Assembly: GCF_050947875.1 (NCBI RefSeq) | Contig: NC_134568.1 | Span: 214,315,678-214,379,677, forward strand | DNA: 64,000 nt | From: Dermacentor variabilis | Lineage: Eukaryota; Arthropoda; Arachnida; Ixodida; Ixodidae | Direction of reading: 5' to 3' | Shown: positions 1 to 64,000 of the stretch, piece by piece | How the letters are laid out: each line of letters opens with the position of its first letter | Numbering within the stretch: the stretch's first letter is position 1 | The notes under the pieces: generated by a model | Databases searched by the model: none | What the model was told of the DNA's origin: nothing | What the model saw: the letters and a program-made list of their open reading frames with translations, nothing else | Position numbers and translations under genes: made by a program

Positions 1-148
1 CAAACAATGCGTTACTACGCGCCGAGCTGCCGCGCCTGACGACACAATTTCGGCTTTAACCGACAGTTCTAGTGCTGCTCCCGCCCATTCTTCGTTCCTC
101 GGCCAAATCAAGCAATTTGTTCACGAAGAAGTCGCGCGCCAACTGTCA

Positions 149-736
149 GTGCTGCCTGCTACCCAGTCGTCTGAGTCTTCTTTGTCCCCGGAACTCCGAC
201 GCGTCATACACGAACAAGTCAGCGACGCACTACCTCTCGCTAATCAGCCACCTTCAGCGCCGGTTCCGCTCACGTACGCTGCCGTCGTTGCCAGGCCAAG
301 ACCACCGCCTGAAGTTGCGCACTACACCCCCACAAGCGGCTTCTACGCCTCGCCTTCTCCAGCTGCGAACTACTTGCCAAGAAGCGGCTTCTGCGCGCCT
401 CCGCAGCCCCTACGCCCAGCTCAGAACTGTGCACCGCTACCTAGGCCCCCTGTTGATAATCCGTGGCGTACCCAAGACAACCGGCCAATCTGCTTCGCGT
501 GTGGCTTTGCTGGCCACATGGCACGGTTCTGCCGCCGCCGGGGTTGGTATCCTCCCGATACTGCGAGATTTCAAGGGAATGCTCCTGACTCCCAGTCTCG
601 CTATTCGCCACCAGTTCTGCACTTTGCTCCTTCATCTCTTGCTCCCCGAAGCTTCAACACTCGCCGGTCTCCATCTCCCCGTCAACAATCCCTCTCTCCC
701 ATCGTCCGCCGCCCTCCATCTGTGGAGGAAAACTAA
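149..736 (+). pseudogene. Gag fragment with CCHC zinc knuckle (Ty3/gypsy)
   Basis: This is a proline- and serine-rich frame of 195 codons with one retroviral-type knuckle, C-F-A-C-G-F-A-G-H-M-A-R-F-C, at about 491-532. Such knuckles bind nucleic acid in Gag. The N-terminal capsid part would lie upstream, so this is only the nucleocapsid end. It stops at 734-736, just before the protease frame opens, as expected for gag followed by pol in another frame. The overlapping frame at 72-815 has no recognisable domain and is treated as a shadow. Confidence 0.75.
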
Positions 737-762
737 AAGGCGCAGTTCCGGAGGCAGGAACT

Positions 763-2744
763 GTGATCTCTTCGAACTGCTCAAGCCCTTGTTTATTCCC
801 TACGAACGTCATTGAAGTTGTTGCCGAAGGTGTCGCCGTTCACGCGCTTGTCGACACGGGTGCCGCAGTGTCCGTGATTGCCGACCAGCTTCCCCGTACG
901 CTCCGAAAAGTCGAGACGCCTTTTTCTGTCATTTCGCTACGCACAGCAAGCGCTGAGCCAATTGAGCCCTTAGGAAAATGTACCGTCCGTGTCGCCATAC
1001 AAGACAGTTTACACCACATTGAGTTTGTTGTTCTTCACCGCTGCTCCCATGCCATCATTCTAGGATGGGACTTCCTCTCATCTCATCACGCTGCTATTGA
1101 TTGTGCCCGTGAAGAACTTGCACTGACTCCATTTTGCGGCAATACTTCTGAAGATTTGCCTCCGCCTTCTGCTCGGGTGTTCGGTGCCACTGGCGCTGAT
1201 ATCCCTCCTTTCTCCTCTGCCCTTGTACCCGTTTCCTGTGCTGCTTTCTCCGATTCCACAGTTCTTTTCACGCCATCTCAACTTGCTGCACGCCGTCATC
1301 CCTACTTGCTTCCCTTTGTTCTCCTTCCCTTTCGCCAGGGCTCCAACGTGCTTTACGTTTCGAATCCGTTTTCGTGTCCATTCAGCTTACATCGTGGCGA
1401 GCGCCTCGGTTTTGCTGATGAATTCGACACGAGCTCTGTGTACGATGTGCCTGATGACTCGAATCCTCTTCACGTTGATGCCATGGCTCTCCCTGTCTCT
1501 GCGCCTGCGCCTGCATGTGACCGAACGTTTGCTCCATTTATTGATCCTAACCTCACTCCGAGTCAGCGCTTGCAGATCGTCGACCTCCTTAACCAATTTC
1601 GAACTTCTTTCGACCTCCAAAAACAATGTTTAGGAGTTACCTCCACAGTAGTGCATCACATCGACACCGGCAGCCACGCGCCTCTACGCCAACCTCCATA
1701 CCGTGTGTCTGCGCCGGAGCGCCGTGTCATCGATGAGCACGTAGGAGACATGCTTCGACGCGGCGTGATACAGCCATCACACAGTCCCTGGGCTTCTCCG
1801 GTAGTGCTGGTCAAAAAGAAAGATGGGACTATTCGTTTTTGTGTGGACTATCGATGACTAAACAAGATAACCCGGAAAGATGTCTATCCTCTTCCCCGTA
1901 TCGACGATGCACTGGACTGCCTCCAAGGTGCTGAATTCTTTTCATCCTTAGACTTACGATCCGGTTATTGGCAGGTCCCGGTGGCTGATGCAGATCGCCC
2001 AAAAACAGCATTTGTTACGCCTGATGGCTTATATGAATTTACCGTGATGCCCTTTGGGCTCTGCAATGCACCTGCAACGTTTGAAAGAATGATGGATAAC
2101 ATCCTCCGGGGCCTCAAATGGCTGACATGCCTTTGTTATCTCGATGACATTGTCATCTTTTCCCCAGACTTTTCTTCTGACCTGTTCTGACACAAACACG
2201 TGCTCACTTGTCTTGCTGATGCTGGACTCCAGCTCAACTTAAACAAGTGTCGCTTCGCCGCCCAACAGCTAGTCATCCTTGGTCACGTTGTTTCTAATGA
2301 TGATGTGCTCCCAGATCCAACCAAACTCCAAGCCGTTGCCGAATTCCCACGACCAAAGACCGCAAAAGAACTCCGCAGCTTCGTCGGATTATGCTCCTAT
2401 TTTCGTTGTTTCATCCGCAACTTTGCCACCATAATAGCGCCTTTGACGGAACTTCTCGCGGGTAAACACAACCTCTTGACCTGGCCGCCAGTTTGCGATA
2501 CCGCATTCACGACGCTGCGTCGTCTTATAACCTCACCCCCCATAATCCGACATTTTGACCCAAGCGCACCGACAGAAATATACACGGATGCCAGTGGCGT
2601 CGGGATTGGCGCTGTCCTTGCACAACGCAAGACTGGCTTCGATGAATACGTTGTTGCCTTCGCTAGCCGCGCACTCACAAAAGCGGAAGCCAACTATTCC
2701 GTTACAGAAAAAGAATGCCTAGCTATCATTTGGGCCATAACTAA
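763..2744 (+). pseudogene. Pol, protease-RT-RNase H part, with stops
   Basis: Aspartic protease motif L-V-D-T-G-A-A lies at about 847-867. RT follows from about 1640, including the YLDD catalytic box with downstream I-V-I-F-S at about 2137-2163. RNase H starts around 2575 with Y-T-D-A-S-G and E-K-E-C-L-A. All parts share one frame, but TGA codons at 1855 and 2188 break it. The frame is then interrupted by the MITE at 2745. These are recognisable Ty3/gypsy pol domains; the copy is defective. Confidence 0.85.
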
Positions 2745-3293
2745 TGTTGAATTCCAATGGCGGAGTCGGGGCAAGTTTTTCTGCTCGTTTCGGAGCAAGT
2801 TTGTTCCAATGACAGAGTGAGGGCGGGAGTAGGGTGTTCCAATGAGAGAGTCGGAGGGGATTCAGTGCGGGAGTCACTCCGTGGAGCAGAAAAAGATGCT
2901 CTGCCAAAAACGGCGGAGTGGACCGGAACTCTGCGTGACGTATTTCCTTTACCACGTAAGTCTGCTGGGAGGCGCCACCGGTCACGACTTGCGAGGAAGC
3001 AAAAGCTGCTGCACGCTTGGGGAGATATCCATTCCGCACTTTTAAAAAAACAGCAGATGAACGGCGCTGAAGAGACAAGTGACCGGTGCGGCAGTGCTGG
3101 GAGCAAACAGCGGAAGGAAATGACAACACGCAAGGTATCCTGGGAACTCGGCGATAGAACTTCCGCTTCCGCCTTGCTCCGGCGGCGCAGGTTGTGTTCC
3201 ACTCGCTGATCTGGAGGTGTTGCTCTACGCCAAAGACGAGCGCTCGCTCGCGGAGTCCGTCGGCTGCTCCGATTCCGCCATTGGAATTCAACA
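2745..3293. mobile_element. Harbinger-like MITE inserted in gypsy RNase H
   Basis: The termini are inverted: TGTTGAATTCCAATGGCGGA on the left is matched by its reverse complement on the right, and the match runs about 28 bp with two mismatches. The target duplication is TAA (2742-2744 and 3294-3296), the TWA type known for PIF/Harbinger. Removing the element plus one TAA rejoins the RNase H frame exactly. Element plus duplication is 552 bp, a multiple of three, so downstream pol stays in the same frame. No transposase is seen in its 549 bp. A second member with the same left end starts at 26573. Confidence 0.88.
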
Positions 3294-4838
3294 TAAGTTT
3301 CGTCCTTACCTCTAAGGCCGCCCGTTCGACGTCATCACGGACCACCATGCACTCTGCTGGCTGTCGTCCTTGAAAGATCCTTCAGGCCGCCTCGCTCGAT
3401 GGGCGCTTCGCCTCCAAGAGTATGATATTCGAGTGCTGTACCGCTCTGGCCATAAACATTCGGACGCGGATGCCTTGTCTCGCTCCCCAGTGTCAGGCCA
3501 GCCCAATCATCAGAAAGTACAAATATGCGAGTCCTTCCTCACCTCTACGGATATGCTTTCGGAGCAGCAGAAGGATCCATGGATTCTTGCTATGCTGGCT
3601 TTTCTGTCAGACCCATCAGCGCCTTCTACTGGCTGTACATTGCGTCGCCAAGCACACCACTTTGCTGTTCGTGACGGGCTCCCATACTGCCGTAACTACC
3701 TCTTGGACAGGCGCAAATGGTTACTCGTGGTTCCTCGGCATCTACGTTCGGACACATGTGCAGCGTTTCACGATGACCCGCAATGCGCACATGCAGGAGT
3801 ACTAAAAACATATGCGCGCCTGCGAATTCGTTGTTACTGGCGCGGGATGTACCGATTCGTCCGCCAATATGTCCGCTCCTGCCTCGCTTGTCAACGCCGC
3901 AAGAATACCCCTCATGCCTTAGCTGCTCCCCTACAACCATTGCCTTGTCCAGGACGGGCCTTTGACCGGGTTAGAGTTGATCTTTATGGGCCCCTTCCGA
4001 GTACTTCAGATGGCAACCGCTGGGTGATAGTGGCAATAGACCATCTCACACGCTACGCCGAAACTTCGCCTCTGCCCAACGCATCTGCGCAGGATACTGC
4101 CTGGTTCCTCCTGCGTAACATCATACTTCGCCACGGAGCTCCTAGAGAGTTGCTGAGCGACAGAGGCCGCGTCTTTCTGTCTGATGTTATAGAAGCCCTG
4201 CTCAAGGAATGCAACGTAATTCACCATACACCATACCACTACTGCATACCACCCGCAAACTAATGGCATGACTGAGTGCCTTAACCGCACTCTTGGCGAT
4301 ATGTTAGCCATGTACGTCGCATCTGACCAAACCAATTGGGACCGAATTCTACCCTTCGTGACGTACGCTTATAATACCGCCATACAGACCACTACAGGAT
4401 TTTCCCCGTTCTTTCTTCTTTATGGACGCGAGCCTTCTAGCACAATGGACACCATCCTTCCATATCGCCCTGACACAACGGAGGCTACTACCCTGTCCGA
4501 GGCTGCTGCACACGCGGAAGAGTGCTGAAAGCTCGCCCGCATATTTACTTCGGAAGATCAGCAGTGACAGAAGCACCTTCGGGATATTCCCTCTTCTCCG
4601 GCACCCTATGCCCCCGACTCACTAGTCTGGCTTTGGGTTCCCGTTACCAGCCCTGGACTTTCACCCAAACTTGTGTCCAAGTATCAGGGTCCCTACCGTG
4701 TCGTCAGTCAAACGTCTCCTGTGAACTATTTAGTAGAACTCCTTGAGCCGCCTTACGATAAGCGCCGTCGAGGGCGCGAAATCGTGCACGTTCAGCGGCT
4801 CAAGCCGTACTTTGATCCACATGTACTATCTTGCCCGT
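3294..4838 (+). pseudogene. Pol, RNase H end and integrase, with stop and frameshift
   Basis: It continues RNase H (V-I-T-D-H-H-A-L) and enters integrase. An HHCC-type zinc region ending C-L-A-C-Q-R-R-K lies at about 3790-3905. The core aspartates are in V-D-L-Y-G-P near 3975 and S-D-R-G near 4157. The third catalytic acidic residue lies past a frameshift, in the frame beginning near 4268. A chromodomain-like or GPY/F tail (K-Y-Q-G-P-Y-R-V) is visible near 4680-4830 in yet another frame. A TAA stop at 3314-3316 and the frame breaks show it is non-functional. Confidence 0.82.
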
Positions 4839-4876
4839 AGGTCACTGAGATGGCTCCTCTTCTCCGGGGAGGCAAT

Positions 4877-5035
4877 TGTACTGGAGAAGAACGAGCAGGA
4901 GGCACTGCTTCGAGAAAGAAGACGACGACGAGTGGTTGGAAGCCTTGTGCCTGTGTTGCGGAAGCTCTGTGTCCTCTCACTGCGGTGCTTTGCTATCTGA
5001 GCATTTTATCCATTGAACTATAACGCCTCTTGACA
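4877..5035 (+). repeat. Probable 3' LTR of the gypsy element
   Basis: A purine-rich tract (GGGGAGGC) precedes TGTACTGGAG, and the segment ends with CTTGACA, giving the TG...CA borders of an LTR of about 159 bp. The 5' LTR is outside the window, so the limits cannot be checked by pairing. The right edge could be about five bases earlier because CR1-like coding resumes there. Medium-low confidence. Confidence 0.5.
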
Positions 5036-5086
5036 GAGCATATAATTGCCTCTCACATATACAACCATCTGGAAGAAAACAACTTT

Positions 5087-5699
5087 TTATTGCGAAAGCA
5101 ATACTGCTCGAGGTTTCCGCTCTTGGCCGTCGTCCCGGAGAATCCACCATTGACCTTTAGCGTGACCTATGTGGGACGTCATACCAGCTGTGGAAAAGCG
5201 GGGCCCCAACTCGGCTCGTCGCGATCGTCCCAGCAAATCCTCCATGCTGCAGCTGCGCACCGCTGCCGCGAGGGGCGCTCGCTGTACGTGACGTCATGCC
5301 AGCTGTGGAAAAGCGGCCCCCCCAACTCGGCTCGTCGCGATCGTCTCAGCGAATCCTGCACGGTATGTCGGATGATGTGTATAAGGTGAAGCTGCAACAA
5401 TGTGCTGCAGCTAAGAAGCAGCGGCGTGCGGAAGAAACGGATGAAAAGCGGGAACAACGTTTAGCTAAACGGCGTGCATATTATGCAGCCAGGCGAATGC
5501 GTTCAACATCTCATGATCTGGGTGCATCTACAAGTATCATGCATGCTCTCAATGCTGACGCGACTTTGGTGACAACTGATCATTCGACAGCAAGCCTTAT
5601 GGATGCTTTAAATGGCGACGAGACTGCATCTACACGTTCGATGAGCAGTATGGAACTCTACAACCTAAACAGAAGATTGCTTTCGCAATCCACTAGGCT
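5087..5699. mobile_element. Hairpin-ended non-autonomous element inside CR1
   Basis: Both edges carry a short self-complementary hairpin: ATTGCGAAAGCAAT on the left and ATTGCTTTCGCAAT on the right. They are inverted relative to each other and flank about 0.6 kb that interrupts CR1 RT sequence. Superfamily and target duplication could not be set, and some CR1 sequence seems lost at the right junction. The interior holds a near-tandem duplication and a small basic ORF. Confidence 0.5.
5165..5366 (+). repeat. Two-copy near-tandem repeat, about 80 bp unit
   Basis: The block with GACGTCATACCAGCTGTGG, GGAAAAGCGG, CCCAACTCGGCTCGTCGC and GATCGTC at about 5173-5245 recurs with few changes at about 5290-5362. 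The two copies are separated by about 40 bp. Confidence 0.7.
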
Positions 5700-5726
5700 T
5701 AGTCAAGCTAAGCTTCTGCCAATTTT
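5364..5726 (+). CDS. Small lysine/arginine-rich ORF in the hairpin element, function unknown
   Basis: From ATG at 5364 the frame encodes a basic helix-like segment, E-K-R-E-Q-R-L-A-K-R-R-A-Y-Y, then a Ser/Thr-rich part with a loose internal repeat (M-H-A-L-N-A-D and M-D-A-L-N-G-D). Runs of this kind resemble the STPR repeat found in some arthropod proteins and transposons, a family resemblance only. The frame runs over the right edge of the mobile element into LINE sequence (stop at 5785-5787), so the native C terminus is uncertain. It may not be expressed. Confidence 0.35.
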
Positions 5727-5815
5727 TTTTTCACTAATCGGCATGGGTTCAGGCTTGTCATGCTACCTCCGGCGTACTACAAGGTAGTGTTCTTCGGCTG
5801 CTACTATTTTTAATA

Positions 5816-6927
5816 CGGTTAAACCTCGATATAACGAACTTCAATGTAACGAAATTCTCGATATAATGAAGTATTTAACTTTTCACAACTTCTTGTCTAT
5901 AGAACACCATGTATTTAGAACCTCAATATAACGAAGTGTGTGTGCCTGCAATTTCAATACAATGAAATTTCACTGCAGCAGCAAAGGAATGCCGAAACAA
6001 TAAATGGAAACTTCCACGGAGCAGATGGTCAAATGATTGAATTACAAGTGGCTGCTTGCAAACGCACTTCTCAAATCATCCGCCACTGGGCAACAAGAGC
6101 GACCACCGAAGTGAAGCCGCATAATGTTCTGTATAAAGTCCAAGTGCGATAAGATCCTATCGCACCCAGCACACTGTGCGCTTTTGGTGCGAGTGAAAAT
6201 GTATGAGGGTGAGCCTTTCTAGAAAGATGCTGGATGCATGAATGCTGCCTCCCCATGCAAGCAAAGAGAAAGAGGGGCAGAGGAGGCAGCTCACGGTAAC
6301 ACGACCAAGCGCGCATGAGGGGGCGGAAGGTAAGTTGGTACACATCTCCACTGTGGCTGTGTATGGCTGTAAGTGGTGGCTGAGCTCATATGCAGCTGCG
6401 CACCTTGCTTTAGCGGTAATCTGCCATATGTGCAAAGAGTGGATGTGCCGAGACACCGTGGCACCGTGTAAGCTGTCTTCCTGCATGTTTAGTATTGGAG
6501 GTTGTGTAATCTCGAGTTTCGGTGATCCGTTGAAGTGAGAGGCAGACAAAGCATTCACTACTCGCTGCGCACGTTTTTCCCAATAGCGTTGTCTCAGTAC
6601 AGGCGACGCTATCAGCCGCGAGGGCAGAGTGCAGGCGAAGGCGTGGCTGGCTTCGCTTAATTTGTATCAATGACGTGAAGATATCATCGACATCCGTGGC
6701 ATTAAACAGTACCATTCGTCGCTGACTCCCAAATTTATGAAAATTAATTGTTTTTTTCATTCAAATTTGCTTTTGTCGATTGCCCGATATTTTGGAAAAT
6801 TCTGCAGTCACTTTCCATGCAAGAAAATATCAATCGGTGACTGTAATTATTTGCATAAAAGGTCAAACTTCAATACAACGAAGCAAATTACCAATTTCAC
6901 AGACTTCGTTAAATCGAGGTTTAACTG
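5816..6927. mobile_element. Tigger/pogo-type MITE, copy 1, inside CR1
   Basis: The left end CGGTTAAACCTCGATATAAC and the reverse complement of the right end, CAGTTAAACCTCGATTTAAC, are matching terminal repeats. The flanks are TA (5814-5815 and 6928-6929). Removing element plus one TA rejoins the CR1 reading frame as F-L-I-Y-I-N-D. CAGT-type termini with a TA target are typical of Tc1/mariner-pogo. No transposase frame is seen in 1.1 kb. Confidence 0.88.
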
Positions 6928-8165
6928 TATACATTAATGATCTTCCCAATAACTTAGCATTCCAAGTGCGAATCTTTGCTGACGACTGCATTATTTACTG
7001 CCCTGTAACTAGCCCTGATGATCACATCCTGCTTCAAACGATTTTCAGCTTATCTTGGATTGGTGTAACACTTGGTTAATGACTAAATTTATCTAAATTC
7101 AAAGTAATGTCTTTCACTCCGAAACACTCAATCTCTAATTTCCCTTATCACATAAATAATAACCCGATTTTTCCAGCTACTTCATACGAGTACTTGGGAA
7201 TTAATCTTATACCAAGTCTTTCCTGGACCCATCATTCTACTATCAGATTTGCTAATTCTTTAATATCACTGGGGTACTTAGGCTGAAACCTACATAATTC
7301 ACCCTCCAACATCCACAAGCTAGCTGATCAGACGTTTGTTTGCCCGCAGCTAGAATTTGCCTCTCCAATTTGGTCACCTTATCATTATAACCTTATCAGG
7401 TTATTAGAATCAGTTCAAAATGGAGCTGCTAAGTTTATCTCATGTAACTATACCTACAATTCAAGCATCTCATAAATAAAACTTGATATTTCACTTCCGC
7501 CCTTAAGTACTCATCGTGATTTTGCACTCCTAATATTACTTCACAAGCACATTCATGCGGCTAGAAAATCTTGTTTACTGCTTGAAGTCGCACCTTGACA
7601 TCATGCAGATTACATAATCACCTCAGCTTCATGCGTATCTATGGCAACAGTCATGCGTTCAATTGGTTGGTGCCTCTTTCTGCCACTCAGTACGCGATTC
7701 CCGATTTCGTTGTATCTGAAACAAACCCTGATAAGTTCCGCCAGTTCAAGTTCATATTCCACTGCGTAACTTTGACAAATGGCATGATGTGTTTTTCTTT
7801 TGTTTTCCAGTTTTATGCATTTTGCATGCTCTCGTTTTTATTTATGAGCTCATTATTTTGCTTATTATTCTAGTATTTTTTTATCCTATGATATTGGAGT
7901 GGCTACTTTTGTACATTGTTGTCCTGTTTGCTGAACGAACTGTATCTTTTGTCTTTTCTCTAACATGCAACTGTCTCCTATTATTTTTGTGCAGTGCTCT
8001 GTTTGCATATAATGTTGTGTATACATGATTATACTGTCTATTTTTCATGTATATTATGTTTTGTTATAGTATACCCATTATATATACTCATTTAGTCCTT
8101 ACTTCGACACCCCTCTTACCCAATGCCTCATATGAGGCCTGTAAGGAAATTTTTAAATAAATAAA

Positions 8166-10239
8166 AACAATCTTTCGCTCACACCTGCCAAAGCCAAAGC
8201 TGCCAATCTGGAGCAGTGTGATGCAATTTCAGTAATTTTCCCGCTTTCGGCCCAATTTGGTACAGCAATATGCTTGAGTATCAAAATGGTGCAACTGGCG
8301 CAAGATTCCTACCCCTGATGGTGGCAAGCAAGGAAGGGATGCTGAAGTAGGTATATGCCCTACACAGTGCGGGACAAAATCAAGCCCATCTTTTTTTAGA
8401 AAACGCACCATCCCGAGTGGCCATGCCTCTCGGATGCTTGCCCTTCCCTATCTAGCATCCACGTGGAGTGCAGCTTTTCTTGAATGCGAATGATAGACAG
8501 AAAAGACAGCTGCTAGCTCTCTGATGAAAACTCCTGCATGTATATGTGCATGTATTTTAATGAATTTCAACTGTTGTTTATTTGCCTAACTACCTTTATG
8601 ACAAAGCTTTCTCATTCTACTGTTTCCTTACTGCTATAAATACTACGCATGAACAATTTCTCATAGCCAAGTGCCAGAAATGCTGAAAAGATGGCACTGT
8701 AACAAAATGAATTCCTATAAGAGCCAAATTTTTCTAGGAAAATAAAACCCGATAAATGCCAGCCAAATTTCAAGATATAAAGGCAGAAAAATCCAATCCC
8801 TAGTGATACATGGTAGTTAAAATACAGAAGTTAGGTGCTCCTTTAAAATAAGAGGAATGTGGCCTGGTGTGAAAGCAGCAACTAATTAGCAACATAGAAA
8901 CACAGTTACTTCTATAAGCAAGGATGGGGCCAGAAAGGAGACTACATATAGATAGAAGAAGCAAATAAATTGCTTATGAATAAGTATGAAGTAAAAAAAA
9001 AAAAAGCACTTGCATAAAGTTTGACCAAATGGCCGTTTTACTTGAGGATAAAAATATGAAGCCAAATGAAAACTTTAGCAATACAACTATATTCCGTTCA
9101 TACAAAGCTCAAAGCATTTGTCTGAAACTATTTTCAAAGATTTGCTCTTTAAAAGCAGACACATTCCAGACCTTTTATAGAAGAGCTGCAAGGCCTTCTT
9201 TGAATATGCTTGAAGCATCTTGCTCCAGTACACTGGGGTACTTAAAGATGCTTTTTTGGCATAATCCTTATGGAATAACTTGTGTAAAAAACATATCAAA
9301 TCCAGCTTTCACTAGGGCTTTGACACACACAACTATGTCATTGACATAAATTCTTGCAGCTCTCAGTGCCTGTCATGCTTCCACTCATGTGCGCATGATG
9401 TCATTACTTTTCATGGAATTGCAGACTTTGGTCTGCAGCGGCTCAAGAAACAAAGAAACATAAATGGAGTGTGCAATGAAGTGCGATACATGCCTGCAGG
9501 CAGCAGGCTTGGTGTCATGCCAGTGGCAGTGGTTGCGGGGTATATATGCTAGCTCAAGTAAGGCTGAATCCTCCAGCATTAGCTCAGGGAAAACGGCTCA
9601 AACCACATGTGAACCAGGGACAGGAGTTCAAAGGGTCTCCACAAGATAGATGCTTCCTGCTCTTCACCCTCCTGCTCCCATTTTCCTCTACACCACTGGA
9701 CCTGAGCAAATCCTCCGCACAATTTTATTTTCATAAAATTTTTCAATACATTTTTTAAAATCCAGCAGTGGCAGCAGGTGAACTTTAGCAAAACTGCTCG
9801 TGCATTCTGGCAGTAACAATTCCTTTTCCATGATCACATGTTGAGTGTACGTTCCATGATTTGGCTTCCTTGGGCAGCCATGTACACATCTTAGCTTGAC
9901 TAGCCATTTTCAATTCAATGCATCTGGAACTGCTAAAGATACAATTCTCAAGTGCCGAGGGCAGTGGAGATGTGTGCACACATGACATTGAAAAATATGA
10001 CATAATTAAATTTATTAAAATCAGAATTGAAACAAGGAAACAATTCAATTTAAAAAAGAATTAAGTAAACTGTACTGCATGTTTTCTCCTGTTTAGATGC
10101 AATCACAAAAAGAAAATGGCACAGCAGCTGCATCCGCCGATACACGATGGTTTATGACCCTCAAGTGGCAGTCACTGTGGCTGTTGAGTGAAGCAACATG
10201 AAGTGTTATCTCACATTGTGCAGTGAAGATGCACCTTTT
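8166..10239. other. About 2.1 kb without recognised feature
   Basis: AT-rich, presumably intronic or intergenic sequence. All open frames are short with no recognisable domain. A 12-bp A run lies near 8993-9004. I searched the minus strand here for the missing last CDK10 exon and found none. Confidence 0.6.
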
Positions 10240-10296
10240 GTTTTTTACTTTATAACTTCGTGTCCATTGAACACCATGTATTTTGAACCTCAATGT
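10240..10296. mobile_element. Left remnant of Tigger MITE copy 2
   Basis: The segment with ACTTCGTGTCCATTGAACAC and CATGTATTTTGAACCTCAATG matches the interior of copy 1 at about 5888-5934. It stops at the LINE insertion. The repeat continues at 17743, so both parts belong to one element. The outer left terminus is not recognisable. Confidence 0.75.
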
Positions 10297-10302
10297 GCTC
10301 TA

Positions 10303-10965
10303 CAGACTCCATCCTGGTCACTTTCGAAGGCTCAAAGGTCCCCTGTTACATTGACTACCTTTGCACAGACCTCCACTGCCGACCATGTCGACAAAAAAGT
10401 GGAGGCGTTTACTAAGTGCAGGCAGCTTGGCTATCGCCAAGACGTCTGCTCCAATGTGACCATATGTCTCTGCCCAAAATGCGGCATGCCAGATCCTCCT
10501 CACGACCACAGCTGTACTCCCACTTGCATCATCGGCAACGGAACACACGAGACTGGTTCCTCAGAGTGCAAACTTCGTTACAAACCGCGGACACCGCCCC
10601 CGGCACCTCCAAAGCCTGAATTGACACTTCCGGCCAGGAACACTGTACAGGACCCCAATCAACGCACTGGACAAGAGAAGCTGCAGAGCAGCTCTGGCCG
10701 CACGAGCACTGCAACAGCGGCGCAGCTCCCATCATCGAAGCAAGCTTGGCCTCCGCTGACTTCATGCAACGAGGAGAGACCGCCCATCAACCATACAAAG
10801 GTGAGCTGGGCAGGAGTAGTCTCCCACAATAGCAGCTCCTCACACGATGCTGATAGCTCTCTCATCAAATACTTGCTAAATCAGAATGGAATGTTTAAAA
10901 ACGAAATCAAGCAGCTCAAAGCAATGCTCCCCCCCCCCCCCCCACTCCCCCATCGAAATCACTGA
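10303..10965 (+). pseudogene. LINE ORF1 C-terminal part with zinc knuckles
   Basis: From about 10396 the frame encodes C-R-Q-L-G-Y-R-Q-D-V-C, then C-L-C-P-K-C-G and H-S-C-T-P-T-C with a G-T-H-E-T-G-S-S-E-C end. This is the same knuckle array as in the intact ORF1 at 31477-33093. The preceding part (I-L-V-T-F-E-G) is in another frame, so a frameshift lies near 10385. It is followed by a Pro-rich stretch with a C run at 10930-10943. The nucleic-acid binding role is inferred from the family. Confidence 0.7.
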
Positions 10966-11360
10966 CACTACTGCTGCTACTTCCAAACCACAGCCACAAA
11001 CGCTTGCGCCCACACTCACACGTCCTTGACAGAAAAAATGGACATTCTTGAATCCGCTGCTACGACAGAAGCTGCAACTCTAACGCCGCCTTCATCACAC
11101 ATGCAGCCCCACCTGCAAAAAGGAAGAATGCCGAAATAACAGACACCGAGAACACCGTTGAAAACGTCATAGTATTTGTCCTCACTGACCGCATGGACAT
11201 CCTGGAAAACAACTTGTTGCCCTTGAAAATTGGCTACAGAGCAAGCTTGATGCATTTATTTGTGAGGCATCTGCACAGTTTTGCCGGTTCCAAGAGCTAA
11301 TCGAGAGCTGGGGAAGACGCTCCCCGACGTCACAAGTTCCCACCTTTCAAAACGACAATA

Positions 11361-12130
11361 ATGATGAAGCCAGCCCGTAGTCTAGTCATCTGGCAGTGGA
11401 ACTGGAGGGGGTTCCGCAACAAGCGCGCATGTCTAACACTATTTCTACAGAGTCTTAACAAGCTCCCTGACATTATAACCTTGCAGGAAACACATGGGAA
11501 AGTCACGCTACCTGGATACAACACGTTTCAAGACCCTCACATAGACAAGCCCAACACTGCCGTACTTGCAAGACGACATCTTTCTGTTAAATGGGACACA
11601 TTCAGCAGTACTGAAATCCCCCACAATTTCATCAAAATTCTACCTCAAAGCCACAAACAACTCACCCTATGCGTGTTGAATGTTTATAGCCCTCCCAATG
11701 CTCGACAACACTGCTTTGAGCACATGCTTGCTCAGCCCAAAGCTAACGCCGATAGTCGTAACGGGCAACTTCAATGCCCCCCATCAAATGTGGGGCCACT
11801 CCGCATCCACTCCTAAGGGAAGAGCTCTATGGCAGCACATACAAAATCAACGTTTCACCATCTACATGACTTTACTCTTTCTACCCGGCTAGGAAATAGC
11901 GTCAGTAGGTATACATCCCCCGACCTCACCATAACTCACCGTATCACTCAGGCGACGTGGCAAAACCTCCAAAACAACTTAGGAAGCGACCATTACATCC
12001 TCGAACTCCGTGTAGATTTTAAGCGCAGACCGCTAGCCACGAAACCACTAAGGCTTACCAATTGGACGGAATTCAGAAAATCTCGCTGCAACACTAATGA
12101 AGAAACCATTACCAACATTGAGCAATAGGC
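11361..12130 (+). pseudogene. LINE ORF2 endonuclease domain, frameshifted
   Basis: I-W-Q-W-N-W-R-G and I-I-T-L-Q-E-T-H (11388-11490) are the N-terminal blocks of AP-endonuclease-type LINE nucleases. L-N-V-Y-S-P-P-N follows near 11680. The G-N-F-N-A-P-H catalytic block is in another frame near 11764, and G-S-D-H-Y-I-L near 11985. Two frame changes break the domain. Confidence 0.75.
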
Positions 12131-12137
12131 GAATGCC

Positions 12138-13745
12138 TTGCAGGCAGAAGTAGAGGCCCATACCACCACTCTCCTGCTAGACACACCCTTGGCCACAATT
12201 GATTCCAAGCTTCTACACATGTGGGAAGCGAAGCGAGCTTTACTTAGGAAATGGCTAACAGCATGTTACAATCACAAACTCCGAATCAGAATAGCCAAAT
12301 TAGACTCTCAGATCCAACAATACGCTATCAAATTGGTGGCACAGCAATGTACTCAAGTTTGCGAAGGAGCGCACGGTAATCTCAGCACTAAAAAGACCTG
12401 GCAATTGCTCCGGCACCTGCTCGACCCCACCACGTCTAGGACGCACAATAACCACCAGATGAATAAACTGCTGCATGAACATGCAGAAGACCTGCCGACC
12501 ATGTTCAGCAACCTGGCCTCCGTACATATGTCCTCTCCTACGCAAATATCCATGCCCGACTATGTTGGTGAACCCAATGAGAAGCTTTGCAGTCCCATCA
12601 CAGAAGTGGAGGTTCGACATGCCCTCAACATAGTGCAAACCACCACGGCACCTGACCCAGACTCTGTGACCAATAAAACGCTTTGCAACCTCGATGAGCA
12701 ATCCATACGCAAACTCACCGAGCATTACAACCATTGTCTCGAAGACAGGGAGATACCCCAACAATGGAAAGCAGCCAAAGTGACCTTCATTCCAAAGCCG
12801 AATAAGCCAATTCACATTGATAGCTTCCATCCAATTTCTTTCACTTCATGCATAGAGAAGATCTTGGAGCACGTAATCCACCTACGTCTCTCCAAATACA
12901 TCAAACATAATCACTTGTTCCCTTCGGAAATGACTGGCTTTCGCAAATCTCTTTCTTGTCAGGATTTCATGCTAAGGCTCAAAGAAGACATTATCGAACC
13001 GAGCAACGCACATGACACACAAGCGTTGCTCAACCTCGACCTCAAGGGCGGCTCAAACGTGTACCACTTGGCCATACTATACGAACTTTGCATTATAAAC
13101 TTTGGGGAGCGAATCTACCGCTATATACACATCTTCCTCACGAAGTGCACTGCGACGCTACAATTAGGCAGCGAACAATCTGGCCAAATAAGTTTAGGAA
13201 GCACTGGCACGCCCCACGGGGCAGTACTTCCCCCCCTCCTCTTCAATTTGGCTATGCGACCTTTAACTTTCACTCTCAAGAAGATTCCTGACCTCCGATT
13301 CACACTGTATGCGGATGATATTACGCTGTGGATGACCAGAGGTTCTGACGGGCACATCCAAGACACCCTCCAAGCAGCAATTGATCAGGTCGAACAAGTA
13401 GGTCACGAGTTGAATCTCAGGTGCTCCCCCACCAAATCACAGCTTCTCCTTCTGTGCCCCATGAGACGCTTCAGGACTTCACCCCCGAATATCCAACTCA
13501 CGATTGAAGGGCACCCTATACCACACATAGACATGATAAGGGTCCTAGGATTACACCTCCAACGCAACCGAGCAAATCAGCATACCTTGCAAGCACTACA
13601 AACAACGGTAGATAATACGCTCCGCCTGATAGGGAGGATCTCCAACAAACATGGAGGGCTATCGAGAGAAGGAACTAATTCAGCTAATCAAGGCTTTTGT
13701 CTTAAGCAAAATCACTTTCGCACTACCATATCTCTCACCCTCTAG
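12138..13745 (+). pseudogene. LINE ORF2 reverse transcriptase domain
   Basis: The 535-codon open frame contains the RT blocks T-F-I-P-K-P-N-K-P, H-P-I-S-F-T-S-C, T-G-F-R, L-D-L-K-G, G-T-P-H-G-A-V-L-P-P and Y-A-D-D-I-T-L-W (13309-13332). The catalytic YADD is kept. Expected residues in the finger blocks are altered (for example F-D-N-V replaced by S-N-V-Y), so activity is unlikely. RNase H follows in another frame. Confidence 0.8.
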
Positions 13746-14034
13746 GCAGGAAGAGGATACTGTGAATTGCTTGATCCACAAGATACACGAAGTTGCTCTT
13801 GGTGTTCCAATTAGAGCATCCACACAAAGGGTGATGGCCACGGCCACACTAAATACTCTTTAAGATATTAACCGAAGCACATCTATCATCGCAATACCAC
13901 AGACTCGCCACCACTGAAGCTAGGCGTGAGATCTGAAACAACTTCATCCTGCTCCACCATACAACGAGAGCAAGCGACATCATCTTCCTCTGAACATACA
14001 TGGCCAATACCACATCCAGCCCCTACCCAGAAAC

Positions 14035-14460
14035 ATGCACCCCAAATTTCACGTCGAACGCCGCAAACTTGGAGCCAAGGCGCTACAACGCAGCTATGGA
14101 CAGACTGAAGGAGTCTACTATGTGGACGCTGCAGCTTACACCCCTAGACATCGTTATGCTCTAGCGGTCGTAGACAACCAGGGCAACACTGTTCATCATC
14201 AATCAAGACCACCTCAGCGGGCGACGTGGAAGAGGCCGCCATTGCACTCGCATTAGGGCTACCCGATTGCGACATCATCATTAGTGACTCTAAGACGGCT
14301 ATCTGGAACTGCAGTAATGGCTACATTAACAACCTTGCGCACTCTCTACTTGTCGCTCACCCACCAGAAAACGACATCACTCTTGTATGGACTCCAGCAC
14401 ATCAAGGACTCCACGGCAATGAAATGGCTCATGCCGCTGCTCGGGGATTCACGGACTGAG
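14035..14460 (+). pseudogene. LINE RNase H domain, first copy
   Basis: V-Y-Y-V-D-A-A (about 14116-14136) is the first catalytic Asp block; I-I-I-S-D-S-K and W-T-P-A-H-Q-G-L-H-G-N follow up to 14425. The region changes frame near 14200. This is the RNase H that follows RT in I-group LINEs. Confidence 0.75.
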
Positions 14461-14573
14461 TGGCTGCAAATATGGGCCTAACTCTAGAACCCAATGACTC
14501 CCCACAACACACCAATAAAGACACACTCGTCACATTCCATGAAATTTGCACACATTAAAGACACCAACGCCTA

Positions 14574-14905
14574 ATGTATCCACCTCTTTCTGTGCCTAGA
14601 ACGCGCCAGAGAGCAATACTGTGGCGACAACTACAAACTCGCACTTTTCTTACCCCGTGCACTTTGCATTTACTCTTTCCCACCACATACCCGACACCCA
14701 AGTGTCGCTTTTGCCCTGTCCCTATAGCAGATCTCTCCCATATCATGTGGCAATGCCCCATCAAAACTTGCCCCCGCAAGCTCAAACCATTAATTAGTAG
14801 CGAGGAACTGTGGGAGACTGCCCTGCGCAGCTCCGATCCCACCCTACAGGACCGAGTCCTGAGGTGGGCTGAGGAGGTAGCGAGGTCTCACGAAGCGATG
14901 GAAGC
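14574..14905 (+). pseudogene. LINE C-terminal Cys/His domain, first copy
   Basis: L-R-R/W-R-Q-L-Q-T-R-T-F-L then P-K-C-R-F-C-P and S-H-I-M-W-Q-C-P give the C-x2-C...H...C motif that ends ORF2 in this family. The same block recurs at 17326-17460 and, on the minus strand, near 27400-27550. Homology to LINE sequence stops near 14905, where the second copy begins. Confidence 0.7.
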
Positions 14906-14925
14906 GGCAAAAGTTCAATCGAAAA

Positions 14926-16446
14926 TTGCGCTACAGAATATCCCAAATCACGAGAGCAGCCCAGGAATACGCAGACCAGCTAACCAGTGCTAACTGGCAA
15001 ACGTTTTGTGGTAAGCTAAGTGGTACGCTGGGCACTGCGAGAACCTGGGCAATACTTCAGTCGCTAATAGATCCGACAAACATGAAATCCTATAAAAATC
15101 GGCAGCTTCAAATATTCCTCCACCAGTACGGAGGAGACGGATACCAGCTCCTGAAGGACCTTGAACAAAGGTATCTCTCCCGTGGCTCTAAGCAAAGCTA
15201 TCCGGACTATCCGTATAGAGAAGAAAGCGACCCGCTAGGCACTGACATAACTGTCCACGAAATCAAAGCCGCACTAGCAGACATTCATAGGAACACCGCA
15301 CCCGGAGAGGACGGGATACGGTATACTATACTGCAAAATCTCCCGGATGAGGACCTGGAAACGCTCTGTGCTATGTACAATCAGCACTGGCACGCCGGCA
15401 CTCTCTCTCTGGAATGGCGACGTGCCGAGATCACTTTCATGCTCAAGCCCGGAAAACCCCTGTCGATCCAAAATTTATGGCCAATTTCCCTCACATCGTG
15501 CGTCGGAAAGCTGCTTGAGTATGTAATCCTAAAACGGCTTCAACCTTTCCTGGAGAAGCAAAATTTATTCTCCCACACACAGTTTGGATTTTGCCCCCAT
15601 TTGCCCGCTCACAATGTCCTTCTTCAGATAAAAGAGGATCTCGTTGACCCCCCCCCCATCACGGCGCAGACGAGAGCTCTTTTGGCACTTGATGACAAGG
15701 GAGCTTTTGATAACGTTTCCCATGGTCTCATCCTCGAGAACCTGGCCCACTCCCACTGTGGCTCCTGTGTGTACAATTACGTGCGAGCCTTTCTCAAGGA
15801 CCGTGTAGCCACAGTGGGAATGGGCCCATATCGGTCATCAGACATTAAAGTTACCGGAGCGGGGACACCTCAGGGGTCCGTGCTCTCGCCGACGCTATTC
15901 AACATAGCTATGGCGAGACTACCTCAGTTACTGGAGAAGGTTGAGGGACTATACCACGCAATATATGCTGACGATTTGACTCTCTGGACGTGCACCGGCT
16001 CGGATGGAGACATTCACGACCGCCAACAGATGGTGGTGGATATAGTGCAGGCGTACCTCACGACTGGAAACCTCGAATGTGTGCCACATAAATCAGAACT
16101 ATTACTAATCCAACCCCAAAGCAGCTGTGAAACGCCGATTCCAGTGATTGAAGTGAAAATACAAGGCATACCAATTCCCACTGCACAAAGGGTCCGAATC
16201 TTTGGTTATCATCTACAATCCAATGCCAAAGCTCACCTAACGATAGATCTCCTTGGACGACAGTGCGAGCAAATCATCGGTATGATGAGGCGCGTTAGTA
16301 ACCGCCGCTCAAGACTCAAGGAAGCCGACATGCTGCGGTTGGTCAAGGCATGCATTATCAGCAGGCTAACATATCACCTCCCCATACCACAACCTGACAC
16401 TCTCCCAAACCAACCGTATAAACACAATCATAAGAAGAGCCGTTAA
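14926..16446 (+). pseudogene. LINE RT domain, second copy (506-codon open frame)
   Basis: A long open frame with the RT blocks A-P-G-E-D-G-I, P-I-S-L-T-S-C-V-G-K, L-A-L-D-D-K-G-A-F-D-N-V, G-T-P-Q-G-S-V-L-S-P and Y-A-D-D-L-T-L-W (about 15964-15987). Key catalytic aspartates are present. The frame is lost at 16446, before RNase H. ORF1 and endonuclease are absent by truncation. Less decayed than the first copy. Confidence 0.82.
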
Positions 16447-16693
16447 ACAAGCACTCGGAATTCCTGGATATGCTACCACGGAACGACTGCTTGCTCTCGG
16501 GGTACACAATACCATCGAGGAACACATCGAAGCACACAGGATGGCGCAACTCGAGCGATTGAGACTGACCCCCACAGGCAGGCATTTGCTCTCACGTCTG
16601 GGCTACCCACAGCATTCACTCTCTACGTGAGAGCATGTCCCAGTCCCCTCAAACATCCGAACCTTACTCACCATAGCGCCCATACCGTGCAAT

Positions 16694-17272
16694 ATGCATC
16701 CAGAGCATCATAATAGTCGCCGGGATGCACAAGTTAGATACCTTCGAAAACTCCTCAACGCCCAACCGGAGGGCACCGTCTATTATATCGACGCTGCCCA
16801 CTATGCTCTTGCGATCAGAAATAAAGAAAGACAAGTGTCGGTGGTGGCGGACGATCAGGGTAATATTGTCACCTCGTGTAGCGTCCAAACCGAGGCTACG
16901 CTCACAGGGGAGACGTTGGCCATAGCACTCGCCATCAACCATATCGTCAATCACATGAAAAGATCATCAAAACACGACCACATCATCATTACAGACTCCC
17001 AAGACGCATGTCGAGCCTACCTCAGGGGTCATATACCTCAGGAAGCCGATCGCGCTCTCACCAGCACACATAAGCTCCCCGTGATTCCAGATCCCTCAAT
17101 ACCACGCATCAGGCTGATTTGGACACCTGCTCATGCCTCACTGTCGGGTAATGACCGCGCTCATGCGGCTGCCCGAGAGCTAACCTGCCGGGCACCTGGC
17201 AATGAGGCGAGCAACCCATATCGAGCCTTCCAGAATTTGCCCAACACACACCGTGACACTTTTGCAGACTAG
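16694..17272 (+). pseudogene. LINE RNase H domain, second copy
   Basis: T-V-Y-Y-I-D-A-A (about 16776-16799), E-T-L-A-I-A-L-A-I, I-I-I-T-D-S-Q-D-A-C and L-I-W-T-P-A-H-A-S-L-S-G-N-D-R-A-H-A-A-A-R form a complete-looking RNase H fold in one frame, carrying the acidic residues expected at the active site. It is separated from the RT frame by stops. Confidence 0.8.
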
Positions 17273-17277
17273 GGCGC

Positions 17278-17600
17278 TTGCGATATCACCCTCCACCCAA
17301 ATCCTTCTCCCGCAATGAAGCCATATCCCTGAGACGGCTTCAAACCAACTCATATCTGAACCTCCTCCTTCTCAACAAGTTCTCCCCAACCTTACATCCC
17401 ACCACTTGCCCAGGCTGCAGTGCACCACCGACGATGTTCCACGTCACGATTGAGTGCCAAAAACTACCCAAGGATATCCCTGTTCTACAATCCCCCCAAC
17501 CAACATATGCGCAGTGGGAGGCGATCCTCCGTCGCTCCGAGCCTCAGGTCTGGCTGGCCCTGATACGACGAGCACGAGCGGTAGCGACAGCCATTGGGGC
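17278..17600 (+). pseudogene. LINE C-terminal Cys/His domain, second copy
   Basis: L-R-R-L-Q-T-N-S-Y-L-N then T-C-P-G-C-S-A-P-P and H-V-T-I-E-C give the same Cys/His tail as in the first copy. An in-frame stop separates it from RNase H (TAG at 17270). The 3' UTR and tail follow to 17735. Confidence 0.7.
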
Positions 17601-17742
17601 CCTGGACTGCGGGCCCCAACCACAAAAATCATTTCACTTTGCAATAAAGTTTCTTCTCTCTCTCTCTCTGCCCCGGCCCCTCCCCTCTCTTAAAAGGGGA
17701 ATAAAGTTCATTAATTAATTAATTCATTCATTCATTCAATGT

Positions 17743-18732
17743 ACGAAGTGTGTTTATACATGATTTTAAGATAATGAACTTTTGTTGTCATTATAAAGGA
17801 ATACTGAGACAATAAATGGTAACTTCCAGGACGTAGATGGTCAAATGGTTGAATTACAAGCGGCTACTTGCAAATGCACCTCACACATCGCACACTGCAT
17901 GACTAAGAGCCACAGTTGAAGCAGAGAAGAGTTATGTTCAGTACAAAGTCTAAGTGCAATAAGATCATATCGCACACCGCGTGCTGTATACATTAAGTGA
18001 GAATGAAAGTTTGCGATCGTGAGTCGAGAAGGATGGTGGCCTGATAAGCGCTCTCTTCCTGCATGAGCAAGGGGAAAGAGGGGGAGGGGAGAGAGAGATC
18101 GCAGTAATGCGATCAAGCATGTGCAAGGGCGGGAGTGGGGGGGCAGGTTGTAGTGCATCTCATCTTTTCTAGCATGGCTGTGGTTGTCCATAGCCATCAG
18201 CGTGGCTGAGCGCATATGCATTCTGTTTGAGAGATAATCTGCCGCATGTGCAAAGACTGGATGAGCTGAGATGACATATCGTGCACTGTCTTCCTGCACA
18301 TTTAGTTCTCGAGGTTGCGCAATCTCAAGTTTTAGAGGTGTTGAAGTGAGATGCAGACGAAGCATCTGCTCTTGCTGCCGGCGCATTTATTGATAGGGTC
18401 GCCCCACTGCGGGTAACACTATGAACTGTGGGGGTGGAGTGGACGTGAAAGAGTGGGTGCCTTCGCTTCGTACTGCCAATGTGAAGATATCGTCAACACA
18501 GCATGAATCCGTATCTCTTTCATCGCCGACTCACCAGTTTTTTTCCTCATTAAAATTTGATTTTTTTGTTTGCCTAATAACTCGAAAAAATTTCCGACCC
18601 CTTCTGTGTAAGGAAAATCTATCGCTGACTGTACTTATCTGCATAAAAGATTGAATTTCAATATAATGAATTTTTGATTTAATGAAGCAAATTTCCGGTT
18701 TTACCAACTTCATTATATTGAGTTATGTACTA
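17743..18732. mobile_element. Right part of Tigger MITE copy 2
   Basis: From 17743 the sequence follows copy 1 (5816-6927): AATAAATGGTAACTTCCA, GATGGTCAAATGGTTGAATT, and so on to a decayed terminal repeat, CTTCATTATATTGAG, near 18710-18725. With the left remnant at 10240-10296 it forms one element interrupted by the LINE pair. Confidence 0.78.
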
Positions 18733-19315
18733 TAGCCAAGACAATGCAGATTAATTACAAACTCGATAATTCTGAGTGTGCCTGCTTTAACACCCTCTTT
18801 GAAGTCACAAATTTCATTTTTCCAGATATTATCTGCAATAATAAACAAATATCTTTAACTGCATTTTATGCACAGTAGACAGTGCAGACTGAAACTCTCA
18901 TGATAGACTCCAGCTTCCCGTCCAAAGTTGCACAACACTTGACACACATTTTTAACTGGCTGCAGTAAAATGTGATATAATTATTTGTTGCACTCTCAAG
19001 GCATTGAGCTTTTATGGCACAGTTCAACCCCCCCCCCTCCCCCAGAAAAAGAAGCGTTTCACTTGAGCACTTATTTAATGTTTGTCTTGATTACGGACAC
19101 ATAAAAGTCAGTAATTCAAGCATAAAAAAAAAACAAATTTTTGAAAAAGATGCCTTTCATCAGCAAGCCCTTAGCACCTCTTTCTTTCTTTAGGTACAAT
19201 TGCCACAACCTAGAGTGCTTAATTAAGGATGGACATCATAAGCCAAATGGAATGCATTACTGGGCTCTCATTGTGATTCTCAAAAACATAGTAACTGTGC
19301 ATCTACCCGAGTGCG
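18733..19315. other. No recognised feature
   Basis: AT-rich spacer with a C-rich run at about 19028-19043. No coding signal was recognised on either strand. Confidence 0.55.
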
Positions 19316-20967
19316 CAGGGTGTCTACCAAGTTGACATTTCCAAATTCCCTGAGTTTTCCAGGTTTTCCCTGAGCACCTTTGCAATATTCCCTGAATGAG
19401 CCAGAACTTTGTTTGATGTCAAGACAGGCTGACACCATGTTGCCCGATGCTGTCACTCTCTAGTAAGCATGTTGAAACAAAAAAATGACTTAATCCAGTT
19501 TGACTAGCAAGGAGTAATATCTAATTTAAAAAGAAAACGGAAGGTGTTAGTAAAATGCACAGTTAAAAATGATAAAACCCATTCCAAATTGAGTGAACAT
19601 TTTCAAATATGAATGAAAAGGAGATGCCTACATAAGCAAATATTTCTGAATACAAGCTATTTCTTTCAACTGATAGCAAGCTCATCTGTATGAGGCCTGA
19701 ACTTTGTCACAACTAAGATTCTCTCTCAGCACCTGGGAGGTCAACCTCAACTGTCCTGACATACTCTCAGCCCGTACACAACATCTCAGTGTTGTGTTTC
19801 ACTGCTTTAAAGAGTTTATTTTGGTTTGGATGAGGGACACCTGCATCTTGGTGTCAGCCAGCACTTTGTTTTTTGAGCTCAAGCTCCTTCAAAGAGGCGG
19901 CGGCTCGCTTCCTTTCCCGTTAATTCCTCAGTGCGTCGGTCCTTCCTGTTCTCATCCTCCTTCTGCCACATGTTCACCCCATGGATCAGTTGAAGCATCC
20001 TCTTGGTCAGTTGTCCAATTTTTCGGACTCCCTAGGGGCTGCAGAAACATCCGAAAAATCAAGGCAGTCCGAAAAAAATGAATGCATGTCTTTAACTGCC
20101 CTTAAGGGCTAAACGTCCGAAAAAGCGCTTAAGGCCTGCCAGTACTTATTAGGCATATCGGTGCTTGTACTGTGACTGGAGACGGGGGTGGACGCGTGTC
20201 AGCGTCCACCCCCGTCTGTGGACGCTGTGTATTGCACATATACAATACTATATATTGCACATATATATGCATTGCACAATACATACTGTGTATTGCACAT
20301 ACTGTGCAATGCACAGTACGTATTAAAGAATACGTACTGTGTCCTGTGAGGATTGCCCCTTCTCCCTCTTATTATGCTTCACCGCGTAACACTGCTGTAC
20401 TGAGGCGAAGCTAACTTTCGGCGACTGGCATTACGCAACGCGCTGTGCTCTGCGAGCTTCGAAGCCAATCGCGAGGATTGCAAAGGCGGAGTCGGTGCCA
20501 CAGCTGACAGCGGCGAATTCTTTCAATGAAAAACACGGCAGCGCACGGCAAGAAGTTTAATAGCGAACGTAGAAGCAGCTAGGCCTAACGTTGCCGTGGT
20601 GGTTGCTACGGCTGCCAGCGGATCTGCGTGCGAGTGCCGGTTCGAGGCGGCGAGATAATCAAGACGGCGGCGGTGGCTTCTTTGATTAATGCCATTTCAG
20701 ACCTGCAGTCAGGGCAATATACATTGATTATATGGAGTACGTGGTGGTGCAGCAAAGCTGTGCGAATTATCGGGCATGTCTGCAAAATCGGTCGTTAACT
20801 ACTCTGGCAATACCTCGTGCCGATTCCTCTGTTACTGGGGCCAGCATTAACGCGACTTTCGTTCTCTTTCAATAAACTTACAGCCGATTTTCCCTGACAG
20901 AAGCACAGATTCCCTGAATATTTCCAGTCTATTCAAATTCTGGTTTTCCCGGTTGGTAGACACACTG
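19316..20967. mobile_element. CAGGGTGTCTACC-terminated DNA element, copy A (unclassified)
   Basis: The left end is CAGGGTGTCTACCAAGTTG; the right end is the inverted GGTTGGTAGACACACTG. The interior is collinear with copy B at 37360-45410, including TTCCCTGAGTTTTCCAGG, the TCTCAGCCCGTACACAACAT region and the GGCGGAGTCGGTGCCA region. No target duplication is visible here, and no transposase frame is recognised in 1.65 kb. It may be a non-autonomous DNA transposon. Confidence 0.75.
20180..20217. repeat. Perfect inverted repeat with 6-bp loop
   Basis: AGACGGGGGTGGACGC (20180-20195) and its exact reverse complement (20202-20217) flank GTGTCA, forming a strong GC-rich hairpin. Copy B has only one arm-like stretch here (near 44713-44724), so the second arm arose or was kept only in copy A. 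Downstream to about 20310, TATTGCACATA-type words recur in both orientations. Confidence 0.9.
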
Positions 20968-21086
20968 GACTGCTCCTCGCTTCTTGTTACTGTTTCCCAC
21001 TTCTAACACACATCCCATAATATACATCTGCTGCCACCATGGCCATGAGTGGCACTGGCTAACACTCCCTGGGTTAGACCTTAGAC

Positions 21087-21230
21087 ATACAGGCACCGCA
21101 GTAGCACAATTGGTAGCGCATTGCACACGTAATGCTGACGCTGCGGGTTCGACTCCCACCGGTGGCAAGTTGATTTTTCGTCCACTTTCATCTTACTTTA
21201 GCTTATCATTTCTGCCCTTCATTTCAAAAC
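21087..21230 (+). mobile_element. tRNA-derived SINE
   Basis: The head holds an A-box-like TAGCACAATTGGTAGCGC (21104-21121) and a B-box-like GGTTCGACTCC spaced as in pol III tRNA promoters. The body continues into TTTTTCGTCCACTTTCATC and further T-rich sequence. The fold is not a clean cloverleaf, so a SINE or tRNA pseudogene fits better than an active tRNA gene. It lies in the CDK10 intron 3' of exon 12. Confidence 0.65.
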
Positions 21231-21500
21231 TTCAGATAACTTACTACATGCTTTCTTCACATGGTTGTGACCAACAAAAACTGAGCACCTCGGTTCCCCT
21301 TCTTCTCATTCAATACATACCGTAGTGTAATATACAACTCTCAGTATAGAAAACTGCATACTGCTTGGCCCTTGTAATCGCATAAATACTCGTATTCTAA
21401 GACACACTGTCTGCTTGGAAGTTTTATGATAATGTGGTGATGGATGTAGCAATCACCAAGCGAGCACAACATCTTCATCAAATCAGCCATGAGTACTCAC

Positions 21501-21590
21501 CTTTTCTTTGGGTCATACATAAAGAGAAAATTCAAAAGGCGGATGCCAGCTGGTGAGAGCCAGGGGAAGAAATGCTTCAGGTTGTTGTAC
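21501..21590 (-). CDS. CDK10: CDK10 exon 12
   Basis: Acceptor TTTTTAG; encodes [15 protein letters not shown] then F-L-F-M-Y-D-P-K-K; donor GTGAGT splits an Arg codon. Matches subdomains X-XI. A further coding exon is required downstream. Confidence 0.94.
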
Positions 21591-24500
21591 CTAAAAAAAA
21601 AAAATTACACAGTTCACATTTTCTTGACATGCCCCAAGTACACTTGACAACATAATTGAACAAGAGATGTCATAATGAGGCTTTCAAATGTCATTAAAGG
21701 GACACTAAAGAGAAAAATGATGCCACCTGTATTAGTAAATTACTCTTCTACAATACGAAAAAAGCGACTCTTACCATTAGAAGAGGCTTGGTAAGCCAGA
21801 CATACCACAAAAACGAAAGGCAGATGGCACCGTCAACTTGAAGTTCCTGCACTAGCTCAATGTGACACTATAGATTTTGATGGAGTATGTTTTAAAGGGT
21901 CCCTGAAACATTCTGGACAAATCTTGTAGATGTGTAGCGTACAGCTACAGTAAAGCATTAGTGCCACAATTGAAGTTAAGCATCTCATATTAACAGAGCT
22001 ATGGATGATTACAAGTTACCCTCCTCCCTAGCCATGCTTTTTCTCAACTTGTTCACTGAGTGATCGGGGCTAAAGCTACGCCTTCAATGACTCTGCGTCA
22101 TGATGTGACGACAGGTCATCTGCTTCCGGTTATCTTGGAGCGAGCGTGCAAAGCCTCTCCAACCTCTCTGCTAGCTGCCTGGCCGTCAAATTCCAGAGAG
22201 AGTTACCCAAGCAGTGTGCATTGCAAGGGTTCTGTCGCAGCGCCGAATGCGTCCGGTATTCCAGAAATTACAGGCGAGCTGGGCGCTTTGACGGATGGGT
22301 AGAGGTGCAAACTAAAGCCTCTCTGCTACTACTACTGCTGTGATAAAGTAGCTTTAGCGTAGACACACGTGAGCAGCCTGATTAGCCTGCACAGTCCAGC
22401 CACCTAGTATTGCAGAGCTTAACCAGCCAAACACAGAGCTAATTTTGCTGTAACCAAGTGTAAAACATTTTAAACATTCAAAAAGTGTTCATGATCACGC
22501 TTCTGCCAAAAAATTTACACAAGCAGCAAAATAGAATACACTTTGTTACTGCTATATTAGCTCTGTGTTTGTATGGTTAAGCTCGGCGCCACCAGGTATC
22601 TACATTCTGTAGGCTGCTCACGTTTGTGCCTCCGCCCACCCAGCAAAATTCCCACTCCGCCTCCATTTACTGGACTACACGACACACTAAAACTCTCTAT
22701 CGTGGTACTAATCCAGTGGCGTGACGTGATGGCCACAAATGCGTAGATCCTGGCACCGGTCGAATACAGTCAGCCCAATGCACTGCAGCCACTCTGCTCA
22801 CATGTTGCCTTGCATAGGGACATGATGTAGCAGCTTGACATGTAGATTGCTGAATTTGCAGCCCACATGTAACAAGAGCAATCCATGGTGCTCGCAAGAA
22901 GAAAGCTTGAAACCAACACTGACCATGCAGGTCGTGTCAACACAGAGAATGTTGTCACAAAAGCAGATGATACTTGCTGTGCACCGGAAGTGCTTGGGTG
23001 AAGTGATAAATTGTCAATGTGTGTTACTTTTTTATAGAAACAAATTAACCAACATTCCAACTATCATGAACACCACCTGTTCACCATAAAGTTAGAAAAA
23101 TTATAGATGAAGCGACCTTAGCCAACTGGATAGCTTGCCCAACTGACTTCAATTGGGCTACCTATGTTAATTGGGAGGGGGCAGCTGAAAACTCAGGGGA
23201 GTGGCACCGTTGTGATCAGTAGCGAAAACAGTAGTGAAAACCTTATAATAAATTACACACTTTACGTTGAGCGCTCAAATGTGCCACTTAATGATCAGAA
23301 GGATCTACACTAATGCCTGCAGTATGTTTGTACATCGTCAAAATCATTTCAGGGTCCCTTTGGGCCTAGTTCATTTTTTATCTGAAAAATGGACAACATA
23401 CATTGTATTCTAAATGAGATAAAGATTTAACTTGGCAAGTATTGCAAACTCTTACTTAGCCAACAAGACACAAATTACGCAAAAATACTTTGAAATCCAA
23501 AACGTCCTACTGAGGTGCTGGGGTTTCAATGCAAATGAGAAAAATTTAACATTGACTTTCATTTCTTCTTTAAACATTGAACCTATTGTCGCAAAAGTAT
23601 TAACAATAGAGTTTTCAAAAGAGTACTTTGTCAGTCTAAATTTCACTAGTGTTTCTCTTTAGTGTCCCTTTAATTATGGCGCCTAAAATTAAAATAATAG
23701 TAGTAATGCAAAATGAGCAATAGTTTTGTAGTCATAAAAGCAATTGAAGAGCACATAGTAGTTGCAAATTCAGTCTAAATACAGCACTTGTAGGATCTTA
23801 TAATGAAACCCTGGCTTTCGCATATACACATAAAGGAAATGAACAAGTCTGCTAACATGGATTACACTATTAACATCTATACTGGACTTGATATTAGACC
23901 CTGTCAATGGTAGTGTTTATTTACAAACTTGCATTATTTTGCCTATAATCCTGGATGCCGATAAAAAAGAAATTCAAAGTGAACACGAAATGTCTGTTGT
24001 TTTCTAATATGCACTAAACTTACAGTGCACAGTTTGAAAGCTCAAGGGCCAACCTGGAAGCCTCTTTTAAATCCTGAAACAGCATTTTCTGAGCCCTGAG
24101 AACATGTTCAATTGATTGAGGTGTCTTTTGAAAAATATAATCCTGAAGAAATTAAAAAGAAATACCTGATATGAATGGAAGAATTAGAAGTGCAATATTT
24201 ACTTTCTCTATTCCCCACCTCTTCTGCAGGAGCAGTGCCAATAACAATGCTAGACTCATCAACACTCACTTTCTTTTTTTCAGAGCGCGTATGATAACCT
24301 TTTAAGATGGGCCTCTGACAAAGAACAACAGGATGCATTAACAAGCATTGCTTTCTGTTTTCTGATCGTCCTTGAGAGATTTGGCAGGGTATGCACACAG
24401 ACGATCTTAAAAATTAAGTTAAATTGTGGGTTTTTACGTGCCAAAGCTGCCATATATATGATTATGAGGCATGTCGTAGTGTGGGACTCCAGATTAATCT

Positions 24501-27500
24501 GGACCACCTGGGGTTCTCTAACGTGCACCCAAATTTAAGCACGCGAGCGTTTTCGCATTTTGCCTCAATTGAAATGCGGCTGCCGTGGGTTGATCTAGTG
24601 AGCACTAAGAATTTGTGATGAAAAACAAATTGAAAAAAATTTGGGCTGCTGCAACCTGATGCCAGCTGGGAGTTTTGAAAATGGAAAGGAGGAGCTGTCT
24701 TTACATGCTATTTTTTAGCTCTATGTGTAACATTTATCTGCAAAACCTGTCTGCAATATTCACAGCTCCATGCTCTACCCACACAATGCTTGTTCACTGA
24801 GCTCAAGGTTGTGGTTCAGGACACCTTTAAAACAAGCAGATTCCAACAAACAGCAAATGTGAGGGGAAAAAAAGTTTGCCGACATCGTGCTTGCATTATT
24901 TGCTTTTGTTCTAAAAATAGTTCAAATGCTTTTAGGTTTCAAAGGCATGTATCCAATATTTTTTTTAAAGAATATTTTATATTTTACTGACCCTGTTATC
25001 GTACGAATACAGAGAAATGGGGACGTATTCTTGGATGGACACTTTTGGCGATACGACTTTCAGTGCATGCTTATTGGCTGGTTCAGCAAAACCGGATGAG
25101 CTGACTAGCTGGTTGGGCACTACAACTACATCATGCGAAAGGTATAGTACCACCGAAAGTAATCATCCAAGAATACATCTCATGCTTAAGTAAGCCAATT
25201 AGTAGTTACAGTCAAGTTTACCCCTGGGCTTAGTGCTGGGGCCACTGTTGTTTAATATCTACATTAAGCACCTATCTGGCTTTACTATTCAATCTACAAT
25301 CGTGTATTTAATGCACTTAAAGATGCTATGCATCTAAGGATCTTCCACTCAACCAAAGCTTTCCCGGCTCATCATTTTCACAATACATACACATGGGTCA
25401 GGTCATATTCCAGCATAGCATGGCACTGCACTATGCAATCGTTTATAAACTACAGAAAAGAAAAGGTGTTTTAACTGACTCATGCATAACGTTCTAAGGG
25501 GTCCAGGAACCTTAGACAATATTTGCAAAAAGAAAATGAACAGTGCACTGTAATACACAATAAGAATCACTTACGGCTGTTGCTTAAGGGTGAAATTCTC
25601 CAGTGCTGGCAGCTTCGAATAGCCCTATTACCAAAATGATGAGGGGGGGGGGGGAGGAAGGAAGGCAGTGCTGCATCAGCTCATGCAAATCTTGGCGCCC
25701 AAGAATAGAGTAATGCTACTGATTCTCATAACACAGCAAGGCTGAAGGACCAACTAGAATATCCACACAGAAATGAGCCCGTAAATAGTTAAATTTAACA
25801 ACTGACTTCATATCAAACAGCCCAACTATGTTACAATCAAAATGAAACGTCATGTAAAATAGCAGACTGTACAGAAAAGCTGCCAGAAGCAGGCAGAAAA
25901 GCAATTTACATCCCGAAAACTACCTGGTTCATTCTTTCTAAGCAAAGCCTGTACAAAATGATTACTGTCAATGACACAGCTATTGAATCATACAGTGAAA
26001 GGTGACTTTACATGAAAACAATGAAGGTCTGCCATAACAGCTTTTCTTATTGCTATTTACAAATATGAAATGATGACTGACACAGCCAAGAATAACAGAA
26101 GCCAGCCTGCACCAGGGCCAGGCTCAAAAAGGATGCATTTAGATAATGGCTCAGTACAAACTCCATAAGTACAATTCCGGGAACTAAAAATGCTTCCAAT
26201 TAAATTTAACTAACTTCTGCTAAAACACTCTAATTCGGAACAGTTGGTGCTGTCTGAATGGCTTATAGCAATATAGAGAGTGGTGCAGACATAGCAAGGG
26301 CTAATGCTAACCTGTACTACAACGTAAAAGGAACTGAAAAGACCTTTGCAGGTGCACTATGCTTTGTGCACACTGCTGTCTCAGAGCTAGCAGAAATTCT
26401 TTTTGCTAAAGGCTGACTTGCATGGCACATTTTCCATGGGAATCGAAGATCACGACATCTGTCAGGTAAAGTTCTTAAAGGGACACTAAAGGCAAATATT
26501 AAGTCAATGCACACTGTTAAAATACCACTGCAGAAACCTCACTGCACTTGCTTTGTGCTAAGAAGAGACTTATGTTGAATTCCAATGGCAGAGCCGGAGT
26601 GGGCAGCTGACTCCGTGAATGAGCACTCCACTACGGCATATAGCGATGCTGCCAAATCCGAAATTGGAACAAAAGCCCTGCAGTCAGAGCAAGGGAATGG
26701 CAAGCGGGCGCTCGTCCACACCATGCAACCAGATATGCAGCTTTCCAGCGTCCCTTGCGTGCCAGAGGAGATTATCATTTGCTGTCTCCGCCTGTTGCAA
26801 CAGCTTCTGCATGGTGTATCGCGTCTAAACAGCGCGCACAACACTACGGGGATGTAGAGACGGACCATAATAGAAGATTTCTTTCCTAAAAAGCAGGGTA
26901 GATGCAAATATATATATAAAAAAGAAGAGACAAAAGTAACTTATAAATAAAAAGCACAAACAAAATAACACTTTACAAATCACTGACTTTCGCATTGTGG
27001 CTCTACACATATGGCTGTCAGCATCTGTGAAGAAAAGGACACACTCCCGAAGATAGCACATAGAGGGACAATTGAAACTACGACATACTAGAGGCCTAAT
27101 GAAATGCACAAGGGGATGGGGCAAGTGGATCTGCCCAGAGTAGCAGTGAGTGAGTGAGTGAAAACTTTTATTGAGTCTTTCAAGAGTTTCGCGGTTACGA
27201 GGTCTCCGTCATCTTCATCTTCTTGGCGCTGGCGACTTGAGACTTCTCTTCAGCAAGGGTGGGCCCCTATTCCAAGGCTCCACTGAGTCGTGCTGCATCG
27301 CTCGCGTGCTGCACTAGGGCCCTTTGGGCCGTGAGCACGCTGCTGGTGAGCCGACTCTCCCATTGCTTCGCACTCGGGTGTTCGTGCTTGTGGAATGCTT
27401 TGTTGCGTTCGCACTCCCAGGTGATGTGGTAGAAAGTAGGTGTGGCACCGCACCAAGGGCAGGTGGCCCTGTATTGTGTCGGAAACATCTTATTGAGCAC

Positions 27501-30500
27501 GTGTAAGTTGGGGAAGGAGTTTGTTTGTAGTCTGCGCCAGCTGGTCGCTTCCTCCTTTGAGAGGGCTTTGTGTGGTGGCGGATATCTAAATCTAGTTCCT
27601 CTATGTAAGTTCAGGGTCTCTGCGTATCCCCCCTCGCAAGCCTGTAGGTGGGTCTCCGGGGCATTCGACCGCCCTGCTCGGTGCGCTTCGCCTCGAGCTA
27701 GGCTGTCTGCCCTTTCGTTCCCCCCTATGCCTACGTAACCCAGGATCCAGATTACGTTGTGCCTGGACTTTTCCTTCTCGGCGGAGGTGGCTACGCTGAG
27801 TATTCTGAGGGCAGTTTTGCTGATTCTGCCCCTCGTGTAGTTCCTGCACACCTCTTTTGAGTCCGTCAGTAGAGAGTTTTAGAATAGGGGCCCCAAACCT
27901 TTTGGGGCCCCAAAGAAATAGCGTCGAAGCCACTGCGCATGCGCAAGACGCAAACTGTGTTTGGGTTTTGCGTTGGGAACGCTATTTCACCGATTTAGCG
28001 GGAGCCCAAATAGCGGCCCCAAAAGTTTTGCGTCGGCAAACATGGCGGCACCCATCGAAGCAACGGCTCACCTTAGCACAAAACTGGGTTCGATTCGCGG
28101 TAACGCGTGAAGTTCGCAAGCTAGAAGAAGTGACTGCGGTTATCGCTTTCTCTCAACTAGCGTGTGTTATGAAGATTGACTCATTAGACGCCGCTGATAT
28201 TGAATTCGATTGTGGATTTTATGGCTCGTAGGCCTAACACGGCTAAGCTTGGCTGGTGAAGGCTAGTAAAGTTGGTTTGCTCAAAACTAAGCGCAACTAA
28301 CTGTTTGCTGCTTACAGAATAACCTCTAAATTGTAATTAAACGTGAATACACGCAAGTCAAAATTATTATTCCTATCATAAAATGGTATATTTTATTTAA
28401 TTATTTCTAATAGCTTTTCTTTGACGCCGTAGTGGCGCTGTCAGCGCAAGACGCTATCCGCAAACGTAAAACCCTATTCTAAAGCTCTTCACTCCTATGT
28501 GTCCCAACGCTAACACCCGCAAAGATCTTTGGGGCCCCAAGCTATTGGGGCCCCTATTCTGAAACTCCCTATTATGTTGAGATATCGGCCTGTTCCATAA
28601 CCTTCCGCTGCCGCCAGCGCTACGGCAATCTCCTCGGCCTCCGCTGTGCCAGCGACCTTTGCCGTGGCACACGTGATCGGGTTTCCTTCCTTGTTACCAC
28701 TACCGTCGTGGCCACGCGTTCTCTTCCGTGTGGATATACGGCGGCGTCCGTGTATACTGTATTGTCTAGCTGGGCTAGCGTTCTCGCAACGTATTCGGCC
28801 CTAGCTTTTCGCCTGTTTTCGTGTAGGTTGGGATCCATATTTTTTGGCAGTGGTCCCACATTAATGGTTTTCCTGAGGTGGTGCGGTACGTCCGCGTATC
28901 TGTCTGTCAGTCCGCTCCTATCCCGACCCAACCTCCTCAGGAGCCTTCGTCCCGTAGGGGTGCCTCTGAGTCTCGCGGTTTGCATACCCAGCAGAGCCTC
29001 GGCGAGCTCGCTGAAGGTGTTGCTGATGCCCAGCTGGAGCAACTTCTCGTTCGACGTGTTTCTGGGTAGGTGCAGAGCCGTCTTGTACGCCTTCCTGAGG
29101 ATGGTGTCTGCTTGCTCTCTTTCTGCCTTGGTCGTCACGTGGTACGGCAGGGAGTACGTGACTCGGCTGACAATTAGGCTGTTGACTAGCTTGAGAGTGT
29201 CTTCTTCTTTCATTCCGTATCTCTTTTGGGAGACCCTATTGATCACGCGGCCCACCTGTTCCGCCGCCTTGCTCAGCAGGCTAATGGTGTGGCTGCACTT
29301 TCGGCTGCCTTGTAGTCACATGCCCAGGATCCTAATCATGTTCTTCTCCGGGATGTTCTGTCCCTCGACGGTTACCTCCAGTGTCGCTTGCGTTGGGTGC
29401 TTGCCGACCCTGAGGAGCTCCGACTTCTCCGTGGAGCATCGCAGTCCCCTTTCTCTGGTGTAGTTTTCCACGCAGGTTGCCGCTTCCTGCAGTTTTTCTT
29501 GCTTCTCTCCGAGTGATCCTTGGATGACCCAGACCGTGATGTCGTCGGCGCAAATCGCGTGCTGGATGCCTCGGATCTCCTTAAGTTTTCTTGCTAGGCC
29601 AATCATTGCCACGTTGAAGAGCACGGGCGATATGACAGATCCTTGGGGTGTGCCCTTGCACGGCATGGGGAAGACGTTGCTTCTCAGCTCGCCCAGCCCC
29701 ACCGTCGCCGTTCTGTTGCTCAGGAAGTCCCTGACGTAATCGTGCACTCTCTTCTCGTAGTTGGTGTTGTTGATGCCCTCCATGATGGCCGCGTGGCTCA
29801 CGTTGTCGAAGACCTCCTTTATGTCGAGGGCCATGACGATGTTTTCGCCCGTTTTCGGCATCGTCTCGAGCACTTCCTCCTTGAGTTGGAGCAGCACGTC
29901 TTGCGTTTAGAGGTTGGCTCTGAACCCGTATATGCTATCCGGGTACCATCGCTCGTTTTCCAAATGCGACTGGATTCTTGTGATCAATTTCTCGTACAGC
30001 TTGCCCAGGCACGACGTTACGGATATCGGCCTGAGATTTTCTATTTGGAGTTTCTTCCCTGGCTTCTGAATCATTACGACGACGGCGTGTTTCCACTCCG
30101 CCGGAACTCTTCCTTCTTGCCAGAGCTTGTTGAGGTAGGCCGTCAGTTGGTCGATGGCCTCGTCGCTGACATTTCTGATTAGCGAGTTCCGGATTTTGTC
30201 CGCCCCCGCCGCCGTGTTCTTGGTGGCCGATCTTATCGCCTCGATGACCTCTTCTCTCATGCTGGGTCGGTCCGTGGTAGGGTTTTCTTCGCCGCGGTAT
30301 TCTTCCTTGTAGCTCTCGACCTGGTCTTTGCCGTAGCATTTGACCCGGACTTCCTCAAGGAGTTGTTCGTCCGTGCCTTCGTACTGGTGGACTAGTCAGT
30401 GTATCGACTTGCTGCCTTCTGATTTGTTTTTGCTCGGGTCCATGAGGGCCTTGAGGATCTGCCACGTTCTGGCCGTACTGATGATGCCGTTTAGCGAATT

Positions 30501-33500
30501 GCTAAATTGCTGCCACCCCTGTCTGGCCAGCTGCGTCGCGTACTCCACCGTTTGCTTGATGATGTCTGCAATTTTCTTTTTAAGCTTTCTGTTGAGTTTC
30601 TGTCTCTTCCACCTCTTGGTGAGCCCACGTCACGCCTCCCATAGCTTGAGGAGCTGCTTGTCCACCTCCGGCGTCTGTTCCGTCCTGTCTACTTCCTTCG
30701 TGTATAGGTCTTGGATTCGCCTGAGTTGTTGGCTCCACTCTTCCGCCGAAACGATGCTGCCTTCGAGCTGCTTGCAGTGCGCTCTAAAGGCGTCCCAGTC
30801 CGTCAGCCAAGCCGTGCCAATCTTCCTCCGGACGTTGTCCGCCACCGTGCTAATCCTTATTATGTGATGGTCGCTCCCAAGGTTCTCGAGCAGGTTTTCC
30901 CACTCCGCTTGTTTGGCGCCCCTGATAAAGATCAGGTCGGGACTTGTGTCTGGACTGACGCTATTCCCCTGCCTGGTCGGTTGGTTCTCGTCAGTTAGCA
31001 GCTCGCACCCTACGTTCTCTGCCGCCGTGCAGATGCCGCGCCCCTTTTTGTCCTCGTTAGTATAGCCCCACTCGGACTCTTGGCGTTAAAGTCGCCTGCA
31101 ATGATTAGAGTATTCTGCCCCGCGAACTTTTTCGCCTCCGCAAAGAGCCTAATAAAGGTCCTCTTTGTTTGTCTGGGTGGGCTATATAGATTTACGATGT
31201 AGGTGCTCTTGGCTTTTCTTTTCTTTCTGGGAATTATCTCCGTGATTACGTGCTCTATTTGGTTATCCTCTATCTCTTTGTGTGCTATGGCTACTATTTG
31301 TTTGCTTATGAGGGTCGCGGTGCGGCCGCTCTTTTGACATGTGTAGCCCCTGAGCGTTGGGGTGTTGTTTGTTTCTTGCAACATGATTACATCTGGTGGG
31401 GTTCCTCTGGTGTATATGAATTGCTGTAGGAGGCCCTGCTTGCGCTTGTACCCCCTGCAGTTCCATTGCCAGATTTCTAAGTGTTGTTGTTTCCGTTCTG
31501 CCATGTCTGATTATTGTTGGTTGCGTTGGGGGTTTCTGCGCCGAACCTACGTTCGTTGTATAGTCTGTCTCTGGCGTCGTTGGTGGTTCTTTGCGTATTC
31601 TGATTCTTTATGTAATTTCGGAAACTCTGCTCTTGCAGGGCAAACTTTTGTTGTGTTTGCTGTATTTCGCTTTGCATCTGTTGCATTTGACTTTGCACCT
31701 GGCTCTGTAGATTCATTATGAGACTTCTGATGTCGTCAATGGGGTTCCCCTTTTCGTTGTTTTGTTGTGCCAGCTCCATGGTCTGGGGTGGCGGAGAAGG
31801 TGTGCTAGTCGGTGTATAACCTGCCCTCATTTCTTGTTTTTCCCTGATTAAGTCGTTTAGCTGTTTCTTTAATTGTCTCGATTCCTCACGACTTTGCTCG
31901 AGTTCGCGCCTGGGACTTTTGATTTCTTCAATTAGTTGTATGTCTTGTGTTGTTTGTGTGTTGTTCGAGTGCGGTGCAAAAAGCGATTTGGGAGGGCTGT
32001 CTCCCCAGCTCACCTTAACTCCTCCGCCGCTCTTCTTTTGCTGCTGTTTCTGCTGCAGCTGCTTCTTGTCGGTGTTGCCCAGGGGTCGGTATGACTCGTC
32101 CCGGACGGACCCTGGGCTTCGGCTGCGGCTCCGCGATCCGCTTCGGCCCGGGCCCTGGCTTTCGTCCCGGAACCATCGTGGTCTTCTTCCTCGGCTTCGT
32201 CTTCTGCTGCGCCGTAGCTGCTGCTGGGTGCCCCATCGCAGCTCGCTCGCTGACTTGAGGCGTTGTTTGCAGTCTCTAGTACCCACCGCGTGGTCGCCGC
32301 CGCATAGCAGGCACTTGGGCGTGCACTGGTGCACCTCCTCCGGGTTTTGGCAGCCGCGCTGTCTGCAGGTCCTGGTTTCCGGGTTCGGGCAGACGTCCAT
32401 TCGGTGCCCTTGTTGGCTGCAGGCGTAGCACACCTGCCTCGTCGGCCGATACGAGTAGCACCACATATCCCCACCGTAGTACAGCACCTGTTTCGGGAGG
32501 ATGGGTCCGTCGAAGGTGATGACGGCCGTGCTGGATCTCCCAAGCATTCTGGCTGCAAGGATCTTCACGCCTTGCTTGCGGACTCTGAGGTTGGTGTTGA
32601 GTTCTTCCGGCGAGGTCGCCGGGTCCACGCCGTGGATGAGCCCGCGCAACGTGCCTTCTGGCGTCGCCACGTGAGCGTTGACGGCGTAGTTCTTGCCCCC
32701 CAAGCTCAGCTGCGTGATGCACCTAATCGTCTGGGCCGCCTCTTCGTTGTCGGTGCTGCTGATGATGATATTGGATGCGTTGCGCAGTCGGATGATGAGG
32801 TCTTCCGCCTTACATCCTTGCTCGGTGGCCGCGACCACCGCTCGCGCCACCTGGTGTGTCTGCAGGCTTTTAACAGCCAGTCCCCTCGGCCGAAGGACTA
32901 TCTTAAGGCCGTCTCTGGGGAGCGGTGGCAGTCTCCTCCTCGGCGCTCCTCCTCTCTCTCTCTTCTTCTCCGGAGCAGTTGGCGCACCATCTGTGACCTT
33001 CGCCGCGCCTGGGGAATTTCCATTCCCCGGCGTTCCCGCCAAAACTTGCTGCTTGTTATCGCTGCGTTGGCGTCTTTTCTGCCTTCTTGACATGGCGATT
33101 TCCCAATCTGCGTCGGTTCCGCCACTGTTGCTTACTTGTGAGCTTTGTGTCGATGGGGTGCTGCTCCCTAGGGCTTGGTGGCTGCCTACCGCCGCGGGTC
33201 CGCCTCGGACTAGCTGCTGCTCGGGAGCCGCCTCGGTGGTGTCTTGGAGGTCTTCCTACATGATTTCTTGCGATTCGGCCGAAAATCTTGTCGGGCCTGT
33301 CGCTGAGGGTCGGTCGTAGATGGGGTTGCTTGCTCGGGACATCGCTCCGGGTCTTCTCTACCTCGGGCCGAGGCCGGGGAGGCCGCGGAGCCCCGCTACT
33401 GCTCTAGGTCTTGTTAGGCTTACCGCCCGGTCGGCCACATGGCAAATTCAAATGCCGATAAAATCCAAAATATTGGACCCACCAGCTTGAACTTGGGGTC

Positions 33501-36500
33501 CTCGTGGTCCTCTTCACTTCCGGCGTCGATCCCAGCCAAAATTTTGGTGGTCCAGTAGGGATGAACGGGTCAAAAAGCCCAAAAACTATGGAAAACTAGC
33601 ACCATCAGCCGATTGTTTGTCTCTTGGCAGGAAGGTGAAACATGACTTCAAAGGCTTGCTCATAAGTGGTGGCTCCAGCATAGCTATCAGAATCATTGCT
33701 AAACGAATCTAAATTTGTAGTGTCACATTCAGAGCTGTCGCTCTCAAGCAGTGCAGGGAAGAATGCGCGACGCAATATAGCGGTGTACATTGCATCTGTC
33801 AATACCGGCGTCCCGGCATAATAGAGACATGTTGGGAAAAAACAGGAAATGTGTCAGCTGAGCCGCGAGTGCTCTCAATCTGCCATTGGAACACTCAATT
33901 GGTGCTCCCGATCTGTAATTGGAACAGTGTTGTTCCAAAAAGAGCAAAAAATGCTGCTCCAGAAGTGCTCCAAATCTGCCATTGGAATTTGCTATTAGTT
34001 TAAGAGGAAATCGTGTCTGAAGGGTCCGCATTCCTTTAGAGAAACTCAAATCACCTGCCCCTGAGCAGAAAGTGGTAACATTGCATACGCCATTGTCATC
34101 AGTGAGTAAAACAGCGCCCAACAGAGGGCACTACAATTTCTTTCCACAACACACAAACACGCGGCCATAGAAAATTCTTCCTCATTAGACAGTTTCAAAA
34201 AGCAGTTGCTACCATTTATCAATACCTAGTACTCTGAATTTTTATCATGTGTTTGTTGCTTTATATTGTAAAGGATTGATGTTATAACTGTGTTTGTTTT
34301 TCATTCTTCTAAAATTTTGTCTATCTGTATTTTCTTATGTATTGCTGTTGTACTTGGCATTTACCGCTTTTATAACTTCATGACAGAAGGTCCCCATGCA
34401 GCCTTGTGCTCTGGGGCCTCCTTCCGTAAATTTATCTGTGTAATTCTTTTATTCGTGAAATAAACGCAGATTGATAGAGAAACCATGCCAAGACAGTACA
34501 CGTATGTAGATGTAGTTATGTGCAGGGCAGCACATATATAACAGGAATATCTGATGTGCTTATTTGTACTAAAATAATCTGGCATTCTGATGCCACAACT
34601 CATGTGATGATGATGTGATCAATAATCTGATGCCACAACATCATGTGACATGGCATTCTCTGCGACTTGCAGTTCATGCGAGTTTTGCAAGCCAGCAAAA
34701 CCAGCACAGCATTATGCGATAACGAAACTACTGAAACTCGAAAGCATGAGTGACGCAGAGTCAAGCAAAAACGAGACCTTTCGACTGTCCGCGTTGTTGC
34801 CAAAAGTAACGTGAATGAGTTTTTCCCCTAAAATCGAATAGAACTGAACAAGCAGTACTTCTTCCGTTTTATAATGCAATGTAATGATCTTTTTTTATTA
34901 CAAGTCGTTCAGTGCTAGTGACGGAACTGTAATGAGGCGTGCCTATGTTATCGGGCTAGTACTTGAATGTACCGGGGGCCGGTCACGACGCGTGTCTTGC
35001 ATTTACTTCAATTTTTTATTACTAAAGCTGTGTTTGCGATAATATCAACATCTTATACATTCTCAAGAATGAATCTATCACTTTAATTTGACTTAATACT
35101 TGCCTTTAGTGTCCCTTTAATGCCTGCCCGCACGTTTTCATGTGGGTCACGGCTTTCGAAAAAAGAATGATGCGAAAAATTTGCTAACGAATTAGATTTC
35201 TAACAGCACACAATTCATATGAATTCATCAATTGGATGCGAGGCATGCTACAGCAGGCTACCCGTGTTTCATATCTAGCAGGGTAACAAATGACCTGCAA
35301 GTATCTTTTCGATACAATCAAAACTATAACCATTCGTGATATTTCTGCACAGAAAATTAATTGCATTCTCACTATAGTGTTCTCTTTTTGCTAAGATTAT
35401 CTTCATGGTAAGAGGCAACCACAGCAGAGTACCATGCCAAGGCCATGGCTGTTACTGTTGGATTATGGCCATATATATGACCATTGGAGAGACCAAGGCA
35501 TGCACAGCTCAGTTTCTAGTGCAAGAAATGTTTCATGCAGAGCAGGCTTAACAGACAATAGGCAATGAAAGAGAAACTAGCCAAACTGTAACAAAAAAGA
35601 AATGTGACTACACACAGGCCATATCATGTCGTTGGGTGTTCCCAGCAAATCAATGATCAGTTCCAGTTGGTGAATCTCGGAGCGCCCTGGTAGCAGGGGC
35701 TTATGTAACAGCAACTCCCCCAGGACACAGCCAGCAGCCCTTGTAACATGGAAGCATACAAGTTAGATACATGGCTTGGTTTATTCTATCACCAGGATGG
35801 CTTGTTTTTAACATTATACCCTACCATATGTCAATGGCTGTGGTCTGGGTCTTGGCTTGCAGCAGCAGTTCTGGTGCCCGATACCTGAGAAAATAGGTGT
35901 CCAAATTATAGCATGCACAGCAGGCAACAGAGTGATGACAACAAAGCTAGTAGTGCAGGTTATCCATACTATGAGGTACAAATAATCAATCCACACATAT
36001 ACTTCCATCTGCTATAACAGACAACTGCCAGCTTTCTTGACTCCTGTGAGGCTACAATGCTCCTTCAAATGTTGGCTTCATTGAGACAATACTAGATTAA
36101 TTTCATGAGTTTCACTACACCAACACTGCTTCAAAGGTTGTTGGTCCTTAGCAGGCTAAAGGGCAACTCCAGTAAGAACTGCACAGTTTTTTTTACTGCG
36201 GCAAAACAGCTTAGCCCTTGATATGAAGAGGCAAGGAAGTGAGGATAAAGATCGTACAACAGGAGCACAGTTCAGGAGACTCACACCACCACTTTCCCCA
36301 ACGCTATTGCAAGAAAACCATATAGCAGAAGACAATTACAGCACAAATGCTAATTTCATCATCATCATCATGAACCTATTTTAAAGGGACACAAAAGGCA
36401 AATATTAAGTCAAGCTAAAGTGATAGATTAGTGCTCGAGAATCTCTAAGGCGTCAATATTATCACAAACAGAGCCTTAATAATAGAGAAATTGAGGTCTA

Positions 36501-39500
36501 TGCAGGACATGATTAGAGACTCCCCCGGGACATTCAAGTACTTGCCCGATAACGAAAGCACTCCTCGGTTAAATTCCGTCACTAGTACTCAACCATTCGT
36601 TGCAAAAAAAAAAAAAAAAAAAGGACCACATCCTTGTATTGTATTATAAGACGAAATAAAATGCTACTTCTCCAGTTCTATTTCATGTTTGGAAAAAACT
36701 CATTGAAATTACCCTTGACAACGATGCGGGCAGTCGAAAGGTTTCATTTTTGTTCGACTCCGCGCCGCCCACGTTTCACTAGTTTCGTTATTGCATAGTG
36801 CTACGCTGCTTTTGTTGGCTCGTGAAACTCGCACAAACTGCAAGTAGCAGAGGACTCAACTTCCATGTGATGTCATGGGACGTCCCAACGGTCTACACCA
36901 CTTGACCAAACACCAGCTGCAGCGGCGAATCCACAGCACTGTCTGCTCGGTACTGCCGTCTGTCAGGCGCCGTTTTACTCACTGATGGCAGCAAAGGGTG
37001 GTATGGTGTATGCAACGTCATCACTCCCCCGGTTGGGTGGCGGGAGATTTGAATTTCAAAAAAGGCATTTGGACTCTTCAGATGCAATTTTCTCGTTAAC
37101 TAAGTCTTTTCTTGGCACGAGACAAGCGTTGAGAGGTTTCTGGAATGGCATTTAAACAGTCCACATCAACTTAGTATTTGCCTTTAGTGTCCCTTTAAGT
37201 CCACTGTAGGATGAAGGCCTCTCCCTCCAATATCCAATTACCCCTGTGCTGCGCCAACTGGTTCCAACTTGCGCCTGCGAATTTTTTAATTTCATCACCC
37301 CACCTACTCTTTTTCCATCCTTGACTGCGTTTCACTTCTCTGGGCACCTATTCTGTAACCAGGGTGTCTACCAAGTTGACATTTCCAAATTCCCTGAGTT
37401 TTCCAGGTTTTCCCTGAGCACCTTCGCAATATTCCCTGAATGAGCCAGAACTTTGATGTCAAGACAGGCTGACACCATGTTGCCCGATGCTGTCACTCTC
37501 TAGTAAGCATGTTGAAACAACAAAATGACTTAATCCAGTTTGAATACTAAGGAGTAATATCTGTTTATTTTAAGGGGGGACATGGCAATGAAAAAAATTT
37601 TTTTTTACTTATGGGAATAAATTGACGAAATTTGGCATGCAGGTGTGCTTTGTTATGCTGACATCATAACTGAAATCAGTTTTGAGCTATCTATTATAGT
37701 TCTTGAGTTAGAACACTTGACATCCTCAATTGGTCATCCCTCAAATTAATTAATTACACATAAGTTTGTCAAGATTTTCATACCAGCATGTTCAAAAAAG
37801 ACCATTATGTGCAATAAAGCTATTGGTTTATTTTTTAAATGCCGAAATAAGCACAAAAGCTTTTTTTGAGCTTTTCTGTGCATGTTGTCTTACTAACGAC
37901 CTTTGCAAAAAACTCATTATAAATTTTTGTATGAGGTGCAGATGAAAATGGACAGCTCTATTGCACTGATCAATGTTTCACGATCAAAGTGCGAAAGACA
38001 GAATGATTCTGTCTTCATTCATTGTGAAATTGCACTGGGATTACTGAAAGCAACTGCACAAAAAGTGAAAGCTGAGCAAACAGGGCTCAAAGTTTTACTT
38101 GCTGGAAACATCAAAATATTTACTTTGAGCACCTAAAACCCGCCTGCAATGTAGTCCTTTGGCAGCGAGGACACATTTTCTTTACATTTTGAGGTAATTT
38201 TTCGCTTCTTTACAGCAGTTTCATGTGCCTTCGTTGCCTTTTTGATAAGTCGTGCATCCTTTTCAGCAGCCCGCCGCAGTGAACACGATCCTGGACTGTA
38301 TCCCAGTTGCAACGTAATTGTTTGCAGTGCTCTTTCACAGCCAGCATTGAAACGGCAAACTGCATCTGTCACAGCACTTTCAACACTCAGGAGTGAAGCA
38401 AACTGATTTTTTGATTGGAGTGACCAAATGACATTGTTCAGTGACTTGATGGCATTCTGCGTTTTGCCTTGCTGGCATCTTTCAAGGAGTTCTCTTGCAG
38501 ATAGACGTTTATATAAAGGCAGGAGTGCTGCTCGAACATGTGCAGGAATCTGCAGCTTGTGCGCAGGGGCTGGTTGACCTGAGGCCACCGCAGAATTAAA
38601 CTTTCACCAAGAGTTCACGCCAGTGGGACAGTGCTCATGATGCGGCTCATCATCGGTAGATGTTACATGGTGAAAAGTAGCCATGATGGCCTTTTCCATA
38701 GCAGGCACATCATTTGGGTTACTTTTTATGGCTAAGCCATAATAGTTTGTGAGTTTTTTAATTAAACCCTGCGTTAGGCAGCCCTTTCCACTCATGCTGA
38801 GCTCACGGTCCTTGCTCTTGCTTTTCTCAACAAGGTTGCGCAAAGCAGTTCCCATTCTTTTCTTCACGTGATTCACACACTCTTGTTTGTGTGTGGGTAT
38901 GAAACCATACACTTTCTCTTCACTGAGGGCAATATAAGTGCGGCTATCCCCATCACAAAGGACATTTGTGTAACGGAGCTGTTGTTTCTGAAGAGACCGC
39001 TGAAACATGGTTTTTGCCGCAATTATTTCCATTTGCCCTGCACTTGCCTCGGTGTTTTTTTGACATTGCGGTCGGTGTTCTTCATGCCACTCTGAATAAA
39101 TACTGTCTCCAGGCTTGGGGCCAAGAGAAAGTTCATGGCAATAATAGGAGAGGACACAGTGGTCCAAGACAAGGCCAGAATATAATTCAATAACACAGCC
39201 AACACCAATGTGACTTGTGTGGCCCCTTGTCATCCAAGTGCCATAATAGATCACATCAACGTTGCCTGGGGCGCATCCAAGTTCCCTGTAGATCTCGCGC
39301 ACCTTCTGTGCACTTTCGGACTCTATTGTCATGGCTGCTGAGGCAGTGGCAGGGTGACTGTGCCTACGGTGCAGCCTTGCATAGCATTTGTGATGCAGTC
39401 CTTGATGAGAAATGTCCATGTGGGAGAAAACATCATTCAGTGTGGCTTCCTTTTTGCCTACTGACTGCACAGCTCTCAGTACACGAACATTCACCTCAAA

Positions 39501-42500
39501 AGGGTTGATCTTCTGAGTGCCAGCACATCTTGCAGATGACCACTTTTTGCTTATCACCCCACAGTCGTCACACAGCAGTTCCACTTTAGTCGCAAGCCCA
39601 AGACATAGCCCAGTTTCAACACGAATTGGCGTTTTCCCGCACTGAGTGCAGCTTGCTGCACGTTAGCAGCTCGTTTAAGAGTGCTTTATGTACAATGAAA
39701 AATGATGACTTGGGAACCACGTCGTCAGCACACTCTCCTTCTTTCAAAAGCTGAAATTTCCTCTTTGTTGCAGAGGTAGATGACAGCGCATTCAAAACAT
39801 CCGCTCTTGTCTCCGCTTGTTTCGCAATCTCTTCATTCGTGAGAATTGGAGCTGAAATTCGCAGCTGAATATTTGACGCGACGTCCGCTCTCGCCGATGT
39901 CACATTGCCGTCACGACCACGCGCGGGTGCGCCTTCACCAGCGCACGCGGGCGTGTCGTCACCACAGCCCACGGTCGCGTTGTCATCGGCGCACATGGTC
40001 GCGTGATCACCACCGCACCCAGTCGCGTCGTCAACACAGCCCACGGTCGCCTCGTCAGCACAGCCCACGGTCGCGTCGTCAACACAGCCCACGGTCACGT
40101 CGTCACCAGCACACCCGGTCGCGTTGTCAGCACTGCACGCAGACGCGCTTTCCCGATCATCCGCGTGCGCCGGTCGCACCTTGTCGACACGGGCAGCGGC
40201 ATCCGTTTCTGCGGGTAGTTTTCGCCTTCTGGTCCACGCCTTTCGTCGTTTTCCGTACTCGGAACTTGCCTCCTTTGGGGCTCATCAGGGAACACACGCG
40301 TTAGGGTAGTTCGGCTGCCACGATGGTCAAGCCATAAGAGTTTCTCACTATAACACCTAGAGAGAAATCTGGCGCCACCGTCCATGGGAGTTTCTTAAGG
40401 GGGCACCGTGCCGTCATGGGAATGACGGTATATGTGTCTGCGAGGCTTGTGTTGGCTGGTGTTGTAAGAGGCTTCGTCTAAAACGTGGATATGGCTACGC
40501 AAATAACGCGTTCTCAAAGTAAAATCTTCATAAAATGTTTCCATTCACTCATATTACATCTTTACTCACCCACGATGCATGACCAAGCGAAGAAAAGCAA
40601 GAACAGACGACCAGCTGTTTCAAAGCGAGCGCGAACCTTGTCATCTGTCCTCCAACTTTAGCGGCCCGCTGATACTTTTTACGTAACATGTAGTCGTACA
40701 CACAATAACAAGTTCTCATAGTTAAACAAAACATGTTTTCGCGTAATAATAAAGCTAAAACAGCTTTTCACGTGCTGTTCTAGTAGAAAATGAATCATTG
40801 TGACAGGCGAAACGGTATTTGCCAAGCGCGTCTTCAAGGTGTCCTGTCTCTGCGAGAACGATGCCAATCCGAATCCACAATATACAGTAGAACCCCGCTG
40901 TTACGTTCCTCACTGCTGTGTTTTCCCGGCTGCTACGTCGCTTTCATCCGGTCCCGGCATAGCTTCCATAGGATCCAATGTATAAGGAACCCCGCTGTTA
41001 CGTAGTAGCTGTGAAAACGTTCCCGCATGATGCGTCGCAACCCGAACCCGCCTGGGCTAAAGTAGGCAACGCGCTTCAACCGCCATTTTGGCTTTTGACG
41101 AGTTTTGACTGGGCTTGGCTATTGAAGTGGCTGCAAGAAGCCGCACGCCAGTTCGAGAGGCCGCCACTAGGTGGCCATTCGTGAAAAATGCTCTCACTAT
41201 CATCACTGTGATTACGGTCACCGCATGGTTTTTGTTGGGCGGGTCGACACACGGAGGAAGGAAACTCAGGAGAGGCCCTGACGTCACTCTTAGGGAGGCT
41301 ATAGCTAAAGAGAAGCCGGAAGTTGGCGTTGCTCTGCCTATCGGGCCAGTTCTCCTCTCTTGTTTACATTTCTCGCGAAACCATGCAGTGCTAGCAGGGC
41401 TGCGTGCAACCGGGCTGCTCGGACGCGCGTGCTCCGCAGCAATACTAAACAAACGTTAGCACGTTAGCATGATTACGCCAAAGAGGGCAAAATTTCCCGC
41501 GAGTATTCATTCGTCCATTGCCGTTGCCTGGCGTGGTGACGACGAGGAGCACGAGCCGCATGATGCCGGGGGGTTGCCAAATCCTAGCTTTGGAGAAGCC
41601 GTCGCGGCTCTGGACCTCCTCCGCAGGTACGTCGCACCTCACAGCGACGCTGACAGCAATGCGGCCTTCCAGGCTATTGAGAAACGTGTGGTGATTTCTA
41701 GCGAGCGAAAGAAATGGCAAGCCACCATTCTAGACTCTTTTTAAGTCCTAAGTGCACCCTGTGGAAATAAATTGTCTATAGTTGAAACTGCACTTTTCTC
41801 ATTCATTTTCGGAGCTTTCCTCACTGTTGCGTTTTCCCGGCTGTTACGTTTTTTTTCCTCGGTCCGGTGAAAAACGTATGAACGGGGTTCCACTGTACCG
41901 GCATTCCCATGCATACCACAGCGCAGCAGCGCCAGATTTCCCTCTAGGTAATGTAGTGAGAAACTCTATGGCCGAACTATGGTGGCTAGAGGGGGAGGTG
42001 TCAGCATCGGCTGGGCTGCGCCGCGTATGGCGGTGCGGCATTTTTCCATGACAGCGACAGGTGGCACGCTCGTCGTCTCCGAGATGCCTAGCGTGATGTG
42101 TTTGAGCAATCTCTCCGGCTCCAAGCGCGCGTCGTGAAGTCTGTGGTGAAGTTAGCTTCGCCTTCCCCGCTTTTGTTTGCTTGTCATAAGGAGTTCTGAG
42201 TAGCCTTCTTGACCCACGTTCTGGAAAAATTTGGTCAGTATGCAGAGTCAGCTGGATGATCTCCTGGATGTGGGCCACCTAAATGAAGTTCACGAGATGG
42301 TAAAGCATTGTGATGCAATGCCAGATCATCGTGAAATGGTGGGATCAAATAGCGACTCTCGCATACCCTACTAAGTTAGCGGGTATGTTACCAGGAAAAT
42401 GCTAATGAGAACAAAGCGCAAAGAGTGTTCTCTAGCAAGCAAAAGTCTTCAAGCAAAAGACTCACGCTTGCTTCCGGTAGAGTTGTGCCTTACCAACCAC

Positions 42501-45500
42501 ATGGATAGAGGTGGCCTACTTTACCCATCTCAGGCACTAACAGACTTAGTTCCTGCGATGGAAGATGCCTTCATGCATTGTTTCAGCTTTAAGTTGAAGG
42601 CTGACAGCATCATGGGCCTTATTTCCTGCCTAGTCAATAAATAAGCTGGATATGGTTGGCTGTGTGCAGCATAGCGTAGAAATCACCAACCAAGTGATAC
42701 AGTTTTTTGTCATCACGAGGTTGCACATCCTTGACACAGGAGAGAATGCATCGAAGCAAGGGAAGCGAGAAAAAATGAAGTACCTCAAGTTGAGGCGCAC
42801 AACATAACTGCATAACTGCAAAGTTTATACCAGCAAGACCAACATAAAGCGTTTGTATATGTAAAACAGGAATTGTTCACATCACATTGTATGCCCAGAA
42901 ATATCTGCATATCTGAACAGAATTTCCCACCCGACAAATTATTGTTTGCACTGCACATTGTTCACCGTTTCTGGGTATATACCTCCATTATATATTTGAT
43001 TTGCACTCCATTTCGTGTCATATTGTTTGTTTGAGAGCTAACGACCATGTACTATATAGAGTCGTGTGTATTATTTTATTAACAATAAATATTCTTTAAG
43101 GCATTTTTGGCATTATTTGAGCGGTACTAAATATGCGTACTTAGTTCTTTGCAGGTTTCTAATATTGGAAACCAAATTTCCCTTAACGCTCTCATTATGC
43201 TGAGTTTTGACCATTGGTGCCTACAGTTCTACCTGTCATTGCAAAATTAAATAAACTTGAAATAATCATGGTTCACTCGAGTGGCCCGTTTCAACTGAGG
43301 CGCGCACTTCAATGAGGCACGCACCAACCAGTAGACGATTAGGACAAGCGCCTGTAGCTCAAGACACTAATAAAGTCACGCCAGACAGAACTGCATACGG
43401 CACCCCATAATAGTCTCTTAAAATGTTAAAGCGGCACTGGCAAACTGCAAACAACCGCCTACTGCGGAAGCTTTCTGCTTGGTGCAATTATGAGTTTCAC
43501 AAGTGTTGCACTGAGCGCGAAGCTAAAGCGCGGCGATAAAATGTCCAAAATTTAGTACATAGTATGTTAGGCCAGCTGCAGTGATAAAGTCGCCTAGCCT
43601 TTAAAATGATTTTCCGATGCGCGTATTGCGCCCCAAGAAGGCGCGGAGCGAGAAAGCACTTCACAGCGGAACCAAATAACCGCAGCAGACCTTAGCCAGC
43701 GTACGGGAGGCATCTCGGAGCCAACAGCAGCGCCGCCGCATCGTCCTGAAAAAATGCTGCCTCTCCGGCGCTCCGATGCCGACACCTCCCCATCTAGCCA
43801 CCATAGCCGAGCTATCCGCGGTGCGACGGCGCCTTCCGAGGCCCGATTTTTTCGCAATTTTTGATAACGGCGCTCTACGAAAGTGCTGTTTTCTCAATTT
43901 CTACCGCGTATTTTGTTATAATATTTCACCACAAGGTAAAAGAAGGTCCGAGGATTGCGAAAAAAAATAAATAGGAAAATAGAAAATTTTGACCATTTCG
44001 ACCACTTCAATTGCCGCATCCTCTCTTAAAAGGAAAACAGAAGGAAGGAATTAGTAAAATGCACAGTGAAAAAAATGGTAAAACACATTCCAAATTGAGT
44101 CGAATATTTTCAAATACGAATGAAAAGGAGATGCATACATAAGTAAATATTTTTGAATATGAGCTATTTCTATCAACTGATAGCAAGCTCATCGGTATGA
44201 GGCCTGAATGTTGTCCCAACTAAGATTCTCTCTCAACAGCTGGGAAGTCAACCTCAACTGTCCTGACATACTCTCAGCCCGTACACAACATCTCAGTGTT
44301 TGGTTTCACTGCTTTAAAGAGTTTATTTCGGTTTGGATGAGGGACAACTGCATCTCGGTGTCAGCCAACACTTTCTTTTTTGAGCTCAAGCTCCTTGAAA
44401 GAGGCAGCGACACACTTCCTTCCTCATTCATCCTTCAATGCGTCGGTCCTTTCTGTTCTCATCCTCCTTCTGCCACGCATTCACCCCATGGATCGTTTGA
44501 AGCACCCTCTTGGTCAGTTGTATAGTCAACGTCCAATTTTTCAGACTCCCTAGGGTCTACAAAAACATCAGAAAAATCGGGCAGTCCTAAAAAAATGAAA
44601 GCATGTCTTTAACTGCCCTTAAGAGCTAAAATTGCCACAGGCACGTCCGAAAAAGCTCTTAAGGCCTGCCAGTACACTTATTAGGCATATCAGTACTCGT
44701 ACTGTGACAGAAGACGGGGGTGCACACGTGTATAATTAAGGAATACATACTGTGTACTATGACAATTGTCCCTTCCCACATTTGTTATGCTTCACCGCGT
44801 AACACTGCTGTTCTGAGTTTCGAAGACTGGCATTACACAACGCGCTGCGAGCTTCAAAGTCAATCACGAGGTTTACAAAGGCGGAGTCGGTGCCATTGCT
44901 GACAGCGGCAAATTCTTTCAATGAAAAACATGGCACTGCAGGGCAAGGAGCTTAATAGCGAATGTAGAAGCAGCTAGGCCTAATGTTGCCGCGGTGGTGG
45001 ATACGGCTGCTAGCGGATCTGCGTTCGAGTGCCGGTTTGAGGCGGCGAGATAATCAAAATGGCGGCGGTGGTGGCTTTGATTAACGCCATTTCAGACCTG
45101 CAGTCAGGGCAATATGCATTGACTATATCGAGTACGTGGTGGTGCCGCAAAGCCGTGCAAATTATCGGGCATGTTTGAAAAATCGGTTAAGTGGTCTGGC
45201 AATACCTTGTGCCGATGACACGGCGTCAATGACGATTCGTTGCGATTCCTCTGTTACTGGAGCCAGCATTAACATGACTTTCGTTCCCTTTCAATAAAGT
45301 TACAGCTAGTTTTACCTGATAGAAGCACAAATTCCAAGTTTTCCCTGTGTATTTCCAGACTATTCAAATTCCCTGAGAATGCCCGGTTTTCCCAGTTGGT
45401 AGACACCCTGGTAACCCTAACGGTCCACCGCTTATCTAACCTTTAGAATGAATGTTAAAATCTAGCTGTAGTTACGACTACTGTAGTAATCTAGACATTA

Positions 45501-48500
45501 CCATTTACATGAAGAAATGCACTAATTACGAAACTTCCGAAAAAACTCACCAAAGTGTGACTACACGTGGTGTCATAGGCTTCACAGGAAGACCATACTT
45601 TCTTGCAAGTCCAAAATCAGCTGCAAAATAAAAGCAGAAACATAACGAAAGACTAAAAGGGCAAGCAGTGGCTAACAAACATGCAATTACGGCTCCCAAC
45701 AGGAATAGCGTAAAGCAAGAAGAGATTTTTGTTATTCTAGCTGGTGTTCGATACTGCATAATACAACAAGTATTGTGAAACAAGGCACCAGAAGTGGTAC
45801 ACAGGACAGGTAGTACTACCAACCAAATGCAGGGTTCCTTGTGGGATTTGTACAATTTATACCGTGAACATTTGTCATGGGCATAAAACAGCGTTGTCAG
45901 ATGCTTAAAACAAAGAACGAAAACCTAGAAAACGGATAAACAACTAACAAATCAAACCACAATGCATGATCAAATATTTGCATCTCATATGTATTCAACA
46001 CTACAAAAGCAGCATTGATACACGTTCGCTTTACAAGAGTACACTTCCAGAAGTTCTAAAGCAACTGTATTCTAGCTTCTGTTAGCATCTCAATCAAATC
46101 AAGGCAGACAACCAGAGGCAAGACAATGAACCAGTAAATGTGCTCAGTGATTGCACATCAACAAAAGACACATTCCTTCACCCTGTCATATACACAATCA
46201 CCCATTGGGTCCATGCATAACCTTCCACAAAATACAGTTAAACGGTTTTATAACAGATACTCAAAACCACCGAAATCATTCATTATACAGATGGCTTTGC
46301 TATAAAGATCAAGTACCGTACCACTTTCGCTAGAGCAGACTAAGCATGTTCAGTAAAATAAAATCATTATTTAATATAAATTCAAGGCATACTTAGTGAA
46401 TGAAGTCGACATTTTTTTTCTGCACACTTCCTGCAACAGAATGTATGAAGCACGGCTGCCCTTATGTCATTGAGGTTCACACAAGCTTTGCGGCAATACC
46501 CGGGAGTGATGAAAGTATGGCTGTAGAGTGTCAAATGCCGCTATTGCCACCACTGTCATCATTTTTTTTTCATTTTCAGGCTCTTTATTACTGTTGCCTT
46601 TATCGACCTTTGCCCCTTTCCCATCCTTGTTGGCTTTGGCGACATCATTGGTCATAAGTTCTGGGCAACTCACTACATAGTCAACCTCAACATATTCGTC
46701 AGCTGTCACACTCATTCCTGTGTTGCAACAAAAGGCATATGACTTAAGCGATCCCTGGAGCTGTGCAACAAAACTAAAATAAATGCTGTGATCAGCACAC
46801 TCATCAAGCAAGTCACTAGTTCTAGCACTGACCACAGCTCAGTGGCAGTTGGGGAGGGCAGTGGCGGCACCCCTAGGTGCATTTGTTGTAAAGCAACAAG
46901 TTAGCTGTCAGGGGCATCTAAATTCCTTTGTTATACAGGCAAATTTGTTGTATCAGTCCTTGCTGTAGAGGCTTTTCACAATACCCATAAAAGAAAGAAA
47001 TAGGGTAGTGACACACATAATCTTTCATTATATCGGCAATTTCATTGTAGAGGCGTTTGACTGTAGTGGGATGTCATACAGTATAGTAATACAGTCTACA
47101 CTCTTTACAATGGACACTCCTATGACAGACTTTCGGATATAAAGGACCATATTTCAACCTTAGTTTGCTCTAGCTATTTTATTAATGAAGTTCGCTTTTA
47201 AAGGACTACGCTACAACGGACTATTGGCTTCAGCAGACGCAATTAGCAGCAACATTTCTCAAAATCAGGCGTATAAAATGGACTTTTGCCGTGTTGACAT
47301 GGGCTGGCAACTGACCTGCGAGGGTCAGCCGATGATCAGGCTAAATATCATGCATGCGAGAGAAGGAGGAAAACGGGACTGAAGCGCGCCGTCTTAGCGC
47401 GTGAGGCACAAGGGGGGGGGGGTTCTATTTCAGTGGCTGCTATTAATAGCATGGCCACGCAGGCGCCGTATTTTGAAAGCGATCTGCAATGTAGACAAAG
47501 TGCACGCCCGCGCGGGCCTCATTTTCAAAGTGATCTGCGACGTGGACAAGATGCGCCCAGTGCCGGTAGCTTAGTATGTGCTGTGCTTTGGACATTTAGT
47601 TCGCGTTGAAGCGAGAGACTGCATGAAGATCAATTCGCTCGCTGTTGCTGCCGCACTTCCTCACTGCAATGTTTTGACAGCGACTTTCTGCGGTCATCGA
47701 GCGAGATGTGTTCATGTTTACCTGTGCGCGCATGACACGGTGCTTGTTAATTTAGTTAGTAAGCTAATGTTTACAACTTTCTACGGCCGATAAAACTACT
47801 ATCCTTACTTCACAAAGCTATCTACTAATTTGCTATCACAAACGATGCTTCTCCTTTCGGGCGAAACTAACTTTTTTGTTAGTTAGTTTTTTACGTTGGA
47901 TGTTCGTCACTCACTCTTTGCAATAACGTTACACATCCTGACCAAAGTTTTGGAAGTGAGGAGTTTCGGATATTACGAACTTCGGATAGAACGGACATTT
48001 TTTATCGGATTATCAGGGGCAGTTGTAACGAGAGTCGACTGTAATGCAATCAATAAAAAACTGGGGTGTCTTTCTAACACAACTTCGTCTTGTTAATTGG
48101 TAAAACACACTCAAGAACTTGCATGCAAGCTTGCACAGAGCAGAGAAAGCAAAAGAAGTATTGTACCAACTGGTGGCGCATTACATGAAGCAGGTCGCCC
48201 CTACTTTAGTCTAAGCACATGTGCTGTGCATCTGCTTTAGCCCTGATCTATTCTGTGGTACCTGTTATACTATTATGGATAGGACCCTGCATTTTCGTTT
48301 AAAACAGAAACACACCTAAAGAATATGCCAAATTAGGTTCTAACGGGGAAAAAAGAAAACCTCACAATTTGGCTCATAAAGTATGCCACAGAAGAAAATA
48401 AGAAGCACACGGTTATTTGCGATAAAATTGTAATCTCTAAATGCTATAGCATGATAGCAGTTGGCAGTCATTTAGATGAGTAAGGAATAAACATATCTGC

Positions 48501-49146
48501 ACTAACTTAGATGTATAATTAAATGCAGTTATCAGTTTTTTTTCATTCATGGCTGAGTGAGACCCCTCACTGCAGTCATTTTGCCACTACTTAGCAACTT
48601 GCTGTCAAATCTTAAGAATATTCACTGAATTTCATGGCTGGTACACATGAAGGTTGCCTATGATTCCCAATGGCATCATTCCAAACGAACTATGCTTTCT
48701 TTCTTCTACTACTATGGTAATGCTACTGATAAAAAATGTATTGCACATCAGCTTAAATGAGAAATACTGCTGGCATTGCTAAAAAAGCACATTAATGCAA
48801 ATAAACAAGGAAAAGAAATAAACAGCTGCCAGAAAAGTGTGCAGAATCTCTGAGAAATAAAAACCGAGAATGCTGAACCTTAATTATAAAACAGCTTAAA
48901 GCAGCGTAACAACAGTAGTGAAGTGATGCATTTATACCAGTAAACTTCAAGATGGAGCTATTCTAAGATAAGAATCACAGTCACAAAATAAAAAGGTATA
49001 GCACACACTGACCAATTTTTAGGCAGCCCTTGTCAGTCAGGAGGAGGTTTGACACTTTTAAATCTCTGAAACATGAGGCAAGAATAAGCAAGAGATATTA
49101 AAAATAACACTATAATGAAAAGTTCACTGATTCCCAGTACAGATCT

Positions 49147-49210
<64 letters not shown>

Positions 49211-52200
49211 AAAAAAGTGCCACCTCTCTTTCTCTGGCCAACTAACCATGCGTGATTTCACGCAATGTTACAAGTAAATATTGCTATTTTCGTGCCAACG
49301 AGAAGCAGGGTGTCAGCTTTGTCGTGCCTGCAAAACCTCTGCCCGCCATTTGACATAAAAAAAAAAAGGTCATATACTGTACCTAGATTCAGAATTTGTG
49401 AATGCAAAAGCAAGACATGAAGACAGACACAATTTTTGACACATGTATTCACAGTACTTTCTCTTCAGGATTTGCATTTGTCACAGGAACAGATTACATG
49501 TGTATAAATTACCCTCTTCCTTTGTGTCAACAATGAAGGTAATTTATTAAATTATTATGCATCTTTTTTATGAGCTACAGTTGACACTCAGTTATAAGTT
49601 TCAACATCAAATTACCTCAATTTGTGACAAAAATTCACACGAAACCAGCACACTGCTAAATTGTAGCATGTGTTTTAGTGTAACTACACTCACCCTGAGT
49701 GTACATTTTTACATAGTCACTTCGATTACAGTAGTACTACTTCTTGAGGGAAACATACCCTGTGGATACTGGACCTTAAAATTTACAAATGCCAAGGGGT
49801 GAGCCTAATTACCTTTGTGACGTGCCTATCGCCTTCTTGCCCTATTTTTGGTGAATTTAGTGTTTTGCCAATTTCTAATTTACATTTACACCCCACTTGT
49901 ATTTTACTCTTCAGGGCTTTTGCCACCATTCTTATACTACTTGCTGATTTTGCCAACTTCCATGCTAAGCTGAGTACTAAAACTTGCTTTTCTCCCAGTA
50001 ATAATCTTCTGCAAAACTAAATACAAATTATGGTAACTTGAGTGTTTTCCCCCTCCATCTCTTTATGGAATTTCCTCATACCTGAACAGATAAGATATAA
50101 TGCATATTCATATTAGTTAGGCAAAAGCTGGACTTGCTTTAAATAATTAGTATTGCACTCCTGTAGCTTAACTGTGAGTTCAATATAATTTTTTATGCTT
50201 GTTTTATTTTTGTAACTATTAACTAAAAACTTTTTTTATGACTTCTCTGTTCACTACATTACTTTTTTATTATACTACTGGAGGAGGGGTTTCTAACCTT
50301 GGGACTTCCTCCAGCATATTTCCATACACATAAATAATGGGTGTCTATCATCAATATTTATTTATTCATAGCTATGTAATGCACTTTGCCCATCACATGT
50401 TGCATCACTTCATGCTATAAGGTCGGCCAAATATTGGAAACACGAAGCGCAGGTCTAACCTATATATGGCTCACATATCAAGGGGACTACTGAAAGCTAT
50501 CAATACCACCTAACTTCTTCTGTCTGATGTATTTCTAGTGCTTTGAAAGAAACAAAAAAAATCAGATAGTATAAGAGAACAGGAAAGGGAGGACGCTGAT
50601 CTTTCACTGTTTCTACATCCTACAGCACAAGCAAGATACGGTTAGAAACTTAGGAACACAACAAAACATAGTCATTCATAACTGTGGTCAAATATGTACA
50701 CTATTGCAATTTTTAAATAATATTGCATGAGTGTTGGCCACACGGCATGTCAGCGCTTTACAACAGCGAAAAGCGCCAAGATCGGAGACAGTATGTGTAA
50801 CCAATGTGCAGTTCAAACGCTGTCTGCTATGCCTTTTGCATCAGGTGTGCACACACCCTGCCTTTGTTATACATAAGGCCCCATTGTGCAACACTACAAA
50901 TATCCAGACCATGCAGCTACAGGTATTTGCACTGATTGCTTCTGCTTCAATTTTACAAGAATACCTCACATGTGCCCATAAATTTCCTTTACCTTTTTTA
51001 TCTTTATTCCTTGGCGCATGCACATCTTCCAGTAATAAAAAAAAAATGAAAGTGCATTGCAGATCAAACATCTTAATCAACAGCTATTCTCACACCGACC
51101 TTTTCGCAAACAGAACTGCACAGATAACCCTGGCAGGGCACATGTACTCTTGATGTGAACAATGTAGCAGATGATGCTTGTACCGGAGAGTGCTTTGTGA
51201 GCTTGCTTGCGTATACTGCTACCAATCTTGCTGCTTCTAGCCATTATAGGACTCTGACATGCTGCATGGTTGATGGTCACACAATATTAATAAAAGTTTG
51301 CAAGAGTGTAGTTTAAATAAGCTCTTAGCTCTTACTGTACTTCGGAAATGTGATCTTTTTCATTGCTTCTATGTTTTAATCCTCTATTTCAAGAAATAGT
51401 AGTTGCCACATATACTTTGATATATAAAATTGCTGCAATTAGAAAACATCCCATGACTAGCAAGCTCCACTTTCAAGCCATCCCTCCTCGAGATATTTAA
51501 TCGTCGTTTTAAACAATAGCAAAGAGGAAGAAATTGCTCAAATATTTCAAATAATCTTTATGTTAAGTTGGAAATAAGCACTCGAAAACAGTGGAAATTT
51601 CTTTTTGCAATTTTACTGCAGGGTAACATGCGCACTTGCAACCCTCCTCTTTATTTATTTATTTATTCATATTGCCCACAGCGCCTAAGTGGCATTACAG
51701 TGTGTGTGTAGGGGGGGGGGGGGGGGGTACGTACATAACGAACATGGAAGCAAGATGCAAGAATTGTTCGAGCATGGCATATAGGTAAGAGGGTAGTATT
51801 AGTTCTCAATGCAAAACAAGCGAGCATACACATTTAAAGTGCCGTAGCAAAGCTGGCATTCTGAGTAATATTCACAACAGCTTATGGTAGACGATTCCAG
51901 TCACGGATCGTTTGGGGAAAAAGTACATTTCTGAGCAGTTCAGTTCAGCTCTTGTATTCGTGTACCTTGTGCGCATGGTCCAAACGGTGGTTGTAGAATG
52001 AAGTTGTAGAATGCACCTATCGCGGACTATGTCAGTTCTAGAATTATAGATGTTGTAGAAGAACTTTAGTCATAATTTTTTCTTTCTTTCTTGGAGCAGC
52101 TCCCACCCGTAAGTCTGCTTTGCAGCAGTCATGCTAAGCTGTCTGCTGTAATTACCTAAAACATATCGGGCTCCGAGATTTCGCACTTTCTCAATTTTAT

Positions 52201-55200
52201 CCTCGGCAATGTTTGTTGCAGGATCCCAGACTGTACAACCATATTCTAGGATAGGCCTTACATATGTTTTATATAACGGATCACGAGCTTGTTTCGGAAA
52301 GAGCTTGGTGTTCCATTGCAAGAAACCCACCATTTTGCATGCTTTTCCCGTGATATGGTCAATGTGATAGTGCCCAGACATGGATTGTGTAAGATATATT
52401 CCTAAATACTTGAATTCTAGAATGCTGCCCAAGCAAGATTCATTGATGTAGTAGCTTGTGCTCTGTACTATGTTTTTTTCTTGTGAAATGCACGTGAACC
52501 GTTTTCTGCATGTTTAGTTGCATGTTCCCTTTCTTAGAACATATACATGGTACATCTAAATCATTTTGCAAATTTTTAGCATCATCTGAACAGGTTATTT
52601 CGCGGTACACAACACAATCGTCAGTGAATAATCTCATTGATGACAGAACATTTGTAGACACATCATTTATAAAAATTAAAAATAACAAAGAGCCTAGTGC
52701 CGACCCCTGAGGTACGCTGGAGGTTACATGAATAACATCCGATGTCGCTCCATTCACCACTGCGCATTGTGATCGCAGTGTAAGGTACTCCTTTATCCAA
52801 GCGATTACTAGGGGATTAATGTTAAAACAATGCAGTTTGTAAACTAATAAATCATGACCTACTACATCAAAGGCTTTTTTTGAAGTCGATAAACACAGAA
52901 TCTATACAATTCTCTTGACTCAGCACTTCCCACACATCGTGAACAAATTCAGTTAATTACGTGACACAAGATACACCATACCTAAAACCATGTTGTTTAG
53001 GGTCCATCAGCAAATTAGTGTTAATGTGCTTCATAATGCTAGCATATAAAATGTGTTCCAGGGTTTTACATGACATTATTGTCAGTGATATGGGTCTATA
53101 ATTGCATACATGTTGCGGGGCTCCGATTTATGAATGGGCACAACACAGGCCTGTTTCCATTCATTTGGAAGGCAGCCTGTGAGTAGTGATTCTGCATGCA
53201 GCACTCTTAAATATGGAGAAATGAACAGCGCACACGACTTCATGAGGCCGCATGACAATTCATCCGGGCCAGCTGCTTTGGAGGGTTCCAACCACTCTAG
53301 CAGTGCTCTAATACCACTTCGATCAATCACTATGCCTTTCATCCCTTGTATGTTTATAGTTTTAGGGTAAGGTGGTAGCTTATATTACTTGAACATAAAA
53401 TCTAAACAATCTGCACTCCTGAGCATGTACCGAAGCTTGAGGCACAATTAAAGCAGCACAGCTGTTGAAACGAATAAATCAGGCAACTTGGACATTTTGC
53501 TGTATTCACCCCTGCTGTCATTAAAAAAGTTATGCGGTTGAGTCAGCCAAAGCGCACATTTCTAATAGTTCGTTTAGGGAAGTGCAACAAATACTAGAGG
53601 TGAATTCTGATATCTAACTTTTATTTTTTGAGACAATAAAAATTAATAAAAAAAATTGCAGTCTTCAATTCATACAATTGTTCCTTCTACAAGAGTCTAA
53701 AGAAAATTATTAGCAACATGTCAGAGAGCGATCAATCAAGTTGACTGATTTCCTGTGGCACAGTGAGAAGACGAATAACAGCATTTTGTTAAATGTAGAG
53801 TGAACAGGCTAACTATAGTAAGTGCACAGTGACTGCTATACACACCGTGAAAGTTCTAAGCTAGACTATGAGTGAATTTATAACAAAAAGAAAGCAAGAA
53901 AAAGGCCTAAAAAACAAACATTAAATTCAATGAGCCCCCAGAAAATGCAAAGCAGACTCCGAAATTAAGTGTTAGCCTTGAGAGGCCACTTTAACTAGTT
54001 TTTCTTTTGTGAGGTTTTATTCTAGGGTAGATTTCATGTCTTTTATAACCAACAGCCATTTAACAAATACACCTATAAGGTCATGACACGCTGAACTGAC
54101 TCTAAGAAAACACAGCATGGAAAGATGCTTTGAATTAACTTTTTAAATGTGAAAGGCAGAAAGGTGATTTTTAAATGAGACCAAAATATCTGCATAATGA
54201 TAGTTAGCTTTGACGCACATTTTCATAAGCAACTGCACTGAAATACTGACTCCATGGAAATAAATAATTCAAATATGTGCATATTTGAGGTTCCAAGCTA
54301 TATATATACATAATAGAAAATCGACTTCTAAATTCAAATGTGAAAAAATTGATATTCTTCTGCAACTTTTCTGTCTTAAAATATGTGTCTCCTTTCATTG
54401 CCATTTGGAAACTTAAGGCAAAAAAGATAAAAGATACAATAACCCTAAGGCAAGACTGTCTAATTGTACTAAGTGTTCCAGTAATGAGTGATTATTGGAC
54501 CCACTGCAGCAGAAAGTAAAATAAGATTTTCTACGGTCTCTCCTTGCAGTGTGGAGTATTGTTAATTGGAACAGCAATGTACAATGTACAAAATGTGTGG
54601 CAATGCATTTTGCCACACATTTTGACCACATATATTTTTAAACTCTTGCTGCATCCATAGAATTTTTAGTGAATAGGTATGCTTTGTGTGCCCAGTTGGC
54701 TTCAAGTTCAAGTTCAAGTTTGAGAGGCATTACAACCATGCCTCTCGAAGTTTTTAAACTATAAATAAATTATTTATTTTAGATCATTTCCATCTATTAC
54801 TGCTTATTACACAGATCCTGACATTCACCATCTTGAATGATGCACTACCAAATAATCTCGTACTCAAATGCGTTGCATTTCATGATAACGTAATGCCTCC
54901 CCTAAAAAAACTGGTAAAGCACGTCAGGCTGATAGATAGGCCTACTCAGAGCACGGCTTCTAGTGCTCCCCAATGGCAGAACAACAAAATGTACAGACCT
55001 GTGAACGATGAAATTCTTATGCAGGTACTGAAGACCTTTGAATAGCTGCATCATGATGCACTTCACCTAAAAGGTAAGAGAGCAGGTGTTGACATAGCAA
55101 ACACCAAAGAATAAGACATCTCTTGCAGTGTACATTCTTACAGCCAAAGTGTAAAAATTATGGAAGTCACTAAAAATTTCATGGTGCAAGTAAGGTCCAA

Positions 55201-58200
55201 GCATCTTGCAATACATATATTTTTTCAAACACTACAGAGGAAACCACCTGAAACACACTTCCAATTTGTTTTTAGTATGTATATTTAGTTTGTTTATAAG
55301 GTGGATGTGTTTGAGAGACCTTCCTCATGTTGACTTCATTTTTGTACCTCCCCATTCCTGCAACAGCCCTGATGGGCTGCGATATTTACAAGCAAACAAA
55401 CAAACAAATTTGTGAATCCATGACAGCTTAATAAGGTACTGATCTGGGCAAGTTAGTATGCCCAGATCAGTAGTGTATTAAGTATATTGTACGAAGAGAT
55501 TAAAGACTACAGCGATCAAACTGAACTTACAAGGGCACTGACAAAATAGTGCAATAGTGTTTAGACTGGAAGATGGTATGATTAATCTAGAGAGAACATT
55601 CACAATGTAAACAACAACAAACAAAACAAATTCAGCGTTTCCTTGCAGATCTAATGTAACGCTCCAAAATGTAAGCCAGCACAAACACTTGGATGCTAAA
55701 ATCTTGTCTAATCTCAGCTAGACAGCTCATGTGAAGACCATAACCACAATGGCCATGAAGAAGTTATTCCTCAAGTGGATGCCGACACTGAACATTGAGC
55801 ATATGTCACCGTTGCCATACTGGTCCTTAAATATGGGAATATAATTTGGTTACCTTCACAAGCAGTGGTATCAACATGCTTGAAGACATGCAGCAGAAAG
55901 CAGTTAGACTTATTTTCACTCATTATCGCCACATGGATGCCTCGACAGAATTGTTAATGTCATGCAGGATTACTTCCATTCCAAAGTCAAGCTAAACTTC
56001 ACCACCTAAGTTTTTATATATACTAGTGCACAAGTGCTTTAATGTAAGCCACTAAGATACATTGAAACTAAGCAAACTAGAGAAACGCTTCAAAGACAAA
56101 ATTTCACACTTCAAGAATATTCATGAAACAAAAGCAAATTATATTACTCCTTTTTCTTCTAGATGCATATGAGAATAGGATGATTTTGACCAGCTTATAA
56201 TACAGCAGCAAAATATAAATTTCGAGAGCTGGCAGAAAAGGGAGTACTACCTGTGGTTTGGTAGTTGTTAAGCCCTGATGAATGTAAGTGTATCACATGT
56301 CATGCTTTCCCTACCTTTGCGCATGGATTGTTTTTGGCACATACATTATTGTCCTTGAATGATTTTTTGCATGACTTCTTCGGTTTAGGCGGCTATTTAT
56401 GCCTGTAGAATATGAACTTATATGCTTACACTAACGTTATGCATTGTGCATGCCTTTTCTTTCTTTTTTGTTTTTGAAATTTTCTTGCCTGATTATATAG
56501 CTGCAGATTTTCTAAGAACTATATGTGGCCTCGATTCCCTGAACAGACAACAAATCATGAATTATACTATCTTTAGATGCACCAAATTCAAGATATACGT
56601 AAGGTGAAGTACAGCTTCAAGTGTGTTGAGCAGGACTCCACATACAATTACAAAAATTAGAGCTACCCGCCGTGGTTGCTCAGTGGCTATGGTGTTGGGC
56701 TGCTGAGCACGAGGTCGCGGGGTCGAATCCCGGCCACGGCGGCCGCATTTCGATGGGGGCGAAATGCGAAAACACCCGTGTGCTTAGATTTAGGTGCACG
56801 TTAAAGAACCCCAGGTGGTCAAAATTTCCGGAGTCCTCCACTACGGCGTGCCTCATAATCAGAAAGTGGTTTTGGCACGTAAAACCCCAAATATTATTAT
56901 TATTAAAAATTAGAGCTGGTGGTCAGGTAACATCACTGATGTAGGAGTCAGTCAGCACAGTGGTTGCAAGTTGGGCATACTAGCATACATACTTGCAAGC
57001 CATACTTTGATAATTTGATTGTCTTAGTAAAAGATGAGGGGATTACCCACTCAATGGATAATGAGGGACAAAAGACAAGAAGCTCGCTTTGTGCTCCAAG
57101 GGAGGTGACAGCAGAGGACCAGGCTTATCCCTATGTCAAATGTGGAAAGTGCAGTGATGGAGGAGAGAACACATGTGTAACTGCTGGCGACATAGTCATT
57201 GTGTAGGTTGTGAGCAGTGCACCAGGCCGACTGGCACAAGCATCAGTGGCAAGTGACATCACTTGACCACTACCTCCTGATGTTCACAATGTATGAGTAA
57301 GTCCTGCTTAACACACCCTACCACATACATGCAAAAGAAAATACAGCATGAAAAGATCCTTTGAGTGGACATTTAAAATGTGAAAGGCATGCATATAGGT
57401 ATGCATATTGAACAGGTCGCATTAAAAGATCTAATTAATGAATCAGCATGCAGCAGAGAATTTGAGGCCCCATACCATGGTTACAGCTACTTCTAAGCAC
57501 TCTCCCCTCAAACCTACTCTTGAAAACAAAAAAATGAAAAACGGAGAAAAGCAAGACATTTTTGTCATCTCCCTTAAAAAATGACATGCTTTACATTGAT
57601 CACAAGCCGATTAACTATCAAGTAGTTTTCAATGCAAAAAGAAATCGTGTCGCTAAACCTAGAATATATTTCAGCAGAAATGCAGTCACAATTGCTAATG
57701 TTGTTTGGTAAAACCATCCACAATGAACAAGTGTGCATACTACAACTGCACTGCAGGACTAGTATTTCATCGACATGGAACGATAATTGCTTAAGTTTCG
57801 TCCAGACAGAAGAGTAATGCTGCAGGTAGCATCCCGAGGGATTCCATATTTTACAACTACTGCTCCAGAAGGGCACTTGTAACTGGCAAACGGAGGCCTC
57901 AGGAGAGCACTTGACACTATAATAAAATAGGCAACACAGGATCTCTGGGGCACCCAAGTGGCAGTGGGGGGGGGGGGGGGGGTCAAAGATGAAACCAGGG
58001 CGGTCTGTGCCTTTCGGCAGCTGAGGCCGGAGCATGCCGATACACCCCCATCACGTGAAGTCCTCGGTATGCCCTGAATCCACGGACCAGTCCAGATTGC
58101 AACTTTGGTGTTCCCATTGCTCTTTTGGTGTCCTGGAGATGCCGCAAGTATACTCAATAATGACATGTTGTTAGAACATGTATAGTTAATAACAAAACTC

Positions 58201-59202
58201 TGTAACAATGTTGTTACAACCAGGCTTTCGTCAGTCTGGATGGAACTTTAGCCAATGTTATCATTGCATCTGGCCAAAACGCTGGACACACTTTTCATTT
58301 TACGTGCAATAATATTTACTGTACCTGTGACTCGGAAAATGGACTTTGCATGTTGTCTAGCAGGCTTGCCAGGTCTTGCTCGCAGTACTCCATCACGAGA
58401 AAAATACTGGAACAGCGCAGGCAGACGCATAAAGCCCACAAACACCATACATGTCGATCTAAATGAAGGAAATATGGGCTCGAAGGGTAATGATGCCAAG
58501 GTATACACGATAACTTGCCTTTCCAAGCTTTTTCCAACAGCAACTTCTTTCAGGTTGACAATGTTTTGGTGCTGAATATTGAGCAAAAGGTTGATCTCCC
58601 GCAACCCGCTGACAGGAATGCCTGCGAAAGGTCTCATCAACTTAAAACAAGAAACGCACTAAATTTCGACCGCCAGGCTAACAGACGAGTAATAAGCTAC
58701 TGCAGAACACGTCGGTGGTAGTTACCGTCTTTTTCCTGTTCCATTCGTACTTTCTTCATTGCAACAACTTCTCCAGTCTTCAAGTCCTGAGCCCTATCTG
58801 TAAAATAATAAAACGTGGCACCCTGAAAGCTCGCATCGAACAGTCCATACACTGCAACGAGACGAAACGTGTGGAATTTGGATGGAGCACTTACAGACGA
58901 TCCCATATGTGCCTTCTCCGATTCTGTTCAGTTTTTCAAAGTCTGTAACTAATCGGCACCGACCTGTCTGTAGCAAAAGATAAACTTTTTCAAAAATGCA
59001 TGATGCGCGCAACGCCAAATACGAGTTTAATAAAACATTCTGAAGGACAGCGACACAAAACAGCGACACAAAACAACGACTCATTACAACGATACACAAA
59101 ACTTACAATGTCCTTCTCTGGGATTTCAAAAAACTTTCCAGTGGACAATGACGCTAAAACAACGCGTTTCTCGGGCGCTGCTTGGTTTAAGCCGGCATCC
59201 AT
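21501..59202 (-). CDS. CDK10: Cyclin-dependent kinase 10, 12 exons, C terminus outside window
   Basis: Ser/Thr kinase; known CDK10 proteins pair with cyclin M and phosphorylate ETS2. The exons give 313 codons plus two bases. Visible features: G-E-G-T-Y-G-I-V loop (residues 49-56), V-A-M-K catalytic Lys71, V-S-G-L-R-E-I helix C with Glu89, H-R-D-L-K-V-S-N with Asp166, D-F-G at 184-186, T-loop Thr199 in [10 protein letters not shown], and Y-R-A-P-E. The P-V-K-P-M-T-P-R T-loop favours CDK10 over CDK11 (from memory). Exons: 59107-59202, 58895-58967, 58726-58797, 58519-58621, 58325-58406, 54999-55066, 49013-49065, 45551-45620, 35825-35884, 35616-35739, 25575-25624, 21501-21590. An in-frame TGA 18 nt upstream of ATG supports the start. 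All phases agree. The final exon or exons (about 45 residues by comparison with human) were not found. Confidence 0.95.
21894..23361. mobile_element. Nested MITE (AAAGGGTCCCTG ends)
   Basis: AAAGGGTCCCTGAAACATT at the left and the inverted AATCATTTCAGGGTCCCTTT at the right are terminal repeats; inward, CATTAGTGCC on the left pairs with GGCATTAGTG in the right arm's complement. The target duplication is not resolved. The interior includes a second inverted-arm structure. Confidence 0.7.
22366..22650. repeat. Foldback with long inverted arms
   Basis: The left arm (GTGAGCAGCCT, GAGCTTAACCAGCCAAACAC, AGAGCTAATTTTGC) returns inverted at 22538-22640 (TATTAGCTCTGTGTTTG, TGGTTAAGCTC, AGGCTGCTCACG), around a loop of about 75 bp. 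It would form a long imperfect hairpin. Confidence 0.75.
23674..24423. other. CDK10 intron 11 spacer
   Basis: No gene or repeat recognised. AT-rich, with frames broken everywhere. Confidence 0.5.
24424..24600 (-). mobile_element. Ruka-like SINE, head truncated
   Basis: Reverse complement of the body of the plus-strand copy at 56665: TTTTACGTGCCAAA, TTATGAGGCATG, ACCACCTGGGGTTCT, AACGTGCACCCAAAT, CGTTTTCGCATTT and AATGCGGC follow in the expected order. The tRNA-like head is missing or degraded. No clear target duplication. Confidence 0.8.
24601..25574. other. CDK10 intron 11 spacer
   Basis: No gene recognised. The short open frames at 24790-25099 lack any known motif. Confidence 0.45.
25575..25624 (-). 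CDS. CDK10: CDK10 exon 11
   Basis: Acceptor GTAATAG; encodes [16 protein letters not shown]; donor GTAAGT. Matches the G-F-S-K-L-P block of CDK10. 50 bp, phase 0 in, phase 2 out. Confidence 0.92.
25625..26474. other. CDK10 intron 10 spacer
   Basis: G-rich run (25643-25653, GGGGGGGGGGG) followed by unremarkable AT-rich intron sequence up to the nested transposon block. Confidence 0.5.
27872..28569. mobile_element. TA-flanked MITE with GGGGCCCC palindromic ends, in LINE RNase H
   Basis: Left GAGAGTTTTAGAATAGGGGC and right inverted GGGAGTTTCAGAATAGGGGC are terminal repeats. Just inside each, the GGGGCCCC...GGGGCCCC words make a second hairpin. The flanks are TA (27870-27871, 28570-28571). Removal with one TA restores the RNase H strand as N-I-I-L-T-D-S-K-E. 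TA targeting suggests a Tc1/mariner-like source. Confidence 0.87.
28042..28231 (+). CDS. Short ORF in the MITE, function unknown
   Basis: From ATGGCGGCACCC the frame continues to 28231 with a compact amphipathic-looking stretch ([12 protein letters not shown]). It could be the captured first exon of a host gene or a residue of the parent transposase. No family recognised. The upstream frame is open from 27857, so the start is a guess based on the good ATG context. Confidence 0.3.
31477..33093 (-). CDS. LINE ORF1 nucleic-acid-binding protein, intact 538 codons
   Basis: Basic N terminus, then an RRM-like middle with I-V-L-R-P-R-G-L and [10 protein letters not shown] knuckle array follows near residues 220-275: [14 protein letters not shown], then C-x4-C and [12 protein letters not shown]. 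After it come an Arg/Ser-rich stretch, a coiled-coil-like Glu/Arg/Lys region, and a Gln/Asn-rich C terminus. In I-group LINEs ORF1p coats the RNA in the particle. No internal stop. It overlaps the ORF2 start by 28 bp, which suggests reinitiation or a shift for ORF2 translation. Start chosen as the first ATG of the long frame. Confidence 0.85.
   Translation of the reverse strand: MSRRQKRRQRSDNKQQVLAGTPGNGNSPGAAKVTDGAPTAPEKKRERGGAPRRRLPPLPRDGLKIVLRPRGLAVKSLQTHQVARAVVAATEQGCKAEDLIIRLRNASNIIISSTDNEEAAQTIRCITQLSLGGKNYAVNAHVATPEGTLRGLIHGVDPATSPEELNTNLRVRKQGVKILAARMLGRSSTAVITFDGPILPKQVLYYGGDMWCYSYRPTRQVCYACSQQGHRMDVCPNPETRTCRQRGCQNPEEVHQCTPKCLLCGGDHAVGTRDCKQRLKSASELRWGTQQQLRRSRRRSRGRRPRWFRDESQGPGRSGSRSRSRSPGSVRDESYRPLGNTDKKQLQQKQQQKKSGGGVKVSWGDSPPKSLFAPHSNNTQTTQDIQLIEEIKSPRRELEQSREESRQLKKQLNDLIREKQEMRAGYTPTSTPSPPPQTMELAQQNNEKGNPIDDIRSLIMNLQSQVQSQMQQMQSEIQQTQQKFALQEQSFRNYIKNQNTQRTTNDARDRLYNERRFGAETPNATNNNQTWQNGNNNT
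34150..34600 (+). mobile_element. CR1-like LINE 3' fragment
   Basis: The 3' UTR-like text ACAGAAGGTCCCCATGCAGC and TCTGGGGCCTCCTTCCGT, ending in GAAATAAACGC, resembles a LINE end. It breaks homology between the TTAA MITE right arm and the intact copy at 36381-37198, so it is an insertion. Borders approximate. Confidence 0.55.
35121..35615. other. CDK10 intron 10, exon-proximal part
   Basis: No feature recognised between the MITE and exon 10. Confidence 0.5.
35616..35739 (-). CDS. CDK10: CDK10 exon 10
   Basis: Acceptor TACAAG; encodes [18 protein letters not shown] then [16 protein letters not shown]; donor GTGTGT after I-W-P. 124 bp, separated from exon 9 by only 85 bp. Confidence 0.94.
35825..35884 (-). 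CDS. CDK10: CDK10 exon 9 (APE)
   Basis: Acceptor TCTCAG; encodes [19 protein letters not shown]; donor GTAGGG splits a second Trp codon. 60 bp. Confidence 0.94.
36381..37198. mobile_element. TTAA-flanked MITE (AGGGAC ends), uninterrupted copy
   Basis: Left TTAAAGGGACACAAAAGGC and right GCCTTTAGTGTCCCTTTAA are inverted repeats with TTAA on both sides. 818 bp including both TTAA. An A run (36604-36622) lies inside. It is the best reference for the two-insertion copy at 26475-35120, lying in the opposite orientation. Inserted in the RTE relic. Confidence 0.9.
38133..40285 (-). pseudogene. Kolobok-like transposase, one stop and one frameshift
   Basis: N-terminal basic segment ([15 protein letters not shown]), an acidic repeat region coded by a minisatellite, then a Mutator-like transposase core. 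Core blocks: [44 protein letters not shown] and [13 protein letters not shown]. The first block reads Y-G-T-W where the family usually has D-G-T-W, so the first catalytic Asp appears replaced. A frameshift lies at about 39585-39640 and one TGA at 38604-38606; otherwise the frame is open for over 600 codons. The upstream start is uncertain because stops lie near 40285; an upstream exon is possible. Confidence 0.75.
39935..40130 (-). repeat. Coding minisatellite, about 24-bp unit
   Basis: Units like GTCGTCAACACAGCCCACGG recur with a 24-bp (sometimes 27- to 30-bp) period. They encode D-D-A-T-V-G-C-A/V-type eight-residue repeats in the N-terminal part of the transposase. The period being mostly a multiple of three keeps the frame. 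Confidence 0.85.
40300..40392. repeat. Inverted arm 1 (with 41928-42000)
   Basis: GAGTTTCTCACTATAACACC, CTAGAGAGAAATCTGGCGC returns inverted at 41928-41975 (GCGCCAGATTTCCCTCTAGG, TAGTGAGAAACTC). Flanking words (AGTTCGGC, ATGGGAATG) also pair. The arms bracket the Tigger element at 40885-41895. Confidence 0.75.
40885..41895 (+). mobile_element. Tigger/pogo element, deletion derivative
   Basis: The left terminus CAGTAGAACCCCGCTGTTAC and the right terminus GAACGGGGTTCCACTG are inverted repeats with TA on each side. A similar word, GGAACCCCGCTGTTACG, recurs at 40987. 1,011 bp; it retains the tail of a transposase. Confidence 0.8.
41469..41744 (+). pseudogene. Tigger transposase C-terminal remnant
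   Basis: The frame contains [15 protein letters not shown] followed by [10 protein letters not shown]. This pattern of helix and acidic linker resembles the C terminus of Tigger/pogo transposases in arthropods. DDE core and DNA-binding domains are absent. Family assignment is from memory, supported by the pogo-type termini of the host element. Confidence 0.5.
41960..42120 (+). repeat. Arm of an inverted pair, plus orientation
   Basis: CTATGGTGGCTAGAGGGGGA, GGTGTCAGCATCGG, GCGGCATTTTTCCATGAC and GTCTCCGAGATGCCT appear again inverted at 43690-43830. They enclose the P-like fragment and may be its subterminal repeats. Confidence 0.6.
42240..42644 (+). pseudogene. P-element/THAP9-like transposase C-terminal fragment
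   Basis: After an in-frame M-Q-S-Q-L-D-D-L-L stretch and a TAA at 42373-42375, the text V-S-G-Y-V-T-R-K-M, then [10 protein letters not shown] and L-V-P-A-M-E-D-A-F, resembles the C-terminal region of P-type (THAP9-like) transposases. It ends at TAA 42642-42644, right after an AATAAATAA motif that could be a polyadenylation signal. THAP and catalytic regions are missing. Family assignment from memory; moderate. Confidence 0.5.
43600..43850 (-). repeat. Arm of an inverted pair, minus orientation
   Basis: Reverse complement of the 41960-42120 block, longer on the far side (GCTTTCTCGCTCCGCGCCTT at about 43640). An open minus-strand frame here ([10 protein letters not shown]) is parallel to one in the plus copy ([10 protein letters not shown]), so the repeat might once have been coding. 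Confidence 0.55.
45551..45620 (-). CDS. CDK10: CDK10 exon 8 (DFG and T-loop)
   Basis: Acceptor TTGCAG; encodes [18 protein letters not shown] then V-V-T-L; donor GTGAGT splits the Trp codon. It gives the CDK10-type T-loop. Confidence 0.97.
45621..46234. other. CDK10 intron 7 spacer
   Basis: No recognised feature next to exon 8. Confidence 0.5.
46235..47063 (-). mobile_element. Tigger/pogo element with transposase remnant
   Basis: Left CAGTTAAACGGTTTTATAAC, right inverted CAGTCAAACGCCTCTACAAT, TA on both sides (46233-46234, 47064-47065). A minus-strand frame within is a decayed transposase end. In CDK10 intron 7. Confidence 0.75.
46467..46835 (-). pseudogene. Tigger transposase C-terminal remnant
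   Basis: [10 protein letters not shown] then V-V-S-C-P-E-L, followed by a Lys/Glu/Asn-rich linker. This resembles the tail after the DDE domain in tick-type Tigger transposases. Upstream catalytic parts are absent. Named by resemblance and by the element's termini. Confidence 0.5.
47092..48041. mobile_element. Tigger/pogo-type MITE
   Basis: CAGTCTACACTCTTTACAA at the left is inverted at the right as TTGTAACGAGAGTCGACTG; TA on both sides. ACTTTCGGATATAAAGGAC and GAGTTTCGGATATTACG form subterminal pairs. No transposase; G run at 47411-47421. Lies 28 bp from the previous element. Confidence 0.78.
48042..49012. other. CDK10 intron 7 spacer
   Basis: AT-rich intron sequence; nothing recognised. 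Confidence 0.5.
49013..49065 (-). CDS. CDK10: CDK10 exon 7 (catalytic loop)
   Basis: Acceptor TTTCAG; completes R then [17 protein letters not shown]; donor GTCAGT. Carries the catalytic Asp (166) and the metal-binding Asn (171). 53 bp, phase 2 in, phase 1 out. Confidence 0.94.
49148..49209. repeat. (TAA)n microsatellite, about 20 units
   Basis: Uninterrupted TAA trinucleotide run in CDK10 intron 6. Confidence 0.97.
49210..51640. other. CDK10 intron 6 spacer
   Basis: No coding or mobile feature that I can support. Open frames such as 50731-51153 have no recognised motif. Confidence 0.45.
51645..53370 (-). mobile_element. CR1-like LINE, RT-C-terminal part
   Basis: Minus strand: K-A-A-G-P-D-E-L and [13 protein letters not shown] (about 53300-53130), [20 protein letters not shown] (about 52720-52660), F-T-D-D-C-V-V-Y (catalytic box; usual F-A-D-D), Y-L-G-I, and [12 protein letters not shown]. 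The 3' tail is (AATAA)n near 51650-51670. Frames are broken and the 5' end is missing. Related in layout to the CR1 at 5.0-8.2 kb. In CDK10 intron 6. Confidence 0.8.
51711..51727. repeat. G homopolymer, 17 bp
   Basis: Uninterrupted G run in the LINE 3' region; a likely spot for assembly error. Confidence 0.95.
53371..54690. other. CDK10 intron 6 spacer
   Basis: AT-rich; nothing recognised. Confidence 0.45.
54700..54782 (+). mobile_element. LINE 3'-tail fragment
   Basis: GAGAGGCATTACAACCATGC then CTATAAATAAATTATTTATT looks like the last bases and tail of a 5'-truncated LINE. The (TTCAAG)n run at 54699-54719 precedes it. Confidence 0.4.
54999..55066 (-). CDS. CDK10: CDK10 exon 6
   Basis: Acceptor TTTTAG; encodes [18 protein letters not shown] and F-I-V-H plus AG of the HRD arginine; donor GTCTGT. 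The exon is antisense to an open plus-strand frame that is only its shadow. Confidence 0.93.
55305..55412 (+). mobile_element. CR1-like LINE 3' end
   Basis: GAGAGACCTTCCTCATGTTG, CCTGCAACAGCCCTGATGGG, then ATTTACAAGC and (AAAC)n. A CR1-type tail without coding part. In CDK10 intron 5. Confidence 0.5.
55413..56651. other. CDK10 intron 5 spacer
   Basis: Nothing recognised except a short self-complementary motif, TACTGATCTGGGC...GCCCAGATCAGTA, at about 55437-55473. Confidence 0.5.
56652..56917 (+). mobile_element. Ruka-like tRNA-derived SINE with 13-bp target duplication
   Basis: The tRNA-like head starts CCCGCCGTGGTTGCTCAGTG, with an A-box-type TTGCTCAGTGG and B-box GGTCGAATCC (56721-56730). 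The body with AACACCCGTGTGCTTAGATT and CACGTTAAAGAACCCCAGGT, and the ATT-rich tail, fit the tick SINE I know as Ruka. AAAAATTAGAGCT occurs exactly at 56652-56664 and 56905-56917, a perfect target duplication, so the insertion is young. Confidence 0.9.
56918..58324. other. CDK10 intron 5 spacer
   Basis: Nothing recognised. A G run of 17 lies at about 57966-57982 beside GGCAGTGGG. Confidence 0.45.
58325..58406 (-). CDS. CDK10: CDK10 exon 5
   Basis: Acceptor TTCCAG; encodes [16 protein letters not shown] to F-S-E-S-Q; donor GTACAG. Contains the hinge (M-E-Y-C-E-Q-D). Phase 2 in, phase 0 out. Confidence 0.95.
58519..58621 (-). CDS. CDK10: CDK10 exon 4 (helix C), GC donor
   Basis: Acceptor TCGCAG; encodes I-P-V-S-G-L-R-E-I to V-A-V-G-K-S-L-E. 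The donor that keeps the frame into exon 5 is GCAAGT, a GC-AG intron: AG|GCAAGT. No GT site in reach gives the required AG|T serine codon. Confidence 0.92.
58726..58797 (-). CDS. CDK10: CDK10 exon 3 (catalytic lysine)
   Basis: Acceptor TTACAG; encodes [18 protein letters not shown] ending K-D-G; donor GTAACT. Phase 1 in and out. Confidence 0.95.
58895..58967 (-). CDS. CDK10: CDK10 exon 2 (glycine loop)
   Basis: Acceptor CTACAG; encodes [15 protein letters not shown] then G-E-G-T-Y-G-I-V; donor GTAAGT. Phase 0 start, phase 1 end. Confidence 0.95.
59107..59202 (-). CDS. CDK10: CDK10 exon 1 (start codon)
   Basis: ATG at 59202 opens 32 codons ending in F-F-E-I-P-E-K-D-I, followed by donor GTAAGT. 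The short N-terminal arm before the kinase domain resembles the position of G-F-F in other CDK10 proteins. Phase 0 end. Confidence 0.9.
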
Positions 59203-59882
59203 GATTACTTTAACAAATCATAAACAAAAGTGTGCGAACATTCAAAGCTGCAGAGCCGGCAGAGCTGAAGCTGAGGAACAATTGGATTGGACTTAGATTG
59301 GACTGGATTAAACCACCGCAAGAAAAGCACAAGCTTGTGTCAAATTATTTCATAGTTACAATAACAAATAATAGTTTTTCAATTTTTATTCAATTATATT
59401 AATACTGCTTTATTTTTAGCACTTTTACACTTATACGCGGATTTGCGATTGTTACCGCGTAAAGCGCTGCAAGCTGCTCAGCGCCTAAAATGTCGACTGC
59501 TTGAAGTAAGACAGCAGGATGGGAATTGAAAGGGTAGTAATTGGTAAGATATCAAAGTAATTAGTTCAAAAACTACATGATGACCATTTCCTTTAACTGC
59601 GTTGGCATGATAGTTCTCTTAGACGTCACGCTAGTGTCTACTTTGTGCGAGGAGAGACTTACAGCGCTTGCATGTAAACAAAAGTAAAACGCACTCGTCC
59701 TTTGCAATGTCGAATCGCCAACGGACGCAGTTTGTTGTCTTTCACCAGTATGAGCGCTAACTCTAAGGTGTATCGCCTAATGCCTCTTCCATAACGTTAA
59801 TGATCATTTTGTTGCAAGTCTAATAGCACCAGTTGTCGTTGAAAGTGTTGCGAGATCTGCATTATGGGCCGGCATGCTACCG
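59203..59882. promoter_or_regulatory. Probable bidirectional promoter, CDK10 / SDR39U1-like
   Basis: The 680 bp between the divergent starts contains no repeat I recognise, in contrast with the surroundings. No clear TATA box sits at a fixed distance from either ATG. The AT-rich centre (59345-59420) and more GC-mixed edges are seen. That it drives both genes is inference from head-to-head arrangement. A non-coding first exon of the plus-strand gene may lie here. Confidence 0.5.
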
Positions 59883-60035
59883 ATGCATCAAATGTCTAAT
59901 GCTAGATATGTATCATCTGTGCTTTCAGGTGGTGGAACAGGATTTATTGGAGCAGCACTAAGAAATGCCTTGAGTAAACTTGGTTATGATGTAATGATTG
60001 TGTCAAGGAAGCCTGGTGCCAATGTGCTAACGTGG
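59883..60035 (+). CDS. SDR39U1: SDR39U1-like epimerase, first coding exon (start uncertain)
   Basis: Encodes G-G-G-T-G-F-I-G-A-A-L-R-N-A-L, then G-Y-D-V-M-I-V-S-R-K-P-G, ending L-T-W before donor GTATGT at 60036. G-G-T-G-F-I-G is the dinucleotide-binding glycine motif of extended SDR proteins, and V-S-R-K-P-G is typical of SDR39U1/YfcH. Two readings exist. ATGs at 59883 or 59892 run in frame into the motif (V-S-S-V-L-S-G-G-G). Alternatively GCTTTCAG at 59921-59928 is an acceptor and the exon starts at 59929, with a first exon not found. I cannot decide from sequence. Confidence 0.8.
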
Positions 60036-60935
60036 GTATGTATAGTAAAGTAACATTAAAAGTAAATTATTTTGTCGTAAACCCTTTCGCGAAATCATTT
60101 CACAATATTCAGTAGCCATTATGACTCGCGTTGAGTCGTTTCTTTTAGTCTTTATTCTGCTGTATCAGCGGCAATTTCTGTGAGTGGTATATATGTTAAG
60201 CGTTCTTGTATGATCGAACGACTGGCCGTGTGCCAAATTGTGAAATATATTGAATGCAGTTGCGTGAACAATGATCTTTATCAGTTTCAGCTCTTTCCAG
60301 TTAGCTTAAATGCATTTTGGCATATAAGTTCAGCCGCTTCAACATTCTTAATTCTTTCTCTTTAACGCTTTCCTTCTATATATATATTTTTTTTTCTTGC
60401 ATGAAAGTGAGTGTCAGATGAATAAACTCAGCTTGCTAATTTGACAGTGATTAAAGCATGCCAATCAAATATACATAAGTTTTATAATTTCACTTTTTGA
60501 CATGATATGTCACAGCCACATCACATAGGATACATGAAGTATGTAGGAATCTATCACAATTAATGGTTATAGTTCGGTCTGCTTGTCATTCTTTTTTTAT
60601 TTCTTTTTCACTGCACAAACTTTTATGGAACTGCTATATTCCTTACTAGTAAACTGTTTGCTATCTGCTTTGACATTGCATCACTGAAGGATCGATTGGT
60701 TAATTCTATGTCATTGCCAACTTCAGGCTGCTTTGAATTATTACTTCGGAGCGCAGCATTACACCTTATGAAAAATAGACTGTGAACACATTAATAAGCA
60801 TGCAGTCTTGGTGGCAATACTTACCAGCGATGCTCTATTAAAAAAAAGTAATACACTCTTGTGACTGTGGTGCATACCTTTTTATTTTCTTTAAAATCTT
60901 GGCCTAAAATTGTTGTTGTTGTTCCCTTCCCACAG
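60036..60935 (+). other. SDR39U1-like intron
   Basis: 0.9-kb phase 0 intron, GTATGT...CCACAG. No repeat recognised. Confidence 0.7.
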
Positions 60936-61018
60936 ACTGACCTGGCAGAAAAAGGCCTTCCTGAGTGTGCAGCTGTTTTCAGCCTAGCGGGGCAGAATGT
61001 CATGGATCCTTTGCGAAG
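60936..61018 (+). CDS. SDR39U1: SDR39U1-like epimerase, next exon
   Basis: Acceptor TTCCCACAG. Encodes D-L-A-E-K-G-L-P-E-C-A-A-V-F-S-L-A-G-Q-N-V-M-D-P-L-R, matching the N-L-A-G-E-N-I region of the family (active-site-side loop). The 3' limit is uncertain: AG|GCATGT at 61018 would be a GC donor leaving the frame for the conserved R-W; a GT donor after CAT at 61023 is the alternative. Later exons are beyond the window. Phase with the previous exon (0) agrees. Confidence 0.82.
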
Positions 61019-61455
61019 GCATGTGCATATGTGATATTGAGTGTTTCCACCGTGTGCACATTTTCTTGTGCTCCATTTTGTTTTGCAGTTCCACAAGTAG
61101 AAATAACTGTGAAGTTATGAATTTATCAGCTCCACTCAATCTCACCCATTACATTCAGTGCTCTGAAACCTATACATCCCGTCAGCCAACCATGAACCTG
61201 CTGTGTGTCTTGGGGAAGGAAGAAGGCTTGTCTGTTATGCATTCCTGATTCACTCATGATCCTTTTATTCAACTGGTGTCAAATGCAGGAAAATTATTAA
61301 TGAACAGTGGAGGTGCTTTGTTCTGGTTCTTATTCCTGGTTAGTTTACCGGACGTCGTATAGTTTTTGCTGCACTACAGAAAAAGGTCGGACAAAAGTAT
61401 AGTTTTCGTGCCTCTATTCTACCCTGCTCACGTGGCTAAATGAGCAATCCACAAC

Positions 61456-62111
61456 TTAAAGAGGCCCTGCAAGGTCATTTTTGGATCATCATATTTGTTA
61501 TAGATCTATTCTCAGCATGTCGTAGAACACAGAGCAAAAAGAATTGAGAAAATTGACCCGCCCAAACGGAAGTTATTGGTCAGAGAAAATTCAAATACAA
61601 GGAAAATGAGAGCTACCCTCCACTCAAATTATCGCGGCTTTAAGATGCAGGTTTCACTTTCCGATAACGTCTTATGGTGCCTTAGTGAGAGTTGGCATGC
61701 CCAGGTTGGCAAGCCTGCTCAGTGGTGGCGTTCCATGGCCTCCATGATCAGTTGGCGCATGGTTTAATATCAGAGGCCATTGCTTCACATTTATGGTTAC
61801 AACAGCTCCTGTGAGCTGGCTGTTGGCGCGCCAAAGTGCTCGGCATGTGTTGCATCGTTCTTGTGGTTGCAGCACCTAGCCCGTGGCTCTGTGATACATA
61901 AAATGGCTGTAAAATGCAGTGACGTAGGTTTTTTCGCAGTACTCACAATATTGTGCGAACTTAAATCACACATTACATTTTTAACCAATCGTTATAGCGA
62001 CACACTTGTTCGTCACATCCTGTCTACGAAGTACACAAAAGTGCCACATTGAGGCGATGACACGTGTGCTGTTCAGCAAGCGTTCCCTGGCACATTGCAG
62101 GGCCCCTTTAA
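61456..62111. mobile_element. TTAA-flanked MITE (AGRGGCCCTGCAA ends)
   Basis: Left TTAAAGAGGCCCTGCAAGG; right inverted CATTGCAGGGCCCCTTTAA. TTAA on both sides, 656 bp in all. The family differs from the AGGGACACTAAAG MITEs but shares TTAA and an AGRGG start. In the downstream intron of the SDR39U1-like gene. Confidence 0.82.
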
Positions 62112-62409
62112 TTCAGTATGCATTTCTGTGTGCCATGTTTGGTTTGAGCTAGAGATTTTACTGGAAATACAAAGACAGAAAGGACAACTAGTGGCAGGTG
62201 CTAATTTGGTAGCAGGACAGTGTGACCTGCTAGCTATGCTGTCTTGTGTGTCAGCCATGACACACGACATGACAAGAAAGCTACTCCCTCATGAGTAACT
62301 TTTTCATAGCCTGATGCATTCTACATATATAATTTCCATCATATATTACTCTACAAAAGGGGTGCATTGTGCAGGTTTGGCATGGATATCATTAGCATTG
62401 TGAGACTTT

Positions 62410-62560
62410 TTAAAGTCCACTGCCGGACGGAGGCCTCTTTTAGAGATATACATATCACATCTGTCCTGCATCAACTGAACTGTTCCTACATCCGCAGATT
62501 TCTTAATTTCAACACTCTGTTTAATTTTCTATCGCCATATGTGCATCAGCTGCATATTCG
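62410..62560 (-). mobile_element. RTE-type LINE 3' fragment
   Basis: GTCCACTGCCGGACGGAGGC, CTGTCCTGCATCAACTGA and TTTCTTAATTTC parallel the RTE relic at 37199-37300 (GTCCACTGTAGGATGAAGGC..., TTTTTTAATTTC). More diverged. Confidence 0.5.
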
Positions 62561-62989
62561 TCGGTGACAGGTGATGTACCATATGCCAATGCTTTGGAGA
62601 TTAAAACATGATAAAATTGGGAACATGTAGAGGAAGAAAAATGTTGGCAACCAGCAGAATGTTCGCTTTTTTAAAACATTTAGTTGATTGCATATTCTGA
62701 AAATTAAACACAGAAACTATCCACATACAGATGGGTCAGTCCATGCCTAACACACCAGCTGAAAAATCTATCCTCTCCAATTTTTTTTAATGTGGAAATT
62801 TATTAAGTCTGAAGAAATGTGCCAAAAAAAATTGTGTGCCTGAGCACCATTTGAATTGTATAATTATGAGCAAAATATGATTTAAAAGAAAACAAAAAAA
62901 TAATCTTAATTCAGTGAAAGCAGAAATTTTGTCTCAATACCTTAAAAAAATGTGCTTCGCTGTGCACTCTCGTATATAGGCCCCGACTA

Positions 62990-63075
62990 TATTTTTAATT
63001 TAATTATTTAATTAATTAATGTTTATTTGTTCACAAGACTGCCAGTCTCTTACGAGACCAAAGCAGGAGGACATT
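62990..63075 (-). mobile_element. LINE 3'-tail fragment
   Basis: The reverse complement reads GGTCTCGTAAGAGACTGGCA, GTCTTGTGAACAAATAAAC then (ATTA)n. A short 3' end of a non-LTR element, with the internal palindrome GTCTCTTACGAGAC at 63044-63057. Confidence 0.4.
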
Positions 63076-64000
63076 AGCACTACAATGCAATGAACACTAC
63101 GTAACTATATTTTGACAGGCGGCATAAAAAAAGTACCTATTTTTAAACAGAAAATAATAATGCTAGTTACATGCAAACAGGACAGCGGACTGATTTATGC
63201 ACCAAAAAAGATACACACACCTAGAAAGCAGCCAACTGGCTCTTTGCTACGAAAAAGAATGCTGAAAAAAGAAAGACGGACAAAAAAGTCAATTTGTCGC
63301 ATATTTGAGAATTTTTTATAAAGAAACATTACATTTAGCTGTAGTTGTTTTATTAACTATTCCTGGTAGGCCATCTCAAATCAAATAGTTGTAATTAGAG
63401 AACCTGAACATTATTCTTATAGTTTTCAAATATTTCACATCGTCAGCTGTGCACGATCAAATATGAGATTGAAGCAAGAAATGCGATTAATTTTATCCCT
63501 TGCTCAGCGGACATAATGTACCAGAGCACGCTGTTGCTTAGGGAGCCGGGCTTTTCTGGTAAAACCACAATGAATCACAATAAAATACTGTTTAGACATG
63601 ACGTTCGGCAGTGGTTATTGTTTGGATACTATTTATAGATCAGCACATGTGTCATTTTGTCATATTAAAAATTAAGGCATTTCATTGCAACATACTTGAT
63701 ACAATAGTGGGACCATATGCCACAACCATTGGAAATAGAGAAAAAGTGCTTTCCTTTCGCTCACTCTGCCATTGCCGCAGACGATCCACATTTCTGGTTT
63801 GGGTGCAGTGGCATACACAAATGGTATTTGGGCCGCAAGGCTGCCTTTCTGAACTTAATGTGATAATGCATGACTGCGTATGCTCACAAGAGCACCGAGT
63901 TTGCTAACAGACTGTTTAGTTATTTCTAAGGCTCCTTATTGCTTTTAAACTAGAGCATGCATGCTTTTTAACATGCACTATAATGACAGAAACATTCTAG
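63076..64000. other. No recognised feature to window end
   Basis: AT-rich; open frames 63112-63321 and 63611-63907 have no motif I can name. Probably intron of the SDR39U1-like gene. Confidence 0.45.

What the first reader, a model, noticed from the sequence alone, without database searches (positions are those of the whole stretch)
26475..35120. Four-level transposon nest in CDK10 intron 10, each level with a readable empty site
A TTAA MITE was opened at TTA by a Harbinger-like element. An I-type LINE sits inside that element, and a TA MITE sits inside the LINE's RNase H. Three of the four insertion sites are supported by restoration: the outer MITE matches the intact copy at 36381-37198 across the TTA, and the RNase H reads through when the TA MITE is removed. 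This gives a relative order of activity TTAA MITE, Harbinger-like, I-LINE, TA MITE. A CR1 fragment also entered the outer MITE.
Basis: seen in the sequence. Interest (0 to 1): 0.75.

Follow-up and report, generated by a model that had tools for sequence, protein, structure and literature searches.

The report
Nested tick transposons in CDK10 intron
One intron of a tick gene has been filled by mobile elements that landed inside one another; two of the four landings can be undone on paper and checked, and the whole is an ordinary kind of genomic nest.

Summary
The nest is real. Rejoining 26475-26572 to 33998-35120 restores a TTAA mini-element that aligns without a gap across the join with the reverse complement of 36381-37198. 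Among the joins scanned, the best score falls on exactly the offsets a shared TTA allows. The inner TTA element has a second copy at 2745-3293 with TAA on both sides. The LINE's RNase H opens when the TA element is taken out; 12 of 12 relatives covering the site (4 named, all ticks) are uninterrupted there. They fit removal of 703 bp better than 700.

The title overclaims. The LINE has no detectable target duplication and an unplaced 5' end. The outermost level has TTAA flanks only. 'Harbinger-like' rests on a 3-bp duplication without any transposase trace, and 'CR1' is tentative. The outer element is better called Kolobok/T2-like (TTAA plus AGGGA).

The nest makes up 8,646 of 9,991 bp of the CDK10 intron. 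A smaller apparent nest lies at 21694-23673. The window's own genome could not be searched and no other tick genome was on hand, so a composite repeat is not excluded. Ordinary nested transposons; interest low.

The parts
25625..35615 (-). CDK10 intron (intron 10 if one N-terminal coding exon lies upstream), 9,991 bp
   Evidence: tblastn exon map and GT/AG borders
26475..26572 (+). Left arm of the outer Kolobok/T2-like MITE, including the TTAA at 26475-26478 and one TTA copy at 26570-26572
33998..35120 (+). Right arm of the outer MITE, ending in TTAA at 35117-35120 (contains the extra piece at 34135-34654); the other TTA copy is 33995-33997
26573..27140 (+). Left arm of the TTA-duplicating inverted-repeat element (inner border towards the LINE approximate)
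   Evidence: TIR and second copy
33441..33994 (+). Right arm of the TTA element; outer end shown, inner border to the LINE 5' end not fixed
   Evidence: composition drop
27141..33440 (-). Non-LTR retrotransposon (LINE) with ORF1, EN, RT and RNase H; TGAG-repeat tail at low end; 5' end near 33440 or beyond, unresolved; interrupted by the TA MITE
   Evidence: ORFs, Pfam RVT_1 and Exo_endo_phos, RT relatives; no target duplication
27872..28569 (+). TA MITE inside the RNase H; TA at 27870-27871 and 28570-28571 by its inverted ends, or 28573-28574 by the protein relatives
34135..34654 (+). Extra piece inside the outer MITE, possibly a LINE 3' end; absent from the intact copy
   Evidence: alignment break, frame and 8-bp repeat
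36381..37198 (-). Intact copy of the outer MITE in the next CDK10 intron, opposite orientation; serves as the empty-site reference
2745..3293 (+). Second copy of the TTA-element family, TAA on both sides (2742-2744, 3294-3296)

Best explanation
An ordinary stepwise nest of independent transposon insertions in a tick CDK10 intron. A Kolobok/T2-like MITE inserted at TTAA; an inverted-repeat element that duplicates TTA cut into it; a long RNase H-bearing LINE then landed in that element; and a TA-duplicating MITE landed in the LINE's RNase H. A further piece, perhaps a LINE 3' end, entered the outer MITE at an unknown time. Shown: the identity of the outer MITE, the TTA junction, the TA insertion in coding sequence. 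Inferred: that the LINE entered the TTA element as its own event, and the mechanisms (cut-and-paste for the three DNA elements, target-primed reverse transcription for the LINE), from general knowledge of such families.
For: Rejoined outer arms match the intact copy far above shuffles; the TTA join is the best of the joins scanned, tied over exactly 3 bases; a second copy of the TTA element has its own TAA pair; LINE domains EN and RT above Pfam cut-offs or close to them, RNase H below, RT 78% identical to an Amblyomma americanum protein; RNase H opens over the TA site and 12 of 12 covering relatives of 13 hits are uninterrupted there, 10 of the 13 carrying a precomputed Pfam RNase H tag.
Against: No target duplication for the LINE. 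The interior of the TTA element is not matched by its second copy. The joined 119-aa RNase H stretch matches no Pfam family by itself. The TA join leaves one codon that no covering relative has, and the one-TA join ranks only 24th of 728. The junctions could not be searched in the genome.
Confidence: 0.85

Rival explanations
1. Part of the nest, such as the TTA element with the LINE in it, or the outer MITE with all it holds, spread as one composite repeat, so that the levels do not date from insertions at this locus.
For: Not excluded: the own-genome search did not complete (15 attempts) and only one window is on hand.
Against: In this window the outer MITE and the TTA element each occur alone (36381-37198 and 2745-3293), and a search of the window with the LINE found no other copy. 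An outer element of 8.6 kb moved by MITE ends would be unusual (inference).
Confidence: 0.05
2. The LINE sits not directly in the TTA element but in a further, unrecognised element or sequence between the two arms, so there are more levels than four.
For: Only about 122 bp at the left and 68 bp near the right end match the second copy; the arm interiors are unaccounted for and the LINE ends lack a duplication.
Against: Members of one family often differ in their interior, so the mismatch is weak evidence; no further ends were recognised in the arms.
Confidence: 0.2
3. The structure is an assembly or chance artefact.
For: None seen; single assembly only.
Against: Alignment score more than twice the shuffle maximum; exact 3-base and 2-base ties at the two restorable junctions.
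Confidence: 0.02

Closest known systems
T2-MITE / Kolobok superfamily non-autonomous elements (PMC6004289, passages read)
   Same: TTAA target duplication and ends beginning AGGRR (here AGGGA), non-coding, terminal inverted repeats.
   Different: Described in Xenopus; no transposase or autonomous relative was found here.
PIF/Harbinger elements (recalled)
   Same: 3-bp TWA target duplication, inverted ends.
   Different: No transposase or Myb-like protein detected in the arms; ends TGTTGAATTCC are not the ends I recall for Harbinger.
RNase H-bearing non-LTR retrotransposons (I group, recalled) of ticks
   Same: ORF1, endonuclease, reverse transcriptase, RNase H; close relatives in Amblyomma and Dermacentor.
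   Different: Clade not resolved; this copy is broken by four stops, two frameshifts and the TA MITE.
Tc1/mariner-type TA MITEs (recalled)
   Same: TA duplication and inverted ends.
   Different: No transposase, no other copy in the window.
TinT, Transpositions in Transpositions (PMC3014933, passages read)
   Same: Uses element-in-element insertions to order activity.
   Different: TinT uses thousands of nests and a likelihood model; here there is one nest.

Membership tests
Kolobok/T2 MITE (outer element) | TTAA on both sides | tested here: met
   Nest copy and intact copy
Kolobok/T2 MITE (outer element) | Ends begin AGGRR | tested here: met
   AGGGA at both ends of both copies; motif from PMC6004289
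Kolobok/T2 MITE (outer element) | Mobilised by a Kolobok (THAP/DDE) transposase | not testable with these tools
   No autonomous relative could be sought in the genome
PIF/Harbinger (TTA element) | 3-bp TWA target duplication | tested here: met
   TTA in the nest, TAA at the second copy
PIF/Harbinger (TTA element) | Harbinger transposase or Myb-like gene | tested here: inconclusive
   0 of 12 six-frame arm translations hit a transposase; 3 stray sub-cut-off hits, one to DMTF1_N at E 0.22; right-arm peptide search gave nothing at E 0.001; a non-autonomous copy would lack it
RNase H-bearing LINE | AP-type endonuclease and RT | tested here: met
   Exo_endo_phos E 1.4e-11, RVT_1 E 6.5e-21
RNase H-bearing LINE | RNase H domain | tested here: met
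   Weak in Pfam itself (E 0.023, below cut-off); 10 of 13 relatives of the joined stretch carry PF00075
RNase H-bearing LINE | Target duplication at insertion | tested here: not met
   None found; 5' end not fixed, so the test is limited
I clade proper | RT groups with I in a tree | not tested
   No named reference set on hand
TA MITE (Tc1/mariner-like) | TA duplication and inverted ends | tested here: met
   2-base tie at the best join
CR1 (extra piece) | CR1 3' UTR or ORF2 C-terminus | not tested
   Only a suggestive reading frame, judged from recall

The most novel reading that the evidence does not exclude
The TTA element is not a Harbinger but belongs to an undescribed TWA-targeting inverted-repeat family of ticks, with ends TGTTGAATTCCAATGGC and repeated subterminal TTCCAATG-type motifs that could be transposase binding sites.
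Probability: 0.08. Interest if true: 0.4.

Novelty: new member of a known kind. Interest (0 to 1): 0.2.

Why it matters
It is a clean example in which two nested insertions can be undone and checked, one against a sister copy and one against protein relatives, and it suggests how one tick intron could have grown from about 1.3 kb to 10 kb. As evidence on family activity it is a single data point. Intronic nested repeat elements in a tick are already mentioned in print (PMC3160391, passages).

Tried and rejected
Composite-repeat test in the window's own genome: not answered in 15 attempts. An exact 22-base piece of the outer MITE end was sought in the prokaryote and viral collections: 0 matches each, as expected for a tick repeat. 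Transposase in the arms of the TTA element: none. LINE target duplication: none. Rfam on 25500-37300: nothing; tRNA scan of the window with the bacterial code: nothing. piggyBac for the outer MITE was judged less likely because its ends begin AGGG (piggyBac ends recalled, not tested). The likeness between the LINE's stop-codon region at 27260-27282 and the TA element's end (17 of 23, none in 3 shuffles) was not explained and not used.

Full report
What is there. The exon ending in the codons for DMIWP (down to 35616) and the exon beginning GYSKLP (from 25624) have GT and AG at their borders, so the intron is 25625-35615, 9,991 bp. The nest, 26475-35120 (8,646 bp), is 86.5% of it. That the organism is a tick rests on protein relatives: of 13 hits for the RNase H, the 4 named ones are from Amblyomma sculptum and three Dermacentor species, and the best of 93 hits for the RT is an Amblyomma americanum protein at 78% identity.

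Outer level. The ends 26475-26507 and 35088-35120 are 97% inverted repeats, with TTAA at both edges. The rejoined arms align with the reverse complement of 36381-37198 with score 747.5 against a maximum of 350 in 30 mononucleotide shuffles. Of the bases aligned in the two stretches compared, 542 of 690 are identical (183 of 235 and 359 of 455), K2P 0.26. The termini, AGGGA after TTAA, match the T2/Kolobok signature given in PMC6004289 (passages). There is no empty site for this outermost insertion; only the TTAA pair supports it.

TTA level. I scanned 80 left ends by 70 right ends for the join that best restores the intact copy (pairs differing by more than 30 bases in length from the reference were dropped; the number kept was not printed). 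The four best joins tie at 26569/33995 through 26572/33998, the freedom that a 3-base TTA duplication gives; the next best score is 190 against 193. The element's ends are TGTTGAATTCCAATGGCAGA at 26573 and an inverted copy with 4 mismatches in 20 at 33975-33994. A blind scan for TWA pairs with at most 3 mismatches in 18 therefore missed this copy but found the second one, 2745-3293, whose ends are identical over 18 bases with TAA at both edges. The second copy matches the nest copy over 122 bp at the left (70%) and 68 bp near the right end (74%), not in the interior. No transposase appears in 12 six-frame translations of the arms; there were 3 stray hits below the Pfam cut-offs. Harbinger is thus a guess from the duplication alone.

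LINE level. On the minus strand, from the TGAG-repeat tail near 27141 to about 33440 or beyond, lie ORF1 (592 aa, stop to stop), an endonuclease, an RT and an RNase H. ORF2 carries in-frame stops at 30630, 30396, 29907 and 29316. One frameshift lies near 31.08 kb, where the endonuclease profile continues in another frame, and another near 28.7 kb (by eye), besides the TA element. No flanking duplication was found, either exact from 8 bases up or with one or two mismatches, and the 5' end is not fixed. That the LINE lies between the two ends of the TTA element is shown; that it inserted into that element as such is inferred.

TA level. The inverted ends are 44 nt, 80% complementary. With one TA kept, the RNase H region becomes a single frame of 277 aa to the ORF2 stop, its first part lying before the frameshift. 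The search with 236 aa of this peptide gave 13 relatives. Of these, 12 cover the site, and all 12 are uninterrupted there and lack one isoleucine that the join leaves. The simplest account is a TAT tandem duplication at the right edge (inference). A hmmscan of the joined 119-aa stretch matched no Pfam family, so the support comes from the relatives, 10 of 13 of which bear a precomputed RNase H tag.

Extra piece. Between 34134 and 34655 the outer MITE carries 520 bp where the intact copy has 94 bases that do not align well. One frame reads AAIENSSSLDSFKKQLLPFINT before a stop, which resembles a LINE C-terminus as I recall it. An 8-bp repeat, CCACAACA at 34144 and 34633, may be its duplication, but by my arithmetic about 0.24 such matches are expected by chance in the stretches compared. 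CR1 itself was not tested.

How ordinary it is. A scan for TTAA pairs with inverted 18-mers found 7 pairs in the window and none in each of three block shuffles; the 7 include a cross-pair between the two MITE copies. One of them, 21694-23673, in the next CDK10 intron, appears to hold another element with AGGGNCCCTGAAA ends, though only its left side keeps TTAA. Intronic nested repeat elements in a tick are mentioned in PMC3160391 (passages), and an arthropod survey lists Kolobok, Harbinger and TcMar among the widespread superfamilies (PMC6327564, passages). Ordering insertions by nesting is an established method (PMC3014933, passages). Five literature searches did not list this nest; that says little.

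Verdict. Of the four insertion sites, two are supported by restoration, one by TTAA flanks only and one by position only. The order is that of events at this locus. Whether any part of it is a composite repeat remains open, because the window's own genome could not be searched.

Noticed in passing
21694-23673: Another TTAA-flanked element (ends AGGGACACTAAAGAGAAA, perfect over 18) in the next CDK10 intron; it appears to hold an inner element with AGGGNCCCTGAAA ends near 21892 and 23365 (only the left keeps TTAA) and a short inverted pair at 22419-22580, so a second, smaller nest.
   Followed up: partly
28570-28575: TATTAT at the right edge of the TA MITE leaves one extra codon in the restored RNase H compared with all 12 covering relatives; tandem TAT duplication, older than or later than the insertion.
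   Followed up: yes
27260-27282: The LINE's own ORF2 stop region resembles the TA MITE's end (17 of 23, sharing GAATAGGGGCCC), with none in 3 shuffles; chance or a shared origin, unexplained.
   Followed up: no
33857-33987: Repeated subterminal motifs (GTGCTC..AATCTGCCATTGGAA) near the right end of the TTA element, similar motifs also in its second copy at 2745-3293; perhaps transposase binding sites.
   Followed up: partly
5814-6929: TA-flanked (or TTAA-flanked) inverted-repeat pair with ends CGGTTAAACCTCGATATAACGA, about 1.1 kb.
   Followed up: no
41978-43805: TA-flanked inverted pair, ends TGGTGGCTAGAGGGGGAGGTGT (1 mismatch in 22), about 1.8 kb, in another CDK10 intron.
   Followed up: no
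61456-62111: Weaker TTAA pair with ends AGAGGCCCTGCAAGGTCA and AGGGGCCCTGCAATGTGC, possibly another Kolobok-like MITE.
   Followed up: no
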